In this document: positions 1-64,000 of the stretch, piece after piece | Numbering within the stretch: the stretch's first letter is position 1 | How the letters are laid out: each line of letters starts with the position of its first letter | From: Clostridia bacterium | Lineage (GTDB): Bacteria; Bacillota; Clostridia; Christensenellales; Borkfalkiaceae | NCBI GenBank assembly: GCA_029059705.1 | Contig: JAIDVM010000007.1 | Coordinates: forward strand, 1-64,000 | Reading direction: 5' to 3' | Length of the DNA: 64,000 bases | The notes under the pieces: model-generated | The model's input: only the letters and a program-made list of their open reading frames with translations | What the model was told of the DNA's origin: nothing | The model's database searches: none | Position numbers and translations under genes: made by a program

Positions 1-36
1 AACTTATTTTAACTTATATTAAACTGATTTCAAATT

Positions 37-1053
37 TTATTTTTTGTAACCGTTGGGGTTTTTCTGCTGCCAGTTCCAGCTTGACGCGCACATTTCCTCT
101 ATGCCGAGCTTTGCCTCCCAGCCAAGCTCCCTTTTAGCCTTTTCGGCGTTTGCATAGCACGCGGCAATGTCGCCCGCGCGGCGGGGTTTTATAACATAAG
201 GAAGCTCCCTTCCGCAAGCCTTGTCAAAGGCGTGAATTACGTCTAAAACGCTATACCCCACTCCCGTGCCAAGGTTATAGGTATAAACGCCGCCGTTTGT
301 AATTTTATCAATCGCCGCAACGTGCCCTTTTGCCAAATCGACAACGTGGATATAATCGCGCACGCCCGTGCCGTCGTGAGTGGGGTAATCATTGCCGAAC
401 ACGCCCACTTCTTTAAGCTCGCCTATTGCAACCTTTGCAATGTACGGCGTTAAGTTGTTGGGAATGCCTTTGGGGTCCTCGCCGATAAGCCCGCTTTCGT
501 GCGCGCCGACGGGGTTGAAATATCTTAAAAGCACCACCGTCCATTCTTTGTCGGCTTTATAAACGTCCGTGAGCATAATTTCCTGAAAATACTTGCTCGT
601 GCCGTAAGGGTTTGTGGTGCCGCCCGTTTTGCAATCTTCGGTTAAGGGCAAAACCTCGGGGTCGCCGTAAACGGTTGCCGACGACGAAAAAACTATTTTT
701 TTGCAGCCATTTTCGCGCATAGCCTGCAACAAAACGAGCGTGCCGTTTAAATTGTTGTCGTAATACTCCACGGGTTTTTCGCAGCTTTCGCCAACAGCTT
801 TAAGCCCCGCAAAGTGGATTACCCAGTCTATTTTATGCGCCTTGAAAATTTTGTCGAGCGCGGTTTTGTCGCGCACGTCCGCTTCGTAAAGCGCAACCTT
901 TTTGCCCGTAATTTTTTCCACCCTTTTTATACTTTCGGGTGAGGAATTAGAATAATTGTCTACCGCAACCACGTTGTAGCCGCTTTGTAAAAGTTCCACG
1001 CAGGTGTGCGAACCGATATAGCCCGCGCCGCCCGTAACCAAAACTGTTTTCAT
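37..1053 (-). CDS. galE: UDP-glucose 4-epimerase GalE
   Basis: Interconverts UDP-glucose and UDP-galactose in the Leloir pathway and for envelope polysaccharides; cytoplasmic, NAD-dependent, extended SDR family. The 338 residues match the usual length. The N-terminal Rossmann motif GGAGYIG lies at residues 8-14, and the SDR catalytic set is visible as Ser124/Ser125 in FSSSATVYG and Tyr150-x3-Lys154 in NPYGTSK. The ATG follows a purine-rich AAAGGCGG. The gene lies downstream of glmS on the same strand but has its own consensus promoter overlapping the glmS stop codon, so it can be expressed independently of the amino-sugar genes. About 36 bases beyond the stop to the left edge show nothing. 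Confidence 0.97.
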   Translation of the reverse strand: MKTVLVTGGAGYIGSHTCVELLQSGYNVVAVDNYSNSSPESIKRVEKITGKKVALYEADVRDKTALDKIFKAHKIDWVIHFAGLKAVGESCEKPVEYYDNNLNGTLVLLQAMRENGCKKIVFSSSATVYGDPEVLPLTEDCKTGGTTNPYGTSKYFQEIMLTDVYKADKEWTVVLLRYFNPVGAHESGLIGEDPKGIPNNLTPYIAKVAIGELKEVGVFGNDYPTHDGTGVRDYIHVVDLAKGHVAAIDKITNGGVYTYNLGTGVGYSVLDVIHAFDKACGRELPYVIKPRRAGDIAACYANAEKAKRELGWEAKLGIEEMCASSWNWQQKNPNGYKK

Positions 1054-1082
1054 TTTTGCCGCCTTTTTTATTTGTTTAATTG

Positions 1083-1111
1083 AGTATATCTTAAACGCGC
1101 GGCATTGTCAA
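1083..1111 (-). promoter_or_regulatory. galE promoter
   Basis: On the minus strand a perfect -35 TTGACA (1106-1111) and -10 TATACT (1083-1088) are separated by 17 bases. The -35 begins on the base directly after the glmS TAG stop. This is a sigma-A-type promoter placing the galE transcript start about 20-25 bases before its ATG. Confidence 0.85.
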
Positions 1112-2884
1112 CTATTCCACGGTTACGCTCTTGGCAAGGTTGCGCGGCTTGTCGGGGTCGCGTCCCAAAATCACGGCGGTGCGATAGGCAAGCTCCTGCA
1201 CGGCGATTGCCGAAACGAGCGGCGAAAGGAATTTGTTGCACGCAGGCAATAAAATTATTTCCGCCTTGCCCTCAAGCCTTTTTGCAACCGCGGGCAAACA
1301 GGTTATTACGGCTACTTTTCCGCCGCGGGAAAGAACCTGTTCAACCGCGTTTTCGCTTTTGGGCGCGAGTGCGCTATCGGTTATCAGCACGACGGAAACG
1401 GTGTTTTCGTCGATGAGCGCAAGAGTGCCGTGTTTAAGCTCGCCCGCGGGATAGCCCTCGCTCGGCACGTAGGAAACTTCCTTTAACTTCAAACTGCCCT
1501 CGAGCGCGACGGCGTAATCGTAGCCACGCCCCAAAAAATAGACGCCGCCTGAACGCGCGCACATGTGGGCAAGTGTGTAGACGTTGATATTATTGATAGT
1601 TTTTTGCAGCGCGGCGGGCAGTTCGGAAAGCAGCTTAAATTCCTTAGGCGTAACCGCCTTGCCCGCAAACGTTAAGGCGCACAGGTACAGCGCGGCGATT
1701 TGCCCGACGTAGCTTTTAGTGGCGGCGACGCATATTTCCGCGCCCGCGGCAACGGGCACTACGGCGTGTACGCAGCGCGTGATTGCCGATTGCGGAACGT
1801 TTGTAACCGCAATTACCTTTGCGCCAAGGCTTTTGGCAAGCAGAGCCGCCTCGATAGTGTCCGCCGTTTCGCCGCTTTGCGTAACCGCAAAAACGGCGTC
1901 GCCGCGAGATATTACGGGGTCTTTATAGCGGAATTCGCTTGCGTTTTCCGCTTCGGCGGGAATTCTTGCAAACGTTTCGAAGTATTTTTTACCGATTAAG
2001 CCCGCGTGGTAAGCCGTGCCGCAGCCGAGAAAAATCACCCTTTTTGTGCCGCTTAAAACCTCGCTTAATTCGTCCTTTACCTCATTAAAAGAGTTAAACG
2101 TGTTTTGTACGGTTTGGGGGACTTCGCGCAGCTCTTTAAGCATATAGTGCGGACAGCCGTTTAAACCCAGCTTTTCGGCGGTGAGCGCGTTTTCCGTTTT
2201 CGGGCGGCAAACGGGCGTTAAATCCTTGTCGAAAATTTCTATTTTTTCGGCGGAAATCAGCGCAAAATCGCCGTCCTCCAAAACGCTGATTTTATCGCAC
2301 TTGCCCGCAAGGGCGGGGCGGTCGCTGGCGCAAAAATTTTCGCCCTCGCCGTAGCCGACTATCAGCGAACTGCGGTATTTCAAAACGGCTATTTTATGCT
2401 CGCCTTCGCGCATAACCATAAGCGCATATGAACCCGTAAGCATCTTTGCGGTTTTGTGCAAGGCGGTTAAAATGTTGCCGTCGCAATTCAATTTTATAAG
2501 GTGGGCGATTACCTCGCTGTCCGTTTCGGAAATAAACGTTTCGCCCGCGGCGATAAGCTTTTCTTTCAGTTCGGCGTAATTTTCGATTATGCCGTTATGT
2601 ACAACGTAAATCCCGCCCGCCGAGTGCGGGTGCGCGTTGATATCCGAAGGCTTTCCGTGGGTTGCCCAGCGGGTGTGCCCCATGCCGACAGCCCCGCGTA
2701 TATCCGCTATATACGGCTCCAAAACGCTCACTTTGCCCTGTTTTTTAATTACCTTAACCTCGCCCGAGGGGGCGATAACCGCCATGCCCGCCGAATCGTA
2801 ACCGCGGTATTCGAGCCGTTTTAAGCCTTCGTAAACGTTTTCGGCGGCGTTGCCGCCGCCTGCATAACCGATTATTCCACACAT
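1112..2884 (-). CDS. glmS: Glutamine--fructose-6-phosphate aminotransferase (isomerising)
   Basis: First step of UDP-GlcNAc synthesis: fructose-6-phosphate plus glutamine gives glucosamine-6-phosphate. Cytoplasmic, 590 residues, family-typical. The N-terminal class II glutaminase domain starts with the nucleophile Cys2 (MCGIIGYAGG) and runs to about residue 220; two SIS sugar-isomerase domains follow (about 280-420 and 450-580), with the expected C-terminal tail DPDKPRNLAKSVTVE. An AAAGGAG ribosome binding site precedes the ATG. It follows glmM by 43 bases, so the two consecutive pathway enzymes are probably co-transcribed. That gap is too short to hold a glmS ribozyme. Confidence 0.97.
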   Translation of the reverse strand: MCGIIGYAGGGNAAENVYEGLKRLEYRGYDSAGMAVIAPSGEVKVIKKQGKVSVLEPYIADIRGAVGMGHTRWATHGKPSDINAHPHSAGGIYVVHNGIIENYAELKEKLIAAGETFISETDSEVIAHLIKLNCDGNILTALHKTAKMLTGSYALMVMREGEHKIAVLKYRSSLIVGYGEGENFCASDRPALAGKCDKISVLEDGDFALISAEKIEIFDKDLTPVCRPKTENALTAEKLGLNGCPHYMLKELREVPQTVQNTFNSFNEVKDELSEVLSGTKRVIFLGCGTAYHAGLIGKKYFETFARIPAEAENASEFRYKDPVISRGDAVFAVTQSGETADTIEAALLAKSLGAKVIAVTNVPQSAITRCVHAVVPVAAGAEICVAATKSYVGQIAALYLCALTFAGKAVTPKEFKLLSELPAALQKTINNINVYTLAHMCARSGGVYFLGRGYDYAVALEGSLKLKEVSYVPSEGYPAGELKHGTLALIDENTVSVVLITDSALAPKSENAVEQVLSRGGKVAVITCLPAVAKRLEGKAEIILLPACNKFLSPLVSAIAVQELAYRTAVILGRDPDKPRNLAKSVTVE

Positions 2885-2927
2885 ATTTTACTCCTTTAAA
2901 CGCGCAGAAATGCCATATATTTAGGGG

Positions 2928-4274
2928 TCAACCGCAATTTTGGGTAATTTTGGAGCATATTATTTTACAGGCGAGAGAGCAATCTTCTTCGCTTTCGCCC
3001 TCGGCCATTACCCTTATAACCCGCTCGGTGCCCGAGGGGCGGACGAGCATTCTAACGGAAAGCTTTTTGGAAAGATTTTTCGAAAGCTCCTCAACGCCGC
3101 ACATTGCCGCTTCCTTATCGGTTACGGGCACCGAAACGCATATTTGTGGCAAAGTTTTAAAGCCCTTTAAAAGGCGCGACAGCGCGCACTTGCCGTCTGC
3201 GAGAGCTTCCATTAATATAATGGCGGTAACCAGTCCGTCGCCCGTCGTTTCGTACTTTGAAAACACGACGTGCCCGCTGCTTTCGCCGCCTAAAACCGCG
3301 CCCGTTTTACTCATTAAATCGCACACGTTTTTGTCGCCGACGTCGCTTAAATAACAATTTATTTGCTTGTTTTTAAGGCTTGATATAAGCCCGCCGTTGC
3401 TCATTACGGTGCACACTATGCTGCGGTTTTGCAGTTCGCCGCGGCTTGAAAGATAGTTTGCCAGCACATACAGCTCTTTATCGCCGTTCACCACTTCGCC
3501 GCGCTCGTCAACGGCTATGCATCTGTCCGCGTCGCCGTCAAAGGCAAAGCCCACGTCCAAGGAATATTGCCTTACCAAATTTTGCAATGCCTCGATGCGG
3601 GTGGAGCCTACGCCGTCGTTCACGTTGGTGCCGTTTGGGGAATCGCCGATAACAAAGGTCTTTGCGCCGAGCGCGTCGAACACGCTTCTTGCAATCGAAA
3701 AGGCGCTGCCGTTTGCGCCGTCCAAGCCTATCCTCAGCCCCTTATAAGAGCAGGTTGCAAGCGAAATAAGGTGTCCTATATAGCGGTTGCGCCCCGAAAC
3801 GTAGTCCACAGTTCTCCCGACGGCGTTGCCCGCCGCAAAGGGAATATCCTTGCCGCCGAAGGGTGCAAAATCGCCGTCCAGATAGCGCTCGATTAACGAA
3901 ATTACTTCGTCCTCCATCTTTTCGCCCGAGGAATTCAAAAGCTTTATTCCGTTGTCGTAATAGGGGTTGTGGCTTGCCGAAACCATAATTCCGCAGTCGA
4001 AGCCGTCGCACCGCGCCACGTAGGAAACGGACGGCGTTGTGGTGACGTGCATTATGTAAGCGTCCGCCCCCGACGAGGTTAATCCCGCGGCGAGCGAATA
4101 TTCGAGCATATAGGAGGAAAGGCGGGTGTCCTTGCCGATAACCGCCCTGCATTTGCCGCCGAGGCGGTCGCCGTAATACCAGCCCAAAATTCTGCCCACC
4201 TTAAAGGCGTGGACGGCGGTTATTTTTACGCCCGCTTCGCCGCGGAAACCGTCGGTTCCGAAATATTTACCCAT
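2928..4274 (-). CDS. glmM: Phosphoglucosamine mutase
   Basis: Converts glucosamine-6-phosphate to glucosamine-1-phosphate, linking GlmS to GlmU in peptidoglycan precursor synthesis. 448 residues, normal for the alpha-D-phosphohexomutase family. The N-terminus KYFGTDGFRG is the family start; the phospho-acceptor Ser is residue 101 in SASHNP; the metal loop appears as DGDADR and the sugar-binding loop as GGESSGH; the C-terminal phosphate-binding loop is RPSGTERVIRV. AAGGAG precedes the ATG. It heads the glmM-glmS pair and is divergent from ktrB across a 265-base region. Confidence 0.97.
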   Translation of the reverse strand: MGKYFGTDGFRGEAGVKITAVHAFKVGRILGWYYGDRLGGKCRAVIGKDTRLSSYMLEYSLAAGLTSSGADAYIMHVTTTPSVSYVARCDGFDCGIMVSASHNPYYDNGIKLLNSSGEKMEDEVISLIERYLDGDFAPFGGKDIPFAAGNAVGRTVDYVSGRNRYIGHLISLATCSYKGLRIGLDGANGSAFSIARSVFDALGAKTFVIGDSPNGTNVNDGVGSTRIEALQNLVRQYSLDVGFAFDGDADRCIAVDERGEVVNGDKELYVLANYLSSRGELQNRSIVCTVMSNGGLISSLKNKQINCYLSDVGDKNVCDLMSKTGAVLGGESSGHVVFSKYETTGDGLVTAIILMEALADGKCALSRLLKGFKTLPQICVSVPVTDKEAAMCGVEELSKNLSKKLSVRMLVRPSGTERVIRVMAEGESEEDCSLACKIICSKITQNCG

Positions 4275-4303
4275 AAAAACTCCTTTTTATCCGCAACGCG
4301 CTT

Positions 4304-4388
4304 GCATATGCATTTGAATTAAAGTGTTTTCAGCCGCATATTTTTTAAAGCACATATGCGCCGAAAAAAGCCGTAATAAAGCATATGC
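4304..4388. repeat. Cluster of CATATG palindromes between glmM and ktrB
   Basis: Three CATATG hexamers occur in 83 bases (4305-4310, 4353-4358, 4382-4387), two of them inside the 8-base palindrome GCATATGC, with further GCATA half-matches at 4336 and about 4413. They lie in the divergent intergenic region. They could be regulator sites for glmM, whose promoter I could not place with confidence. Confidence 0.35.
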
Positions 4389-4474
4389 GGGCAAAATAAA
4401 TTGTGTTACGGCGCATACGACAAATTTTTTGCGGCGTAATTCACAGCAAGGCGGTTGCGGTTATACGCGGGCGC

Positions 4475-4490
4475 GTTGCGCACGCGCAAC
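4475..4490. promoter_or_regulatory. Palindrome upstream of the ktrB promoter
   Basis: Perfect 7-base arms GTTGCGC/GCGCAAC separated by AC, ending 8 bases before the ktrB -35. The position suits a regulator site, but the factor is unknown. Confidence 0.35.
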
Positions 4491-4498
4491 AAATTTTG

Positions 4499-4527
4499 TT
4501 GACTTTGATTTTTGCGTGTGCTAAAAT
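4499..4527 (+). promoter_or_regulatory. ktrB promoter with very short leader
   Basis: TTGACT (4499-4504), 17-base spacer, TAAAAT (4522-4527). The ATG at 4540 is only 12 bases past the -10, so the predicted 5' leader is about 5-6 bases and no Shine-Dalgarno sequence is present. Confidence 0.75.
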
Positions 4528-4539
4528 TACCGCGTTATA

Positions 4540-5880
4540 ATGAAAAAGCTTAGAATGAAAATTTCCGTGTGGCAGTTTTTGTCGCTGGGGTATTTAATCG
4601 TAATATTGTTGGGCAGCGTTTTGCTCGTTTTGCCGTTTGCAACGCAAAGCGGAACTTCGGTAAATTATCTCGACGCGCTGTTTACATCCACCTCCGCCAC
4701 GTGCGTTACGGGGCTTACGCCCTTCGACACGGGCGTGCAATGGTCTGTTTTCGGGCAGCTCGTAATTCTGTTTTTAATCCAGACGGGCGGGCTTGGGTTT
4801 ATGACCTTCGTTTCGGTTGTGTTTTTGATGCTCCGCAAAAAGATGGGGCTTTACGAACGCAAGGCGTTTATGTCGGCGGCGGGCGGCAGCAACAAGCTGA
4901 CGGGCGTTTCGCGCCTTATTAAGCGCGTTTTCATAGGCACGGCTATTTTCGAATTTTTGGGCGCGTGCCTTTTGTGTTATCCCTTTTGCAGAGATTTCGG
5001 CGGCATAGGCGTTTATTACGCGATTTGGCACTCGATTTCGGCGTTCTGCAACGCGGGTTTTGACTTGGTGGGCGTTGGGGGCACCTCCCTTTCCGCCTAT
5101 GCAACCGACCCGCTGGTGTGCCTTACCATATGCGCGCTGATAATTTTGGGCGGCTTGGGCTTTTTGGTTTGGGGTGATTTTCTGGACTGCAAGGCAAACC
5201 CCAAAAAGCTGCAGCTAAACACAAAAATTGTGCTTTTGATGACGGGCGTGCTCCTTTTCGTTTCCACGTTTTTATTCCTCGGCTTCGAGTGGAACAACCC
5301 CTCTTACGAGGGCTATAACTTCGGGCAAAAGCTTTTGTGCTCGATTTTCAACGCGGTGTCGCCGAGGACGGCGGGCTTTTTCACCACCGACCCCGCCACC
5401 CTTTCGGAAAGCGGTTATCTTTTAACCGTAATGCTCATGTTCATCGGCGGCAGCTCCGGCTCGACCGCGGGCGGCATAAAGGTGGGAACCTTTGCCGTGA
5501 TAATAATGGGAATGATTAGCGTTTTCCGCGGGCGCAGGGATATAAACATAGGCAAAAAGAGAATAGAGCACTCGCTTTTATCTCAGGCGCTTGCCATATT
5601 TACCGCGTGCCTTATGATAGTGATGATTGCCGTTTTGGTAATCTGCGCCGCCGAGCCTGATTTAACCTTTGAAGAAGCGCTTTTCGAGTGCGTTTCGGCA
5701 ATGGGCACGGTGGGGCTTACGCTGGGCGTTACGCCCGAGCTTGGCATAGTTTCTAAGCTGGTTATAATACTGTTGATGTATTTAGGCAGGGTGGGCATTT
5801 TAACGTTTGCCTTAGCCCTGGGCGAAAAGCGGACAACGGCGGCGATACGGCGCCCCGTGGACACGCTTATGATAGGTTAA
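4540..5880 (+). CDS. ktrB: KtrB/TrkH-type potassium transporter membrane subunit
   Basis: Potassium-translocating subunit, SKT superfamily, 446 residues, closer to KtrB than to longer TrkH proteins. It is strongly hydrophobic, with four membrane-pore-membrane units. The first selectivity-filter region is readable as TSATCVTGL near residue 50, the others as SAFCNAGFD, SPRTAGFF and SAMGTVGLT. It is followed by its regulatory RCK partner after 57 bases. The start is the first ATG after a strong promoter; no ribosome binding site precedes it, suggesting leaderless-type initiation. Confidence 0.94.
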   Translation: MKKLRMKISVWQFLSLGYLIVILLGSVLLVLPFATQSGTSVNYLDALFTSTSATCVTGLTPFDTGVQWSVFGQLVILFLIQTGGLGFMTFVSVVFLMLRKKMGLYERKAFMSAAGGSNKLTGVSRLIKRVFIGTAIFEFLGACLLCYPFCRDFGGIGVYYAIWHSISAFCNAGFDLVGVGGTSLSAYATDPLVCLTICALIILGGLGFLVWGDFLDCKANPKKLQLNTKIVLLMTGVLLFVSTFLFLGFEWNNPSYEGYNFGQKLLCSIFNAVSPRTAGFFTTDPATLSESGYLLTVMLMFIGGSSGSTAGGIKVGTFAVIIMGMISVFRGRRDINIGKKRIEHSLLSQALAIFTACLMIVMIAVLVICAAEPDLTFEEALFECVSAMGTVGLTLGVTPELGIVSKLVIILLMYLGRVGILTFALALGEKRTTAAIRRPVDTLMIG

Positions 5881-5902
5881 AATTAAAAGGCAAATATAAA
5901 AA

Positions 5903-5921
5903 CCCCCGCATAATACGGGGG
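5903..5921 (+). other. GC-rich hairpin in the ktrB-ktrA gap
   Basis: CCCCCG/CGGGGG arms around a 7-base loop, with no following T-run. More likely an mRNA-stabilising or processing hairpin than a terminator. The ktrA ribosome binding site AGGAG follows directly. Confidence 0.5.
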
Positions 5922-5937
5922 CAATCAGGAGAAAATT

Positions 5938-6591
5938 ATGAAATCTGTGTTGCTTATCGGTATGGGAATGTTCGGGCAGACGCTTGGCGAAAAGCTTGTC
6001 AACATGGGCAACGAAGTTATGATTGCGGACAAAAACGAAGACATTATAAATTCGCTTGCGCCCAAATATTCGGGCGCGGTAATTGCAAACTGCATGAACG
6101 CGGACAACCTTAAATCGCTTGATATCCCATCCTTCGACGCGTGCGTGGTTGCCATTGGCGACGACTTTCAAAGCTCTTTGGAAATAACGTCTATTTTAAA
6201 GGATTTGGGCGCGAAATACGTAGTTTCGAAGGCGAACACGGACATTCAAAGAAAGTTCCTTTTGCGCGTGGGCGCGGACGAAGTCGTTTACCCCAACCAC
6301 GACTTAGCCGAAAAGCTTGCGTTTAAGCTGAATTCAAAAAAGGTTTTCGACTATATCGAACTCGATTCAAAGCACTCGATATTCGAAATAGCCGTGCCCG
6401 TAAAATGGATTGGGAAAACGCTTGTCGAAATTAACCCGCGCCAAAAGCACGCGATAAACGTTTTGACTATTAAAAAGGACAAAAACATTATCCCCGCGCT
6501 CGACGCGAATTACGTTTTTGCCGAAGGCGACCACATGGTTGTTTTCGGAAACACGGAAATTATTCTTGCCTTTGCGAACAAACAAAAATAA
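5938..6591 (+). CDS. ktrA: KtrA/TrkA-type potassium uptake regulatory subunit
   Basis: Cytosolic RCK protein that gates KtrB in response to bound nucleotide. 217 residues, typical for KtrA. The RCK_N Rossmann domain starts with GMGMFGQ (residues 8-14), an acidic Asp near residue 31 closes the second strand (IADKNED), and an RCK_C domain occupies roughly residues 135-217. AGGAG lies 7 bases before the ATG. Next gene starts one base after its stop. Confidence 0.94.
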   Translation: MKSVLLIGMGMFGQTLGEKLVNMGNEVMIADKNEDIINSLAPKYSGAVIANCMNADNLKSLDIPSFDACVVAIGDDFQSSLEITSILKDLGAKYVVSKANTDIQRKFLLRVGADEVVYPNHDLAEKLAFKLNSKKVFDYIELDSKHSIFEIAVPVKWIGKTLVEINPRQKHAINVLTIKKDKNIIPALDANYVFAEGDHMVVFGNTEIILAFANKQK

Positions 6592-6592
6592 T

Positions 6593-7306
6593 ATGGACGA
6601 AAGATTTTTGCGCACCGCCATGGCTTTGGGCGAAGAAGCGGTTGAAAGGCTTAAAAAGAGCCGCGTTGCCGTGTTCGGCGCGGGCGGCGTTGGCGGACAT
6701 TGCATCGAAGCTTTGTGCCGCAGCGGCGTTGGCGCCATCGACGTGATAGACAACGACGAAATTACTCTTTCCAACCTTAACAGACAGATTTTCGCCACCG
6801 AAAAAACGGTTGGGCGGCTTAAAGCCGAAGCTGCCGTTGAACGGTTAAACGAAATCAACCCCGCTTGCCGCGCGCAGGCGATAAATCTATTTTATTTGCC
6901 CGAAACGGCTAACGAAATAGATTTAAGCGCTTACGATTATATAGTAGACGCAATCGACACCGTTTCGGCAAAAATTGCGCTTGCCGAAAACGCGCAAAAG
7001 GCGGGCGTGCCGATAATAAGCTGCATGGGCGCTGGCAACAAGCTTAACCCCGCCGCCTTTACCGTTTGCGATATTTCAAAAACTTCGGTCTGTCCCCTTG
7101 CGCGCGTCATGCGCCGCGAGCTTAAAAAGCGTGGCGTTGACAAACTGAAAGTGGTTTATTCAACCGAACCGCCCTTAACTCCCCTTTTTGCGGAGCCGCT
7201 TGCAAACGGAAAAATTCCGCCCGCGAGCGTGGCTTTCGTGCCGGCGGTTGCGGGGCTGATTGCGGCGGGCGAGGTGATAAAAGATTTATGCTCGAAAAAT
7301 TTATAA
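6593..7306 (+). CDS. tcdA: tRNA threonylcarbamoyladenosine dehydratase (TcdA/CsdL-like E1 fold)
   Basis: ATP-dependent enzyme of the ThiF/MoeB/HesA fold that cyclises t6A37 to ct6A in ANN-decoding tRNAs. From ATG 6593 the product is 237 residues, family-typical; a longer frame from 6518 would run back inside ktrA and is unlikely. Visible are the nucleotide-binding GAGGVGGHC (about residues 28-36), the E1 signature region SNLNRQ, and the ATP site DAIDTVSAK. The absence of the MoeB-type Cys-pair zinc site fits TcdA rather than ThiF or MoeB. It sits one base after ktrA and overlaps the next gene by 19 bases. The assignment rests on overall pattern. Confidence 0.88.
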   Translation: MDERFLRTAMALGEEAVERLKKSRVAVFGAGGVGGHCIEALCRSGVGAIDVIDNDEITLSNLNRQIFATEKTVGRLKAEAAVERLNEINPACRAQAINLFYLPETANEIDLSAYDYIVDAIDTVSAKIALAENAQKAGVPIISCMGAGNKLNPAAFTVCDISKTSVCPLARVMRRELKKRGVDKLKVVYSTEPPLTPLFAEPLANGKIPPASVAFVPAVAGLIAAGEVIKDLCSKNL

Positions 7307-8070
7307 ACCCGCTGAAAGACGCGCTGTTCCCCCGCGGATACACCTGCGACGTGTGCGGGAGGGAAACGTTCGGCACAAACCTTTGCAGTGACTGCGAAAG
7401 GGCGGTTATTTTTAATAACGGCGACGCGTGCCCGATTTGCGGAAGAATGACGCTTAAACCCGAAATCTGCCGCGAATGTAAAGAAAGCCTGCCGAGCTTT
7501 AAAAAGGCAATATCCCCGCTCGTTTACGACGGCGCGGCGATTGCACTTGTAACAAAGTTTAAAAACGGCGGCGCGTATTTAAAGGAATATTTTGCCGATT
7601 TAATTTGTAAAAAGCTTGACGAACTGCCTAAAACCAACTGCATTGTTTACGTGCCGATGACGAAAAAATCGCAAAACAAGCGCGGATATAATCAGGTTAA
7701 ACTGCTTGCAAAAGCTATTTCCAAGCGGACGAATATCCCCGTTTTGAAAGACGCGGTAATCAAGGTTAAGGAAACGGCGGTGCAAAAAGGGCTTTCGCAA
7801 AAGGAGCGCGAAAGCAACCTTGACGGGTGCTTTAAAGTAACCGACAAAACCGCGGTTGCGGGCAAATCCGTGCTGTGCATAGACGACGTTTTGACAACGG
7901 GCGCCACCGCCGAAGAAATTTGCAAAACGCTTTTAAAGGCGGGCGCGGACTGCGTTTATTTTGCAACCGTTGCCTCGGTTGAAGACAAGGCGCAAAAGCG
8001 CACGCGCGAGGAAAACGAAAAAAGACTTAAAGAAATAAAAAAATATAAAAAGAAAGCCGCGGAAGATTAA
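7288..8070 (+). CDS. ComF-family phosphoribosyltransferase-like protein with zinc finger
   Basis: 260 residues. The N-terminal zinc ribbon carries four CxxC pairs in the first 70 residues (CDVCGRE, LCSDCER, CPICGRM, CRECKE). The C-terminal phosphoribosyltransferase domain carries the PRPP motif VLCIDDVLTTGAT (about 192-204) and RGYNQVKLLA. ComF proteins act in DNA uptake and recombination in competent Firmicutes, but many genomes keep a lone ComF-like gene of unknown role; I see no other competence genes. An SD-like GAGGTGAT inside the tcdA end precedes the start, indicating coupling. The charged C-terminal tail (EENEKRLKEIKKYKKK) is extra to the domain. Confidence 0.88.
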   Translation: MLEKFINPLKDALFPRGYTCDVCGRETFGTNLCSDCERAVIFNNGDACPICGRMTLKPEICRECKESLPSFKKAISPLVYDGAAIALVTKFKNGGAYLKEYFADLICKKLDELPKTNCIVYVPMTKKSQNKRGYNQVKLLAKAISKRTNIPVLKDAVIKVKETAVQKGLSQKERESNLDGCFKVTDKTAVAGKSVLCIDDVLTTGATAEEICKTLLKAGADCVYFATVASVEDKAQKRTREENEKRLKEIKKYKKKAAED

Positions 8071-8085
8071 CTTCCGCGGCTTTTA
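8053..8085. terminator. Bidirectional terminator spanning the comF-like stop codon
   Basis: Perfect 13-base arms (8053-8065 and 8071-8083) with loop ATTAA, which contains the stop codon. The plus strand runs into TTTTATC. It lies between convergent genes and can serve both. Confidence 0.85.
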
Positions 8086-8098
8086 TCGCTTTAACTAT

Positions 8099-10534
8099 TT
8101 ATTTTTCGTCCTTTGGCAGCTTTGGAGCCTTTATTTTGGAACAGAATTTTTTAATTGCCCCCAATATATGCCCGTTTGAAAGCAAAACCATGCCCTCGGC
8201 AAAGTTAAAGGGCAGGCGGGTTGTGGTCATGGACATAGACCTTAAACAATTGCCGTTTAAAATGTTTTCCAAAAACGCCGCGCCCTTTATGCGGTTGTCG
8301 CGCTCGGCTCCCTCGGGCAGTTTTTTCGCCTTTTTAAGCTGTTTTTTAGGCATACTCATAACGGCGGAATACAAAATTTTTCCAAAAACCGTTGCTTTTA
8401 AGTCGATAAACGGGCTTTCCAAAGTTATCGGCTTTTTAGGCGGCAGCGGCGGAATTTTCAGCCCGCTCATCTTTTCAAAGATTTCTTCGGTAATATTTTG
8501 CAAATTGCACCCCGAATATGCCGCGTTTATTTCCGTTTCGTAAGGAATTTCAACCTCTTCCCCCTCCACGGTTACGCTCTGCGCAAGCACGGGCGTTATG
8601 CAATCCCTGCAAATCTCAACGGTATATTCACCGCCCTCCAAAACTCGGCGGCAAAGCTCTACGTTATAATATTTCAAATCGGAAATTTCAAAATTAAGCG
8701 TTACCCGCTTGCTTTCGCCCGCCTTTAAAAATACCTTTTCAAATGCGCGCAATTCCGTTGCGGGCTTAAAAACTCCTCCCTCGGGCGGGCGGACGTAAAG
8801 CTGAACGACCTCTGTGCCGCCGCAACCTCCCGCATTAGTAACAGTAACCTTGGCGGTTACCCTTTCGCCCGCGCGGGTAACGGTTAAGTTTTCGTAATTA
8901 AAGCTCGTATACGACAGCCCGAAGCCAAACGGAAAAGCCACGTCTTTTTTTGCCGTCGCATAATAGCGGTAGCCGACGAACACGCTTTCCTTATAAACCT
9001 CGTTTTGGCACTTTGAAAATTCCGCGCCGAAGGGCACGTCGTTATAGCTTTTAACCCAGCTTTCGGCAAGCCTGCCGCTCGGTGAAACCTCGCCGAAAAG
9101 CAGCTTATAAACCGCCGTGCCGCAGTTCTGCCCGCCCAAAAGCATGTTTAAAACCGCGCCCGACTTTTCTGCAAACGGAAGTTCCACAACCGAGCCGCCG
9201 AATAGCACCACAACAACTTTTTTGCCCGCCGAAATCAGCGCGGAAATTAAATCGAGCTGGTTTTGCGGAAGGCTTAAATTTTCGCGGTCGCGCCCCTCGC
9301 TTTCGGTCAAATCGGTCAGCCCCGCAAACACCAAAACGCTTTCAAAGCCCTTGCTTAAATCAACCGCCTCCTTCAATAATTTTTCGTCGGTTTTCCCGCT
9401 GTTTTCGGCGTAACCGCGCGCGTAAACGTAATTCACTCCCCGCCCGTCAAAGGCGTCCTTCGGCGTGGTTAGGCTCGTGGGGTTTATCATGGAGCTTCCC
9501 GCCCCCTGATAGCGCATCTTTTGGAATAAGTCCCCTACTATGCAGTACTTTTCACCCTTTTCAAGCGGCAAAATGCCGTCGTTTTTCATTAAAACGGCGC
9601 AATCGGCGGCTACTTCGGCGGCAAGCTCGTTATGAGCCTTAAAATCCGCCGTAGACGGGGCGTTTTTTGCGGTGCAATATTCAATTAACCGCAATATATC
9701 CAGCACGCAATCGTCCAAAAGCGAAATTTTAAGCCCGCCGCTTTTAACCGCGTCCACTATACTTTTGCGGCAGATTAACGTATCCCCCGGCATTTCCAGC
9801 GAAAGGCGCGCCTTAACCGCCTCCACTCTGTCGCGGATTGCGCCCCAGTCAGTCATCACGGTTCCTTCAAAGCCCCATTCGCCGCGCAAAATATCGTTTA
9901 ACAGCCGCTTATTCTCCGAGCAAAAAACGCCGTTTACTCGGTTATAGGCGCACATCACGGCTTGGGGCTTGACGCGTTTAACTATGTGTTCGAAAGCCTT
10001 TAAATACACGTCGCGGATTGTCCGCTCATCGGCAATGCTGTTACCCATAAAGCGGTAATTTTCGCTGTTGTTCACGGCAAAGTGCTTTACGCACGCGGCA
10101 ACGCCCTTGCTTTGAATTCCTTCAACCTCGGCAGCCGCCAGCACTCCCGCAAGAAGCGGGTCTTCGGAAAAATATTCAAAGTTTCTGCCGCAAAGCGGAT
10201 TGCGCTTTATGTTCACGCCGGGGCCGAGCAGCACGTTTACGCCGTAATGCCTGCACTCTTCGGCTATCGCCTCGCCTACGCGACGGGCGTTATTCGCATT
10301 AAAGCCGCAAGCAAGCGCCGCCGCCGTGGGAAACGCCGTCGAAGGTTCGCTTTGCGAAATGCCGTTGTCCTGCTCGCCCGTCTGCTTTCTAAGCCCGTGA
10401 GGGCCGTCCGCCATGCTAAGCGAGGGAATTTTAAGCCGCGGCACGGGATTTGTGTGCATAAAGTCGGTGCCCGCAACAAGCGCCGCTTTTTCCTCAACGG
10501 TAAGCTCTTGTAAAATTTTTTGCAATTCATCCAT
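8099..10534 (-). CDS. GH3 family beta-glucosidase
   Basis: 811 residues, no signal peptide, so a cytoplasmic glycosidase releasing monosaccharides from beta-linked oligosaccharides; the exact sugar cannot be told. GH3 N-domain: substrate-binding KHFAVNN (150-156) and nucleophile Asp229 in GTVMTDWGA. The GH3 C-domain follows (acid/base region around residues 420-480), then a fibronectin III-like domain (about 590-660: TVTNAGGCGGTEVVQLYV). A final 110 residues (IPPLPPKKP to the end) form an extension also familiar from other clostridial GH3 enzymes. The start is the first ATG after a strong promoter, without a Shine-Dalgarno sequence. It is a single-gene unit, convergent with the comF-like gene. 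Confidence 0.92.
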   Translation of the reverse strand: MDELQKILQELTVEEKAALVAGTDFMHTNPVPRLKIPSLSMADGPHGLRKQTGEQDNGISQSEPSTAFPTAAALACGFNANNARRVGEAIAEECRHYGVNVLLGPGVNIKRNPLCGRNFEYFSEDPLLAGVLAAAEVEGIQSKGVAACVKHFAVNNSENYRFMGNSIADERTIRDVYLKAFEHIVKRVKPQAVMCAYNRVNGVFCSENKRLLNDILRGEWGFEGTVMTDWGAIRDRVEAVKARLSLEMPGDTLICRKSIVDAVKSGGLKISLLDDCVLDILRLIEYCTAKNAPSTADFKAHNELAAEVAADCAVLMKNDGILPLEKGEKYCIVGDLFQKMRYQGAGSSMINPTSLTTPKDAFDGRGVNYVYARGYAENSGKTDEKLLKEAVDLSKGFESVLVFAGLTDLTESEGRDRENLSLPQNQLDLISALISAGKKVVVVLFGGSVVELPFAEKSGAVLNMLLGGQNCGTAVYKLLFGEVSPSGRLAESWVKSYNDVPFGAEFSKCQNEVYKESVFVGYRYYATAKKDVAFPFGFGLSYTSFNYENLTVTRAGERVTAKVTVTNAGGCGGTEVVQLYVRPPEGGVFKPATELRAFEKVFLKAGESKRVTLNFEISDLKYYNVELCRRVLEGGEYTVEICRDCITPVLAQSVTVEGEEVEIPYETEINAAYSGCNLQNITEEIFEKMSGLKIPPLPPKKPITLESPFIDLKATVFGKILYSAVMSMPKKQLKKAKKLPEGAERDNRIKGAAFLENILNGNCLRSMSMTTTRLPFNFAEGMVLLSNGHILGAIKKFCSKIKAPKLPKDEK

Positions 10535-10544
10535 AACCGCACTT

Positions 10545-10574
10545 ATTATAACACGGTTTTGCGTAAGATTTCAA
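10545..10574 (-). promoter_or_regulatory. GH3 gene promoter with near-leaderless start
   Basis: Minus strand -35 TTGAAA (10569-10574), 18-base spacer, -10 TATAAT (10545-10550). The ATG starts 10 bases beyond the -10, predicting a leader of about 3-4 bases. Confidence 0.75.
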
Positions 10575-10607
10575 CGGTTATAAAAAATAACCGCAAAAAT
10601 TGCGGTT
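10575..10607. other. Two overlapping, mutually exclusive hairpins
   Basis: CGGTTAT/ATAACCG (10575-10593) and AACCGCAA/TTGCGGTT (10589-10607) share the AACCG segment. Read on the minus strand, the second is followed by ATTTTTT, like an intrinsic terminator placed just upstream of the GH3 promoter. No gene is seen reading into it. The remaining bases up to 10690 show nothing else. Confidence 0.45.
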
Positions 10608-10689
10608 TTGGATTGCAAGTGAATTTTAATTGTCAGCGCAGAAATTTATCCGGGCGCGCAAAAAATTGAAAGAAACGCGTTAAAATCGC

Positions 10690-10718
10690 TTGTAATTTTT
10701 CGTTTTGTTTTATATAAT
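10690..10718 (+). promoter_or_regulatory. tRNA-Gln promoter
   Basis: TTGTAA (10690-10695), 17-base spacer, TATAAT (10713-10718), about 55 bases before the tRNA. Confidence 0.7.
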
Positions 10719-10772
10719 AATTGCGTAATCAAGGCAAAGTTGCATTTTCCTAATTACATTCAAACTGAATAT

Positions 10773-10847
10773 TGGGGTGTCGCCAAGCGGTAAGGCAACG
10801 GACTCTGACTCCGTCATTCGTTGGTTCAAATCCAGCTACCCCAGCCA
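10773..10847 (+). tRNA. tRNA-Gln (anticodon CTG)
   Basis: Full cloverleaf: acceptor TGGGGTG pairs with TACCCCA (one G-U), anticodon stem ACGGA/TCCGT, loop CTCTGAC giving anticodon CTG for CAG codons, T-arm with GGTTCAAATCC, encoded CCA at 10845-10847. Confidence 0.95.
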
Positions 10848-10850
10848 CTA

Positions 10851-10898
10851 AAAACCCGAATTGAACACAAAAAAGTGCTCGGTTTGGGTTTTTATTTT
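10851..10898 (+). terminator. tRNA-Gln terminator
   Basis: Imperfect stem AAAACCCGAA.../...GGTTTGGGTTTT with loop AAAAAA, then TTTATTTT. Confidence 0.7.
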
Positions 10899-10925
10899 AA
10901 AGTCGGCAGAATAAACAGCTACATA

Positions 10926-10953
10926 TTGACTTTTATTCTCAATTTGATATAAT
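10926..10953 (+). promoter_or_regulatory. Promoter of the small frameshifted gene
   Basis: TTGACT (10926-10931), 16-base spacer, TATAAT (10948-10953), 33 bases before the ATG at 10987. Confidence 0.7.
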
Positions 10954-10986
10954 ATAGACACAAAGACTATTTTAAGAGAAGCGAAT

Positions 10987-11266
10987 ATGAAAAAACCAAT
11001 AATTGATAAAAGCAATTACAAACAATATAGCACTCTTATCAAAGAACGAAAAACATTATTAAAAAATGTTAATACGTATTTCGGCATTGCCGTTGGTTCG
11101 GAGGATTTTTTTTGGAGCAGCGGGCGCCGTAGTCGGAACAGCAACAGCGCAAGATAAATCATATACCACATTCTTGATAATTTTTAATGACGACAGCCGC
11201 ACAACTCAAACTGTTGAAAACGAGTCCACACTCTATAATCACTTTATAAAATTTTTAGAAGTGTAA
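10987..11266 (+). pseudogene. Small protein gene broken by a +1 frameshift in a T8 run
   Basis: Not a recognised family. The ATG at 10987 follows AAGAGAAG and opens a frame (MKKPIIDKSNYKQYST...) that becomes unnatural after residue 38 and stops near 11154. The second half continues in the next frame (FFGAAGAVVGTA..., then TTFLIIFNDD...) to a stop at 11264-11266. The frames meet at eight T's near 11105-11112; one T fewer would restore a single 92-residue protein: a charged N-terminus, a short glycine/alanine hydrophobic stretch, then a beta-type C-terminal domain. It has its own promoter. It is either a true disrupted or slipping gene or a homopolymer error. Its C-terminus resembles that of the protein at 46789. 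Confidence 0.7.
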
Positions 11267-11311
11267 TCCAGCACAATAAACCTTATTATAAAATATTGGT
11301 AATTTTAGTTT

Positions 11312-11342
11312 AATCTTCTTATTACGCAAAAGTAAGAAGATT
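11312..11342. other. Stem-loop after the small gene
   Basis: Perfect 10-base arms AATCTTCTTA/TAAGAAGATT around an 11-base loop; weak or no T-run, so terminator function is uncertain. Confidence 0.45.
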
Positions 11343-11387
11343 TGGCTGCCGGACAATAAGATTTTATTATACGGCTATCCGTTGACT

Positions 11388-11405
11388 TTTTTAGCCGGCT
11401 AAAAA
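11388..11405. promoter_or_regulatory. 18-base perfect palindrome
   Basis: TTTTTAGCCGGCTAAAAA, about 40 bases before the -35 of the transglutaminase-like gene. Either a regulator site or a second small hairpin terminator for the upstream gene. Confidence 0.4.
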
Positions 11406-11416
11406 CAATGCAAATT

Positions 11417-11444
11417 CGCCCGCGGAATTTTACGGGCGTTTTTT
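11417..11444 (+). terminator. Intrinsic terminator upstream of the transglutaminase-like gene
   Basis: CGCCCG/CGGGCG arms with a 10-base loop, then TTTTTTG. It insulates the next promoter from transcription of the small gene. Confidence 0.75.
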
Positions 11445-11445
11445 G

Positions 11446-11474
11446 TTGCAAAAATTTATTTAACCACTTATAAT
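11446..11474 (+). promoter_or_regulatory. Promoter of the transglutaminase-like gene
   Basis: TTGCAA (11446-11451), 17-base spacer, TATAAT (11469-11474), followed by ribosome binding site GGAGGT (11495-11500) and ATG at 11504. Confidence 0.8.
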
Positions 11475-11503
11475 GTTCGGGTAAATGTTTTTTCGGAGGT
11501 ATT

Positions 11504-14320
11504 ATGAAAACAACAGCAAAACGCACGGGCGCAATGATTTCTGTTGCAGCCTACGCATTAACCTTGTTTACGGGGTTAGGCTTTATATTCGGAAAATCCG
11601 CATTTGCCGACACAACGCCCGCTAACGAAGGTTTAACCTACTTTTACGAAGGACTTAGATACAACCCGAGAGCGACTAAGTTTTATAACGCGTTTGAAAC
11701 GCTTAACCAAAACGGTTCGTTTAAAAAGAACGAAGTCGATTTCGACATAGTCGGAAACGGCGTTGCGGTTGCCGAAGACGTAAAGAGCTACGTTGAAGAC
11801 GGCGACTCGAAATTGCCCGTAGCATTCAGCGCGGGGCGCGACGCCTTTCTTATGGACCACCCCGACATATTCTACGCCGACCTCTTCGGCGTTTCGTTAA
11901 GCGCGGGCTTGCAAAACGGCAATTACGTTGCCTTTCTTGACACGAGCCGCACCGACACCCTTTACCTCGGCAACATAGATACTGAAGAAAAAGTAAACTC
12001 CGCTATTGCAAAATACGAAGCAAAGATAACGGAAGTTGTAAGCGGCGCAAAAGCCGCGGGCGACGACGCAAAAACGCAAATCGAATACGTAAACAAATAC
12101 ATAAGCGACAACGTGGAATACGATTTTTGCACCACTCCCGACGTCTATTTGCCCGATGCCGATTACATAGATACCGCCTACGGCGCGCTTGTAAACGGCA
12201 AGGCAATCTGCGGCGGCTATGCAAAAGCTTTTAAAGCCGTTTTGGACAGACTTAATATCCCCTGCGTGTGCGTACAGGGTTACAGCTGCTCTTCGTCCGA
12301 CTCACAATACGTTGCGCATATGTGGAACGCGGTGAAGCTCGAAGGTCAATGGTATGCGGTAGACCCTACCTGGAACGACACCACGGGCAAAAACGACTGG
12401 CTGTTTTTGGGGGAAAAAGCTATTTCCCGCGACCATGTGGAAGACCCCGTAATTTCGTCCTCGGGCTACGAGCTTAAATATCCCGCGTTAAAGCCTTATA
12501 ACTACGGCAACGACACCGACGACAACGGCATGACGATTAAGGGCGAATACAGCGATAATCCCGACGGCAACGGCAAAACGTGCAAGCTTACTATCGTATA
12601 CGACGGAATGGGCGCTAAAAAGCTTGAACAGCAAGGCAAATATCTTGCGACGCGTTTGGGCGACAAACAGGAAGACGGCTCTATAACTTGGGGTAGCTGG
12701 TGCAACTTTGTAATTATGGCTGACTTTATGTTCCCCAGCGCATACAAATACACCGATAAAGCAAGCTATATATATATGAACGCAAATATAGATTATATTC
12801 AGTTTGCTCTTATAGATTACGCTCCCGACTCGCGTGATGCCCTTGGTCCTACTTATCCAAACAAACCCGAATACGGCGACCTTGCGGGCAAGCCCTGTTA
12901 TTATATGTATGATGAAATTAAACTCACCGATGAGCATATAAGCCAGCCGAGCACGCCTTATCAAAACGAGGGCTACGGCAGTTATATCCCTGCACCCGGC
13001 GCAAACGTTACCCCCACTAATACAGGCAAACTTAAAGTGGACGGCACTTACGAAATGAAATTCGTTTACACCGATACGCTTGTGCTTGCCGAAGGCAAAA
13101 CCATTGAGGACGTAGGGCTTAACATAGAAACCGCGCGCGGCAACGATACCGTAAACGATAACGTTGAGGTAACCGACTTTAAATGGGACGGCAACAAGAC
13201 CATAACGTTTACCTTCAAGCCCAGCAAAATGTTTATACACAACGGCACTTATTACTACTTTACGCCCACCAACCTTGTAGGCAAAAGAAGCAATAAAACC
13301 CCCGACCCCGTAAGTTACGTATTTTCGGGCAAAAACGTGGTGTGCAGCAAAATATTCAACGACGGCAGACTTTACATAAGCTCCTACGGCACGCCCAACA
13401 TTTTGGACACCTCTAACCTTGCCTTAAACGATTTCAAGGACGAAGACGGAAACTATTACGCAAAAGACCAAAGAAGCCAGCTTTTGCTTGTAGCTGACAA
13501 GGCGGGCAACAAAAAGACGGAAACGATGCTCGACATGCTCGAAACGAAAGAAAATATTGCAAAGGAAGATATCGTCACCACGGCAACCTATGAAATCAGC
13601 CTTCAGCTTTGCGGCGTAGTCACCAGCGTTCCCAACGGTAGCTATTTGCAGGTTGCGTTCGGCTTCCCCGAAGGCTTCAGCCCCGACGACGAGGGAACGA
13701 CCTTTAAAATCTACCACTACACGCACGACAACAAAGGAAATATAACGGGTATCGAAGAAATCCCCGTAATTATCACCCAATACGGTCTTATTGCAAAGGT
13801 AACGAGCTTCAGCCCCTTCACCGTCGTTCAGGTTAAAAAATCCGCGGTAGAAGAAAGCCAAACCAAGAGCGTTTACGCAAGCGTTATAGGCAACGGCGGT
13901 TCGATTGACAACAGCGGAATTAACGTTGTCGAAGGCGACGAAATAACCTATAACATAACCGCGCAAGAAGGATATCAGCTTGACAAGGTTATGTTAAACG
14001 GCGAAGCGCTTGAAAACGTAACCAAAGACACAACGGCGGTTACTCTCACCAAGGAACAGCTTGCCGAAGGCAACACACTTGAATTTTCGTTTGTAAGAAG
14101 CGCGGCGGCAGAAAGCTATGCAGCAAGGGGCATTGAAATTAAAACCCCCAACACGATAGTTTTGAACGCGGATGAAATTGCAAGCTATTTTGCAGGGCCC
14201 GACACAAACTCGACGGCAGTTTGGGTAACCGTAGGAGTTTTGGCTGTTACGCTTGCATGCAGCGCGCTGGCTATTTATATTGCGGTGGTTAAAACCCGCC
14301 CCGCAAAACGCAGAAGATAA
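11504..14320 (+). CDS. Secreted, membrane-anchored transglutaminase-like surface protein
   Basis: 938 residues. A signal peptide ends near AFA|DT (35/36). The transglutaminase/protease-like core carries a complete visible triad: Cys236 in NGKAICGGYAKAF, His272 in VAHMWNAV and Asp287 in WYAVDPTW. A long beta-rich region follows (about 340-800), with an InlB-like B-repeat around 795-850 (GNGGSIDN...EGYQLDKVMLNG). A single membrane helix (about 907-927) and basic tail KTRPAKRRR end it, with no LPxTG. The core may crosslink or cleave surface proteins or peptidoglycan; the substrate cannot be read from sequence. Monocistronic, with its own promoter and terminators on both sides. Confidence 0.85.
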   Translation: MKTTAKRTGAMISVAAYALTLFTGLGFIFGKSAFADTTPANEGLTYFYEGLRYNPRATKFYNAFETLNQNGSFKKNEVDFDIVGNGVAVAEDVKSYVEDGDSKLPVAFSAGRDAFLMDHPDIFYADLFGVSLSAGLQNGNYVAFLDTSRTDTLYLGNIDTEEKVNSAIAKYEAKITEVVSGAKAAGDDAKTQIEYVNKYISDNVEYDFCTTPDVYLPDADYIDTAYGALVNGKAICGGYAKAFKAVLDRLNIPCVCVQGYSCSSSDSQYVAHMWNAVKLEGQWYAVDPTWNDTTGKNDWLFLGEKAISRDHVEDPVISSSGYELKYPALKPYNYGNDTDDNGMTIKGEYSDNPDGNGKTCKLTIVYDGMGAKKLEQQGKYLATRLGDKQEDGSITWGSWCNFVIMADFMFPSAYKYTDKASYIYMNANIDYIQFALIDYAPDSRDALGPTYPNKPEYGDLAGKPCYYMYDEIKLTDEHISQPSTPYQNEGYGSYIPAPGANVTPTNTGKLKVDGTYEMKFVYTDTLVLAEGKTIEDVGLNIETARGNDTVNDNVEVTDFKWDGNKTITFTFKPSKMFIHNGTYYYFTPTNLVGKRSNKTPDPVSYVFSGKNVVCSKIFNDGRLYISSYGTPNILDTSNLALNDFKDEDGNYYAKDQRSQLLLVADKAGNKKTETMLDMLETKENIAKEDIVTTATYEISLQLCGVVTSVPNGSYLQVAFGFPEGFSPDDEGTTFKIYHYTHDNKGNITGIEEIPVIITQYGLIAKVTSFSPFTVVQVKKSAVEESQTKSVYASVIGNGGSIDNSGINVVEGDEITYNITAQEGYQLDKVMLNGEALENVTKDTTAVTLTKEQLAEGNTLEFSFVRSAAAESYAARGIEIKTPNTIVLNADEIASYFAGPDTNSTAVWVTVGVLAVTLACSALAIYIAVVKTRPAKRRR

Positions 14321-14343
14321 GCCTGAAAATTGAATAAAAATAA

Positions 14344-14380
14344 AGCGGGCGCGGATTTAATCCGCGCCCGCTGTTTTTTT
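14344..14380. terminator. Bidirectional terminator between convergent genes
   Basis: Palindrome 14344-14372 (AGCGGGCGCGGATT arm), followed on the plus strand by GTTTTTTTG. Confidence 0.9.
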
Positions 14381-14398
14381 GTTTTGGTGTTTTAAGTT

Positions 14399-16009
14399 TT
14401 ATGCGTCAACGCCTAAACCGTTGTCAACGTAATTTATATTGCTGAACGTTGCCACAACGCCGCGGGTTGCATAAAGGCAAAGATAAATATATTCGTTATC
14501 TATACTTTCCAAGCTTAAATCCGTGAACATACTCTGTTCGGTATAATCGTCGTACTTTACGGTAAAGGTCTGGTTATCCTTTTTAATATAAAGCGTATGC
14601 GTGTCGCCCTCGGCAAGAGTTCCTCCGTTGCCTGAATTTACAAGCTTGCTGTCCTTTCTCATATAAATAACCGATTTTGCGGTTGCATCGCCATAGTAAC
14701 CCGCCGAAATATAGTTACTGCTGACGGAAACGGCGTTGTCTACATACATGTCGTCGCGCAGCATAAGCCCGAAGCCCGACTGCGTATTGTTCCCCTCGGA
14801 AATATATTTATCTATCTTAACGGTCACGGTAATTTCAAAATTTTGCAATCTGTCTAACTGCATATATACCGCAGCTAAGCCGTCGCTGCCGCCCTCTATT
14901 TTGCCGGTTACCGTTTTAGCGCCGACTGTAAATTTATCTCCGTTCTGTTCGACAATAAAGTTGGTGTCGTTAAGATTTTTTGAACCGCCAAGATTACCAA
15001 ACACCGTACCGTGCCATTTTTCGTCCGTTACGGTAGTCCATAACGAAGATGTTCCCGTAGGCGCTTTATAATCAACGTGCACGTATCCGTTTGCTACGCC
15101 CGCGGCAACGCCGTCAGCCAGCGAAGCGGTTTTATCGGGTTTTGCAATATCCGATTTAACGTATTTCCCAAGAGAATTCGTAGAATTTTTCAATGTGTCG
15201 GCTATGTAATAGGCGTTCATTCTCGCGCCGTATAAGTTAGTATGCGTTGCGTCTACCGACGTTTTGCTTTCGGTTGTAAGCCTGTGATAATTCAAAGCCT
15301 CGTCATATCCCTTAGCGGTATAATCCTCTTTCGTCAAAGTAGTTAAGTCAACCACGGTAACGTTCTTTTCTGCGCCAAGGTCGCGTATCGCCTGCGCGTA
15401 ATCGCCGCCCGCATAAGTCACTCCTCCAACCGTTGTTGTTGACGTCACGTGTTCGGAAGAATAAGAATTGTTTGTTTTAAGCCTTACGATTGGCGTGCAC
15501 AAAATGGGCGTTGCTCCCTTATCCGTTGCAAGTTTTATATAATTATCGTAAAGAGTTTTCTTAAAAGAAGCGTAGCGTTCATTGATTTTTTCGGTTGAGT
15601 CGGTTGCAAGGTTGGGGTTTGTATACCTTGCGACTTCCGCCTTTTCGTCGTTATGACCAAAACCGATAATAAGATAGTCGCCCGACGTAATTCCCGAAGA
15701 AAGCGTTGAGTAATTTGTTTCCGAAAGGAAGCTGTAAGAGCTTCTGCCAGAAATAGCAAGATTTACAACTTTTCCTCCCTCGCCCATATTTAAATAATTT
15801 TCGATTTGCGTGCCGTAACCGAATCGGGGCTGGTATTCCTTGTCCGTAAACGAACATACCGTCGAGTCGCCCACTACGTATACTTTTGAAGTGAGTTTCT
15901 CCCCTTCGCCCGCGGGCGGGTTGCCATTTCCTCCGCAAGCCGTTGCCACAAGCACGCCCGTTGCCATGCTTGTTGCAAGAAATAACGCCAAAATTTTTTT
16001 CTTTTTCAT
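14399..16009 (-). CDS. SGNH/GDSL esterase lipoprotein with C-terminal beta-sandwich
   Basis: 536 residues. Signal peptide and lipobox VATAC place the lipid Cys at residue 25. The SGNH domain (about 42-280) shows Block I GDST with nucleophile Ser49, a SGRSS block, GFGHND (block III) and a DATHTN block with the catalytic Asp/His, the arrangement of rhamnogalacturonan acetylesterase-type enzymes. Residues about 330-530 form a concanavalin-like or DUF1080-like domain (DRLQNFEITVTVKI...). Likely role: removing acetyl groups from plant polysaccharides at the cell surface. An AAGGAG site precedes the ATG. It follows a second SGNH gene by 65 bases, suggesting a deacetylation pair. Confidence 0.85.
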   Translation of the reverse strand: MKKKKILALFLATSMATGVLVATACGGNGNPPAGEGEKLTSKVYVVGDSTVCSFTDKEYQPRFGYGTQIENYLNMGEGGKVVNLAISGRSSYSFLSETNYSTLSSGITSGDYLIIGFGHNDEKAEVARYTNPNLATDSTEKINERYASFKKTLYDNYIKLATDKGATPILCTPIVRLKTNNSYSSEHVTSTTTVGGVTYAGGDYAQAIRDLGAEKNVTVVDLTTLTKEDYTAKGYDEALNYHRLTTESKTSVDATHTNLYGARMNAYYIADTLKNSTNSLGKYVKSDIAKPDKTASLADGVAAGVANGYVHVDYKAPTGTSSLWTTVTDEKWHGTVFGNLGGSKNLNDTNFIVEQNGDKFTVGAKTVTGKIEGGSDGLAAVYMQLDRLQNFEITVTVKIDKYISEGNNTQSGFGLMLRDDMYVDNAVSVSSNYISAGYYGDATAKSVIYMRKDSKLVNSGNGGTLAEGDTHTLYIKKDNQTFTVKYDDYTEQSMFTDLSLESIDNEYIYLCLYATRGVVATFSNINYVDNGLGVDA

Positions 16010-16040
16010 TTTTTTCTCCTTATCCCATATAATATTTCAA

Positions 16041-16064
16041 CGGCACGAAAATTTTTCCGTGCCG
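16041..16064. other. Hairpin between the two esterase genes
   Basis: CGGCACG/CGTGCCG arms around a 10-base A/T loop, 30 bases before the lipoprotein start; no convincing T-run follows on the minus strand. It may tune relative expression of the two genes. Confidence 0.5.
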
Positions 16065-16074
16065 CAATTATTTT

Positions 16075-16683
16075 TTATAAAAGGTGTTTTCTTATCGCCT
16101 TTATTGCCGTGTCGGCAATCAGCCGCGAGCCGCGGTGCGTGGGGTGCACGCCGTCGGGCGAGTATTCCGTGTAGGGAATGGTTTGGCAAAGCCCGTTAAA
16201 CATTTCGTCGTAAGCGACGAACTCGTCGGCAAGCTCAAGCCCAACGCTGTTTATTATCGCAAGCTCCTTATTAAAAAGAGGACGCAGCCTGAATTTGTCG
16301 GGAGCGGGCAAAAGGAACGGTTCCAAAAAAATAAGGACTATCCCCGCCTGTTTTATTTTGGTTAAAAGCGCCTTGAAATCCGCTTCGAACTTTTTTAAAT
16401 CGAGCTCCGCGCCGTGTTTAAACTTGTGCCAAGTGTCGTTTATGCCTATCATTATAACCGCGGCGTCGGGTTTTTCAGCAATTACGTCCTCTTCCACGCG
16501 CGCAAGCAAATCGCCCACTCTGTCGCCCGAAACGCCCTTGTTTATAAGTTCTATTCCCCTGTCGGGATAAAGCGGCAAAAGCTTGTCCGAAAGAATTTTT
16601 ACGTAACCGTCGCCGAGCGACTTTTCGTTTTGGCGGTCGCGGCCGCAGTCGGTGATTGAATCGCCGAAAAAGATAATTTTCAT
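16075..16683 (-). CDS. Cytoplasmic SGNH/GDSL hydrolase
   Basis: 202 residues, single domain, no signal peptide. Block I FFGDSITDCG gives nucleophile Ser9, block II VSGDRVGDL the Gly, block III IGINDTWH the Asn, and block V DGVHPTHRG the Asp-x-x-His pair, so all four catalytic positions are present. Members deacetylate sugars or hydrolyse short acyl esters; next to the lipoprotein esterase, intracellular deacetylation of imported oligosaccharides is a reasonable inference. GAGGGG precedes the ATG. Confidence 0.88.
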   Translation of the reverse strand: MKIIFFGDSITDCGRDRQNEKSLGDGYVKILSDKLLPLYPDRGIELINKGVSGDRVGDLLARVEEDVIAEKPDAAVIMIGINDTWHKFKHGAELDLKKFEADFKALLTKIKQAGIVLIFLEPFLLPAPDKFRLRPLFNKELAIINSVGLELADEFVAYDEMFNGLCQTIPYTEYSPDGVHPTHRGSRLIADTAIKAIRKHLL

Positions 16684-16793
16684 GTTTCCCCTCTAATTCC
16701 GCGCCAAGAGCGCGCCTGAAACAATTTTAACACATTGAATTTTGTTGTGCAAGGGGTGAAATTAAAAAACTTTTAAAAGAATGAAATAAAGTT

Positions 16794-16822
16794 TTGACAA
16801 ACACGTAAAATTATGATATATT
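16794..16822 (+). promoter_or_regulatory. tRNA-Ser promoter
   Basis: Perfect -35 TTGACA (16794-16799), 17-base spacer, TATATT (16817-16822), 20 bases before the tRNA. Confidence 0.85.
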
Positions 16823-16842
16823 AAATTAGCTTTGAGCGGCAA

Positions 16843-16933
16843 GCGGAAGTACCCAAGTGGCTCAAGGGGCTCCCCTGCTAAGGGAGTAGTGCGGGAAACT
16901 GCAGCGAGGGTTCAAATCCCTCCTTCCGCGCCA
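16843..16933 (+). tRNA. tRNA-Ser (anticodon GCT)
   Basis: Acceptor GCGGAAG/CTTCCGC, anticodon stem CTCCC/GGGAG with loop CTGCTAA giving GCT, a long variable arm typical of serine tRNA, T-arm GGTTCAAATCC, encoded CCA at 16931-16933. Confidence 0.96.
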
Positions 16934-16981
16934 ATAAGGACGCAAGTTGAACATTTTGTTTGATTTGCGTCCTTATTTTTT
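16934..16981 (+). terminator. tRNA-Ser terminator
   Basis: AATAAGGACGCAA pairs with TTGCGTCCTTATT around a long loop, followed by TTTTTT. Confidence 0.88.
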
Positions 16982-16983
16982 GT

Positions 16984-17011
16984 AAAAAAACACGGCTGAT
17001 TGCAAGCCGTG
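16984..17011 (-). terminator. Terminator of the tetR/membrane-protein pair
   Basis: On the minus strand CACGGCT/AGCCGTG arms (16991-17011) run directly into TTTTTTT. It lies 73 bases past the membrane-protein stop and back to back with the tRNA-Ser terminator. Confidence 0.85.
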
Positions 17012-17083
17012 AAATCCCGTGTGTATTTTAGGCAGACGCAACACAATCGAGTAAGCTCTTTTTACTTTAAACCGTCCATAAAT

Positions 17084-17680
17084 TTATTCCTTGTTTTTAT
17101 TGACGAGCTTTTGAATAAGCCTATTAAGATAATAAAGAGCAAACCCAAAAGCAAATATTCCCGCTAAAATTCCCAAAATAAATAACACGGAATACCAAAC
17201 GCCGACTTTTTCATAGTTCATAAAAAAGTAAATATAGTTGCCTGTAATCGAGCCGAATATTAAAACAAAGGCTAAATATAATAAAGGAACTGCGGCAACC
17301 GCAGGAACTAATTTTACTGTCGTTTCGGAAAGGTTGCAAAAAATCAAATAATACGCCAATACAAACAACGGGTTTACAATGTGCAAAAATGCAAAGCCGC
17401 CGCTCATTTGAAATTGATTTGAAAAAGCAATGCACACAAAAAACACTATCAAAAGTAAAATTGTTGCACAAAGATAAAGTATTTGCGGAATACGCTTATT
17501 TAACAAAAGTAAAATGCCGGCAACGATAAAAAATATGCCGACGGCAAAACTGCTTAAAAAAGTCAACTCGTATGTTTCCGCAAGGTGTTCACGGTATGTA
17601 AACAAAGAGGTAAACACAAGCACAAAGGCTATCGCAAAAGAAAGACTGATTTTGATTATTTTCAATGCATTTTCACTCAT
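17084..17680 (-). CDS. Six-helix membrane protein of unknown function
   Basis: No family recognised. 198 residues with six clear hydrophobic helices (about 8-28, 35-60, 64-88, 95-120, 121-147, 158-188), short loops, and a basic C-terminus QKLVNKNKE. It overlaps the upstream tetR-type gene by 8 bases (ATGAGTGA), so translation is coupled, and it is probably the regulator's target. A small efflux or stress-related membrane protein is plausible but unsupported by any motif. AT-rich relative to neighbours. Confidence 0.75.
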   Translation of the reverse strand: MSENALKIIKISLSFAIAFVLVFTSLFTYREHLAETYELTFLSSFAVGIFFIVAGILLLLNKRIPQILYLCATILLLIVFFVCIAFSNQFQMSGGFAFLHIVNPLFVLAYYLIFCNLSETTVKLVPAVAAVPLLYLAFVLIFGSITGNYIYFFMNYEKVGVWYSVLFILGILAGIFAFGFALYYLNRLIQKLVNKNKE

Positions 17681-18284
17681 TTTTTGCTATGTCCTTTATT
17701 AAAACTCTTTCCAAGTCGGATACGGTAATGGTTTCGTATTTTGTAGTGAATAGTTTTTTTAATGCGTAAAGATAAACGACGCTCCAATAAAAGTCCGCAA
17801 GCTTCATTGAAGAACCCTCGACAATGCTTTTTTCTTTTTGACCTTGCTCAATTATTTTCGCCGTGTACTTGTATATTTCCGATTGATAGGCGGTGCTTTC
17901 AGACATAAAACTGTCTTTTTCAAAAAGCACTTGCGTAGTTAAAGTTACTTTTGCCGCATAGTTTTCATCTTGTTCCAATTTTTCAATAACCGTCTTTGAC
18001 AATTTATGAATTTTATTTTTTGCGGAAACGGGCAGGCGCGACAGCAATTTTAAGTCTTTAATTTCTTTGTCATTATTGCAAATAACAAAAATTTCTTTGA
18101 ATAAATCTTCCTTTGACTTGAAATAGATATATAACGTGCCCTGCCCTATACCTATATAGTCGGCAAGGTCGCTTATTTTTGTACCGGCAAAACCGTTTCT
18201 TGCAAAGTAAAGCATTGCATCGTGCAAAATTTTCTTTCGTGTTTCCTCGCGTATCTCTTTACATCTTTCGGGTGTTTTGGGCAT
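17673..18284 (-). CDS. TetR/AcrR family transcriptional regulator
   Basis: 203 residues from ATG 18284, chosen because AAGGAG (18295-18300) lies 10 bases before it; an upstream in-frame ATG at 18323 lacks a site and would start inside the operator. The N-terminal TetR HTH includes the classic recognition region ISDLADYIGIGQGTLYIYFKSKEDLF; the C-terminal ligand domain is divergent. It probably represses itself and the coupled membrane protein through the palindrome at 18307-18324. The ligand is unknown. Confidence 0.9.
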   Translation of the reverse strand: MPKTPERCKEIREETRKKILHDAMLYFARNGFAGTKISDLADYIGIGQGTLYIYFKSKEDLFKEIFVICNNDKEIKDLKLLSRLPVSAKNKIHKLSKTVIEKLEQDENYAAKVTLTTQVLFEKDSFMSESTAYQSEIYKYTAKIIEQGQKEKSIVEGSSMKLADFYWSVVYLYALKKLFTTKYETITVSDLERVLIKDIAKNE

Positions 18285-18306
18285 AATAAACGCGCTCCTT
18301 TTTATG

Positions 18307-18324
18307 AATGAACTTTTATTCATT
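18307..18324. promoter_or_regulatory. Putative TetR operator
   Basis: Perfect palindrome AATGAA-N6-TTCATT between the -10 element and the ribosome binding site of the tetR-type gene, an ideal position for autorepression. Confidence 0.65.
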
Positions 18325-18328
18325 TAAA

Positions 18329-18357
18329 AGTTTATAATAAAATTAAGTTAAAGTCAA
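18329..18357 (-). promoter_or_regulatory. Promoter of the tetR/membrane-protein operon
   Basis: Minus strand -35 TTGACT (18352-18357), 17-base spacer, -10 TAAACT (18329-18334). The operator lies immediately downstream. Confidence 0.7.
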
Positions 18358-18376
18358 ATAAATAAGCAGTATATTT

Positions 18377-18440
18377 TTAAAACGGCAACATGGTGCGCGG
18401 AGAAGGTTTAAGGATTTTACGGCTTAACCCGCCGTTTTAA
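18377..18440. other. Structured intergenic element
   Basis: Perfect 10-base terminal arms TTAAAACGGC (18377-18386) and GCCGTTTTAA (18431-18440) enclose 44 bases that can form an inner GGTTTAAG/CTTAACC stem. No reading frame. Could be a small RNA, a short mobile-element remnant, or extra termination structure. Confidence 0.35.
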
Positions 18441-18446
18441 TAAAGA

Positions 18447-18485
18447 AAACCCACCGAGGACATATGTCCTCGGTGGGTTTTTGTT
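18447..18485. terminator. Terminator at the end of the fructan locus
   Basis: 34-base perfect palindrome (18447-18480), arm AAACCCACCGAGGACAT, U-rich on both sides. It lies 17 bases past the stop of the last gene of the locus. Confidence 0.9.
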
Positions 18486-18496
18486 TTTGATTTAAA

Positions 18497-19840
18497 TTAA
18501 TTTACGTTATATTTCGTGTAAACGCACGCGGTTGCGGAAACGTTAAGTTCAAGTCCGTCGGCGGCAGGGTCGGGATATACGGTTGACGACAGCGATTTGC
18601 CGTTTACGAAAATTTCAAGCGAAAACTCGTCGAAAACGACGGTTATTTCGGTTTTCGCGCTCCGTTTAAAAGGCATGCGCCTTATGCCCGCAAGGCTGTC
18701 GGCGTCCTTTTCAACGCCCGTAATCTGCTCGCCGGCGCGCGAACGGTCAAACACAAACTCATTGCCGACAAGATTAAACGACGCGTAATTTTCGCCTTTT
18801 TTACGCATTTTAAGCGAAAAATCTTTAATATCTTCTATTTCAAGCTTTATTGCGCCCGTTTTAACGTTATCCGAAAGAGTATTGACCACGGTTGTTTTTA
18901 AAACCTCACGCAAGTTTAACACGGGGGTTTGCAGCAATTCGCCGTCCTTTATCTCTACCCTTCTCGGCACGGTGAGCATGCCCGAAAAGCCGTATTTTTC
19001 GGAAGGGTTTTTTCTGTCCCACATATTGAGCCAGCCTATCATAACCGCTTCGTCCGCAAAAATTTGCGGCGCATAAAAATCGAAGCCGTAATCTATTATT
19101 TCGCTTTCGCCGAAGGTGCATTTTTTTGCGTTACAGTCAATATTTCCCAAACGGTAGAAAGTGCTGTGGATATTGAGGTGCTTGTTGCCGACTGCGGGCT
19201 GAAACTGTTCGCAATATGTAAGCAGCCCCAGCCGCTTGTTGTAATCGGGGCATTCAATCATCGTGCCGCTGCTGTCGGTATTCAACACGTCGCACTCGAA
19301 CTGCCATTTAAACAAATCCTTTGACGAAAACAACAGTATTCTGCCCCTGCCGTCAAGCTTGCGCGCGGCAACAAGGCAATAAAGCGTGTCGCCCTCGGCA
19401 AAGATTTTGGGGTCGCGGAAATCGCACGGGGAATAGCCGCACGGCAAATCCTTTTCACCTATCACGATGCCGTGTTTTTTAAAGTTTACGCCGTCTTCGG
19501 ACGAAGCAAGCGCCTGCAACTGCCTTATGTTTTCGCCGCCGCCGTTTTCTTTGTAGCTTGTGTACATAAGCCACAGCTTGCCCTTCCACACGATTGCCGT
19601 GCCCGAAAAGCAGCCGTCGTCCTGTTCGTCGGGACAAAGCGCAACGGGCAGATGCTCCCAATTAAACAAATCGCGGCTTTTTACGTGTCCCCAATGCATG
19701 GGGCCCCAATAAACGTTGCTTGAATAGTACTGAAAAAATACGTGATATTCGCCATTGAATTTTACCAAGCCGTTGGGGTCGTTAATCCAGCCCTTTTCGC
19801 CGGTAATATGGAATTTCGGTCTCAAATTTAAGTCGTCCAC
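18497..19840 (-). CDS. Cytoplasmic GH32 beta-fructosidase
   Basis: 447 residues, no signal peptide. The five-bladed propeller carries the three GH32 acidic residues: nucleophile Asp21 (WINDPNG), stabiliser Asp143 (FRDPK) and acid/base Glu196 (IECPD); a C-terminal beta-sandwich follows (about 310-447). It resembles sucrose-6-phosphate hydrolases, but in a locus with an ABC importer rather than a PTS the expected substrates are unphosphorylated sucrose or fructo-oligosaccharides. The start is GTG at 19838-19840 with GGAG 13 bases upstream, rather far, so the exact start is less certain. It is last in the locus, after an 82-base gap containing a hairpin, and may have partly separate expression. 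Confidence 0.92.
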   Translation of the reverse strand: MDDLNLRPKFHITGEKGWINDPNGLVKFNGEYHVFFQYYSSNVYWGPMHWGHVKSRDLFNWEHLPVALCPDEQDDGCFSGTAIVWKGKLWLMYTSYKENGGGENIRQLQALASSEDGVNFKKHGIVIGEKDLPCGYSPCDFRDPKIFAEGDTLYCLVAARKLDGRGRILLFSSKDLFKWQFECDVLNTDSSGTMIECPDYNKRLGLLTYCEQFQPAVGNKHLNIHSTFYRLGNIDCNAKKCTFGESEIIDYGFDFYAPQIFADEAVMIGWLNMWDRKNPSEKYGFSGMLTVPRRVEIKDGELLQTPVLNLREVLKTTVVNTLSDNVKTGAIKLEIEDIKDFSLKMRKKGENYASFNLVGNEFVFDRSRAGEQITGVEKDADSLAGIRRMPFKRSAKTEITVVFDEFSLEIFVNGKSLSSTVYPDPAADGLELNVSATACVYTKYNVN

Positions 19841-19866
19841 TTTGCTGATTTTACTCCGTTTATTTA

Positions 19867-19901
19867 TTTTACCGCGGTTTTTTTGAAAAACCGCGGTAAA
19901 A
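19867..19901. other. Intercistronic hairpin before the cytoplasmic GH32 gene
   Basis: 16-base perfect arms TTTTACCGCGGTTTTT / AAAAACCGCGGTAAAA with a 3-base loop. The minus strand is followed by A-rich, not T-rich, sequence, so it is more likely a processing or stability element than a full terminator. Confidence 0.55.
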
Positions 19902-19922
19902 CATTTTATTAATTACAGTTGA

Positions 19923-22037
19923 TTAAGAAATTTGGTTGGTTGCCGCAAGCCCTTCGGCAGGCTCCGCATCCAGGTCAGTAATTATTTCGTCTACAACAAC
20001 CAAACGCCAAGGTCTTTCTCCGGCGCCATTAGGCTCGTTGTCGAAAATTTCGATATAGCATTCAATTTCTTCCGCATTATCGAAATGATATTTGTACTGA
20101 ACAAGCTGACCTTCACCGGCTGCGGAAACGTTAGTATTCTGGAAACGTGCAATAACCGTTCCGTCGGTTTTTACTATCCTTATACCCAAAGTATCGTAAT
20201 CAGAGCCGCCGAGCCTGAACGAAATCCACGCATTTGCTTTTAACGTGAATTTTTCGCTTCTTATCGTGCCCATACGGTATTCGAGATTAGGGTCGTGGGG
20301 GGTATCTTCACTGTGCCCTTCGACAGCCGTAAACAATTTGCCGGTATTGCCATAATCGGCACCCCAATATCTGTTTGCCGAGCTTACCGCGCCGGGGATT
20401 GCCCCGTCGACGCACGTCCAGCCTTCGAGGTCGCTTTCGAAGCCGCCGTTGTAAACCTGATATTTACTTACTACGTCGCCCGTTCTGATATTTGCAGGGT
20501 GCTCTTTTTCCTCTGCAGTGTTTAAAACCTCGGGAACGGCTTTATAATAAGTTACAAAGCTATCTGCAAAGAACAAGCCGTAATCGCTTTCACCGACGTC
20601 GGTTATGCGGATATAAACGGTTTTGCCCTTGTGCGCAGAAAGGTCGGCTTTGTAGAAAATAAGCGAGCAACCGCTCTTTACGCCTTCGGTTCTTTCCTGC
20701 CATAAGCTGTTGCCATATCTTGCAAGGATTGCTCCCGTGTCCTTTTCAATTATGTCAAGATAAACCTTGTCAACGTTTTTTGCGCCGCCGAGCTGATAAG
20801 TTATATAACCCGAACCGCCGATTTTAAAAGGCGAGCTCGTTAAAGTGCCCATAGCGCCCTCGCTTGCGCCCTGCGCATAAGCAGAGAAAAATTTTCTGTC
20901 GTTACCAAACAGATAACCATCCTCGTTTTCTTTATCGTTCAGCCAATAGTGAGTATCTTCGGTAACGGAACCAAGCTTGGCGTTGCTTAAAGTCCAGCCG
21001 TTAAGCCCGTCGTCAAAGGTGCCGTTTGTTATGCGGTATGCCGTTGTATCGGTGATATGCAGGGTGTAATTGTAGGAAACGGAAGAATTATTCTGCCCGT
21101 ATTTTACGGTTACGGCAAAGGTTACGTCGGTTGCCGTTTCGGTGAAATTACCTTCGAAATTATATACCGCGCAATTGTCGCCGTCAAGCGTAACGGGCGC
21201 GCCGTTTAAAGTTACTTCGTAAGTAAGCGCAACGTCCGCGGGAGCTTCTACGTTTTCCGCAAAGTTTAAAGTTACGCCTTCCTTTTCGTCTATGGAAAGC
21301 TCGTAAATATCGATATTTCTTTCAACTGCCTCTTGCTTTAAAACGGGTTTAACTTCGGGATTGGGATTTTCTTCGGAACCGCCGGTATCGGTTACCTTTA
21401 CCGTAATATTAAACTCAACGGTTTTTGCCTGAGCCTCGGGTTTTTCGCTGTCGGTATAAGTTACCGTAACCGTAAGCGTTTTTTCGGTAACCGCGGCATA
21501 TGCGGCGGTTAATTTGTCATTTACTATCGTAACGCTTTCGTCCGCTTCCTTTAAAGCATACGAATAAACGTAGCTTTCATCTCCCGATTGAGGGGCGAGA
21601 GTAAGCGTTTTCGAAGTCTCGTCTTTAAGGTCGTATTCAAGCTTTAAATCCTCGAATACGGGCGCGGGTTTTTCAACGGGGGTTACGGTTTTTTCGTTTA
21701 CGGTAACCGCAAACTCAACAAAAACCTCGCCCGCCGCCGCGGTTATTTTAGCCGAGCCTTTTTTAACCGCGGTTACGGTTGCCGCAGAGCCGCTTAGCGA
21801 AACCGTTGCAACAGCTTCCGCCGAAGAGGAAACCGCGTAAACGTAGCCTTCGGGCAGGGAAATATAATCCGAAAGGTTTATATTGTGCCTGTCACCCTCG
21901 GTAAGCGTAATAGCCGTACCGTCTTTAAGCTTTTGGGGCTTGGGTTTGTCGCCGTTTTCGCCTCCGCCGCACGCCGCGGCGAAAACCATGGCAACGCACA
22001 GCATAGCCGATAAAAGCGCCGCATAAATTTTCTTCAT
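19923..22037 (-). CDS. Surface lipoprotein: Ig-like domains plus two tandem putative glycan-binding modules
   Basis: 704 residues from ATG 22037 (AGAGG upstream; a GTG three codons earlier lies within the site region). Signal peptide with lipobox AAAC, lipid Cys at residue 23. Residues about 35-340 look like two or three bacterial Ig-like domains. Two copies of a roughly 170-180-residue module follow, each opening NGxFxxxLxGWT (near 344 and 530), with a middle strand pattern GSGYITYxLGG or AWISFRLGG and a closing YKADL/IxIxDxGxxDxG...ADxF pattern. No catalytic motif was seen. Encoded inside the fructan locus next to a longer paralogue, it is probably a surface glycan-binding protein; binding is inferred. 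Confidence 0.78.
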   Translation of the reverse strand: MKKIYAALLSAMLCVAMVFAAACGGGENGDKPKPQKLKDGTAITLTEGDRHNINLSDYISLPEGYVYAVSSSAEAVATVSLSGSAATVTAVKKGSAKITAAAGEVFVEFAVTVNEKTVTPVEKPAPVFEDLKLEYDLKDETSKTLTLAPQSGDESYVYSYALKEADESVTIVNDKLTAAYAAVTEKTLTVTVTYTDSEKPEAQAKTVEFNITVKVTDTGGSEENPNPEVKPVLKQEAVERNIDIYELSIDEKEGVTLNFAENVEAPADVALTYEVTLNGAPVTLDGDNCAVYNFEGNFTETATDVTFAVTVKYGQNNSSVSYNYTLHITDTTAYRITNGTFDDGLNGWTLSNAKLGSVTEDTHYWLNDKENEDGYLFGNDRKFFSAYAQGASEGAMGTLTSSPFKIGGSGYITYQLGGAKNVDKVYLDIIEKDTGAILARYGNSLWQERTEGVKSGCSLIFYKADLSAHKGKTVYIRITDVGESDYGLFFADSFVTYYKAVPEVLNTAEEKEHPANIRTGDVVSKYQVYNGGFESDLEGWTCVDGAIPGAVSSANRYWGADYGNTGKLFTAVEGHSEDTPHDPNLEYRMGTIRSEKFTLKANAWISFRLGGSDYDTLGIRIVKTDGTVIARFQNTNVSAAGEGQLVQYKYHFDNAEEIECYIEIFDNEPNGAGERPWRLVVVDEIITDLDAEPAEGLAATNQIS

Positions 22038-22056
22038 TTTTTCCACCTCTTAAAAT

Positions 22057-24489
22057 TTATTTATTGTTAGTCGCCGTTACGGCGTTTTCCAACTCGGGTT
22101 TCGACTGATAATCCGTCGTTATCGCGTCCACCGCAACAAGTCTCCACGCGTTGCCGCTGTCGTTAGGCTCGTTGTCGAATATTTCGATATAGCACTCCGT
22201 TTCTTCGGTAACCTCCGTAAATTGATAAATATACTGCGCAAGCACGCCTTCGCCCGCGGGCGAAACCGCCGTGTGGTTGAATTCGCCCAAAACGGCGCCG
22301 TCGCTTGCCCTTACCACCCTTATGCCCGTGGTGGGGTTGATTGCTCCGCCGAGCTTAAAGGAAATCCAGCCGCCCGCCCTCAGCGTAAACTCGCGGCTTC
22401 TTATCGTTCCCATACGGTGCTCCAAAGCGGGCGAAGGATTAGGCTCGCCGTTATAGCCTTCGATTGCCGTAAACAGGAAGTTGCCCTCTTTGCCGTAGGA
22501 AGCGCCGCTGAAATATTTGTTATTCGAGCTTACCGCGCCGGGGACTTCGCCGTTTACGCAAGTCCAGCCCGTTAAATCGCCCGTTTCAAAGCCGCCGTTA
22601 AACACCTGATATTTATTTTCGTCTTCAAGCATGGGCAATTTGTCTATTGCAAGCTTTGCCTCGGAGGGAATTGCTTTTTCGTTTTCGTAATAAGTTATAA
22701 AGCTGTCGGCAATCAAAAGCCCCCAGTCGTCGTGTGCGTTGTCAACAAGCTGAAGCTTAATCTTTTTGCCCAAGAATTTGGTAAGGTCGGCCTTGTAAGC
22801 AGACATTGAACCGTCGTTAAAGTACATATTAAAGAAACGCGCAAGCTCGGTGCCGTTTTCGGCGTCAAGCACCGAAAGATAGCAAAGCGAGGAATCTTTG
22901 CCGCCGCCCAAACGGTAAGTTATCCAGCCCGTGCCGCCGAGAACGAATTCCGAACTCGTCAGCGTGCCGGTATTGCCTTCGAGCTTTTGTCCGTCGTGCT
23001 CGAAGCCCGTAAACAGATAATTACCTTTTTTGTTATAAGGTCTGCCAAGACAGAATTCTTCGTTTACAACCCTGCCTATGGGGTGTTCGGGGTCGCTCAG
23101 CGTCCAGCCGTTTAAGTCGCCCGTTTCAAAGTTGCCGTTTATAACCTGATGCTCGCTGTCGGGAATAACGTCGTAATTGTCGCTGATTACCGCGCGGTAA
23201 GCTTCCGTGTCATACCAGACGGGAGCTTCCTCCCAATAGGTTTTAACGCTGTCCAAGGTTATGCAGCCGAGTTCGTCGGTTGAAGAGTTTTTATCGACGA
23301 CTTCAATATACATTGTTCTGCCGAGATATTCGGAAAAGTCCGCATAGTATTGCACCATGTTCAAAAGGCGCATGCCGTTTGCAACGTGGGGGAACTGGAA
23401 ATTCCAATACTTAAAGTTAGAAAACTTTGCAATTTCGGTGTCCTTTTCCTCGCCCTTTAACATAAAGCGCAGATAGGTTAAGCCGTTATTTTGGCAGCCG
23501 CCGAGCTTCCAGCTTATATAGCCCGAACCGCCGAGCTTGAACTCGGAAGAGCGCATAACGCCCGTTGCCGCGGGCATATAGTGCCCGTAATGGAAATTGC
23601 CGTCGCGGGAATAGGTTATGTTTTCGTTCCACCAAACGCTTTCGGCATTAACTCCGTCGTGCGAAAAAGCTTCGCCTTCCACGATTTTCCAGCCCGCAAG
23701 CGAGCCCGTTTCAAACCCGCCGTTGGCGATATCATATTCCGAAGGCGCTTGCGCTTCAGTTTGATATATTTTAGACTTAACGAAATATTCGCCTTCCGTC
23801 TGCGCAAGAGCGTCACCGCCTATCCTTATATCGTCCACGGAGAGATAGCCGTAATAGAAGTGCTCGTCGTTATCCACAATGCGGATATACGCCTTTTCGC
23901 CCGCATAAGCGGATAAATCGAGCGTGTAATCGCAGAAGTTATCGGTGCAGTAAACGCCAGCTTTGTACTGAGCCAGATTTACGTAGCTTTCCGTGTGCTC
24001 CAAAAAGTAATCGTTGGTCTGCATGGCAATCATCTTGTTATCGGAAGCGCGGTAAACGCCGACGTAACAAAGCTTTTCTTTGCTCTTTGACGCAGCGCCC
24101 GCGTCCTTGCCGACTCTGGGCGAGCCGCCCGCGAGCTTCATCGATATTGTGCCGTCCTCGGGGATTACGAAATCGTTCGAACGGATTGCACCCGTTCTCG
24201 CGTTTGAATAGCTTCCGTCCGCCTTGCCGCAAAGATACCAGTTGCCCGTCTGTCCAACGGGAATTTGGGTATGGTTTGCATCGTAATCGTAGCTGAATTC
24301 GTTTTTGGATATAACGCAGTCGTCGGTGAAAGCGTTTCCGTATTCCACAGTCCAGCCGCTTAAATCGGCGCTTTCGAAGCCGCCGTTTATTACGCTTGCG
24401 GGAAGCTGTTCGCCGCCTGCGCACGCCACGCCGCCTATTGCGGCGCCCGCGCAGAGAATACTTAAAATCGCAATAAATTTCTTACGCAT
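22057..24489 (-). CDS. Surface lipoprotein: four tandem putative glycan-binding modules
   Basis: 810 residues; GGAGG 8 bases before the ATG; lipobox GVAC with lipid Cys at 23. The mature protein is four copies of the same module as its neighbour, opening at about residues 33, 255, 450 and 628 with NGGFE[ST]xxLxGW and sharing SSEFxLGGxGxISxKLGG and Y(K/A)ADxxxxLGxxxxxxVVD segments. The last module is much like the last of the 704-residue paralogue (shared CYIEIFDNEPN), pointing to duplication of a whole gene or gene end. The fold is probably a jelly roll of carbohydrate-binding type. 19 bases separate it from the next gene. No enzyme motif seen. Confidence 0.78.
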   Translation of the reverse strand: MRKKFIAILSILCAGAAIGGVACAGGEQLPASVINGGFESADLSGWTVEYGNAFTDDCVISKNEFSYDYDANHTQIPVGQTGNWYLCGKADGSYSNARTGAIRSNDFVIPEDGTISMKLAGGSPRVGKDAGAASKSKEKLCYVGVYRASDNKMIAMQTNDYFLEHTESYVNLAQYKAGVYCTDNFCDYTLDLSAYAGEKAYIRIVDNDEHFYYGYLSVDDIRIGGDALAQTEGEYFVKSKIYQTEAQAPSEYDIANGGFETGSLAGWKIVEGEAFSHDGVNAESVWWNENITYSRDGNFHYGHYMPAATGVMRSSEFKLGGSGYISWKLGGCQNNGLTYLRFMLKGEEKDTEIAKFSNFKYWNFQFPHVANGMRLLNMVQYYADFSEYLGRTMYIEVVDKNSSTDELGCITLDSVKTYWEEAPVWYDTEAYRAVISDNYDVIPDSEHQVINGNFETGDLNGWTLSDPEHPIGRVVNEEFCLGRPYNKKGNYLFTGFEHDGQKLEGNTGTLTSSEFVLGGTGWITYRLGGGKDSSLCYLSVLDAENGTELARFFNMYFNDGSMSAYKADLTKFLGKKIKLQLVDNAHDDWGLLIADSFITYYENEKAIPSEAKLAIDKLPMLEDENKYQVFNGGFETGDLTGWTCVNGEVPGAVSSNNKYFSGASYGKEGNFLFTAIEGYNGEPNPSPALEHRMGTIRSREFTLRAGGWISFKLGGAINPTTGIRVVRASDGAVLGEFNHTAVSPAGEGVLAQYIYQFTEVTEETECYIEIFDNEPNDSGNAWRLVAVDAITTDYQSKPELENAVTATNNK

Positions 24490-24500
24490 TTGCCGCCTCC

Positions 24501-27092
24501 TTATAAGTCGCCGAGATTGCCCGTATCTCCGTAATACGGGGGCGTAACCGTTTGCGAATACGCGCTTCCCATGCGGTAAACCGTGAATTTGTTAAACTTA
24601 ATCCCCGCGTTGGTATCGAACACTTTTATATAATCCGAATCGCCATATTTGGGATATATTCGGGTGGTAAAGCTCATTACGCCGTTTACGTAAACCTCTA
24701 ACATGGACCTGTCTAAAAGGATAATAACGTCGTAGCTCCTTTCCGTATTAATCCACGTGCTGCTGTCATCCTTTTTGACGTAGCTTAAAAGCGAGGATTG
24801 CGTTCTTGCAATGTAAACGCCTTTTTGTGAAAACGTTATATCCGTGTGCTCTGTTTGCAAATTGACCGTATTGGGATTATACCTTACGTTTATTCCGCCC
24901 GAATATACTTCGGACGAGGGTTCAAGCGTGAACGAAGCCCTTATTTCAAGCATATCCCCGCGTATATCCTTTATTTCCGCGTTGATTTCGCTTGCCGTTT
25001 TACCGCTGCCGGAATAATCGTAAAGCGTTTCCGTGCGTATGCTTTCAAGCTCTTTTATGGGTTCGCGGATAACCTCCTTGCCGTCGTCGGAAAGGTACAG
25101 CTCCAAGGGGATTGCAAAGTTATGCGCCCAGCCCGCCTGTTTGTTCTGAGCCGTGCCCGCGTCCTTGCCCTGCGCAATCGAGTAAATAACGGTTCTGCCC
25201 TGCGTATATTCGGTTTTGCCCGCCGCGATATCCTCTTCGGTGAGATAGCAAAAACCGTTTTGCCCCGTGTAAATCCCGTATCCTCTGTCGAAAAGCCTCG
25301 GCGCCTGAGTTTTGCGCACTTCAAGCTTGTGCAATTTTCGGGGGTCGGTATTGCCTGCGGCAACGTAATCGTTGTATTCTTTAACCGCGTCGGGATTTTC
25401 ATCGGGAATAAACTTACACGTTGCTTTATCAAACGTGCCTATCCAGTAGTAGCAATCCACGACATATCCGTCCACGGTGTACTGCGGGCAGTCGAAAAGT
25501 ATATATTTGGTTTGCGTGCCGTCCTTTGTGGAAATGGGGAGCATAACCACGCATTCCCAATGCGCGCCCTGCTCGGGAACACATTCGTAATCACAGTCAA
25601 ACAGATAACCCTTATACTCCCACTCGCGCATGTCGGTTGAAGTATAAACGTTTGCCGAACCGCCCCTTCCGGGGATAGAGGTGGAAACCATCATATAATA
25701 TATGCCGTCGTCGTACCATACGAACGGGTCGCGGAACTGGTCTCTTTCACCCTGAACGCCGCCTGCGGGCTGGGTTATAACCACTTTATCCTCGACTACC
25801 CAATCTACAAGATAGGGGTCGTCGGGGTTAGCCGCATGCGCAAACGCTACGTTCTGCCCGCTCCCGTCCACGCCTACTTTATTGGTGCCCGCGGTTATCG
25901 CAAGCCAAGGAGTGCCGTCGGGTCCTATGCAAGCGCCACCCGTCCAAACGCCTTCGGGGCAAATTCCCTCCGTGGGAACGACCGCGTCCTTTACGTATTC
26001 CCAATGAATCATGTCGTCGCTGACTATGTGCGCCCAGCGTATCTGCGACCAATAGGGGCCCGAAGGATTGTGCTGATAGAACACATGATATTTGCCCTTG
26101 TAATAGAACGGCGAATGGGGTTCGTTCATCCATACTGCGGGGGGAATTGCGTGATATTGCGGGCGGTAGCAGTCGCCCTCGTACACTGAACTGTCGAGCG
26201 CGACGTCCTTCCAGTCGAGCGCGGGGTGTCCCTCGCCGTCAACGTCTTTATAAACGTTTTCAACCTGCGCGGGGGAAAGGCTTTCGCCGTAAATTTTTAC
26301 TTCGTCCAACAGCCCCGCGGGCATTTGGCGGTCTACGCTGAACTCCACCATGGGGTTGGTGTATCTGCCCACGTATAAAGGCTCGGCTGAGGAAATTATT
26401 TTGGTGTTTTTAAGCTCGGGGATAATGGCTTCGTAAGCGGTTTCGCCGTTGTAAAACAGCCCTATATACCCCTCCGTTCCGTCAAAGCTGACGGACAAAT
26501 GCGACCATTCGTAAAGCGGCAGCGAGTTTATCGGGTCGTAATAGCCGACGACGAATTCGTTGTCCGCTTCGTCGCGCAGAGCAAACTGCGCGCCCCAAAG
26601 CCCCAGCCTGCCGTAGCCGAATGTGAAGCCTTCGCACATTTCCATGTCGCCCTTGTTTAAAACGGCGGTAAGGCGGGTGTGCCCCTTTGCGTCCGATTCA
26701 TCGCTGTAATTGACCACGTTTTCGAAAACGCGGGGCGCAACCCATGCCGAAAAGGTGACCGCCGAAGAATTTATTTTTAAATCGTTGTTGGTTACGTAGG
26801 TTGAAAAGCCGTCCATGTAAAGGCTGTTGCCCTTTACTCCCTTTTTTCTCAAAGGGTCGGATTTTTCCTTGAACACTTTTTCCGCGTCGGTAACGTCGTC
26901 GCTGAAAACGTATCTTATTTTGTAATCCTTTCCGCTTACGCTTTCCTTTGCCGCAGTGCCGCCGTTTTCGTCAAACGAGTAATGCGCCAAAAGCTCGCCC
27001 TCGTTTGAACCGCCGCAGGCGGAAATAAACGGAACGCACGCAGCCGATAAGCTTAATGCCGTTATTAAAGCAATCGTCTTTTTCAGTTTCAT
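24501..27092 (-). CDS. Lipoprotein GH32 with N-terminal LamG domain and altered nucleophile motif
   Basis: 863 residues from ATG 27092, preceded by GAGG. Lipobox ISAC, lipid Cys 26. A LamG/concanavalin-like domain occupies about 35-280 (HYSFDENGG...LDEVKIYGESLS). The GH32 propeller starts near 305; in place of WMNDPNG it has WMNEPHS with Glu324 where the nucleophilic Asp belongs, while the stabiliser RDP (QFRDPFVW) and acid/base EC (HWECVVM) are present. A GH32 C-terminal beta-sandwich ends the protein. It acts at the outer membrane face on fructan or a related chain. The motif change may mark a subfamily with a different product or specificity. Eight bases after the permease stop. Confidence 0.87.
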   Translation of the reverse strand: MKLKKTIALITALSLSAACVPFISACGGSNEGELLAHYSFDENGGTAAKESVSGKDYKIRYVFSDDVTDAEKVFKEKSDPLRKKGVKGNSLYMDGFSTYVTNNDLKINSSAVTFSAWVAPRVFENVVNYSDESDAKGHTRLTAVLNKGDMEMCEGFTFGYGRLGLWGAQFALRDEADNEFVVGYYDPINSLPLYEWSHLSVSFDGTEGYIGLFYNGETAYEAIIPELKNTKIISSAEPLYVGRYTNPMVEFSVDRQMPAGLLDEVKIYGESLSPAQVENVYKDVDGEGHPALDWKDVALDSSVYEGDCYRPQYHAIPPAVWMNEPHSPFYYKGKYHVFYQHNPSGPYWSQIRWAHIVSDDMIHWEYVKDAVVPTEGICPEGVWTGGACIGPDGTPWLAITAGTNKVGVDGSGQNVAFAHAANPDDPYLVDWVVEDKVVITQPAGGVQGERDQFRDPFVWYDDGIYYMMVSTSIPGRGGSANVYTSTDMREWEYKGYLFDCDYECVPEQGAHWECVVMLPISTKDGTQTKYILFDCPQYTVDGYVVDCYYWIGTFDKATCKFIPDENPDAVKEYNDYVAAGNTDPRKLHKLEVRKTQAPRLFDRGYGIYTGQNGFCYLTEEDIAAGKTEYTQGRTVIYSIAQGKDAGTAQNKQAGWAHNFAIPLELYLSDDGKEVIREPIKELESIRTETLYDYSGSGKTASEINAEIKDIRGDMLEIRASFTLEPSSEVYSGGINVRYNPNTVNLQTEHTDITFSQKGVYIARTQSSLLSYVKKDDSSTWINTERSYDVIILLDRSMLEVYVNGVMSFTTRIYPKYGDSDYIKVFDTNAGIKFNKFTVYRMGSAYSQTVTPPYYGDTGNLGDL

Positions 27093-27100
27093 TTTTTTCC

Positions 27101-28027
27101 TCACATTTTAAGCCCTGCCGAGCCGAAGCCCTGCACGATATACTTCTGCGCCGCAACATAAATAACGAATATGGGAATACTTGTAACTACGAGGGAAGCC
27201 ATTACCTCGCCCGTGGTTATACCCCTAATACTCTGGATTGTGTTGAGCGCCGACTGTATGGGATAGAGCGGCCACTCGCCTTCGCCCGGATAGGGCAAAA
27301 TCATCGTAGGCCAAAGGTAATCGTTCCACACGCCTATAAAGCAGAACACGGCGACGGTTGCGATTATCGGTTTGGAAAGCGGAAGTATGATTTTAAAGAA
27401 AATTCCCATCGTGCTTGCGCCGTCTATCCTTGCCGCCTCTTCGTATTCCTTGGGAATACCCTCGAAAAACTGAATGAAGAGGAATATGTTGAATATGCTT
27501 ATCGCCGCGGGAAGAACAACGCCCGCAACCGACATTACGCCCTTTAACCCAAGCATGGTTTTAACTATTGAGTACAAGGGAATTATAGAAGTTTCCACCG
27601 GCACGACTATTAAGAAAATAATCATGAACGACAAAAGCTTTTTGCCGGGAAAGCGCAATTTTGCCATTACATAGCCCGCAAGCCCGTTTATGAGCACGTT
27701 TAAAACTATTACAATGGCCGCATACAGAAAGCTGTTTAACGCATAGCGCCAAATACCGTAATCCGTGAACACCTTGCCGTAGTTATTGAACATAGTGCCG
27801 AGGTTTGCGAAATCGGGCAAAAACATTGCAAGCGAGCCCGCGTCGGCAACGTAAGCCGATTCGCTCTTTGTGGAGGTTGCAAGCATGTAAACGAGCGGAA
27901 AAAGGAACAGCAGCGAAAGGATAATTCCGCAAACGTAATAAACCACGTCCTTCGCAATTTTGTCGCCCTTAACGCGCTTTCTGCGCAGAAGCGTATATTC
28001 TACGGGAATAACATTTTGCTTTTTCAT
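27101..28027 (-). CDS. ABC sugar transporter permease (MalG/MsmG type)
   Basis: 308 residues, six helices. The EAA loop that docks the ATPase is EYEEAARIDGASTMGIFFKI, about residues 200-219. The C-terminus GFGSAGLKM is typical of the MalG family. It pairs with the permease one base upstream and the binding protein, forming a CUT1 importer for oligosaccharides, with ATP hydrolysis supplied by the MsmK-like protein at the head of the locus. Start codon overlaps the previous stop region, so translation is coupled. Confidence 0.94.
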   Translation of the reverse strand: MKKQNVIPVEYTLLRRKRVKGDKIAKDVVYYVCGIILSLLFLFPLVYMLATSTKSESAYVADAGSLAMFLPDFANLGTMFNNYGKVFTDYGIWRYALNSFLYAAIVIVLNVLINGLAGYVMAKLRFPGKKLLSFMIIFLIVVPVETSIIPLYSIVKTMLGLKGVMSVAGVVLPAAISIFNIFLFIQFFEGIPKEYEEAARIDGASTMGIFFKIILPLSKPIIATVAVFCFIGVWNDYLWPTMILPYPGEGEWPLYPIQSALNTIQSIRGITTGEVMASLVVTSIPIFVIYVAAQKYIVQGFGSAGLKM

Positions 28028-28028
28028 T

Positions 28029-29000
28029 TCATTTCTCCCTTAAAATCCTGCGCTGAATTAACGTTATAGTGCCTATAACCAAAGTCATAAGCAACGCTAT
28101 TGCCGAGGAATAACCTACCCAACGGAATTCGTAGCCTTGCTGGTACATGTAATAGCTTAAGGTTACCACGTGTTCCTGATAACCGACCATAATCATCGGC
28201 TGAACCATAACGCGGCACGCGCCGATGAAAACGGTTATTATTACGAATACAAGCGTTGAGCGGAGTCCGGGCAAGGTTACGTGAACAAACTTTGACCACG
28301 CGCCCGCGCCGTCGAGCGAGGCAGCTTCGTATAGCTCGTTGCGGATATTCGTCAACCCCGAAAGGAAAATGAGCATCTGATAGCCGCAGCCCTGCCATGC
28401 GCTTAAAATTATTATGCAAAGCATTGCCGTGTTGGGGTCGCGCAGCCAGTCGTGCGGGGGAATACCGAACATTCCCAAAAACGAGTTTAAAAGTCCCGTT
28501 GAAGCGGGCGAAAGGATTTCAAGCCACAAAAACGACGTTACGCTTAAAGAAATTACTACGGGCGCGAAAAAGCACACCTTAAAAATCTTTACGCCGCGTT
28601 TTTTGCGGTTTACGAAAACCGCAAGCCCCAAAGCAAGCCCTATTTGCAGCGGAACAACCCCCACCACGAATATAAGCGTGTTGATTATCGCGTGATAGAG
28701 CATGCCCTTATCGCCGATTTCCTTAAACGCCGTGGCAAAGTTATCGAAGCCGACAAAGTTTATGTCGTTGGGCGTTAAGATAAAGAAATCCGTAAAAGCG
28801 TAGCCCAACGAATAAAGTATGGGCAACAGGATAAATAAAAACGCAAGCAGTATTGCGGGCAACAGCATTAAATACGCCGTAACCGTTGAACCCACGCGGT
28901 ACTTTTCCCGCTTCTTCTTTGCGCGCACTACGTCCCATACGGCGAACGCGACGAACGCCGCGGCGAATACGGCAAGAATTATAAGAGTAGTAGTTACCAT
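28029..29000 (-). CDS. ABC sugar transporter permease (MalF/MsmF type)
   Basis: 323 residues with an N-terminal helix (2-22), a basic stretch (RAKKKREK), then six helices. EAA loop: EAASLDGAGAWSKFVHVTLP, about 221-240. It forms the heteromeric channel with the downstream permease. AAGGGG lies before the ATG; the gap to the binding-protein gene is 22 bases. Confidence 0.94.
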   Translation of the reverse strand: MVTTTLIILAVFAAAFVAFAVWDVVRAKKKREKYRVGSTVTAYLMLLPAILLAFLFILLPILYSLGYAFTDFFILTPNDINFVGFDNFATAFKEIGDKGMLYHAIINTLIFVVGVVPLQIGLALGLAVFVNRKKRGVKIFKVCFFAPVVISLSVTSFLWLEILSPASTGLLNSFLGMFGIPPHDWLRDPNTAMLCIIILSAWQGCGYQMLIFLSGLTNIRNELYEAASLDGAGAWSKFVHVTLPGLRSTLVFVIITVFIGACRVMVQPMIMVGYQEHVVTLSYYMYQQGYEFRWVGYSSAIALLMTLVIGTITLIQRRILREK

Positions 29001-29022
29001 TTTAACCCCTTAAACAGCAAGC

Positions 29023-30369
29023 TTAATGTTTGCTGTGTTTATTCATTTCGGCCTGTAATTCGTTTGTTCTTGAGTTAAGAACATCGGTAAGGTTGCATGT
29101 TGCAGCCGTCTGCTGCGTTGCAAACGAATAAATTACGCTGCAAAAGTTTGACGAGAAGTTGGGATAAGCAACCGTTGCGGGGCGAGCCTTGCCCGTTTTG
29201 GAAAGCTGCTGCATCAAAACGTCTTCGGGAGAACCTGCCGCATAGTTCGTTTCAACGTCAGTGCGTGCGGGAATCATGCCCGTTGCGTCGGTTATTACCT
29301 TGGAGCTTTCGGGCGAGGTCATCCACAAAAGAAGCTCTTTTGCCGCGGATTTGTCTTTAACGCCGTTGTTGGTAATGCCGAACGACCAGCTGCCCGTTGC
29401 GCTTGCTTTCTGTTCCTTCATAGGATAGGGAAGAAGTCCCCAAGTGTTTCTGTCGTGATTGCCGAATACCGCGGGATACTTGTTGTCCAAATCGGGTATA
29501 GTCCAGCCCGAGGAAAGATACATTGCAACCTTTCCGTCAAAAAAGTCGGTTGCGCCGACGGGGCCCGCCGCATTCGAGGTGTAACCCTTTTCTACAAGCC
29601 CCTTTAAAAATTCGAAGCCTGATTTTGTTTTATCGGAATTCATATATCCCGTTGCGGTAAGTCCGTCTGCCGAAGTAAACTCGCCGCCCGCCGCATAGAT
29701 GAAAGGATATAAAAGATAGGGCGCCATCTCGTCCCTTGCGTTGTAAAGCTGCAAATCGAGCGGTGTTTTGCCCGCGTCTTTAAGCTTTTTGCAAACCGCT
29801 TCGAACTGTTCAAACGTCCAGGGGTTGTCAACGGTGTACGAACTTACGTCAACGCCCGCCGCGTTTAATATGGACTTGTTGTAATAGATGCCCGCGCTCG
29901 ATTCCTGAATGGGCAAACCGTAAAGCTTTCCGTCGTATGTATTGAGCGAAGTAGAATAAAACTTTGACTGCGTTTCGGCGGGATCTATTTCCGAAATATC
30001 ATAAAGAATATGTTTATCGGCGTAAGCCGCGCAGTTGGGCGCGTCGAAGGCGATTATATCGTCAAGAGTGCCCTCCGCGAATTTGTTGGTTATTACGCTT
30101 TCGTAACCGCCAACGCCCGTGGTGCGCGCTTTAAAGGTTATCGAAGCCTTAATTTTCTGCTCTTTATAAGCCGCGTTGAAGGCGTCTACTCTCTTTTTAT
30201 AAGCCTTGCCCTCCGCCGTGGATTCGTCAACGTGAACCATTATTTTTACGATTTTGTTGCCTTCGGCGTCTGTGCCTCCAACGCCTTCGCCGCCGCCGCA
30301 AGCGGCAAAACCGCACATCATTACGGTGCCGAGAGCGACAGCCGCAACCGCTTTAAAAAATTTATTCAT
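29023..30369 (-). CDS. Extracellular sugar-binding lipoprotein of the ABC importer
   Basis: 448 residues, solute-binding protein family 1 (CUT1). Lipobox FAAC, lipid Cys 24, followed by a Gly-rich linker. Internal features include AFDAPNCAAYADK, a WTFEQFEAVCKKL segment and NTWGLLPYPM, normal for oligosaccharide binders. It captures fructo-oligosaccharides released by the surface GH32 enzymes; substrate inferred from context. AAGGAG before the ATG. A 127-base gap containing two hairpins separates it from the lacI-type gene, which may allow higher expression of the binding protein than of the regulator. Confidence 0.94.
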   Translation of the reverse strand: MNKFFKAVAAVALGTVMMCGFAACGGGEGVGGTDAEGNKIVKIMVHVDESTAEGKAYKKRVDAFNAAYKEQKIKASITFKARTTGVGGYESVITNKFAEGTLDDIIAFDAPNCAAYADKHILYDISEIDPAETQSKFYSTSLNTYDGKLYGLPIQESSAGIYYNKSILNAAGVDVSSYTVDNPWTFEQFEAVCKKLKDAGKTPLDLQLYNARDEMAPYLLYPFIYAAGGEFTSADGLTATGYMNSDKTKSGFEFLKGLVEKGYTSNAAGPVGATDFFDGKVAMYLSSGWTIPDLDNKYPAVFGNHDRNTWGLLPYPMKEQKASATGSWSFGITNNGVKDKSAAKELLLWMTSPESSKVITDATGMIPARTDVETNYAAGSPEDVLMQQLSKTGKARPATVAYPNFSSNFCSVIYSFATQQTAATCNLTDVLNSRTNELQAEMNKHSKH

Positions 30370-30430
30370 AAAAATATCTCCTTATCATGCGGCGTAAGCC
30401 GCAATTAAATTTTTTCTTTTAATGATTTTT

Positions 30431-30453
30431 TGTATAGAGGTTTCCTCTATACA
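30431..30453. other. Hairpin 1 upstream of the binding-protein gene
   Basis: Perfect 10-base arms TGTATAGAGG/CCTCTATACA with loop TTT. No T-run on either strand, so not a terminator: an mRNA stabiliser/processing site, or a DNA operator. Confidence 0.5.
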
Positions 30454-30457
30454 GCGG

Positions 30458-30479
30458 GGCGCATATGAAAAAATGCGCC
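30458..30479. other. Hairpin 2 upstream of the binding-protein gene
   Basis: GGCGCAT/ATGCGCC arms with an 8-base loop, 17 bases past the lacI-type stop and 4 bases from hairpin 1. Confidence 0.45.
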
Positions 30480-30496
30480 GAATTTTTAAATTATTT

Positions 30497-31468
30497 TTAC
30501 TTTGTGGTAGCGCCTTTTATAAACGAGGTTTTAAGCTCCGTTCTTAAAGGAACCTGCTCGCCGCGGATTTTTTTAATGAGCACCCGCACCACCTCGCGCG
30601 CCATTTCCTCGATGGGCTGCTCCACGCAAGTTAATAATCTGTTGTTGTTCCATTGTCGGAACGCGCCGTCGTAAGAAACTATCTGCAAGTCCTCGGGCAC
30701 GTTTATCCCCTTTTGCATAGCCGTTTCGTAAAACGCCTGAGCCATGGAATAGCCCGAAGCAAAAACGCCGTCCACGTTGGGGAAGCTGTTTAAAAAGCCT
30801 TCCACCACGCTGCTTTCGTCGCCGTGCAGCATGGCTTCGTTCACCAAACGGATTTCCATGCCGTGCTTTTGCATTGCGTCGCGATAAGCCCTTTCCCTTT
30901 CCATTACCTCGGAAGAAACCAACGGCTTCGAACCGATATAGCCCACCTTTTTGCAACCCTTTTCAATCAGGTATTCAACCGCTTTAAAGGTTGCGTTATA
31001 GTTATCTGAAGTTACGTAAGGATAATCCTCGCCGAAAGAGCGGTCTATGGAAACAATAGGGCAGTTTTTAAGCTCTTCGGCGTCGTGCGCGTAGTGCGTA
31101 ACGAACACCGCCCCATCCACCTCGCGCCGCTGAATTCTGTCGATTATGTCCTTTTCCTTTTCAACGCGCTGCTGCGATGAAACCAAAATTACGGAATAAC
31201 CGAATTTGTCCGCCTCAGCCTCGACGTAGTTTGCAAGCTTTGCAAAAAACGGGTGATATACAACGGGCACCAAAAGCGCAATGTTGCGCGTTTCGTTTTT
31301 CCTCAGCCGCGAAGCCATGCGGTTGGGCTGAAATTCAAGCGCTTCCATAGCCTTTTGAACTCTTTCGCGCGTTTCGCTGTTTACCGCTTTTTCGCCGTTT
31401 AAAACCCTTGAAACGGTGCCAATGCCTACGCCGGCGTATTTGGCAACGTCCTTTATCGTAGTAGCCAT
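30497..31468 (-). CDS. LacI family transcriptional regulator of the fructan locus
   Basis: 323 residues from ATG 31468, preceded by GGAG; an in-frame ATG 4 codons earlier overlaps the stop of the upstream gene and lacks spacing. The N-terminal HTH reads TIKDVAKYAGVGIGTVSRVLN over about residues 3-23, followed by the hinge QPNRMASRLR and a periplasmic-binding-protein-like sensor domain. Probably senses a fructan-derived sugar and binds the palindrome at 39139-39160. Located inside the operon it would control, 11 bases after the 1,198-residue GH32 gene. Confidence 0.92.
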   Translation of the reverse strand: MATTIKDVAKYAGVGIGTVSRVLNGEKAVNSETRERVQKAMEALEFQPNRMASRLRKNETRNIALLVPVVYHPFFAKLANYVEAEADKFGYSVILVSSQQRVEKEKDIIDRIQRREVDGAVFVTHYAHDAEELKNCPIVSIDRSFGEDYPYVTSDNYNATFKAVEYLIEKGCKKVGYIGSKPLVSSEVMERERAYRDAMQKHGMEIRLVNEAMLHGDESSVVEGFLNSFPNVDGVFASGYSMAQAFYETAMQKGINVPEDLQIVSYDGAFRQWNNNRLLTCVEQPIEEMAREVVRVLIKKIRGEQVPLRTELKTSFIKGATTK

Positions 31469-31479
31469 TTTTTTCTCCA

Positions 31480-34400
31480 TTATTGTTCTGCGGAAACTTT
31501 GCCCTTGCGCTTTAATATCACTCCCGCAACAGCCGTAGCCGCGCACAAAACAAGCACGCCGCCCACAACCGAAAGCGAAACTATTAACGCAAGGTTGCCG
31601 TTGCCGCCGCCGTTCGGCTGCGCCGCGGGCACGGCCGTAACGGTTATTTTAAAGCTCTTTCCCGCGAACTCCAAAACGTGTTCGCCGACTTTAAGGTTGC
31701 GCGCATAAACGGTTAAAATTCCGTTTTCCGCTTTATATTCACCGTTTGCGAGCTCGGCTCCGTTTAAGGTAACCGCACCCGGGGATGCGGCGCCCACGTT
31801 TATTACCGCGTTACAGCCCTCGTCTATATACAAATCAGCCGCCGTAAACACAGGAATTGCCGTTACGTTTACCGAAATTTCGTAAACGATTGTCGCGCCC
31901 TTTACCGTCAAGCGGTAAACGCCCGTTTGGGGAATGGTTTTAAAATAATCTTCGCCAAGCTCTACGCGTCTGCCGTTTTCTTTGTAAAAGCCGCCGTTTA
32001 TTTTCACGTTGCCGAGCGTATTGTTATAAATTGCGTTTATATGCTGTTCGGTTTCGCCCGAAATCACGAGATTGCCCGAGCCCGCGTATTCGTAATCGTT
32101 TTTTACAAGGACAACCGAGGAAAACGTTGTGGTTGCCGCGCACGAATTAAGCCCGAGCAGGCCTTCGGTCGGTTCGCCTTCGTCAAGCGTGGCGTTAATC
32201 ACCTCGTTGCCGTTTAAATAAACCTTTACGTTGTTTCCGTAAGCCGCAACCTTTAATAGCATTTTATCGGTATTCTGCCCGCCCACGTTTACGTTTCCGT
32301 ATTCGCGGCTTTGCGACCAAAGCTTAACGATTTTTCCGTTGTTGTCGTAATTTGCCACAAGGTATCTGGAAAGATAACCGTCCACGCCGCGTTCGGCCCT
32401 GAACACAAGCGCGGCAGCCGCGCCTTCGAGCTTAAACGTTGCGGCGTAAGTGAAGTCCGCCGCGGTTTTTCCGGAAAGAATAAAGCCGTCGCCCGAAGAT
32501 TGAACGCCCTGCAAGCCGCCGTCGGTTAAAAACCAATCGCCCGAAATTTTGCCTTCCTGCGTAAATTCCACGTCGGAATCAACGCTGCCCGAAACCACGG
32601 TTACGTTAATTTTTTTGGTTACGCTGCCGCAGGTTACGGCAATAACCGCCTTGCCCGCGGAAAGCGATTTAATCTTTGCACCGCCCTCGGTTTTTTCAAC
32701 GCCAGCCACGTTTTCGCCGCTTTCCACAGCCCATTCGATTTCGCCGCCCGCGGTGGAATAAGCCATTACTTCCTTTTCGCAGGTGAGCGCTCTGTCAAGG
32801 GTAATTTCCTCCGCGCCGAGATAGAGCACCGTTTCGCCGTCCTGCGCCTCTTTGCGCCACGCCGAAGATATTTCGTTTACTGTTACGGTTGCGGTTACGT
32901 CCCCTTCCGCGAAAAACTCAGCCTTCGTTGCGTAGGGTGAAGAGAAAGTCAAAACGTAGAAGGGAACGGTGAAGTTATCGCAATAAACCTCCACGCCGCC
33001 GTTGTCGGAAAGAATGTAAAAGTTGAGTTCGGTTCCGTCGCCGCTCTGCTTTGAATAGCGGCGGCGGTAATTGCCAAGATTAAGCCCCGCGTCGCCCGCA
33101 TGCGTGCGGTCTACATAATAGCCGTCCGTCGCGTTCCAGCCTATTTCGGTATACTCGCTTCCGTTCATGTTTATGCGGAAATACACCGCGGCTTTTTCGG
33201 GGTTTTGCACGCTTGCCTCAAGCTCGAAGCAATGCGTGTTCAAGTCCTTTAAAATATTTTCGCTTTCGGACGTAATTTGCTCGTTTACCCCCGAATATAT
33301 CTGTGTTTTAAGCTCTTTAAACTTCTGCGAGGTTTTAACGACGGGCGTTTGCGTGAGTATATAACCGCCGTTTCCGTCCGACACAAGCCCGTATTCAACG
33401 GGGATTGTCATGCCGCCGCCGTTCCAAACCTTTCTTGCCGCCGCAAGCGCGCCGCTGTCTATCGAAGCTTCGGCGCCGGGCACGCCGCTGAACCAGCTGA
33501 GCGCAATTTTTTTGCCGTAGTACTCGCTGCTTTCGTCGTCGATGTAAAAGGATTGCGTCGCGTAGGAATCGGGGCCGAAATCCATAGTTTGGAAAGGAAC
33601 AGCCTTTAAAATTTCTTTTACTTCGTCATCAGCTTTATCTACTATATTACCGTACTTGGCGGCAACGTTGCCCTTAAAATCGGTAAAGATAATATTTCCG
33701 CTCGCCTCGTCGTAGCCTATTTCGCCTACGAGGTACTGTCTGCCCGTAAAAGTTATTACGGTATGCGTTGTATTATCGTCCGCTTTAAGAGTTACCACGT
33801 CGGGGCACTCGGGGCGGTAAGCGTTAAAGCCGCCCGCCTTTTGCCAGTTAAACAAATCGGTAGACTTCAAAAACCATACGTCGTGGGTTTCCATGCCCGT
33901 TACTATCATGCCCCACAGCGTCGTTTTTCCGTTCGTATCCTTTTTAACGGGAAAAACCTTGGGGTCGCGGCAGGATTTCCTTTTGGCTTCGCCCAAAAGC
34001 GAATAGGGAATCGCCTTGCGCTTTGTCCAAGTTATGCCGCCGTCGTCGCTGGACATAATCACCTGGTCCTGATAGACGGCGTCGCGCGTGTAAAAAGCGA
34101 TTAACCCCGTGCCGTTGCCGTTTTTAAACCAATTGAGCCCGTCGATAACGTCGCTCATACCGGGGCGGTAAACCATTGCCGAGCCCGACCACATGTAGCC
34201 GTCGCCCAAACCAAATCCGTCGCTTTCTCTGTCGGGGAAAAGGCATATGGGCAAAAGCTCCCAATGCGCCAAATCGCGGCTTCTCGCATGTCCCCAATAC
34301 ATGTCGCCCCAAAGATTGTTGTAGGGGTGATGCTGATAAAAGAGGTGATACCAGCCGTCGTAATACACAAGTCCGTTGGGGTCGTTGTTCCAATGCGCAT

Positions 34401-35076
34401 ACTGCGAAAAATGGTATTGCTGGCGGTATAATTCCGTGTAATAGGAATAATCGCTGACCCCTGTATATGTTTCGTTGAAGCTCACTTTTGCGCTGAAACA
34501 GTTATATCCCGTTTTGCCGCCCTCGTAGCTTAAGCCTTCTTTGAGGTCGTTGAGGTCAATGGTAAGCTCTTCGCCCTTTTCGTCAAACGCGAAACGGCGG
34601 ATATTGTCCGCGTAAAACTCCGCGTAAGCCTTGTCGCCTTCGGGAGTGATTACCACTTTAAGCTGAACCTTATCAAGCTCGGCAACCTTGTGGTTGACCT
34701 TCAATTGCTCGCCTCCGGTAATTTTGTCGTTGCCGATAAACCACGCTTCGCGCAAAACAAAATCGCCGCTTTCGGGAAAGTATATTAATTTTACGCGGTT
34801 GGCGGCTCTGTCCACGTTAAAAACCCATTTGTGGTTTTCGTCCGCGCCGAACACAAGCCCAGCCGCGTTGCCGTTTTCGAAGTTCGCCGTTGCGGTAAAC
34901 ACGAATTTTTCCTCGGCGGAAAACGAATTTTCGGTTAATACGAACTCGTTGCCGCTGCCTTCAAGCGTTACCGTATCCGCGCTTGCGGATTTTGCGGGCA
35001 ACAGAAAAGCGAGCGCGCCGCAAACAAGCGCCGCCGCTGCCAATAGTGAAATTATCCCTTTTTTCAAAGCTTTCAT
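31480..35076 (-). CDS. Multimodular, membrane-anchored extracellular GH32 (levanase/inulinase type)
   Basis: 1,198 residues from ATG 35076 (AAGGGG upstream; a TTG two codons earlier is inside the spacer). Signal peptide to about ASA|DT near residue 34. N-terminal CBM66-like beta-sandwich (38-205); GH32 propeller (about 212-560) with nucleophile Asp232 (WNNDPNG), RDP (SCRDPKVF) and EC (RPECPDV) all intact; GH32 C-domain (about 580-740); a Big2-like Ig domain (about 750-830); a second CBM66-like domain (about 835-990); further Ig-like domains; then a helix (about 1163-1185) and basic tail LKRKGKVSAEQ. No LPxTG. It cuts polymeric fructan at the surface; exo versus endo mode is not readable. Confidence 0.92.
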   Translation of the reverse strand: MKALKKGIISLLAAAALVCGALAFLLPAKSASADTVTLEGSGNEFVLTENSFSAEEKFVFTATANFENGNAAGLVFGADENHKWVFNVDRAANRVKLIYFPESGDFVLREAWFIGNDKITGGEQLKVNHKVAELDKVQLKVVITPEGDKAYAEFYADNIRRFAFDEKGEELTIDLNDLKEGLSYEGGKTGYNCFSAKVSFNETYTGVSDYSYYTELYRQQYHFSQYAHWNNDPNGLVYYDGWYHLFYQHHPYNNLWGDMYWGHARSRDLAHWELLPICLFPDRESDGFGLGDGYMWSGSAMVYRPGMSDVIDGLNWFKNGNGTGLIAFYTRDAVYQDQVIMSSDDGGITWTKRKAIPYSLLGEAKRKSCRDPKVFPVKKDTNGKTTLWGMIVTGMETHDVWFLKSTDLFNWQKAGGFNAYRPECPDVVTLKADDNTTHTVITFTGRQYLVGEIGYDEASGNIIFTDFKGNVAAKYGNIVDKADDEVKEILKAVPFQTMDFGPDSYATQSFYIDDESSEYYGKKIALSWFSGVPGAEASIDSGALAAARKVWNGGGMTIPVEYGLVSDGNGGYILTQTPVVKTSQKFKELKTQIYSGVNEQITSESENILKDLNTHCFELEASVQNPEKAAVYFRINMNGSEYTEIGWNATDGYYVDRTHAGDAGLNLGNYRRRYSKQSGDGTELNFYILSDNGGVEVYCDNFTVPFYVLTFSSPYATKAEFFAEGDVTATVTVNEISSAWRKEAQDGETVLYLGAEEITLDRALTCEKEVMAYSTAGGEIEWAVESGENVAGVEKTEGGAKIKSLSAGKAVIAVTCGSVTKKINVTVVSGSVDSDVEFTQEGKISGDWFLTDGGLQGVQSSGDGFILSGKTAADFTYAATFKLEGAAAALVFRAERGVDGYLSRYLVANYDNNGKIVKLWSQSREYGNVNVGGQNTDKMLLKVAAYGNNVKVYLNGNEVINATLDEGEPTEGLLGLNSCAATTTFSSVVLVKNDYEYAGSGNLVISGETEQHINAIYNNTLGNVKINGGFYKENGRRVELGEDYFKTIPQTGVYRLTVKGATIVYEISVNVTAIPVFTAADLYIDEGCNAVINVGAASPGAVTLNGAELANGEYKAENGILTVYARNLKVGEHVLEFAGKSFKITVTAVPAAQPNGGGNGNLALIVSLSVVGGVLVLCAATAVAGVILKRKGKVSAEQ

Positions 35077-35086
35077 ATTCAACCCC

Positions 35087-36010
35087 TTATTTTTGTGGAA
35101 TGGTTTCCAAAAGTGCGTTTTGTACTTGTGCCAAATCGGGCAGGCTGTCTATTGCGCCCTTCCCCAAAGTGTTGAGCGCGCCGCAGACGTTGCCGAAGCG
35201 GAACGCCGAATTTAAAACTTCTTTAGTCCATTTTTCGCGGGGCAGTCCGCAAAGCTGCGACAATATACCCGCATAAAACGCGTCGCCCGCGCCCGTCGTA
35301 TCGGCGGGTTTGACCTTTATGGAGGGAACCGTGTTGCTTTCGCCCTTAAACCTCCACTCGCTGCCCGCGCCGCCAAGGCTTATGCAAACGAGTTTTTCGT
35401 AAAGCTCGCCGTTTATATAGCTTTCGCTAAAAATTTCAACCTCGTCCTCCGAAAATTTAACCACGTCCGCAAGCGCGAGAATTTTTTTATAAGCTTTAAC
35501 CGCGCTTTCTTTATCCCTGAATATATCCGTGCGGAAGTTTACGTCAAAGCTGACAATCTTCCCCGCGGCGTGCGCGCGGCTGGCAAGCTCTTCGGCGTAA
35601 GATATGCCCTCGCTTTCAGAAAGCATTAAAGAGCCTATGTGCACGATATCCGCCGCGTTTAAAAGCTGTTCGGGGATTTGCGGCATAACGTAATCGGCGG
35701 TGCGGTTGCGGTAAAAACAGAACGAGCGTTCGCCGTTTTTGTCCAAATCCACAAAGGCGAGCGTGGTGTTTCTGTCTTTAAGGCGGTTTAACAAAACCTT
35801 TTCAAGCTTTTGCGAATTTGCAAAAGCATATAAAAAATCGCCTATGCAATCTTCGCCGACGCTGCCCGCAAACGCGGTTTTTGCGCCGAATTTAGCCGCC
35901 GCGCAAGCCACGTTAAAGGGCGCGCCGCCCGCCTTTCTTTCGTATGAAAACGCGCCTTCCCTTTCAACGCCAATCATGTCGGCAAGAATTTCACCCGCGC
36001 ATAAAATCAT
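35087..36010 (-). CDS. Fructokinase (PfkB family)
   Basis: 307 residues from ATG 36010, chosen for GGAGG 6 bases upstream; this site lies within the previous gene, which it overlaps by 20 bases. PfkB features: N-terminal GGAPFNVACAAAKFG, and the C-terminal signature DTTGAGDAFYAGIL, whose last Asp is the catalytic base. It phosphorylates fructose released inside the cell to fructose-6-phosphate, feeding glycolysis and, through GlmS, amino-sugar synthesis. Fructose specificity is inferred from the locus. Confidence 0.92.
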   Translation of the reverse strand: MILCAGEILADMIGVEREGAFSYERKAGGAPFNVACAAAKFGAKTAFAGSVGEDCIGDFLYAFANSQKLEKVLLNRLKDRNTTLAFVDLDKNGERSFCFYRNRTADYVMPQIPEQLLNAADIVHIGSLMLSESEGISYAEELASRAHAAGKIVSFDVNFRTDIFRDKESAVKAYKKILALADVVKFSEDEVEIFSESYINGELYEKLVCISLGGAGSEWRFKGESNTVPSIKVKPADTTGAGDAFYAGILSQLCGLPREKWTKEVLNSAFRFGNVCGALNTLGKGAIDSLPDLAQVQNALLETIPQK

Positions 36011-37298
36011 TTTGCACCTCCGCAAAAACCTCGTCCTCTTTCTCTTCCTTCGGAGGATTTTTCTTTAAATTAATCTTTTCCATAATAATAAGCACGCACG
36101 TTCTTACAAGCGTTACAACAAAGAACAGCACCAACGCAAGTATAAACAGATTGTTTCTTGAAACAAAGTAACCGCAAACGAACGTGCACAGCGCGGTTAT
36201 AAGCGAGGCAAAAAGCAAAAACGAAGCCACTATTTTAAAGCACCCGCCGTACTTTTTGCTTATATTCGACTTTATTAAACTCAAAATGCAGTATGCGAGC
36301 AACGCAATTACTACGGGCATAAGCACGATAAACGGCACAAGCCTTATAAAATTCATTGCGTACACGTAAACGCTTACGTTAGAGGTGTTGTAAAACGCGC
36401 TCTTTATAAATTCGTCCACGGCGCTTTGCGTTCCGCCGAGCCTGCCGTTTGCCATGCCGCCGTAAAAGCCGTAAAACTGAACGGTGTGCCCCGCGTCAGT
36501 ATTAAAGCAGCCCGTGCAGGTGTCGCTGAACAGATAAAAATAAGCTTTGCCCGCCTTTTGCGAATAGTTGTGATAATAATAATTTCGTAAAAGCGGCGCC
36601 GAGCCCGTTCTTTCGTATGCCGTCATCGACGGATAATAAGCCTTAACATAAAGGGTATAGGCGCGCTTTGCGTATTCCTCTTTCGAAAGCTCGCCTTTTT
36701 TGTTTTTCAACGCCGTATATTCCGCCGCAACCGCGTTTTCGGATTTAAGCCCCGAAAGAAAGATTTCGTGCTTTTCGGTAAGTTCGGGCGTAAGCACAAG
36801 CTCGCGCGGGGTGTATTCCACCTTAAAATCGAAGTTGCGCTTTGCCGCGTCGGAAAGATTTAAGTATTCTTCGTAAGTTATTCTGTCGCCCGTGCCGTCG
36901 TTTGCAAGACAATAGGGAATAAAATCGTCGAACGCGTCGGCGGGGCGGGTATCTATTACAAGGTTATAGCCGTTGATTTTATACTTTGCCGCCGCCTCTT
37001 CGTCGGATAAAGTGTCGATAACTCTCCCTTCCGCCGTGCCCGCAAGCTCGTTTTCAAGCAAAACGTCAACCGCGTTTTCGCCGTCCGCAAACGCGTTATA
37101 TAAAAATTCCTTAAATTCGCCCGCCGCGCCGTAGTGCGCGGGGAAAGGCAAAAGGTCGGCGGCGATTACTCCGCAAATGAGAATAACGAACGCGACTACA
37201 AAGCATAAAATCGCGGTAAAATAACCGCGCTTTACGCCCTGTTTAGCTATTTTGTCGGAAAAGAACGAAAGCCCGACAAACTTAAACCAATCTTTCAT
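35991..37298 (-). CDS. Membrane protein with large extracellular domain, unknown function
   Basis: 435 residues. One helix near 27-50, an outside domain of about 265 residues, then three helices (about 318-343, 352-380, 385-408) and a charged tail KKNPPKEEKEDEVF. The outside domain contains a CxxC (DTCTGCFN) close to a Gly/aromatic-rich segment (QFYGFYGGMANG). The topology recalls DUF1189-like proteins, but I cannot assign it. It lies between the transporter ATPase (23 bases) and fructokinase (overlap), so it is translated with the importer. A role as an accessory factor to the importer or in surface sensing is speculation. Confidence 0.75.
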   Translation of the reverse strand: MKDWFKFVGLSFFSDKIAKQGVKRGYFTAILCFVVAFVILICGVIAADLLPFPAHYGAAGEFKEFLYNAFADGENAVDVLLENELAGTAEGRVIDTLSDEEAAAKYKINGYNLVIDTRPADAFDDFIPYCLANDGTGDRITYEEYLNLSDAAKRNFDFKVEYTPRELVLTPELTEKHEIFLSGLKSENAVAAEYTALKNKKGELSKEEYAKRAYTLYVKAYYPSMTAYERTGSAPLLRNYYYHNYSQKAGKAYFYLFSDTCTGCFNTDAGHTVQFYGFYGGMANGRLGGTQSAVDEFIKSAFYNTSNVSVYVYAMNFIRLVPFIVLMPVVIALLAYCILSLIKSNISKKYGGCFKIVASFLLFASLITALCTFVCGYFVSRNNLFILALVLFFVVTLVRTCVLIIMEKINLKKNPPKEEKEDEVFAEVQNDFMRG

Positions 37299-37321
37299 CG
37301 CCCGCCTCTTTTTTAATCGTT

Positions 37322-39049
37322 TTAAGCGTTGCCCAAAGTTCTCAGCATAACCGACTGCTCGGTTTCTTTATCGAAAAGGTGAACGTGCTTTTCTTCGAAG
37401 GAAAGCGTTACCTTGTCTTCGGGGCGCAGGTCGTTGCGTTCGGGAACGCATACTATATAATCGTTTTCGCCGCCCGCAAGCCTTACGAAAAGCTGGGTGG
37501 TGTTGCCCAAAACTTCCTTAATGGTAAGCGTAGTTTCAAGCCCCGATTTTGAAATGCGCAGGTTTTCGCCGCGCACGCCCAGCGTGAGCGGGTGTTCGCC
37601 GCCGTCGAGATACTTTTTATCTATTGTGCGCAGCTTAGCCAAAGATAATTTCAGTTTTTGTCCGTTTATAAACGCAACTTCAAGACTTTCGCCCGTCTTT
37701 TTAACGGTTACGTCGAAAAAGTTCATTTGCGGCGTGCCTATAAAGCCTGCCACAAACTTGTTTTCGGGATAATCGAAGAGGTTTGTGGGGGTGTCAATCT
37801 GCTGAACGACGCCGAGCTTCATTACCACTATTCTCGTGCCCATCGTCATTGCCTCTATCTGGTCGTGGGTTACGTAAATGAACGTGGTTTTAAGCTGGTT
37901 GTGAAGCTTTACTATTTCCGAACGCATGGTCGTTCTCAGCTTTGCGTCGAGGTTGGAAAGCGGTTCATCCAAAAGGAAAACCTTGGGGCCGCGAACCATC
38001 GCGCGGCCGAGCGCGATACGCTGCCGCTGTCCGCCCGACATTTCCGAAGGCTTAATGTCCAAAAGCTCGGTTATGCCTAAAATTCCCGCCGCCCACTTTA
38101 CTTTTTCGTCTATTTCCTCTTTGGGCATGTGCTTATAGGTGTAGGTCTGTACGGGCGTTTCCGAGTAATATTTTAAATCTTCCTCGAACTTTGCCTTGCG
38201 CTGTAAAATACCCGTCTTTATTTCGCTCGTTTTAACGCTTGAAACGTCAACGCCCGCTTCCTGCGCCTTTGCCGCCGCTTCGGCAAATAGCTTTTCAGCC
38301 TCTTCCTTCTTTTGCGCGGTAACCGCCTCGCCTGTATTTTCGGTTACGGAAGCGTTTTCCGCCCTTTTTTCGTCGGCTTTTTTCTTGCGGTAAGCGGCTA
38401 AAACCGCGTTTTGGGCAAGCTTTACGTTTTTGATTTCGGCTTTAACCTTTTCAATAAGAGCGGCGTCGGGGGTCTGCGTACCCTTAACCTCGGTAAGCTC
38501 GGCGTCAAGCGCTTCAAGCCTTTCGCGGAACAAAAGCTTATATTCGCCCTCTTCGGCATAGCGCAAATCCGCTTCGGCGTTTTTGATTTTGCCGCGCAGC
38601 TCCTTAATCTTTTTTTGGTCTATCGCCAGCACGGGGTTGCCGTTTTCGTCCTTGTTTTCTACGGGGATTTTGCGCATTTTAAGCCCGAACGCAATGTTTT
38701 GATAGGAAGTCATGTGCGGATAAAGCGCATAGCTTTGGAACACCATGGCGATATCCCTGTCCTTTGCCGAAACGTCGTTGACGAGAGTGTCGCCTATGTA
38801 CATTTCGCCGCTTGTAATATCTTCCAGCCCCGCAATCATTCTAAGCGTGGTAGATTTACCGCAACCCGAAGGCCCGACGAACACTATAAATTCGCCGTCC
38901 TCTATTTCCATATTAAAGTCTTTAACCGCAACAAAGTCGCCCGAGCGCTTTTTTTCGTCGCCGTCATTCTTTTTGCGGAACAGCTTTTTCTTAGCCGTTT
39001 CCTTGCCGGGATAAATTTTATAGATATGCTTTAACGATAACCCTGCCAT
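37322..39049 (-). CDS. msmK: MsmK/UgpC-type ABC transporter ATPase with a ~180-residue insertion
   Basis: 575 residues against about 370 for the family. Walker A GPSGCGKST (59-67), Q-loop MVFQSYALYPHM (Gln105), signature MSGGQ (337-341), Walker B VFLLDEP (357-363) and H-loop YVTHDQ are intact; a C-terminal OB/TOBE regulatory domain follows (about 420-575). The extra segment lies at about 130-309, replacing the short link between RKIP and KEEIDEKV in the helical domain: it is Lys/Glu/Ala-rich and helical or coiled-coil-like. A shorter basic insertion is at 16-38. It energises the CUT1 permeases of the locus and possibly other importers. First gene of the operon, TTTGGAGG before the ATG. Confidence 0.92.
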   Translation of the reverse strand: MAGLSLKHIYKIYPGKETAKKKLFRKKNDGDEKKRSGDFVAVKDFNMEIEDGEFIVFVGPSGCGKSTTLRMIAGLEDITSGEMYIGDTLVNDVSAKDRDIAMVFQSYALYPHMTSYQNIAFGLKMRKIPVENKDENGNPVLAIDQKKIKELRGKIKNAEADLRYAEEGEYKLLFRERLEALDAELTEVKGTQTPDAALIEKVKAEIKNVKLAQNAVLAAYRKKKADEKRAENASVTENTGEAVTAQKKEEAEKLFAEAAAKAQEAGVDVSSVKTSEIKTGILQRKAKFEEDLKYYSETPVQTYTYKHMPKEEIDEKVKWAAGILGITELLDIKPSEMSGGQRQRIALGRAMVRGPKVFLLDEPLSNLDAKLRTTMRSEIVKLHNQLKTTFIYVTHDQIEAMTMGTRIVVMKLGVVQQIDTPTNLFDYPENKFVAGFIGTPQMNFFDVTVKKTGESLEVAFINGQKLKLSLAKLRTIDKKYLDGGEHPLTLGVRGENLRISKSGLETTLTIKEVLGNTTQLFVRLAGGENDYIVCVPERNDLRPEDKVTLSFEEKHVHLFDKETEQSVMLRTLGNA

Positions 39050-39106
39050 TTTTCCTCCAAAGACGATAGAAACTAAAATTTTTTGTTAATTTCTTTCTTT
39101 TCTTGT

Positions 39107-39135
39107 ATTATACTACCGCAATATCCAAAAATCAA
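39107..39135 (-). promoter_or_regulatory. Main promoter of the fructan locus
   Basis: Minus strand -35 TTGATT (39130-39135), 17-base spacer, consensus -10 TATAAT (39107-39112). Leader of about 50 bases to the msmK ATG. Confidence 0.85.
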
Positions 39136-39138
39136 GTG

Positions 39139-39160
39139 TTTTTGGAAACGTTTCCAAAAA
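39139..39160. promoter_or_regulatory. cre / LacI-type operator upstream of the fructan promoter
   Basis: Perfect 22-base palindrome with core TTGGAAACGTTTCCAA, matching the CcpA cre consensus at every fixed position and also the CG-centred operators of LacI-type sugar regulators. It ends 3 bases upstream of the -35 (about -39 to -60), so activation or dual control is as possible as simple repression. Confidence 0.8.
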
Positions 39161-39182
39161 ATTTTATTCTTTCACAAAATAA

Positions 39183-39213
39183 CAAAAAAGACGGTACTGT
39201 TACCGTCTTTTTG
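39183..39213 (-). terminator. Terminator of the Sel1-repeat operon
   Basis: GACGGTA/TACCGTC arms (39190-39207), U-rich on both strands; on the minus strand it follows the stop at 39229 and runs into TTTTTTGTT. Confidence 0.85.
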
Positions 39214-39228
39214 TGCATATAATATAGT

Positions 39229-40725
39229 TTAATTTTTAAATTTCTTTTTTTGCAGATACATCGCGGCGCCCTCGTTGCCGGCGTCGGCGGCTTTTTTATA
39301 CCAGCCTGCGGCGATATTCAAGTCCTTTTTAACGCCTTTTCCGTGTTCGTACATATAAGCAAGGCTAAGCATTGCGTCCGCCTCGCCGTTTGCAGCCGCC
39401 TTTTCGTACCATTCAACCGCCTTTAACGCGTCCTTTTTTACGCCCGTGCCGTGGCGGTAGCAGCAGCCCAGATTATACATTGCCATTACGTTACCCAGAC
39501 CGGCGGCTTTAAGATACCAGTTTACCGCTTCCTCGCGGTTCTTTTTTGTGCCCGTGCCGTTTTGGTAGCAATAGCCGACGTCGCTCATTGCCTGCGCGTT
39601 GCCCTGCATTGCCGAGCGTTTAAGCCACTTTAAAGCCTCGGCGCCGTTAGCCTTTACGCCGTTGCCCATTAAATAATTCCAGCCCGTGTGCAGCTGCGCT
39701 CTGTCGTCGCCCTGCTCGGCAGATTTTAAGTGCCATTTAAACGCCTTGTCTGCGTCCTCGCTCATGCCGTAGCCGTTTTCGTAGCACATGCCCAAATTAT
39801 ACTGCGCGCGCATATCGCCCTGCTCGGCGGCGCGGCGGAACCATCTGCCCGCTTCGCGCAGGTCTTTTTTTACGCCCTTGCCTACGGCAAAGCACCAGCC
39901 GTAATCGTTTTGCGCCTGAGGATACCCTTGTTCAGCAGCTTTTTTATAAAGCTCCGCCGCAGCGGCGTAATTTTTTGGCACGCCGTTGCCCTCGTCGTAC
40001 ATTTTCCCCAAATCGTGCTGCGCGGGGGCGTACTCACGTTCGGCGGCCTTTTTAAACCATTCCTCGGCTTTTAACACGTCCTTAACCGTGCCGTTTCCGT
40101 TCAGACTGCACAGCCCAAGCTCGTACTGTGCAAAAACGTTGTCCTGCTCGGCGGCGCGGGTTAAAAGCGCGATTGCCTCTTCCGCGTTCTTTTCCGTGCA
40201 CGTTCCGTTTAAATAGCACATACCCAAAACGTATTGCGCTTTGTCGTAGTTAAGCTCAACCGACTTTTTCAGCCAATAGAATTCCTCTTCGGGATTTTTC
40301 GGCGTACCCACGCCGCCCGAATAGCATTGCGCCAGCTCGTATTGCGCCGCACACAGGTCGTATTCTGCCGCCTTTTTAAGGTAATTAACCGCCTCCTCGG
40401 CGTTTTCTTCAATTCCCGTACCCGTTAAAAGGCACATGGCAAACTCGTAATAGGCTTGGGGATAATCCTGCGCAACCGCCTTTTTAAACCACTCTACGGC
40501 GGCGGCTTCGTCCTCGGGCACGCCGTCGCCTTCGAGATAGCATATGCCCAAACAGGTCTGCGCGTAAGAGTCGCCCGCCTCGGCGGCTTTAAACCACAGC
40601 TTTGCGGCTTCTTCAAGCTTGCCTTCGTCGTAAAGCGCCTTTGCTCTGTCCGCCGCGTCAAATTCTTCTTCGCCGCGCGCGGAATTTTTTAAAATCTGGT
40701 CTATAAGTTCGTTTTCTTTTTCCAT
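39229..40725 (-). CDS. Sel1-repeat protein 1
   Basis: 498 residues, no signal peptide. The N-terminus MEKENELIDQILKN matches its neighbour; then about 12 Sel1-like repeats of 36 residues (pattern A-x2-WFKKAAEQGDxxAQYxLGxCYxxGxGVxKDxxxA). Such alpha-alpha solenoids are protein-interaction scaffolds, in some bacteria tied to surface or signalling complexes; the partner is not evident. Second of a tandem pair, 41 bases after the paralogue. No clear ribosome binding site precedes this ATG. Confidence 0.9.
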   Translation of the reverse strand: MEKENELIDQILKNSARGEEEFDAADRAKALYDEGKLEEAAKLWFKAAEAGDSYAQTCLGICYLEGDGVPEDEAAAVEWFKKAVAQDYPQAYYEFAMCLLTGTGIEENAEEAVNYLKKAAEYDLCAAQYELAQCYSGGVGTPKNPEEEFYWLKKSVELNYDKAQYVLGMCYLNGTCTEKNAEEAIALLTRAAEQDNVFAQYELGLCSLNGNGTVKDVLKAEEWFKKAAEREYAPAQHDLGKMYDEGNGVPKNYAAAAELYKKAAEQGYPQAQNDYGWCFAVGKGVKKDLREAGRWFRRAAEQGDMRAQYNLGMCYENGYGMSEDADKAFKWHLKSAEQGDDRAQLHTGWNYLMGNGVKANGAEALKWLKRSAMQGNAQAMSDVGYCYQNGTGTKKNREEAVNWYLKAAGLGNVMAMYNLGCCYRHGTGVKKDALKAVEWYEKAAANGEADAMLSLAYMYEHGKGVKKDLNIAAGWYKKAADAGNEGAAMYLQKKKFKN

Positions 40726-40766
40726 ATTTCAATAATACAAGAAGTTATGCGCAGTTTATATGCGTT

Positions 40767-42188
40767 TTACTTGCCAAGGAGTTTGTTTACGCGTTTAAGA
40801 TACTTTTTAGCCTCGCGGTTGCCCTGCTCCGCCGCACGCAAATACCACTCGCGCGCTTCGTGTAAATCAACGTCTACGCCGTAACCCTCTTCATAGCACA
40901 TACCCACGGCGTACTGCGCGTCCGAATCGCCCTGCTTTGCAGCGCGGAGAAACCACTTAAAGCCTTCTTCCTCGTCCTCTTCCACGCCTATACCGTTCTG
41001 GTAGAACGAGCCGATTTTATACTGCGCGTCGGCGTCGCCGTTTTCGGCAGCCTGCAAAAACCAATACGCCGCCTGTTCGGCGCTCTGTTTTACGCCAAGC
41101 CCCTTATAAATATGTTGCGCAAGATTATACTGAGCTTCTTTCATTCCGCGTTGCGCCGCCTGATAATACCATTTTACGGCCTCTTCAACGTTTTCTTTAA
41201 CGCCCATACCAAACGCGTAAATGTTGCCGAGGTTATACTGCGACATCGCGTGTCCCAGCCTTGCGCCCGCTTCGAACATCTTTTTTGCGGTTTCCAAATC
41301 CCTTTTTACGCCGTTGCCTTCCTCGTAGCAGCACCCAAGGTTGCAAAAAGCCTGCGCATAGTTCTTTTGAGCCGAAATCTGATACCACTTTATCGCCTCA
41401 GCCATATCGCGTGAAACGCCCTCGCCGCATTCGTAGCAATAACCCACGTAGCACGCGGCTTTTGCATGCCCGCGCTTTGCCGCCTCCTTATACCAGTAAA
41501 AGGCTTCAACGGGATTTTTGTCCACGCCCTCGCCGTCGTCGTAGCACTCGCCGAGACAAAACTGCGCTTCGTCCTGTCCCTGTTCGGCGGCTTTGGTATA
41601 CCACACCACCGCTTCCTGCTTGTCGCGGGCGACTCCCAACCCTTCGGCAAAGCATCTGCCCACGTTGGTTTGTCCTGCCGCGTCGTTGCTTTGAGCCGCC
41701 TTCATATACCAGTTGAAAGCCGCTTTACTCTTATCCTCGGCAGCGTCCTCGATATAATCCCCGTATTCGTACAGATAACCCACGGTGTTTATTGCCGAAA
41801 CAAGTCCGCCGGCGGCGGCCTTTTTTGCCCATTCGACTGCGGCTTTGCAGTTGCGTTCCACCCCCGCGCCGTTTAAATAAAGCACGGCAACGTAGTGCTG
41901 CCCTTTGACAAAACCGAGCTCGGCGGATTTCAGGGCGTATTTAAAGCCCTGTTTAATTCTTTCCTCTTCGGAAAGCTCCTTGCCGGCAAGTTCTTGCATA
42001 AAGCAGTTGGCTAGCCAAAACAAAGCTTCCGCGTCGTCCTTTTTTGCGCACTCTTCCCAAAGCTTTACGGCTTCGTCGTAGTTGCGCCCATTATAAAGCT
42101 GCAACGCCCGCGCGCACGGCGAAAGCTCTTCGTCCTTATTTTCGAGATTTTCGAAAATACCGTCTATAACCTTGTTTTCCTTATCCAT
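40767..42188 (-). CDS. Sel1-repeat protein 2
   Basis: 473 residues from ATG 42188 (TGGAGG upstream; a TTG four codons earlier is inside the site). N-terminus MDKENKVIDGIFEN, a roughly 60-residue helical cap, then about 11 Sel1 repeats. Paralogue of the next gene with diverged repeats, so an old duplication. It starts 16 bases after the end of a decayed gene. Confidence 0.9.
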   Translation of the reverse strand: MDKENKVIDGIFENLENKDEELSPCARALQLYNGRNYDEAVKLWEECAKKDDAEALFWLANCFMQELAGKELSEEERIKQGFKYALKSAELGFVKGQHYVAVLYLNGAGVERNCKAAVEWAKKAAAGGLVSAINTVGYLYEYGDYIEDAAEDKSKAAFNWYMKAAQSNDAAGQTNVGRCFAEGLGVARDKQEAVVWYTKAAEQGQDEAQFCLGECYDDGEGVDKNPVEAFYWYKEAAKRGHAKAACYVGYCYECGEGVSRDMAEAIKWYQISAQKNYAQAFCNLGCCYEEGNGVKRDLETAKKMFEAGARLGHAMSQYNLGNIYAFGMGVKENVEEAVKWYYQAAQRGMKEAQYNLAQHIYKGLGVKQSAEQAAYWFLQAAENGDADAQYKIGSFYQNGIGVEEDEEEGFKWFLRAAKQGDSDAQYAVGMCYEEGYGVDVDLHEAREWYLRAAEQGNREAKKYLKRVNKLLGK

Positions 42189-42203
42189 ATTTACCTCCAA
42201 TAT

Positions 42204-43357
42204 TTACCAGCTTACGGCCGAATCGAAGTTAGCCGAGCCGCAACATTTTATACTTACTTTATGTTCACCGTTTTCAAGCTCGGGCGAAAGATAGGAAACT
42301 TCCATAAATCCGCCCTCGTTGCCCCTCATTTCAAGGGAATCGACCTTTTTTCCGTCGATATAAACTTCGAACCCGGCGGCGGTTAAATCGGTTGAAAGCA
42401 TTGCAAGCCGCCCGCCCGTAAACGAAAATTCGAGCACGGCGCCGCGTCCCGCCTTGTAAACGTGACCGAAGAACGAGTTTGCGGAAGCGATTGTCCAGTC
42501 GCCGCGGACGGTTGTTGCCGCGCTGTCGATGGACGAAACCTTGCCGCCCGGAAGAGATAACGCCGTTTCGAACTCTATTTTATTTAAAGCGAGATATTTA
42601 TACCGCGCCGTAGAGTGGGCATACGGTTTACGTTTCTCGCGTTCCAGATATTGTTCGCCTGTCCGTTATAAAGCGCCTGCCCGATATGCACGGTTATGCC
42701 GCCCGTGGCTTCCATGTCCTCTTCGCTGAGCTGAATTTTAACAACTTCGCCCGCGGGCGCGTAAATACCCGTAATGTCGTAATAGCTTGTGTATGCTCTC
42801 GGGCGGAGAGTTTCTTTTTACCACGCCCGCTTCTCTGTCGGAAACGTCGCCGAGGTACATACCCGCCGCGGCAGTGTGCTTGTATAAAACGCGCTGTTTG
42901 CCGTTTTTATCGAGCGACGGCTCACCGTTATAATAAAGTTTACCGTCCTTGTCCATGCTGTTATAAGGATAAGCCTTATTGCTTCCGCCGGCGTTTGCCG
43001 TATCGGTTGTGGCAAGATAATTAGCTTCGGCTATAACCGCATTCTTTTGCTCCGTAGTAAGATTTAACGTATATCAGTACTTGGGATAGCCCGTTTTCAG
43101 ACCTTCGTTCGACGTGGTTCTTGGTATATTTCTTCTTACCGTGCCCAAATATTAGGCGTAATAACCCACAAGCGTTTCGCTTTTATACTCGTTGGCAAAA
43201 GCCGCGGTGGAAACTATGCTGTTTAAAATAAGCAGAACTATTGCAAGCACAAAGCACACAACGCAGACCGCCGTCGCGCTAATCAGCGCAATCATTCTTT
43301 TGTCGGCGGTTATAGCCCGCCCTTAAATTTTTTACTATTACTATTTTTGAATAACAT
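42204..43357 (-). pseudogene. Decayed surface protein gene, possibly M60-like peptidase
   Basis: Reading the minus strand from ATG 43357 gives a basic start (MLFKNSNSKKFK), a frameshift near 43320, then a membrane helix (MIALISATAVCVVCFVLAI), TAA near 43155 and TGA near 43076 in the same frame, a long readable stretch (NLTTEQKNAVIAEANYLATT to GMYLGDVSD), a frameshift near 42800 into YYDITGIYAPAGEVVKIQLS and GGITVHIGQALYNG, another near 42610, then a jelly-roll-like C-terminus (EFETALSLPGG to SANFDSAVSW) ending at 42204. The segment around YAPAGE...HIGQ resembles the start of M60/enhancin-like domains, but the HExxH core is absent, implying a deletion. Confidence 0.75.
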
Positions 43358-43440
43358 AAGCGCCCCGTTTTAAGGATTTTTTATATAATTCTTAAAATAA
43401 ATTTTAAATTGCCGCCGCAATATGCGCCGTTTAATAACGT

Positions 43441-44718
43441 TTAGCGTTTATTCGGCTTTATCATAAGCCTTATTATTTCCTCGTCGGTATTCCTCATTCC
43501 CACACTTGCAAGCTCGCCAACATTGTCTATTGTGCCCTCCACGCAGTCGCCCAGAATTCCGTCGCCGCAGCAGAACCCGCTGCCGTTTTTCGTCATTTCC
43601 AAACCGACCAGCCCAGCCTCCACCGCCGAAGCGATTTTAGCCGCGCAGCTCGATTTTGCGCCGTCGCAGATTACCCCCGAATCTATTGCAAGCGCGTTTA
43701 TAAGCGTTTTTGAAATATCGTCGTAACCACCGCCGTAAAGATAACACACGCCCGCAGCCGCGCCGCAGCCCGCGCTAACCGCTCCGCAATAAGCCGAAAG
43801 CCTGCCTATGCCCGACTTTAAATGTATCGTAACGAGGTCGGAAACGACAAGCGCGCGGATTAACTTTTCTTTTGTAACTTTAAGGTGCTCGCCGTAAACC
43901 ATTACGGGCAAAGACGCCGTCATTCCTTGATTTCCGCTGCCCGAAACTATTATAACGGGCAGACAGCAGCCGTTCATTCTCGCGTCGGAGCCTGCCGCCG
44001 CCGTCGCCTTGGCGCGGTTGTGCACGTCGTTGCCGAAGGATTTTAAAAGCACCTTACCAACGCACGCGCCGTAATCGTTTTTAAGTCCTTCCGCCGCTAT
44101 CGCCCCGTTATATTCCATCTGGCGGCAAATAGCGTCTTTTACGTCGGCAAGATTTACTTCGTCTGCAAACTCCACTATTTTTTCCACGGACAAAGAGGTT
44201 CTGTCGGTGAGCGCGGCTTCGGCGGTTACCACTCTTTTATCTAAAATAATTTCGCCGTTTTTCTCGATATGCACCACGTTTGTGTGATGCCCTGCAATGC
44301 GCACGAGGGCGAAATTTTCGCCGTTTATGCATTTTACAGAAATATCGAATATGCAGCCCGTGTTTGAACTTGCCACCGAAATTTTTGCGGTTTTTAAATA
44401 TTCTTTTATCTTTTCGCGGTCGTCGTCGGTAACCGACGAGATAACCTGCAGCTCCGCCTTTGCGTTGCCTGCAACAATTCCCGCCGCGGCGGCGGAAGCA
44501 ACTCCTTTAAGCCCGCCCGTGTTGGGAACAACCACGCTTTTAACGTTTTTGAGTATATTGCCGCTAACCGAAATTTCGACGTTTTCGGGCGTTGCCCCCA
44601 GAGTATCCCGCGCCAAAGCCGCAGCATATGCAACCGAAATCGGCTCGGTGCAGCCCGTTGCGGGCACCAGCTCTTCCTTTAAAATGTTTACGAAATTAAG
44701 GTAAACCTGCTTGTCCAT
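43441..44718 (-). CDS. L-cysteine desulfidase / L-serine dehydratase alpha-like protein (UPF0597 family)
   Basis: 425 residues, cytoplasmic. The N-terminal GCTEPISVAYA and several conserved Cys (NTGCIFDI, SAGCGAAAGVCYL, SSCAAKI, GDGILGDCVEG) are those proposed to hold an iron-sulphur cluster. Members degrade cysteine to pyruvate, sulphide and ammonia, or act on serine; substrate not decidable. Own promoter, AAGGA before the ATG. About 80 bases separate its end from the decayed gene start, with nothing recognised there. Confidence 0.88.
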   Translation of the reverse strand: MDKQVYLNFVNILKEELVPATGCTEPISVAYAAALARDTLGATPENVEISVSGNILKNVKSVVVPNTGGLKGVASAAAAGIVAGNAKAELQVISSVTDDDREKIKEYLKTAKISVASSNTGCIFDISVKCINGENFALVRIAGHHTNVVHIEKNGEIILDKRVVTAEAALTDRTSLSVEKIVEFADEVNLADVKDAICRQMEYNGAIAAEGLKNDYGACVGKVLLKSFGNDVHNRAKATAAAGSDARMNGCCLPVIIVSGSGNQGMTASLPVMVYGEHLKVTKEKLIRALVVSDLVTIHLKSGIGRLSAYCGAVSAGCGAAAGVCYLYGGGYDDISKTLINALAIDSGVICDGAKSSCAAKIASAVEAGLVGLEMTKNGSGFCCGDGILGDCVEGTIDNVGELASVGMRNTDEEIIRLMIKPNKR

Positions 44719-44747
44719 AGTATTTCCTTACGTTATATAATAAAATG

Positions 44748-44776
44748 ATTATATCATTACCGCTGAAAAATTTCAA
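44748..44776 (-). promoter_or_regulatory. Promoter of the cysteine desulfidase-like gene
   Basis: Minus strand TTGAAA (44771-44776), 17-base spacer, TATAAT (44748-44753). Confidence 0.8.
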
Positions 44777-44823
44777 TAAAATTCAGCAACAAACCGCGCA
44801 TGCATTTAAAGCCTTAAAAACGC

Positions 44824-44852
44824 TTGCATAAATTAAAATCTGCTGTTATAAT
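44824..44852 (+). promoter_or_regulatory. Promoter of the tRNA-Val/tRNA-Ala unit
   Basis: TTGCAT (44824-44829), 17-base spacer, TATAAT (44847-44852), 18 bases before tRNA-Val. Confidence 0.8.
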
Positions 44853-44870
44853 AATAGCAAAGTTTGATAA

Positions 44871-44947
44871 GGGGGCATAGCTCAGTTGGTCAGAGCGCTT
44901 GCTTGACATGCAAGAGGTCGATGGTTCGAGCCCATTTGTTCCCACCA
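44871..44947 (+). tRNA. tRNA-Val (anticodon GAC)
   Basis: Acceptor GGGGGCA/TGTTCCC with two G-U pairs, D-arm GCTC/GAGC, anticodon stem CTTGC/GCAAG with loop TTGACAT (GAC), T-arm GATGG/CCATT, encoded CCA. Confidence 0.94.
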
Positions 44948-45004
44948 AAAAATAATTTAATCATAAATTTTCCAAAAGCGTTTAAAAGCTTTTCGGAAAA
45001 ATTC

Positions 45005-45080
45005 GGGGATATAGCACAGTTGGTAGCGCGATACGTTCGCAACGTATAGGTCAGGGGTTCGAATCCCCTTATCTCCACCA
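45005..45080 (+). tRNA. tRNA-Ala (anticodon CGC)
   Basis: Acceptor GGGGATA/TATCTCC includes the G3-U70 pair that defines alanine tRNA; anticodon stem ATACG/CGTAT with loop TTCGCAA (CGC); T-arm GGGGTTCGAATCCCC; CCA encoded. The D-stem GCAC/GCGC has one mismatch. Confidence 0.94.
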
Positions 45081-45082
45081 AT

Positions 45083-45136
45083 AGCAACCTGAAACGAACC
45101 ACTTTTATAGGAGCATGTTCAGGTTGCTTTTTCTTT
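45083..45136 (+). terminator. Terminator of the tRNA unit
   Basis: AGCAACCTGAA (45083-45093) pairs with TTCAGGTTGCT (45118-45128), followed by TTTTCTTTTT. Confidence 0.85.
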
Positions 45137-45171
45137 TTACATAATCCCTATAAAAACATTTGAGGAATAAC

Positions 45172-45981
45172 ATGGCCGATTATATAACGTTAATTAAAGA
45201 TATAATTAAAATTGTTAAAAATGCTGACGGAATCGTAAAAAAACATAATTTTACTATTCAAAAAAAATCAACAAATGAAGATATAGTAACTTCCGCAGAT
45301 ATCGAAGTGCAAAACTATTTGTGTTCCGAATTAAAAAAGCTATTGCCCTCGTCAGGGTTTTTGTGTGAAGAACAGCACCTTATCGATAATAAAAATGAAT
45401 TTACCTGGGTAATAGACCCGATTGACGGCACTACGAATTTTTCGAGAAATATTTCAGAATGCGTAATTTCAATTGCATTACTATCACGCAACGTGCCTGT
45501 AATCGGGGTTGTGTATGCTCCGTTTAAACATTATTTGTTTTCTGCCGTGGCGGGACACGGAGCAAAATTAAACGGAAAACGAATATGCGTTTCGGACAAA
45601 ACTTTTAAAGACTCTTTGTTTTGCACCGCTATGAGTCTTTACCGCAAAGAGTATGCGGAAATTTGCCGCGATATCATATTCGATGTTTACAATAAATGTA
45701 ATGATTTCCGCCGCTTCGGCAGTTGCGCATTAGAACTCTGTTACCTTGCCGCAGGTAAATGCGATTTATATTTTGAAATCCGCGTTTTTCCTTGGGACTA
45801 CGCCGCCTCATATCTTATACTTAAAGAAGCCGGCGGAGTTTTAAAGGGTTTAAACGGTGAAAATCTTTCATACGACAAACCCACCGTTTTAGTTGGGGCG
45901 AATAATTTAGAGAATTATGAAAAATTAAATGACATAATAAAAAAATATTTAAAGGAACTTCCCTACACGGAGAACTTATAA
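45172..45981 (+). CDS. Inositol monophosphatase family phosphatase
   Basis: 269 residues from ATG 45172, chosen for TGAGGA (45161-45166). Metal-binding positions are all present: Glu66/Glu67 (LCEEQ), Asp82 and Asp85 in WVIDPIDGTTNF, and Asp209 in FPWDYAASYL. The family covers SuhB-like inositol or fructose-1,6-bisphosphatases and CysQ-type nucleotide phosphatases; the subtype cannot be fixed. No promoter was identified between the tRNA terminator and the start. AT-rich, unlike the flanking genes. Its stop overlaps the next start by one base (TAATG). Confidence 0.87.
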   Translation: MADYITLIKDIIKIVKNADGIVKKHNFTIQKKSTNEDIVTSADIEVQNYLCSELKKLLPSSGFLCEEQHLIDNKNEFTWVIDPIDGTTNFSRNISECVISIALLSRNVPVIGVVYAPFKHYLFSAVAGHGAKLNGKRICVSDKTFKDSLFCTAMSLYRKEYAEICRDIIFDVYNKCNDFRRFGSCALELCYLAAGKCDLYFEIRVFPWDYAASYLILKEAGGVLKGLNGENLSYDKPTVLVGANNLENYEKLNDIIKKYLKELPYTENL

Positions 45982-46742
45982 TGAACAAAAACACAAAAGA
46001 GAAAAAATTTGATTTTAAAGAAGTTACAGAAAATGATATTAACCACGAAAACAAATTCGACCTTGCGAGTTTATACGAACAAACCCACAAAGAGCTTACG
46101 CTGCAACAATCAAAACGCGACCAAATAATCACTTTATATCTTTCAATATTTTCTTTGTTAATCCCTTTGGCATTTTCGATAGAAGGCTTTTCAAACTTAA
46201 ACAAAGGGCTTATTTTTATTGCGGTAGGCGTCATAGGCGTAATCTTTTCCGTAATTACGGTTCGTTATCGTATATATAAAGAAGTATATTGGCTGTGCTG
46301 TGAAACCATTACCTGTATGATGAACATTAAAAACGAAAAATTGAACAAAGATACTGTGCAATCTCTCTATTACAGGTCTCTCGCAAAAAAGGGTAACAAT
46401 TTTTGTAATCACGGTAAATGGAGTTCATACCTGTATTGCAAAAAAAATTTATTCAGTTCCGAAACGTTACATTATCTTATAATAACGTTATTAACGTCCG
46501 TACTGTTTGCTCTTGGCATATTTTTGATTTTGCCATTAAACTTAGATATAGCGCTTACAATCTCAATTGTTTCGGGCTTTGTTTTAATGATTCTGCTTAT
46601 GATAAGTTATTTTCATAACTGTATTGCTTTATATGCGGTTTTAAAAGACGGGCTGGACAAATCATTCAACAAAACTTTTAGTAAAGCGTGGTTTTTACAC
46701 ATTTATATTGATGATTATAAGAACGTAAACATAAACCAATAA
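45981..46742 (+). CDS. Four-helix membrane protein coupled to the phosphatase gene
   Basis: 253 residues. A charged N-terminus with a helical segment (FDLASLYEQTHKELTLQQSKRDQ), two adjacent helices (about 50-68, 76-95), a cytoplasmic Lys/Asn-rich linker (about 100-155) and two more helices (about 160-182, 190-212), then a soluble tail. The first part resembles SLATT-like or RipA-like bacterial membrane proteins, but I cannot assign it firmly. The TAATG start means it is made together with the phosphatase. Confidence 0.7.
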   Translation: MNKNTKEKKFDFKEVTENDINHENKFDLASLYEQTHKELTLQQSKRDQIITLYLSIFSLLIPLAFSIEGFSNLNKGLIFIAVGVIGVIFSVITVRYRIYKEVYWLCCETITCMMNIKNEKLNKDTVQSLYYRSLAKKGNNFCNHGKWSSYLYCKKNLFSSETLHYLIITLLTSVLFALGIFLILPLNLDIALTISIVSGFVLMILLMISYFHNCIALYAVLKDGLDKSFNKTFSKAWFLHIYIDDYKNVNINQ

Positions 46743-46788
46743 TGAAATGATGTATAATAAAAATACGCTACCGACTAAGGAGAAAATT

Positions 46789-47157
46789 ATGTTTAACTTG
46801 CTATTTAGCGATTTAGATACAAGTTATAAATTATTAATAGCGTTTATGATTATTTTGATTGTTTTAGCCATTGCCGTAAGCGTGTTTTTGTTTATCAGGC
46901 ACAAGCAAAAGACTGACGAAAGACTTAGCCGCCTGCACGACATTGATTATACGCAAATCCTTAAATCAAGCGGCGGGGACATAGGTTCGGTTACTACCTA
47001 TGGTAATAACGGAAACACAAACTATGGCTCGTACCACACAAGCCCCACCACAAAATTTTTAGTAGTATATTTAAACGGCGAGCGCGAAATAGTTACCGTT
47101 AATGATAACAGCCGGTTATGTCAGGAATATCTGCTGAGATTAAAAACGGATAATTAA
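46789..47157 (+). CDS. Small single-helix membrane protein
   Basis: 122 residues from ATG 46789 with AAGGAG six bases upstream; an earlier in-frame ATG at 46747 has no site. One helix (about 13-37), a cytosolic linker with Gly/Asn/Tyr-rich stretch (YGNNGNTNYGSYHT), and a C-terminal beta-alpha motif (TKFLVVYLNG...TVNDNSRLCQEYLLRL). No known family. The C-terminus parallels that of the frameshifted gene at 10987. Followed by a strong terminator. Confidence 0.7.
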   Translation: MFNLLFSDLDTSYKLLIAFMIILIVLAIAVSVFLFIRHKQKTDERLSRLHDIDYTQILKSSGGDIGSVTTYGNNGNTNYGSYHTSPTTKFLVVYLNGEREIVTVNDNSRLCQEYLLRLKTDN

Positions 47158-47196
47158 AAGTTCGTTTTAAATTAATTTATCTTTGCCGCAAAATCA

Positions 47197-47241
47197 GCGG
47201 CGGGAGTTGAAATTATTCAACTCCCGCCGCGTTTTATTTTT
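47197..47241 (+). terminator. Strong intrinsic terminator
   Basis: 13-base perfect arms GCGGCGGGAGTTG / CAACTCCCGCCGC with an 8-base loop, then GTTTTATTTTT. Confidence 0.92.
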
Positions 47242-47249
47242 AAATCCGC

Positions 47250-47278
47250 TTGAAAACGGCAGTAATTATTGTTATAAT
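47250..47278 (+). promoter_or_regulatory. Promoter of a leaderless gene
   Basis: TTGAAA (47250-47255), 17-base spacer, TATAAT (47273-47278); only six bases separate the -10 from the ATG at 47285, so transcription should begin at or next to the A of the start codon. Confidence 0.8.
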
Positions 47279-47284
47279 CTGTTT

Positions 47285-47749
47285 ATGGACTGGTTTAACT
47301 ATTACGGACTTGCGATTATGGCGGTTATTATGGCGCCGAATATAATTTACGCCGTGCTCAAAAAGGACGGATATAAAAACGCTTACAAAAACAAACCCGC
47401 CGAAATCTTTGAACAAATCGGCAGATACGCGTGCATGGCGCTGATGGTTTTCAACGTTCCTTACACATATTTCAACTTTTGGTTTGAACACGCGCTTACA
47501 GTTTATCTTTGCGTAAACGGCGCGCTGTGCCTTAGTTACTTAATATTTTGGATTGTTTGCTGGAACAGCAACGGCATGCTTAAAGCCTTGTCCCTTTCGG
47601 TAATCCCCACGGCAATCTTTTTGTTCAGCGGCGTTATTTTAGCATATATCCCTTTAATCGCCGCCGCCGTAATTTTCGGCGTTTGCCACATTTTAATAAG
47701 CTGTAAAAACGCCGCAACCACAAATAACACCGATGAAATAAACGGTTAA
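47285..47749 (+). CDS. Small multi-helix membrane protein, leaderless
   Basis: 154 residues; the first ATG after the promoter (a longer frame from 47183 would cross the terminator and promoter). Five likely helices (about 5-22, 45-65, 69-88, 98-117, 119-141) with a charged loop YAVLKKDGYKNAYKNKPAEIFEQ after the first. No family name known to me. Ends 10 bases before the NERD gene. Confidence 0.7.
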   Translation: MDWFNYYGLAIMAVIMAPNIIYAVLKKDGYKNAYKNKPAEIFEQIGRYACMALMVFNVPYTYFNFWFEHALTVYLCVNGALCLSYLIFWIVCWNSNGMLKALSLSVIPTAIFLFSGVILAYIPLIAAAVIFGVCHILISCKNAATTNNTDEING

Positions 47750-47759
47750 GGAGCTTATT

Positions 47760-48509
47760 TTGCTTATATTTTCGATAATCTTATCCGTACTTTTAGTCGC
47801 GGCGATAATTGCCGCAACAATATATTTTAAATCACCAAAATTCAAAGGCAAAAGAGGCGAACGCAAAGTTGCACGCAAGCTCGGCAAAAATATTGCCGAC
47901 GAAAAATACGTAATTAATAATTTGATTATTCAAACAGAAAACGGTTCAACATCCCAGATAGACCATATCGTAATAAACCGCGCGGGCATTTGGGTAATAG
48001 AAACAAAAAATTACGCAGGCACCATTTACGGCAGTTCATCACAACAAGACTGGACGCAGGTTTTAGCTTACGGAACCGTTAAAAACCGGTTTTATAATCC
48101 CGTTAAGCAGAATGCTTCGCATGCTTATCATATTTCAAAACTATTAAACGATTGTCCCTCCGTTTACAGCTACGTTGTTTTTACGGGAAACGCAGACATA
48201 TCGAACGTTAATGCCGAAAACGTATGCAGTTTAAAAGAATTAATTTTAACATTAAAACGATTTGACCAAAAAATTCTTTCTAAGGACGAATTAAACTTTT
48301 ATTATCAAAAACTGAACGATTTAAAAAATGGCAATACAATAACGGAAAATGAACACGTAAAAAACATAATCAAAACACAAAACGACATTCAATCGGGCAT
48401 ATGTCCGAGATGCGGCGGCTCGCTTATACTAAGGAACGGCAAATATAGTCTCTTTTACGGCTGTTCCAATTATCCGCATTGCAAATTCACGAAAAATTAT
48501 GAAAATTAA
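47760..48509 (+). CDS. NERD-domain protein with C-terminal zinc ribbon
   Basis: 249 residues, TTG start with AAGGAG eight bases upstream. N-terminal membrane helix (2-22), then a nuclease-related NERD domain: KGKRGERKVARKL, the catalytic-type QIDHIVINRAGIWVIETKN (about 62-80) with Asp and Glu-x-Lys, and a YVVFTGNAD strand. The C-terminus is a topoisomerase-type C4 zinc ribbon (CPRCGGSL...YGCSNYPHC). NERD proteins are predicted membrane-tethered nucleases linked to DNA processing or defence; the substrate is unknown. Confidence 0.88.
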   Translation: MLIFSIILSVLLVAAIIAATIYFKSPKFKGKRGERKVARKLGKNIADEKYVINNLIIQTENGSTSQIDHIVINRAGIWVIETKNYAGTIYGSSSQQDWTQVLAYGTVKNRFYNPVKQNASHAYHISKLLNDCPSVYSYVVFTGNADISNVNAENVCSLKELILTLKRFDQKILSKDELNFYYQKLNDLKNGNTITENEHVKNIIKTQNDIQSGICPRCGGSLILRNGKYSLFYGCSNYPHCKFTKNYEN

Positions 48510-48520
48510 AGGTGATGTAA

Positions 48521-49057
48521 ATGAGCGTTGAAACGATAATCGCTATTGTAACCGCGGGAATTGCGCTGGTTACCTCCGTTGTAAGCTTTACTTACAATAT
48601 GATTCAAAACCGCAAAAGCCGCGTGCAGAAGGTTGTTCTCGACAACAGAATTAAATACCTTTACGAAATACGCGAGGGATTTACAAACGTAATAGGGCTA
48701 GCACACGCCGAGGCGGTTGAAACGGCTTTAAACGACGCAGAAATTAAAAAGATTTATCTTGAAAAGCTTTTTACGGGCTACGGAAAAATTAAAACGTATA
48801 TAAAGCCCTTTTACAAAATAGACAAGGCGCTTTTGATTTCTTTGGATAACCTGTATTCTTGCATATTATTGCTTTTAAACGGCGAGGGAAAAGCAGAAAG
48901 CCTTGACGGATTACGGAAGGATTTCGAGGACAAATACCTTAAATACGACTGGGCTTACTGGAAATATATCCAACGCCAGAAAGAGGGCAATTTTATGAAC
49001 AGCGACGACGCCTTTGATAACGTTTATTACGATTTTGTCAAAAATCTTAAAGATTAA
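48521..49057 (+). CDS. Membrane-anchored helical protein of unknown function
   Basis: 178 residues; AAAGGTGAT before the ATG, 11 bases after the NERD stop. One N-terminal helix (about 3-26), a basic segment QNRKSRVQK, then a soluble alpha-helical domain with periodic Leu/Tyr (KIYLEKLFTGYGKIKTYIKPF). No recognised motif. Confidence 0.65.
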   Translation: MSVETIIAIVTAGIALVTSVVSFTYNMIQNRKSRVQKVVLDNRIKYLYEIREGFTNVIGLAHAEAVETALNDAEIKKIYLEKLFTGYGKIKTYIKPFYKIDKALLISLDNLYSCILLLLNGEGKAESLDGLRKDFEDKYLKYDWAYWKYIQRQKEGNFMNSDDAFDNVYYDFVKNLKD

Positions 49058-49080
49058 ATTTAAAAACACGATTTAAAAAT

Positions 49081-49115
49081 TAACCGCGGACACATTTGTG
49101 TCCGCGGTTATTGAT
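49081..49115. terminator. Bidirectional terminator
   Basis: 30-base palindrome (49081-49110), arm TAACCGCGGACACA, between the convergent 178-residue gene and the giant gene; T-rich on the plus side. Confidence 0.85.
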
Positions 49116-49131
49116 TTTACTGCATTTTGTT

Positions 49132-52100
49132 TCAGCCTACGTAATCCTCGTTAAAGCCTTCTTCGTCAATCATGCCTTCAGCAATCTGCTGCGCCTTTTT
49201 GCGCTTTTTAAGAACCGCGATAAGGATTATTGTAATCATTACCGCAAGTCCCGCCGCCGAAGCAATGGCTATGATTGCCCACGTGGGAAGGGTTATCTGG
49301 CTTTCGTCGGTTATGCTTACCGCAACCACCGCGCCCGTCTTAATTACGTAATTTTCGTTGCCCGTTACCTCCGCCTGCAGCATGTACACTCCCGCGTCGG
49401 TCGTGTTGTTGCCGTCGAACAAGGTTACGGTTACGTTAATTACGTCGCCGTTTTTAAGCTGAATGGTATAAGCTTCGCCAAGCTTTATATTCGAAAGCTC
49501 TACCGTTTCTCCGCCGATAAGTCCCTTTAAGGTTGCGTTGGGGATATGGCTTGCGCCGTCGTAAGCAAACTTGCTTTCGCCCCATTCAAGGGCAAGTTCG
49601 CGGGCGGTTACTTTATAACGGTTTACGTTCGTATCCGCCTTGTCGTTACTGTCGCTGTACTTGAACTCTATATAATCGTACTTCGAATCTATATGTTCGT
49701 TGAATACGAATTTAATAGTGTACTGTCCTACCGCCGTGCCGCCGTTTACAAAGCCGTTTTCGTTGGTTACGTCCTCGTAAGCGTAAGCCTTTGCAACGGT
49801 TTTAAGCTCGTCGAGCGTTACTGGGAAGCCGTCGCCGATTTCTATGCAGCCGTTTGCAATCAGCTCGGGCAACAAATCTCTGTCGCTCGCTTCGCCGTAG
49901 GTTGCGGTTAAGCCGCCCGTGAAGTTTACGATTATGAACTCCGTCCTTACGCGTATGCGCACAATCCATTGACCGTACTTAGGCACGTAGTTGTCGTTGT
50001 TCTCGTCGCCCGTTATGCAGTAGTAAACCACAAAGTCGCCTGCCTGCATAATTTCGGGAGGAGTCGTCTGGTTCTTCGCGATTTTATCCGCGATTTCCTC
50101 GTCGGTAAGATTTTCGCCGTTATACTCGTAAGCGCGTCCCGAATAGGTGATTATAAGTCCGCCCTGCTTGTTGCCTTTGAGCGAAATGTTTTTATACTCG
50201 CCCGTTTCGTCATTCTTTTCGCCGAGGGTAATGAACGCCGCCTGATTGCGGTCTATTACTTTGTCCTCGTCGAACCAGTCGCTGCCCGATTTATTTACGG
50301 AAAGCGTTGTCTTATCAACGGTGTACGTTCCTGCTTTGCCCTTTAATTCGTCGTTGCCGTTCCAGCTTCCTATAAACTGCACGTCGTAGTCGGGGTTTCT
50401 GCATTCGCCGACAATTGCGTAGCTGCCCGCGTTTACAAAGCCGTTTACTTCGGTAAACGTGCCGCGGAAGAACAAGTCTAAGTTGTCGCCCGCAACCACG
50501 CTGCCTTCGACGATGCTTCTTGCAACTATCATGTCTACGTTGATGGTAACCGTGCCGTATTCGATATTGCCTATGTCGCCGATTTCAACCACTACTTTGC
50601 GCTGTGCTATGCTGAACGCTATCGTCTTATCCGCCGAGGGCGCGCCTTCGTAAAGCTTATAGCCCGAAAGGTTTGTGCCGTTTTCCGCTTTGAACTTTGC
50701 CGTTGCGGTGTAATCGCCCGCGTGGATTGCCTTGCCGTCAGCGCTGTTTACCGTTACCACAAGATAAACCTTTTGTCCGTCTATCGTTACGTAAGCCTTA
50801 GGCTTGTGTTCGGTTCCGTCGTAGGTTGCGTCGAACGCTTCCCAATTGAGTGCTAGCGACCTGTCGCCCACGATTACTATGCTCTTTTCAAACGTAAGTC
50901 CGCTGTAATTTGCGGTATCTTCCACGGTTACGCGCACGTAATACGTTCTGCCCTGCGCCTTGTTCGCCAAAATGTCGCTTTCGCTTATTTCGGTGCCCGC
51001 CGCGCAGCTTGCGTCCGTATAGAACTTAACCACAGGCGTGCCGAACTTGCTTTCGGGAACGTTTGCGTTGAGCGTCGTTGCGTCCGCATTGAGCACCCAA
51101 TCCATTTCGAAAGGCGTCGTCCACTCGTTTTCGGACTTGTTGATGCGGAATTCCAAATCGATGTAATACTCTTCCGTATCCGTCCACTTGTAGTTTTTGG
51201 TGTATTCGGATTTGAGGTAAAGCCTTACAACGTAGCTGCCCGCGTTAATTCCGCCGTAGTTTCTCAATACGTCGTACATCGGGTTTTCGGGTACGTCCGC
51301 GGTTAAAATTCCGCCCGTGTAATTTTTGCTTGCAATTACGGGAACGCTTATTTCCGCGCGCTCTATTGTGTAAGTGCCGTTAATAAACGTTACGTTATAG
51401 TTCTTGCTGCTGCATATACCGGTAATCGCGTAAACGCCCGCGTCGGGGTCGGTTACTTTGGTTACGTCGCAAAGAAGCGTTATAAAGTTGCCGTCCGTAA
51501 TTCTGTTTTCGCCAACGTATGTCCAGTTGGTTATGTCGAACGAAGGCAGGTTTTTATAGGTTGCTTTTACCGAATTGATTTTGATTGTGATATCCTTCGG
51601 CTTGATTTCGAACATCTTCGCAAACTCTCCGCCGAGGTCGCCGAGCGAAACGCCGTTGGGCGCGCCCGTTACCATTGCCGTGTAAGTGCCCGCGTCAACG
51701 TTGTACTTGCCGCCGAGAATGGTTACCGTAAGCGCAATCTTTTGTCCGTTTTCGTCAAAGAAGTATGCGCCGGGCGCCTGTTTCTTCAACGGGTCGTAAA
51801 TAAATTCGGTATTCTCCCAAACTATTTCGTATGCGCGGGGCAATACGTCGAACGATACGCTTGCGCTGCCGTCTTCGGGAAGGGCGTAGTTGCCGTTGCT
51901 TATTCTCGTTACGGTTGCACGATACTGCAAGCCCGCAGCTCTCTGCCCGCCGCTTACGGTGAGCGTTACGCTGTCGCCCGAAATTACGTTGCCCGCAACC
52001 GCGTAAGGCTTGAATTCCGTTACGCCGTCGTAGGTATACTGCAACGCCGCGCCCGTCAACAGGCTGTCTTTATACCAGTTTACCGTTACAACTCTCTTTT

Positions 52101-55100
52101 CTACCGTCAAAACGCCGCTTACGAACTTAATTTCGTAGTTTGCCGAGGTGTAGCCTTCGGGAGTTATGGCATAAGTTCCCGCCGCGCCGTTGCGGTTGTA
52201 GTTGAAGGAATATCCCAGCGTTCCGCCGAGAACGGATACGTCCTCGCCGTTCACAAAGCCCGCATAAGTTACGCCGTTTGCCTCAGGCTCGTCGCCGTAA
52301 ACTATGCTGTTGTCGTTTGCCTTTACGGTAAGCGTAGCCTTGCGGATTTCCATTGTTCCCGTTTTGTCGGGAATAGGCTCGTAGTTGTCGTCGTCCGAAG
52401 TAAACGTTACTTTAACCGCATATACTCCCGCGGCAACAACGCCATTCTGGTCGAAGCTCCAGCCGCTTGCGGAAGTATAGTAAGAAATGTGAGGCGTTAC
52501 GCCCGCGGGGCAGCCCACTACTTCAGCCGCGTGCGGCTTGCCGTCGTAATCAACGCTGTAGCTGCTGAGTTTTACGCCCGACATGTCGTATTGCGCTTTA
52601 AGTATCCTTAGCGTGCCCGCCGTTATCGTTACTTCGTAGTTATCGCTGCCCGTATACCTTGCGGTAATCATATCCGCATACGAGCCTACGGGAGCCGTTG
52701 CAGGCACCGAGCTGCGGTAGGTGAGCACGTCGTCTATGTCAATGCCCACGAACTGCTTGTCGGCGTCGCCGTAAAGGTATCTGCCCGCGCCCGTAAAGTC
52801 GGGAGCCGTTTTATAGGTTGTGGTTACTTCGTCTATTACGATATAAACCTTACGCGCCGTAATTTCGAACGCCGTCGTGTAGGTGTTGCCGTTGTAAACT
52901 ATTTCCGCGGTGTAAATTCCCTTGTCAACCGCGCTGCCTTCAACAACGGTAACGGTTTCGGTTACCGCCGAACCGTCGGCAAGCGTTGCCGTGGGAACGT
53001 GCGGCTGTCCGTCGTAAACGAACTGCGTATCCGTCCAAACTATTTCGGGCATGGTTGCAACTATTTCGAAGGTGCGCGTAATGTTTGCTTCAACCTCGTA
53101 GTTTGCGTTGTCAACGCCCGTAACGGTTGCAACGTATTTGCCCGCAACGCTTGCGCCGCCCGAAACGGTAAGCGTAATTCCGCTTATATTCACGTTTGCG
53201 TAGGGCGCGTGCTCGCTGCCGTCCTCTTCGTAAATAAACGTCTTGGTTGTATCGCCCGCGGCGTTCGTCCATTCAACGTCCGCCGAGGTTATAACGTACT
53301 TGGTTACGGTAAGCGTGCCGTTGGTTACGGTAACTATATAGTTATCCGTTTCGAACGAAGCCGCCTGAACGCCGTTCCATTCCGTTACTATGTCGTAAGT
53401 TCCCGCGTTTTCGTGCTGAGCCTGCGCATAAGCGAGCGTCAAGCCGCCGAGTACCGCGTTTTCGTTGCCCTTGTCGCCGCCGAGCAAGCCCTGAACTACG
53501 TAGCCGTAGCCGTTTGCGTCCGCCGCCGTGCCGTATACGAGAGTTTTGTCGTTTACGGTTACGGTAAGAGCCGCCTTTTCAACGGTCAAAAGCATCGTAA
53601 GCTTAACGTCGTCAGCCGTGTAGTTATCCATTGCGACGAATTCCGCAACAACCACGTACTTGCCTGCGTTTACGGGAGCCGAGCTAAGCTTTGCGCCAAG
53701 TCCTTCGGCTGCGTTTGCGTCGTATACGTAATAAGTGTAGTTTACGCCCGAAACGCCTATTGCCGTACCGCTTACGAATACTTCCTGCTTTTCGCCGGTG
53801 TAGCCGAGCGTCTTTTGCTCGTCAAACACTACGTTGCTGATGTTTATCGCAGCTTTCGTAATGGTTATGGTAGTGGTGTGGATTCCCTTAACTTCGTTAT
53901 GGTTGCCGTCTACCGTAAAGATTGCCCTTACCGTGTAAACGCCAACGTCTTTAACGCCGTCCGCGGAAACCACTTTGCCGCTTGCGTCGAGATACTCGTA
54001 ACGCACGCCCGTTACGCCTTCGGGCAGAACTTTAATCTGCGCGCCGCGCAACGTGCCGTCGTACTCGTATTCCCTGTTCGCGTTGTCAAACTCTATGTCG
54101 CTTTCCGCTACGTCCGCCTTTTCGATAGTAAGCGTGCCGTATACGAACGTTACGTCATAGTTTTCGTTGGAATAAGTTGCGGTTATTTCATATTCGCCCA
54201 CGCTGCTTGCGCTCGTTGCGTTCGTATCGAGGACAATACCCAGATTGTCGTTGCCGAACACGGTGCCTTCAACAAGGTAACCGTTGAACGTCACGGCGTC
54301 TTTAAACTTAATGAAAGAATTGTTTATTTTAACCGTAAGCTTTGCTTTTTCTATCTTGTAGTTGTAGGTTGCGTTGCCGCGAAGTCCCAGCTCGATGTAT
54401 TTCGTGGTGGGAATTTCAACGGTGTGTTCGCCCGCGGAAACGCCGTTGTTTCTCGTTACCGTTCTGTATTCGTCCAAAGAAACTTCGTTGCCGTTTTCGT
54501 CAAGGTAATAAACGTGGGGCATTTGCAGCGTGCCGTTGTAGGTAAGCTCGCTGTAATTCCAGATTATATACTTATCGTCAATCGGCATAACCGAGAACGA
54601 AGCCTTTTCGCTTCCGTCTTCGGGCAGCTTATAGTTGGGGTTGCTTATGCTTGCCGCAGTTGCCGTGAAGTTTACGCCTATTTCTATTCTTTCGCCGCTT
54701 ACTTCAATGGTAGCCACGTCGCCCGCAACAAGGTTGCCCGCAACCGCAACGGGCTTGTGCGCGTTGCCGTCGTATACGTACGTGAGCGCCTGCGTGCCCA
54801 AAGTTTCGTCGTAATACCAGCTTACCGTTACCGTGCGGGGTATTACCTTCATAGTGCCCGCAAGATAGGTGATTTCGTAGTTAGCCGAGGTAAGTCCGCT
54901 TACTTTTATTACGTAATCGCCGACGCTTGCGCCGCGCGTGTAGGTGTAGCTGTATTTAAGCTCGCCGCCCAGAACGCTTTCGGTTTCGCCGTTTTTAAAG
55001 CCCGCGTTAGCCCAGTCTACGCCCGCAGTCAAGGGCTCTTCGCCGTAAATTACTTCGCTGTCGTTAGCCTTTACGGTAAGCGCCGCTTTCTTTATTTCGA

Positions 55101-58100
55101 GCGTGGTGTGCATATCGGAAATAAGTTCGTAATTGGGGTCGAGGTTTTTAAACTTAACGGTTACGTTATAAACGCCCGCACCCTTTACGCCCTCAGCGCC
55201 GCCGCCGAAGCCCTGCGTGCTTGTATAGATGCACTCGTAGTTATCCGCCGTCAGTCCCGAAGGCAAGCCGTTTAAGGTTACCTTATGGAACAGTCCGTCG
55301 TAAGTTACTTCCGTATCCATAAAGGTTATTTTGGAAGTATCGTATACGGCGCGTTCTATGGTAAGAGTACCGAACCTGCCGTTGTCTGCGTCGGGGCTTG
55401 CCCAGCTTCCGCAGAACACTACGTTGTAGTTGGAAGCGTCGTTGCTTATGAACCTGCCCGCAAGCTTATAAGTGCCTATAGGGCTCGTTACGGTGGCTTC
55501 GCACGTAACTTCGATTTTATAATCCGAATTAAGGAAGGTTGCGCTGCCCGCTCTGTAACCGAGCGATACCGCGCCGAGATTTACGGGAGTGCCGTAATAG
55601 GTGGTTGCGTCGCCGATTACTATATACACGGTGCGTTTTTTGATTTCAAACGACATTTCCGTGCTTTCGCTATCGAGCGAAACGCCGTCTACCGTTGCGG
55701 GAACTTTGGCAATATACGTGCCTACGTCAACCGCGCTGCCGCCCTCAACCGTGATAAGTTCGGAAGGTATTTCGTGCTTGGTTTCGCCCACATAGAAGTA
55801 AGCCGTGGGCTTGTAGGGCTTGCCGTCGTACTCGTGCTCGGTATTGTCCCAAATAACCTTGCCGTCGCGGATTTCTTCCTTTTCGCTTATAATTCTGAAC
55901 TGTGCAACCTGTTCCTCCAAAGGAAGAGCGTAGTTGCCGTTGCCGCCAAGCAATGCGGTTACCCTTGCGGTGTAATTGTCGCCGAGGGCAGACTGCTTGC
56001 CGCTTACGGTAAGCGTTAAGCCCGCAATCGCGCCGTTTTCGTCCTTGGCTATCGCCACGGGAGCGTAGTCCTTGCCGTCGTACTTGTGTACGAACTTGCC
56101 GTCGAGAACTTCGCCGCCTTCGCCCGCCTGCCATTCAACCGTTATGGTCTTGGGGGTTACGGTGAGCTTGCCGCTTTCATTGTTTGCCGACATTACATAG
56201 TTTTCGGCATCAATCACAAGGGTTACGGTTATTTCGTCCGCATATGCGCCAGCCGCCGTGCCGACAACGTTTTTGCCTGTTGCGTAGCCGTAAATTACGT
56301 TCTTAACGGTTATAACCGTTTCGCTTTCGCCGTTTACGAAGCCTCTTAAAGTGTATCCGTAGCCGTTTGCGTTTGCCGCCGTGCCGTATTCGGTTACGCC
56401 GTCGTGCGCCGTTGCCGTAAGCTCCGCTTTTTCGATAACGAGCGTAGTCGTTAAGGTAAGCGTGTGTTTAACCGCGTCGTAAACCGCGCCCGAAACCTTG
56501 CTTGCGTCGTAGTTGCTGTCGATTGTGAGCACTACCGTTACGGTATAAGTGCCCGCGTTTACCGCGTTTGCAACCTTGTTGCCGCCCTTTACGTAGGTGT
56601 AAACAACGTCGGTTATAGCGGTAAAGTCGCCGTTAAGCGCGGGAACCTGCGCAATACCGTCGTAAGTTACCGTTCCGCCCGTGAGCGTTATGCCCGAAAG
56701 TTCCTTTGCGGTTATGGTAATTGTTGTGGAATATGTTCCAGCAACTGCGTTGTAGTTGCCGTCCACCGTAAAGATTGCGGTTACGGTGTATACGCCCGCG
56801 TTCTTTACGCCTTCGGTCGAAACTACTTTGCCCGCCGCGTCTTTGTATTCGTAACGCACGCCCGTTACGCCCTTGGGGAGCGAAACTATCTTGGCGCTGC
56901 GCTGTTCGCCGTTATATGCGTAGGTTTGGTTGACGTTATCGAATACGATTCCGCTTTCGTCAACATCCGCCTTAATTACGTTAAGAGTACCGTTTATAAA
57001 GGTAACCTTGTAGTTGCCGTTGCCGTAAACCGCCGTTATTGCGTATGCGCCGACGTTGCTTCTTTCGTCCGCAGTGGTTTTAAGCGTAACGTTGAGGTCG
57101 TCGCCGTTGAAAAGCTGACCTTCGGTTATGCTCCAATCCGCCGCGCTAAAGATTGCCTTTTCGCCGTACTTAACCGTTTTGTCGTTGGTTATGGTTACGG
57201 TTACCGAAGCCGCTACTATCTCGTATTCGTACGAACCGATTAAAACGTGTCCGTCTACGGTTACGTTTACGCTTGCGGTGTATTTGCCCGCGTTAATTCC
57301 CGCGCCGCTTAAAGAGATATCTCCGTCCGCAATGGTCTGGCGTTCGCCGTCCGCGTCGTAATAGTACGCGTTGGGTTTGCGCACCTCGCCGTTGTAAACA
57401 AGCTCGGTGTGGTCCCATACAAGCGTGTATTTTTCTGCGGGGATAATGCCGAACGCAACCTTTTCGCAGCTTGCCGCAACAACGTAGTTCGCGTTGCCGC
57501 TTACCGCGGTTGCGGTGTAGTTTTCGCCGATTTCCGTCTGCGCGCCCTTTACGGTAACCGTTACGACGTCGCCGTTTACAACGCCGCTTGCTATTACCGC
57601 TACGGGAGCGTGGCTTAAACCGTCGTAAACGTATTTAAGCGTCGTCGAGGTCTTGTCGCCGTCGGCATACCATTCAACGGTAAGCTCGCGGGGCTTAACC
57701 GTGAGCGAGCCCGCCGCGTAAATTATGTCGTAGTTATCCGAGCTGAGGCAGCCTTCCGTGGGTTTTACGGAATAAGTGCCCGCGTTGCCGTACCTCGTGT
57801 AAGTGTAGGTATAAAGCAGAGTGCCGAAAATTATTCCCGCCTGCGTTTCGTCTTCGCCGTTTACGAACCCGCTGTAGGTTACGCCGTTTGCCTTAGGCTC
57901 GTCGCCGTAAACTATTTCGCTGTTGTTCGCCTTAACGGTGAGCGCCGCTTTCTTTATTTCAAGCGTTATGGTAGTAGCCGCTTCCGCCTCGTAATTTGCG
58001 AAGTCGCCGCTGTATTTAATTTCAACCGTGTATTTGCCCGCGTTGATAACCTCGCCCGCAGCATAGCTTATGCCGTCCTTGGAATAGGTTACGGTTGCGG

Positions 58101-61100
58101 TCAAGCCTTCGGGAAGTCCCAAAACGGTTACGTTGTGCGCCTGACCGTCGTAAGTTACTTCGGTGCCCGCAAACGTAACGTTGGACATGTCGTACTTGCC
58201 GCGGGTTACGGTAAGCACGCCGCCGTCGCCGTCAACGTGGTTGCCTACGAAAATAACCTTGTAGTTCGCCGCGGTTGCGGTGTTATTAAAGCTGTAAGAG
58301 CCTTCAATCTTGAACTTGCCGACGCCGTTTACCGCCGCGTTTAAGCTGATGTTGCAAACGTCGCCGCTTACAAATCCGTAGCTGCCGTCAAACGTTGTCC
58401 AGTCAAGCACGCCGAAGTCGATATTCGCGGAATAACGCACCGAAGCGTCGAGAATTTCCACGTAAACCTTTCTTGCGATTATGTCGAATTCCTTGGTCGT
58501 TTCGCCCTTCAAATCGTAATTGCTGCCAAGGCTTGCCGTTGCGGTGTAGTGACCTACGTTTACCGCGCTGCGGTTTGTGGAAACCGAAAGCTCTTTGGGT
58601 ATTCTGTCCGTTTCGTTTTCAAAGTAATATGCCTTGGGAGCCTGCGCCTGTCCGTTATAAACGAACTCCGCCTCTTCCCACACTATTATGCCCGTTCTCG
58701 GCGCGGGCAAAACGTTAAACGTGCGCTTTGCTTCAACCGTGGGCAATTTGTAGTTGTGCGCCTTTTCGCCCTCGATGCCGACTACGGTTGCGGTGCAGTT
58801 CATCGCCGCGTCCTCTCTGCCGCCGCTTACGACGAGCTTAAGATTGTCGGTGCCGTAAGCGTTGGTAACGTATGCGTAAGGCGTCCAGACGGTGCCTTCG
58901 CTGTAAACGTATTCGAAAGACGTGTTGTTGTCGTTTTCGCCGTTTTTCCACGAAACCGTTATCTCTCTCGGCTTAACGGTAAGTATGCCCGTTTCAACCG
59001 AAAGCGTATAGTTTTGGGGTTCTGCGCTCGTAACCGAAATTACGTATTCGCCCGCGTCGTCGCCCCTTCTGTATGCTGCGCCGACCGTTTCGCTGCCGCT
59101 CGGTTTGTGCGTGTAGGTGTAAGTAAGGCTTAAAATTGCCGCGGTGTCGCTGCCCAAAAGCCCGCTTATAGTTACGCCGTCGTTTTTAGCTTCGTCGCCG
59201 TAGCTTATTACCGAGCCGTTGACTTTAACCGTGAGCACAGCCTTGTTAATCTTTATTTTTACTTCGCGCGTGGTGGTGCCGCCGCCGTAGTTGTCGCTTA
59301 ATGCAAACGTAACCACAACTTTGTATTCGCCCGCGTTCTTTACGCCGTTTGCGCCGAGGCTGTTATTGCCCTCGAAGTATTCATAGCTTACGCCCGTTAC
59401 GCCTTCGGGGATATTACCCGCCGCAATCTTGTGCGTTTCGCCGTCGTAAGGCACGCCGTTTTCGTCGGTTGCGCCGTCGTACGTTACGCCCGACAAATCG
59501 AGCGATTTGGGGACTACGGTTATATCGCAGCTCAAATCGTTTACTTCAGCGCCGCCCTTTACAAGCTTATAATTTACGCTGTCGAAGGTAAACGTTGCAA
59601 CCGCGGAATACGCGCCCACTTCTCTTACGCCGTCCGTGCCGACGCTTGCGCCGCCCTTGAAGTATTCAAAGCTTACCGCGCTTATTTCGGCGGGTTTGCC
59701 GCTTATTTCAACCGTCTTTAAGGTGCCGTCGTAATTTACCGAAAGCCCCGTCCAGCCCGAACCGACGCCCGCAAAGCTTACGCCGTCAAGGTTGATTTCC
59801 TTGCGCATAATCTTCAAGGTTGCCTTTATGGGGTCAATCGCGTTGAAGTTGCCGTTTACGGTAAAGCGGATTTCAACCGCGTAGCCGCTTTCGTTCGCCG
59901 CGGTTTTGCCGTTTGCAACCGCGCCGTCGTAGAAGTAGCTTACGCTTACTCCCTCGGGGCACGTCTGCGAGCCGAACACTTCTAAAAGCTTTTTGCCGTC
60001 GATTGTTGCGTTGCTCCAATCCTCGGTAAGCGCATACTGCGTATTGTTATAGGTGTAGGTATAAACGCCGTCGCTTTCAACCGTTGCGCCGTCCGCCTTG
60101 ATTTCGTCTATCGAAAGCGTAGCTTTGCCGATTGTAAGCGTGAACACGCCGTTCAAATCGCCCGACCAGTCGTATTTGGGGCTTAACTGCAACACTACGT
60201 TGTGGTTGCCCGCGTCAATCGCCTTGCCGCCGTCTACGCCGTCTACCGAATAGGTTACGAATGCGTCCTCTTCGTCCGAAATATAAACCTTGGTCGTTAC
60301 GCCGTTTTCAGTCTTGTTGTAGTACAACGAAGGCTTCTTTTCCTTTCCGTCGTAAACGTAACCGCTTTCCACCTCCAAATCGCGGTAGATGGTGTTGCCC
60401 GAGCCTACGATTTCAAGCCTTGCTTCAAGCGCTACGCCCTCTAAGGTGTAGTTGCCGCTGTCGTTCTGGATTTCGTAAACTTCTACTTTATAGCTGTCTC
60501 TCAGCGTTACGGTTTCACCGCTTACCTTGCTGTCGTTAAATCTTACGACAAGCTCGTCAAGGTCGCCCGTAGCTCTGTTCTTAATTCTTGCAACGGCCTT
60601 ATGGGGCTTGCCGTCGTATACGATGCTAAGTCCTTCTTCGCCGTCGAAATTATCTACGTGCCACTCGATTATTACCTTTAATTGGCTAATAGTTGCCGTG
60701 CCCGTAGCCCTTGTAAACGCGGCAATTTTATAGTTGCCCGCGCTTGCGCCGCCAAGCGTAACGCCCGTTGCGGTAACCGCCTTGCCCGTGCCTACGTTCT
60801 TCGTGTCGAAGTTGATATTTTCCGCGCCGTCAACGGTAAGCGCGTCGCCTTCGAGCATACCAGTAAACGTGGGATTGCCCGCGTTAGTCTTGTTCAGGGT
60901 TGCGGTTGTGGTGCCGTCGTAATCCCTGTCGTTAAAGGCTACGCCGGAAATTGCCGTAATCTCTTTCTGCTCGATTTCGATATCGAAGCTGCCCACAAGT
61001 TCCGCGTGGTTATCCGCAGTTAAACGGTACCAAACCTTTCCGCCGTCGGCAACGTCCTTAAAGTCGAGCGTAGATTTTGCGCCCGTCCAGTCGGTGGGCT

Positions 61101-64000
61101 TCGTGTCGCTCTTTATAAGTTCAAGCGTCACCGCATTGCCGCCCTTAACCGAGTAACCGATTAATATGTTTACAATCTCGTCGGAAAGCGCGCGGGAAGA
61201 ATACGCCGCAACCGCGCTGCCAAGCCCTACCTTGTGTGTCTTGCCGTCGTAAATCCACGAAAGCTCGCTTTCGTTTACGTTTGCGATAATCGTTGCGTCG
61301 TTAATCTTAAAGTCCGCGGTTGCCGTGCCGGAATAATTGCCTTTACCCGTAAAGGTAATGGTTGCCGTGCCCGCGTTTCTGTTGTTAGTGTAGCTGAGCG
61401 TGAAATCCGTTCCGAGCACAAGCGTCGTATACGTTCCCGAACCCGTCAAATCTACTTCGAGCGAGTACGAAGAAGGCGTTATATCCGCGCCCGTATACGT
61501 TTCGTCGGCAAGCGCGTTGCCGCCGTTAATCTTCGCGCCCGTAAGCGTTCTCGCGTTAATCGTGAAGTTTTTGGTGGTCGTGCCGGTGTAGTTACCCTTA
61601 CCCGTAAAGGTTATGGTAGCCGTACCCGCGGCAACGTTTGCCGAATACGTAAAGGTGTAATCGGTGCCGTTTGCAAGCGTAGTGCCGCTCTGGCTGTCGT
61701 TTACAACGGGCGTGGGCGTGTGCGCCAAGCCGTTGTAAGTTTCCGCAGCGATGTCGTTCACCTTAACCGTAGAATCGGAAATATCCTTAGCGGTTATAAC
61801 AAAGGTTTTGCTTGCGCTGCCCTTATAGTTACCGCCCGCAACCGCGGTTACGGTAACCGTAGCCGTACCCTTGTTTATGTTATCGCTGTAGCTGTAGGTA
61901 AAGTGTATGCCGGCCGTTAAGCTTTCGGCAGCGGCAGGAGCGGAAACAAGCTGAATGCTTACCGCGGGCGTGGGCGTAAACGCGCTGCCCGTATAGGTTT
62001 CGTCCGCCATAGCCGCGATTATTGCGTCGGCTAAGTCGCGCTGCTCTATCTTTACGGTTACGCTGCCCGTTACCTCTTTGTGGTTATCCGCGGTAATCTT
62101 ATACCACACCTCGTAAGTGCCCGCGTCCTTATAATACGGCATATTTTCAAACCATACCGTACCTTCTGCGGTCTCCTTAAAGTACCACTTTATGCTGTCT
62201 TTGTCCTTGCTTATTTCAGTTTTGGCGTTTTTATCAACGCTGTCGTGGTTTTTGCCGTCGAACGTGCCGTTATAAGCCGTTGCAAGCTCTTTTGCAGCGT
62301 CAATCTTCAATATGCTTGCGGGCGTAATCTTATAAGCCTTGCTCGTCTGGTTTGCGTTGCCGCCATATTGCAAGTCGGTTGCAAACTCATAGTTGTTTGC
62401 ATATTCGCTCTTAATCGTGGCAACCGCCGTGCAGTCCTCGCGCACGTTTGTCTGCTGTCCGCTGACAGTAAACAGCGTGCCCGCGTTAGGTCTGTCGTTT
62501 ACAACCGCCTCGGTGGTAAAGCTTTCAACCGTAGGTGCCTGAGCGGTGCCGCTGTAAGTCAATTCGTCCGCGCTCCACGTCACGCCGGTAATCTTCACCT
62601 TCGCAATCGTGTATTCGCGCGTTATCTTCGCGTCGTCCACTCTCGTCGAAGCGTTCGTCACAGTCGAAGCAAACTTATAGTTGCCCGCATACGCCGCGTT
62701 TATAGTAATGTCAACCGAATAGGTCGAAGCGTCAATCTGTCCAGCCGAAACGCTCAAAAGCGAAGTTACGGCTACCTTGGTGCCGTTTACCGTCGTTGCC
62801 GTAACGTAATCCGTCGCAGCCGGAGCCTGCACAAGGTTGTTATAAATAAATTTCGTCTGGTCGAAGTTCACGCGGTTAATTTCAGCCTTCGCAATCGCGT
62901 AAGTCGGCTTGCTTGCCGCCATGCCCGTATAGTTCCCCTTGCCCGTCACGGTCACGGTTATCGTGCCCGCGTTCGTCGTAGGCAAAGTCGTGCCCGTAAC
63001 GCTGTTGTTATACGAAAGCGTGAAATCCGTTCCCGAAACAAGCTCGGTTGCCTCGTCGCCCGTTATCAAAACAATCGAAACGTTCGCGCCCGCCGCTTGC
63101 GCCGAGCCGTTATACACAAGCCCCGTGTTGTCCGTCAAAACAACCGTTGCCCCCGCAATATCCTTGGGATTAACCGCAAAAGTCTGCGTCATCGTGCCGG
63201 TGTAATTCCCCTTGCCCGTCACGGTTATCGTCACCGTGCCCGCATTTGTCGAATTCCCCGCACCGCCGTTCGAGTTCGAATACGAAAGCGTATAATCCAC
63301 GTCCTTAGTCAAAGTCGTCGAGGTCTGCCCCGCGTTCTTCGCTGAGTTCGTAACCGCCGGAGCAGGCGTGTGCGCCGCACCGTTAAAGGTCACGTCCGCA
63401 ACGTCCGCAACCGTGCCGTCCGTGGCAATGTTTTTCGCGTTTATAACAAAGGTCTTTGTCAGCGTGTTGCCCGTATAGTTCCCCTTGCCCGTAAAAGTAA
63501 TCGTCGCCGTGCCCGCGTTCACGTTCGCCGTGTATGTATAGGTGTAATCCGTGTCCTTAACAAGCGTTTTGTTTAACGCCTTGTCCTTAACCACGGGCGT
63601 AGGAGTTTGCGCCGCGCCGTTATACGTAAGCGCCGCAATGTCCGCAACCGAAGCCGTTGACGAAGAAAGCGTTTTCGCGGTAATGGAACCGCCCGAAACA
63701 GTAACGTGCGCGTCCCAGTACTTCGCCTCGGAGCCACCGAGAATTAAAGTAACCGTAATCGTCTTGCCCGTGCCAACGTTGGGGTTGTCGTAGTTGCCTA
63801 CAACGCCGTCGATAGTAACGTTATTAACGCCCACAAGCGCAAGCGTACCCTTACTTACCGTAACCGTAGTAGTGCCGTCGTAAGTTTTCGAAAGCGTAAC
63901 CGTAGGGCTGCCCGTAATGTTACCGCCCGACATCGACTTAGTCCTTATGGTGAAGTTAATTTCTACTGCGCCTTCAAAGTTAGTTCCACTTGAAATTGTT
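49132..64000 (-). CDS. Giant MBG/YDG-repeat surface protein, 5' end beyond the window
   Basis: The minus-strand frame is open from the right edge to TAA at 49132: at least 4,955 codons with no stop, the N-terminus missing. The first methionine seen (63933) is internal, since the frame stays open upstream of it. The N-proximal part (60.6-64.0 kb) is tandem domains with TFTGKGNYTGT-type ends; the middle (50.5-59.5 kb) alternates YDG-type domains (TYDGxxH, YNGxxxxP) with MBG YGX-type domains (LTVKANDxxxxYGDEP...YAGFVNGE). The C-terminus has one helix (AIIAIASAAGLAVMITIILIAVL), basic KKRKK and an acidic tail; no LPxTG. An adhesin or fibre-like surface protein is the likely role; the ligand is unknown. 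A terminator follows at 49081. Confidence 0.93.
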   Translation of the reverse strand, partial: TISSGTNFEGAVEINFTIRTKSMSGGNITGSPTVTLSKTYDGTTTVTVSKGTLALVGVNNVTIDGVVGNYDNPNVGTGKTITVTLILGGSEAKYWDAHVTVSGGSITAKTLSSSTASVADIAALTYNGAAQTPTPVVKDKALNKTLVKDTDYTYTYTANVNAGTATITFTGKGNYTGNTLTKTFVINAKNIATDGTVADVADVTFNGAAHTPAPAVTNSAKNAGQTSTTLTKDVDYTLSYSNSNGGAGNSTNAGTVTITVTGKGNYTGTMTQTFAVNPKDIAGATVVLTDNTGLVYNGSAQAAGANVSIVLITGDEATELVSGTDFTLSYNNSVTGTTLPTTNAGTITVTVTGKGNYTGMAASKPTYAIAKAEINRVNFDQTKFIYNNLVQAPAATDYVTATTVNGTKVAVTSLLSVSAGQIDASTYSVDITINAAYAGNYKFASTVTNASTRVDDAKITREYTIAKVKITGVTWSADELTYSGTAQAPTVESFTTEAVVNDRPNAGTLFTVSGQQTNVREDCTAVATIKSEYANNYEFATDLQYGGNANQTSKAYKITPASILKIDAAKELATAYNGTFDGKNHDSVDKNAKTEISKDKDSIKWYFKETAEGTVWFENMPYYKDAGTYEVWYKITADNHKEVTGSVTVKIEQRDLADAIIAAMADETYTGSAFTPTPAVSIQLVSAPAAAESLTAGIHFTYSYSDNINKGTATVTVTAVAGGNYKGSASKTFVITAKDISDSTVKVNDIAAETYNGLAHTPTPVVNDSQSGTTLANGTDYTFTYSANVAAGTATITFTGKGNYTGTTTKNFTINARTLTGAKINGGNALADETYTGADITPSSYSLEVDLTGSGTYTTLVLGTDFTLSYTNNRNAGTATITFTGKGNYSGTATADFKINDATIIANVNESELSWIYDGKTHKVGLGSAVAAYSSRALSDEIVNILIGYSVKGGNAVTLELIKSDTKPTDWTGAKSTLDFKDVADGGKVWYRLTADNHAELVGSFDIEIEQKEITAISGVAFNDRDYDGTTTATLNKTNAGNPTFTGMLEGDALTVDGAENINFDTKNVGTGKAVTATGVTLGGASAGNYKIAAFTRATGTATISQLKVIIEWHVDNFDGEEGLSIVYDGKPHKAVARIKNRATGDLDELVVRFNDSKVSGETVTLRDSYKVEVYEIQNDSGNYTLEGVALEARLEIVGSGNTIYRDLEVESGYVYDGKEKKPSLYYNKTENGVTTKVYISDEEDAFVTYSVDGVDGGKAIDAGNHNVVLQLSPKYDWSGDLNGVFTLTIGKATLSIDEIKADGATVESDGVYTYTYNNTQYALTEDWSNATIDGKKLLEVFGSQTCPEGVSVSYFYDGAVANGKTAANESGYAVEIRFTVNGNFNAIDPIKATLKIMRKEINLDGVSFAGVGSGWTGLSVNYDGTLKTVEISGKPAEISAVSFEYFKGGASVGTDGVREVGAYSAVATFTFDSVNYKLVKGGAEVNDLSCDITVVPKSLDLSGVTYDGATDENGVPYDGETHKIAAGNIPEGVTGVSYEYFEGNNSLGANGVKNAGEYKVVVTFALSDNYGGGTTTREVKIKINKAVLTVKVNGSVISYGDEAKNDGVTISGLLGSDTAAILSLTYTYTHKPSGSETVGAAYRRGDDAGEYVISVTSAEPQNYTLSVETGILTVKPREITVSWKNGENDNNTSFEYVYSEGTVWTPYAYVTNAYGTDNLKLVVSGGREDAAMNCTATVVGIEGEKAHNYKLPTVEAKRTFNVLPAPRTGIIVWEEAEFVYNGQAQAPKAYYFENETDRIPKELSVSTNRSAVNVGHYTATASLGSNYDLKGETTKEFDIIARKVYVEILDASVRYSANIDFGVLDWTTFDGSYGFVSGDVCNISLNAAVNGVGKFKIEGSYSFNNTATAANYKVIFVGNHVDGDGGVLTVTRGKYDMSNVTFAGTEVTYDGQAHNVTVLGLPEGLTATVTYSKDGISYAAGEVINAGKYTVEIKYSGDFANYEAEAATTITLEIKKAALTVKANNSEIVYGDEPKANGVTYSGFVNGEDETQAGIIFGTLLYTYTYTRYGNAGTYSVKPTEGCLSSDNYDIIYAAGSLTVKPRELTVEWYADGDKTSTTLKYVYDGLSHAPVAVIASGVVNGDVVTVTVKGAQTEIGENYTATAVSGNANYVVAASCEKVAFGIIPAEKYTLVWDHTELVYNGEVRKPNAYYYDADGERQTIADGDISLSGAGINAGKYTASVNVTVDGHVLIGSYEYEIVAASVTVTITNDKTVKYGEKAIFSAADWSITEGQLFNGDDLNVTLKTTADERSNVGAYAITAVYGNGNYKVTFINGTLNVIKADVDESGIVFDNVNQTYAYNGEQRSAKIVSLPKGVTGVRYEYKDAAGKVVSTEGVKNAGVYTVTAIFTVDGNYNAVAGTYSTTITITAKELSGITLTGGTVTYDGIAQVPALNGDFTAITDVVYTYVKGGNKVANAVNAGTYTVTVVLTIDSNYDASKVSGAVYDAVKHTLTLTTTLVIEKAELTATAHDGVTEYGTAANANGYGYTLRGFVNGESETVITVKNVIYGYATGKNVVGTAAGAYADEITVTLVIDAENYVMSANNESGKLTVTPKTITVEWQAGEGGEVLDGKFVHKYDGKDYAPVAIAKDENGAIAGLTLTVSGKQSALGDNYTARVTALLGGNGNYALPLEEQVAQFRIISEKEEIRDGKVIWDNTEHEYDGKPYKPTAYFYVGETKHEIPSELITVEGGSAVDVGTYIAKVPATVDGVSLDSESTEMSFEIKKRTVYIVIGDATTYYGTPVNLGAVSLGYRAGSATFLNSDYKIEVTCEATVTSPIGTYKLAGRFISNDASNYNVVFCGSWASPDADNGRFGTLTIERAVYDTSKITFMDTEVTYDGLFHKVTLNGLPSGLTADNYECIYTSTQGFGGGAEGVKGAGVYNVTVKFKNLDPNYELISDMHTTLEIKKAALTVKANDSEVIYGEEPLTAGVDWANAGFKNGETESVLGGELKYSYTYTRGASVGDYVIKVSGLTSANYEITYLAGTMKVIPRTVTVSWYYDETLGTQALTYVYDGNAHKPVAVAGNLVAGDVATIEVSGERIEIGVNFTATAASISNPNYKLPEDGSEKASFSVMPIDDKYIIWNYSELTYNGTLQMPHVYYLDENGNEVSLDEYRTVTRNNGVSAGEHTVEIPTTKYIELGLRGNATYNYKIEKAKLTVKINNSFIKFKDAVTFNGYLVEGTVFGNDNLGIVLDTNATSASSVGEYEITATYSNENYDVTFVYGTLTIEKADVAESDIEFDNANREYEYDGTLRGAQIKVLPEGVTGVRYEYLDASGKVVSADGVKDVGVYTVRAIFTVDGNHNEVKGIHTTTITITKAAINISNVVFDEQKTLGYTGEKQEVFVSGTAIGVSGVNYTYYVYDANAAEGLGAKLSSAPVNAGKYVVVAEFVAMDNYTADDVKLTMLLTVEKAALTVTVNDKTLVYGTAADANGYGYVVQGLLGGDKGNENAVLGGLTLAYAQAQHENAGTYDIVTEWNGVQAASFETDNYIVTVTNGTLTVTKYVITSADVEWTNAAGDTTKTFIYEEDGSEHAPYANVNISGITLTVSGGASVAGKYVATVTGVDNANYEVEANITRTFEIVATMPEIVWTDTQFVYDGQPHVPTATLADGSAVTETVTVVEGSAVDKGIYTAEIVYNGNTYTTAFEITARKVYIVIDEVTTTYKTAPDFTGAGRYLYGDADKQFVGIDIDDVLTYRSSVPATAPVGSYADMITARYTGSDNYEVTITAGTLRILKAQYDMSGVKLSSYSVDYDGKPHAAEVVGCPAGVTPHISYYTSASGWSFDQNGVVAAGVYAVKVTFTSDDDNYEPIPDKTGTMEIRKATLTVKANDNSIVYGDEPEANGVTYAGFVNGEDVSVLGGTLGYSFNYNRNGAAGTYAITPEGYTSANYEIKFVSGVLTVEKRVVTVNWYKDSLLTGAALQYTYDGVTEFKPYAVAGNVISGDSVTLTVSGGQRAAGLQYRATVTRISNGNYALPEDGSASVSFDVLPRAYEIVWENTEFIYDPLKKQAPGAYFFDENGQKIALTVTILGGKYNVDAGTYTAMVTGAPNGVSLGDLGGEFAKMFEIKPKDITIKINSVKATYKNLPSFDITNWTYVGENRITDGNFITLLCDVTKVTDPDAGVYAITGICSSKNYNVTFINGTYTIERAEISVPVIASKNYTGGILTADVPENPMYDVLRNYGGINAGSYVVRLYLKSEYTKNYKWTDTEEYYIDLEFRINKSENEWTTPFEMDWVLNADATTLNANVPESKFGTPVVKFYTDASCAAGTEISESDILANKAQGRTYYVRVTVEDTANYSGLTFEKSIVIVGDRSLALNWEAFDATYDGTEHKPKAYVTIDGQKVYLVVTVNSADGKAIHAGDYTATAKFKAENGTNLSGYKLYEGAPSADKTIAFSIAQRKVVVEIGDIGNIEYGTVTINVDMIVARSIVEGSVVAGDNLDLFFRGTFTEVNGFVNAGSYAIVGECRNPDYDVQFIGSWNGNDELKGKAGTYTVDKTTLSVNKSGSDWFDEDKVIDRNQAAFITLGEKNDETGEYKNISLKGNKQGGLIITYSGRAYEYNGENLTDEEIADKIAKNQTTPPEIMQAGDFVVYYCITGDENNDNYVPKYGQWIVRIRVRTEFIIVNFTGGLTATYGEASDRDLLPELIANGCIEIGDGFPVTLDELKTVAKAYAYEDVTNENGFVNGGTAVGQYTIKFVFNEHIDSKYDYIEFKYSDSNDKADTNVNRYKVTARELALEWGESKFAYDGASHIPNATLKGLIGGETVELSNIKLGEAYTIQLKNGDVINVTVTLFDGNNTTDAGVYMLQAEVTGNENYVIKTGAVVAVSITDESQITLPTWAIIAIASAAGLAVMITIILIAVLKKRKKAQQIAEGMIDEEGFNEDYVG
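51345..53285 (-). repeat. Supra-repeat copy III, truncated
   Basis: A block ADVEWTNAAG near 53,275, EIVWTDTQFVYDG, VYIVIDE; MSGVKL YDG domain; MBG; B block VTVNWYKDSLL near 52,090, EIVWENTEF, ITIKINS. It then leaves the pattern after TYTIERAEI, so the last third of the unit is missing. Confidence 0.65.
53286..56155 (-). repeat. Supra-repeat copy II in the giant gene
   Basis: Same order of blocks: A block ITVEWQAGEGG near 56,140, VIWDNTEHEYDG, VYIVIGD; TSKITF YDG domain; MBG; B block VTVSWYYDETLG near 54,830, IIWNYSEL; GVTGVRYEYLDASGKVV; MBG. The GVTGVRYEY blocks of copies I and II are nearly identical and about 2.86 kb apart. Confidence 0.75.
56156..58965 (-). repeat. Supra-repeat copy I in the giant gene
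   Basis: One of three units of about 2.85 kb (about 950 residues). In protein order: A block (ITVSW near 58,950; IVWEEAEF; VYVEILD), YDG domain (MSNVTF), MBG domain, B block (LTVEWYADGDK near 57,690; LVWDHTEL), then GVTGVRYEYKDAAGKVV, LSGITL and a second MBG domain. Boundaries are anchored on the tryptophan block and approximate. Confidence 0.75.

Follow-up and report, generated by a model that had tools for sequence, protein, structure and literature searches.

Organization of the locus

Within the window, by which we mean the whole 64-kb stretch of Clostridia DNA analysed here, the minus strand carries a run of genes for sugar import and GH32 proteins. A MalK/UgpC-type ABC ATPase of 575 amino acids (37322..39049), likely the importer's ATPase, is followed by a 435-aa membrane protein with no Pfam or NCBIfam match (35991..37298), a PfkB-family sugar kinase that is probably a fructokinase (35087..36025), and a GH32 protein (31480..35082) with a C-terminal membrane anchor and a CBM66-like domain (residues 845-991; E 1.6e-9 against 4azz). 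Next in order are a LacI-type regulator (30497..31546), an SBP_bac_8 sugar-binding lipoprotein (29023..30369) and two permeases (28029..29000 and 27101..28027) of the ABC sugar importer, and a LamG-GH32 lipoprotein (24501..27104) that belongs to the subfamily of CBM38-fused enzymes and carries Glu where GH32 enzymes normally have the Asp nucleophile (WMNEPH). Two further lipoproteins, protein A (22057..24489; 810 aa) and protein B (19923..22046; 707 aa), are the subject of this work, and the run ends with a GH32 protein identified by domain search, which has no signal peptide and carries the canonical WINDPNG motif (18497..19840). A and B, which the preliminary description had placed between the importer and GH32 genes, are thus flanked on both sides by GH32 genes, the importer itself not being directly adjacent.

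Between its Q-loop and its ABC signature, the ABC ATPase carries a charged insert of ~175 residues. Comparable insertions occur in a few genomes of the same genus, where many homologous open frames are 570-670 aa long. Elsewhere on the minus strand lie two neighbouring proteins made largely of Sel1 repeats (39229-42200) and a 4933-aa open reading frame with MBG and YDG repeat domains (49132-63933), probably a giant surface protein.

Each of the two proteins begins with a signal peptide and a lipobox, ending ..AIGGVAC at Cys23 in A (24421..24489) and ..MVFAAAC at Cys26 in B (21969..22046), and the genome encodes an Lgt that matches its profile above the cut-off, in line with the predicted lipidation of both. 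The lipobox is also kept in most homologues of the multi-module lipoprotein. The presence of Lgt, with no Omp85 detected in the genome, fits a lipoprotein-producing monoderm.

Six copies of one module

Protein A consists of four CBM38-like modules: A1 (23800..24405; residues 29-230), which carries an insert, A2 (23218..23742; residues 250-424), A3 (22672..23157; residues 445-606) and A4 (22093..22617; residues 625-799). In protein B, an Ig-like N-terminal part precedes two such modules, B1 (20529..21044; residues 335-506) and B2 (19956..20468; residues 527-697). Pairwise identities among the six are 26-38%, apart from A4 and B2, which are 62% identical. A profile made from just the four modules of A recovered both modules of B (whole-sequence E 4e-69) and gave no matches in reversed or shuffled controls. 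Both open reading frames lie where they had been placed, and the original reading of two lipoproteins built from six copies of one module is borne out. The same holds for the proposed lack of a catalytic motif, since no catalytic family was found in either protein in Pfam or NCBIfam.

Other details needed adjustment. The modules span ~162-202 aa, the insert-bearing A1 included, where ~170-180 residues had been given; the SSEFxLGGxG core described for all of them is clear in A2, A3 and B1 and degraded in A1, A4 and B2; and the sole basis for Ig-like domains in B is one weak Big_2 match under the Pfam cut-off.

An AlphaFold2 model of A3 computed with 108 module sequences (pLDDT 97.2) is mainly beta, and its best matches among solved structures are a porphyran-binding CBM (8xmz, VIA Z 13.4), CBM61, CBM4-2 and CBM16, all of them beta-sandwiches. 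The predicted fold is a CBM-type beta-sandwich; as this fold is also found outside CBMs, it supports glycan binding without proving it. The model of the whole of protein A has low overall confidence (pLDDT 77, pTM 0.42), and we therefore claim no arrangement of the modules; its long matches to reelin and Cry proteins were taken as repeated beta-sandwich similarity only.

Relationship of the module to CBM38

Sequence searches identified the A/B module with the N-terminal repeats of GH32 enzymes from Paenibacillus and related bacteria, at best with ~39-45% identity, A2 being the nearest of the six to the Paenibacillus N-terminal modules (45%). Residues 252-734 of A share 39% identity (E 2.5e-87, 503 aligned residues) with the N-terminal repeats (residues 57-510) of L050, a GH32 protein from Paenibacillus pabuli, and B matches the N-terminal repeats of Paenibacillus CFTase-type enzymes at E ~1e-45 to 1e-48. 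These GH32 relatives have two to four modules, LamG, GH32 and a further module, and the commonest Paenibacillus order is module, module, weaker module, LamG, GH32 and C-terminal module. In the P. pabuli protein, modules at 52-227, 237-412 and 419-560 are followed by LamG, GH32 (818-1156) and a last module at 1327-1491.

These coordinates are nearly equal to the layout that dbCAN2 assigned to one Defluviitalea raffinosedens protein, CBM38(44-189)+CBM38(221-367)+CBM38(409-527)+GH32(808-1121)+CBM38(1313-1448) (PMC7355431), and it is on this ground that we assign the module to CBM38. The passage on this family in PMC10076258, citing Lee et al. 2004, defines CBM38 (formerly X39) as residues 32-389 of the GH32 cycloinulooligosaccharide fructanotransferase (CFTase) of P. 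macerans (AAG47946.1), and describes this founding member as a module that binds inulin and levan. The modules of A and B are best called CBM38-like, their membership being drawn from architecture and relatives.

That no family name was at hand for the module is explained by the absence of CBM38 from Pfam and NCBIfam. Neither A nor B matches a family above cut-off in these collections, and a search of single modules, proposed for Pfam in the preliminary description, gave the same picture, with scattered weak matches and none that reached its cut-off. Two candidates were set aside: CBM_4_9 (PF02018), which reaches 23.8 bits on protein A against a gathering cut-off of 25.9 and does not match A3, and NTTRR-F1 (NF033675), at 51.1 bits against an NCBIfam cut-off of 70. 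The CBM66 structure 4azz is absent among the module-profile matches at E<=1, the structure lists being insufficient to exclude CBM66. Annotation with Pfam alone misses CBM38, so that MAGs probably encode more fructan-binding proteins than are annotated as such.

A scan of named genomes returned 44 module loci; Paenibacillus accounts for 29 of them and Clostridia MAGs, many from gut or rumen, for the other 15. In a protein search of a plasmid collection the module appeared in only two GH32 proteins (Pseudalkalibacillus and Catenovulum), and a scan of viral contigs found no relatives.

Divergence among modules

The six A/B modules and the Paenibacillus N-terminal repeats were placed in a tree of 147 modules, whose deep nodes have moderate branch support. 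A1, A2 and A3 each cluster with the module at the same position in other Clostridia, which points to an old and stable array, and the Paenibacillus N-terminal modules nest inside the clade to which A2 and A3 belong. A2 alone keeps most of the positions conserved in Paenibacillus, while A1, A4 and B2 have diverged there; hence not every module need bind, and ligand preference may differ from module to module.

A conserved gene block and its fused counterpart

Eleven other loci from gut Clostridia have the block permease-permease-LamG-GH32-A, with a LamG-GH32 protein of the same subfamily (L016, L077, L078, L079, L080, L081, L083, L084, L085, L087 and L088); L082, which is truncated, is a twelfth example. 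In most of the eleven, a second module-bearing protein lies next to the A homologue, and a signal-less GH32 follows downstream of the module proteins where the contig reaches that far. Of 396 genomes sampled from the order, 16 have strong module matches (E below 1e-20), as do 3 of 391 sampled from the class; the fructan locus with these modules is patchy in its distribution.

The LamG-GH32 protein of the window is 34-35% identical over ~840 residues to the corresponding LamG-GH32 region of the fused enzymes of Paenibacillus type. Both groups have the motif WMNE(P/A/S)H at the site where GH32 proteins otherwise read WxNDPNG, as do the remaining two of the window. In fungal endo-inulinases, too, Glu occupies this position, which would suit endo action by the LamG-GH32 protein. 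The genomic context, with modules and enzyme fused in Paenibacillus and encoded by adjacent genes here, points strongly to a common substrate, and the A/B locus is, as judged from these comparisons, a split version of the fused CBM38-LamG-GH32 enzyme. A yak-rumen MAG encodes a protein with a lipobox and one CBM38-like module N-terminal to GH32 (L090:2289-4352, plus strand), which may be intermediate between the split and the fused arrangement.

Proposed role and alternatives

The fructan capture suggested at the outset finds good support in the homology to the CBM38 of GH32 fructan enzymes and in the conserved operon of GH32 genes and an ABC importer. From the computed repeats, homology, predicted fold, lipobox plus Lgt and gene order we infer binding, its ligand, surface location, endo action and cooperation between the components, and put at about 0.83 the probability that A and B are surface CBM38 lipoproteins tethering inulin-type fructan beside an endo-acting GH32 and the importer. 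Lipid on Cys23 of A and Cys26 of B would anchor the two proteins to the outer face of the monoderm cell, where several of their modules together would hold inulin-type, and perhaps also levan-type, fructan chains. The LamG-GH32 lipoprotein, a relative of CFTase-type enzymes, would cut the tethered chain into oligosaccharides; these would be taken up by the ABC importer, and the intracellular GH32 and the PfkB kinase would finish the pathway. Far more speculatively, the locus may act as a split CFTase at the surface of gut Clostridia that converts inulin into cyclic or inulo-oligosaccharides and passes them selfishly to the dedicated ABC importer.

One alternative keeps the modules CBM38-like and moves their main ligand to, for example, levan, graminan or a bacterial exopolysaccharide. 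The retention of most Paenibacillus-conserved positions by A2 only, together with the CBM66-like domain on a GH32 protein of the same operon, would suit such a shift, but every enzyme in the operon is a GH32 and the adjoining LamG-GH32 falls in the CFTase-like subfamily, and we regard it as possible though unlikely. It is hardly probable that A and B, instead of binding glycan, have a structural role as docking platforms for the GH32 enzyme or for the binding protein of the importer: tight genetic linkage to the LamG-GH32 gene, and the occurrence of the beta-sandwich fold in domains that bind proteins, MAM and reelin among them, would accord with docking, but the Paenibacillus modules lie covalently within an enzyme, a usual setting for CBMs, and inulin and levan are ligands of the founding CBM38. 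The undescribed carbohydrate-binding family proposed in the preliminary description, to which the lack of any Pfam or NCBIfam match above cut-off might have pointed, is very improbable, as the repeats of CFTase-type GH32 enzymes are made of this very module and dbCAN2 calls it CBM38 in a protein of like architecture.

With the capture of inulin-type fructan by A and B as the preferred reading, the locus offers a named module family, a testable protein and a conserved operon. Inulin is a widespread prebiotic, and its surface capture by uncultured monoderm gut bacteria is little described. The module family is already known; what is new is that the modules stand alone on lipoproteins and that the Gram-positive fructan operon around them is conserved, an incomplete literature search, mostly at title and abstract level, having found no description of CBM38-only lipoproteins.

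Comparison with known systems

The proposed analogy with SusE/SusF of Bacteroidetes holds at the level of function, as these are likewise non-catalytic, multi-domain, lipid-anchored and encoded beside an importer and a hydrolase. Membership of those families was dropped, since A and B have no Pfam match to SusE or SusF at E<=1 and the outer-membrane marker Omp85 was not detectable. Among Gram-positive systems, the gpPULs Eub-3 and Eub-4 (PMC5320581) resemble the present locus in combining GH32, an ABC importer and a LacI regulator; unlike it, the Roseburia and E. rectale loci in the excerpts of that paper have no CBM-only lipoproteins named.

CBM66 of B. subtilis SacC is also a fructan-binding module of GH32 enzymes, but the CBM66-like domain here sits in a GH32 protein separate from A and B. 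There are parallels with CBM38 itself. In the P. macerans CFTase it likewise forms homologous repeats of ~175 aa with a beta-sandwich fold, tied to a LamG-GH32 fructan enzyme, whereas A and B are separate lipoproteins without a catalytic domain. The CFTase-like Paenibacillus GH32 proteins (L050-L076) share with this locus both the module type and the LamG-GH32 subfamily whose nucleophile motif reads WMNE, but hold modules and enzyme in one polypeptide; here they are adjacent lipoprotein genes, and A and B thus present a binding array naturally separate from the enzyme to which it is fused elsewhere.
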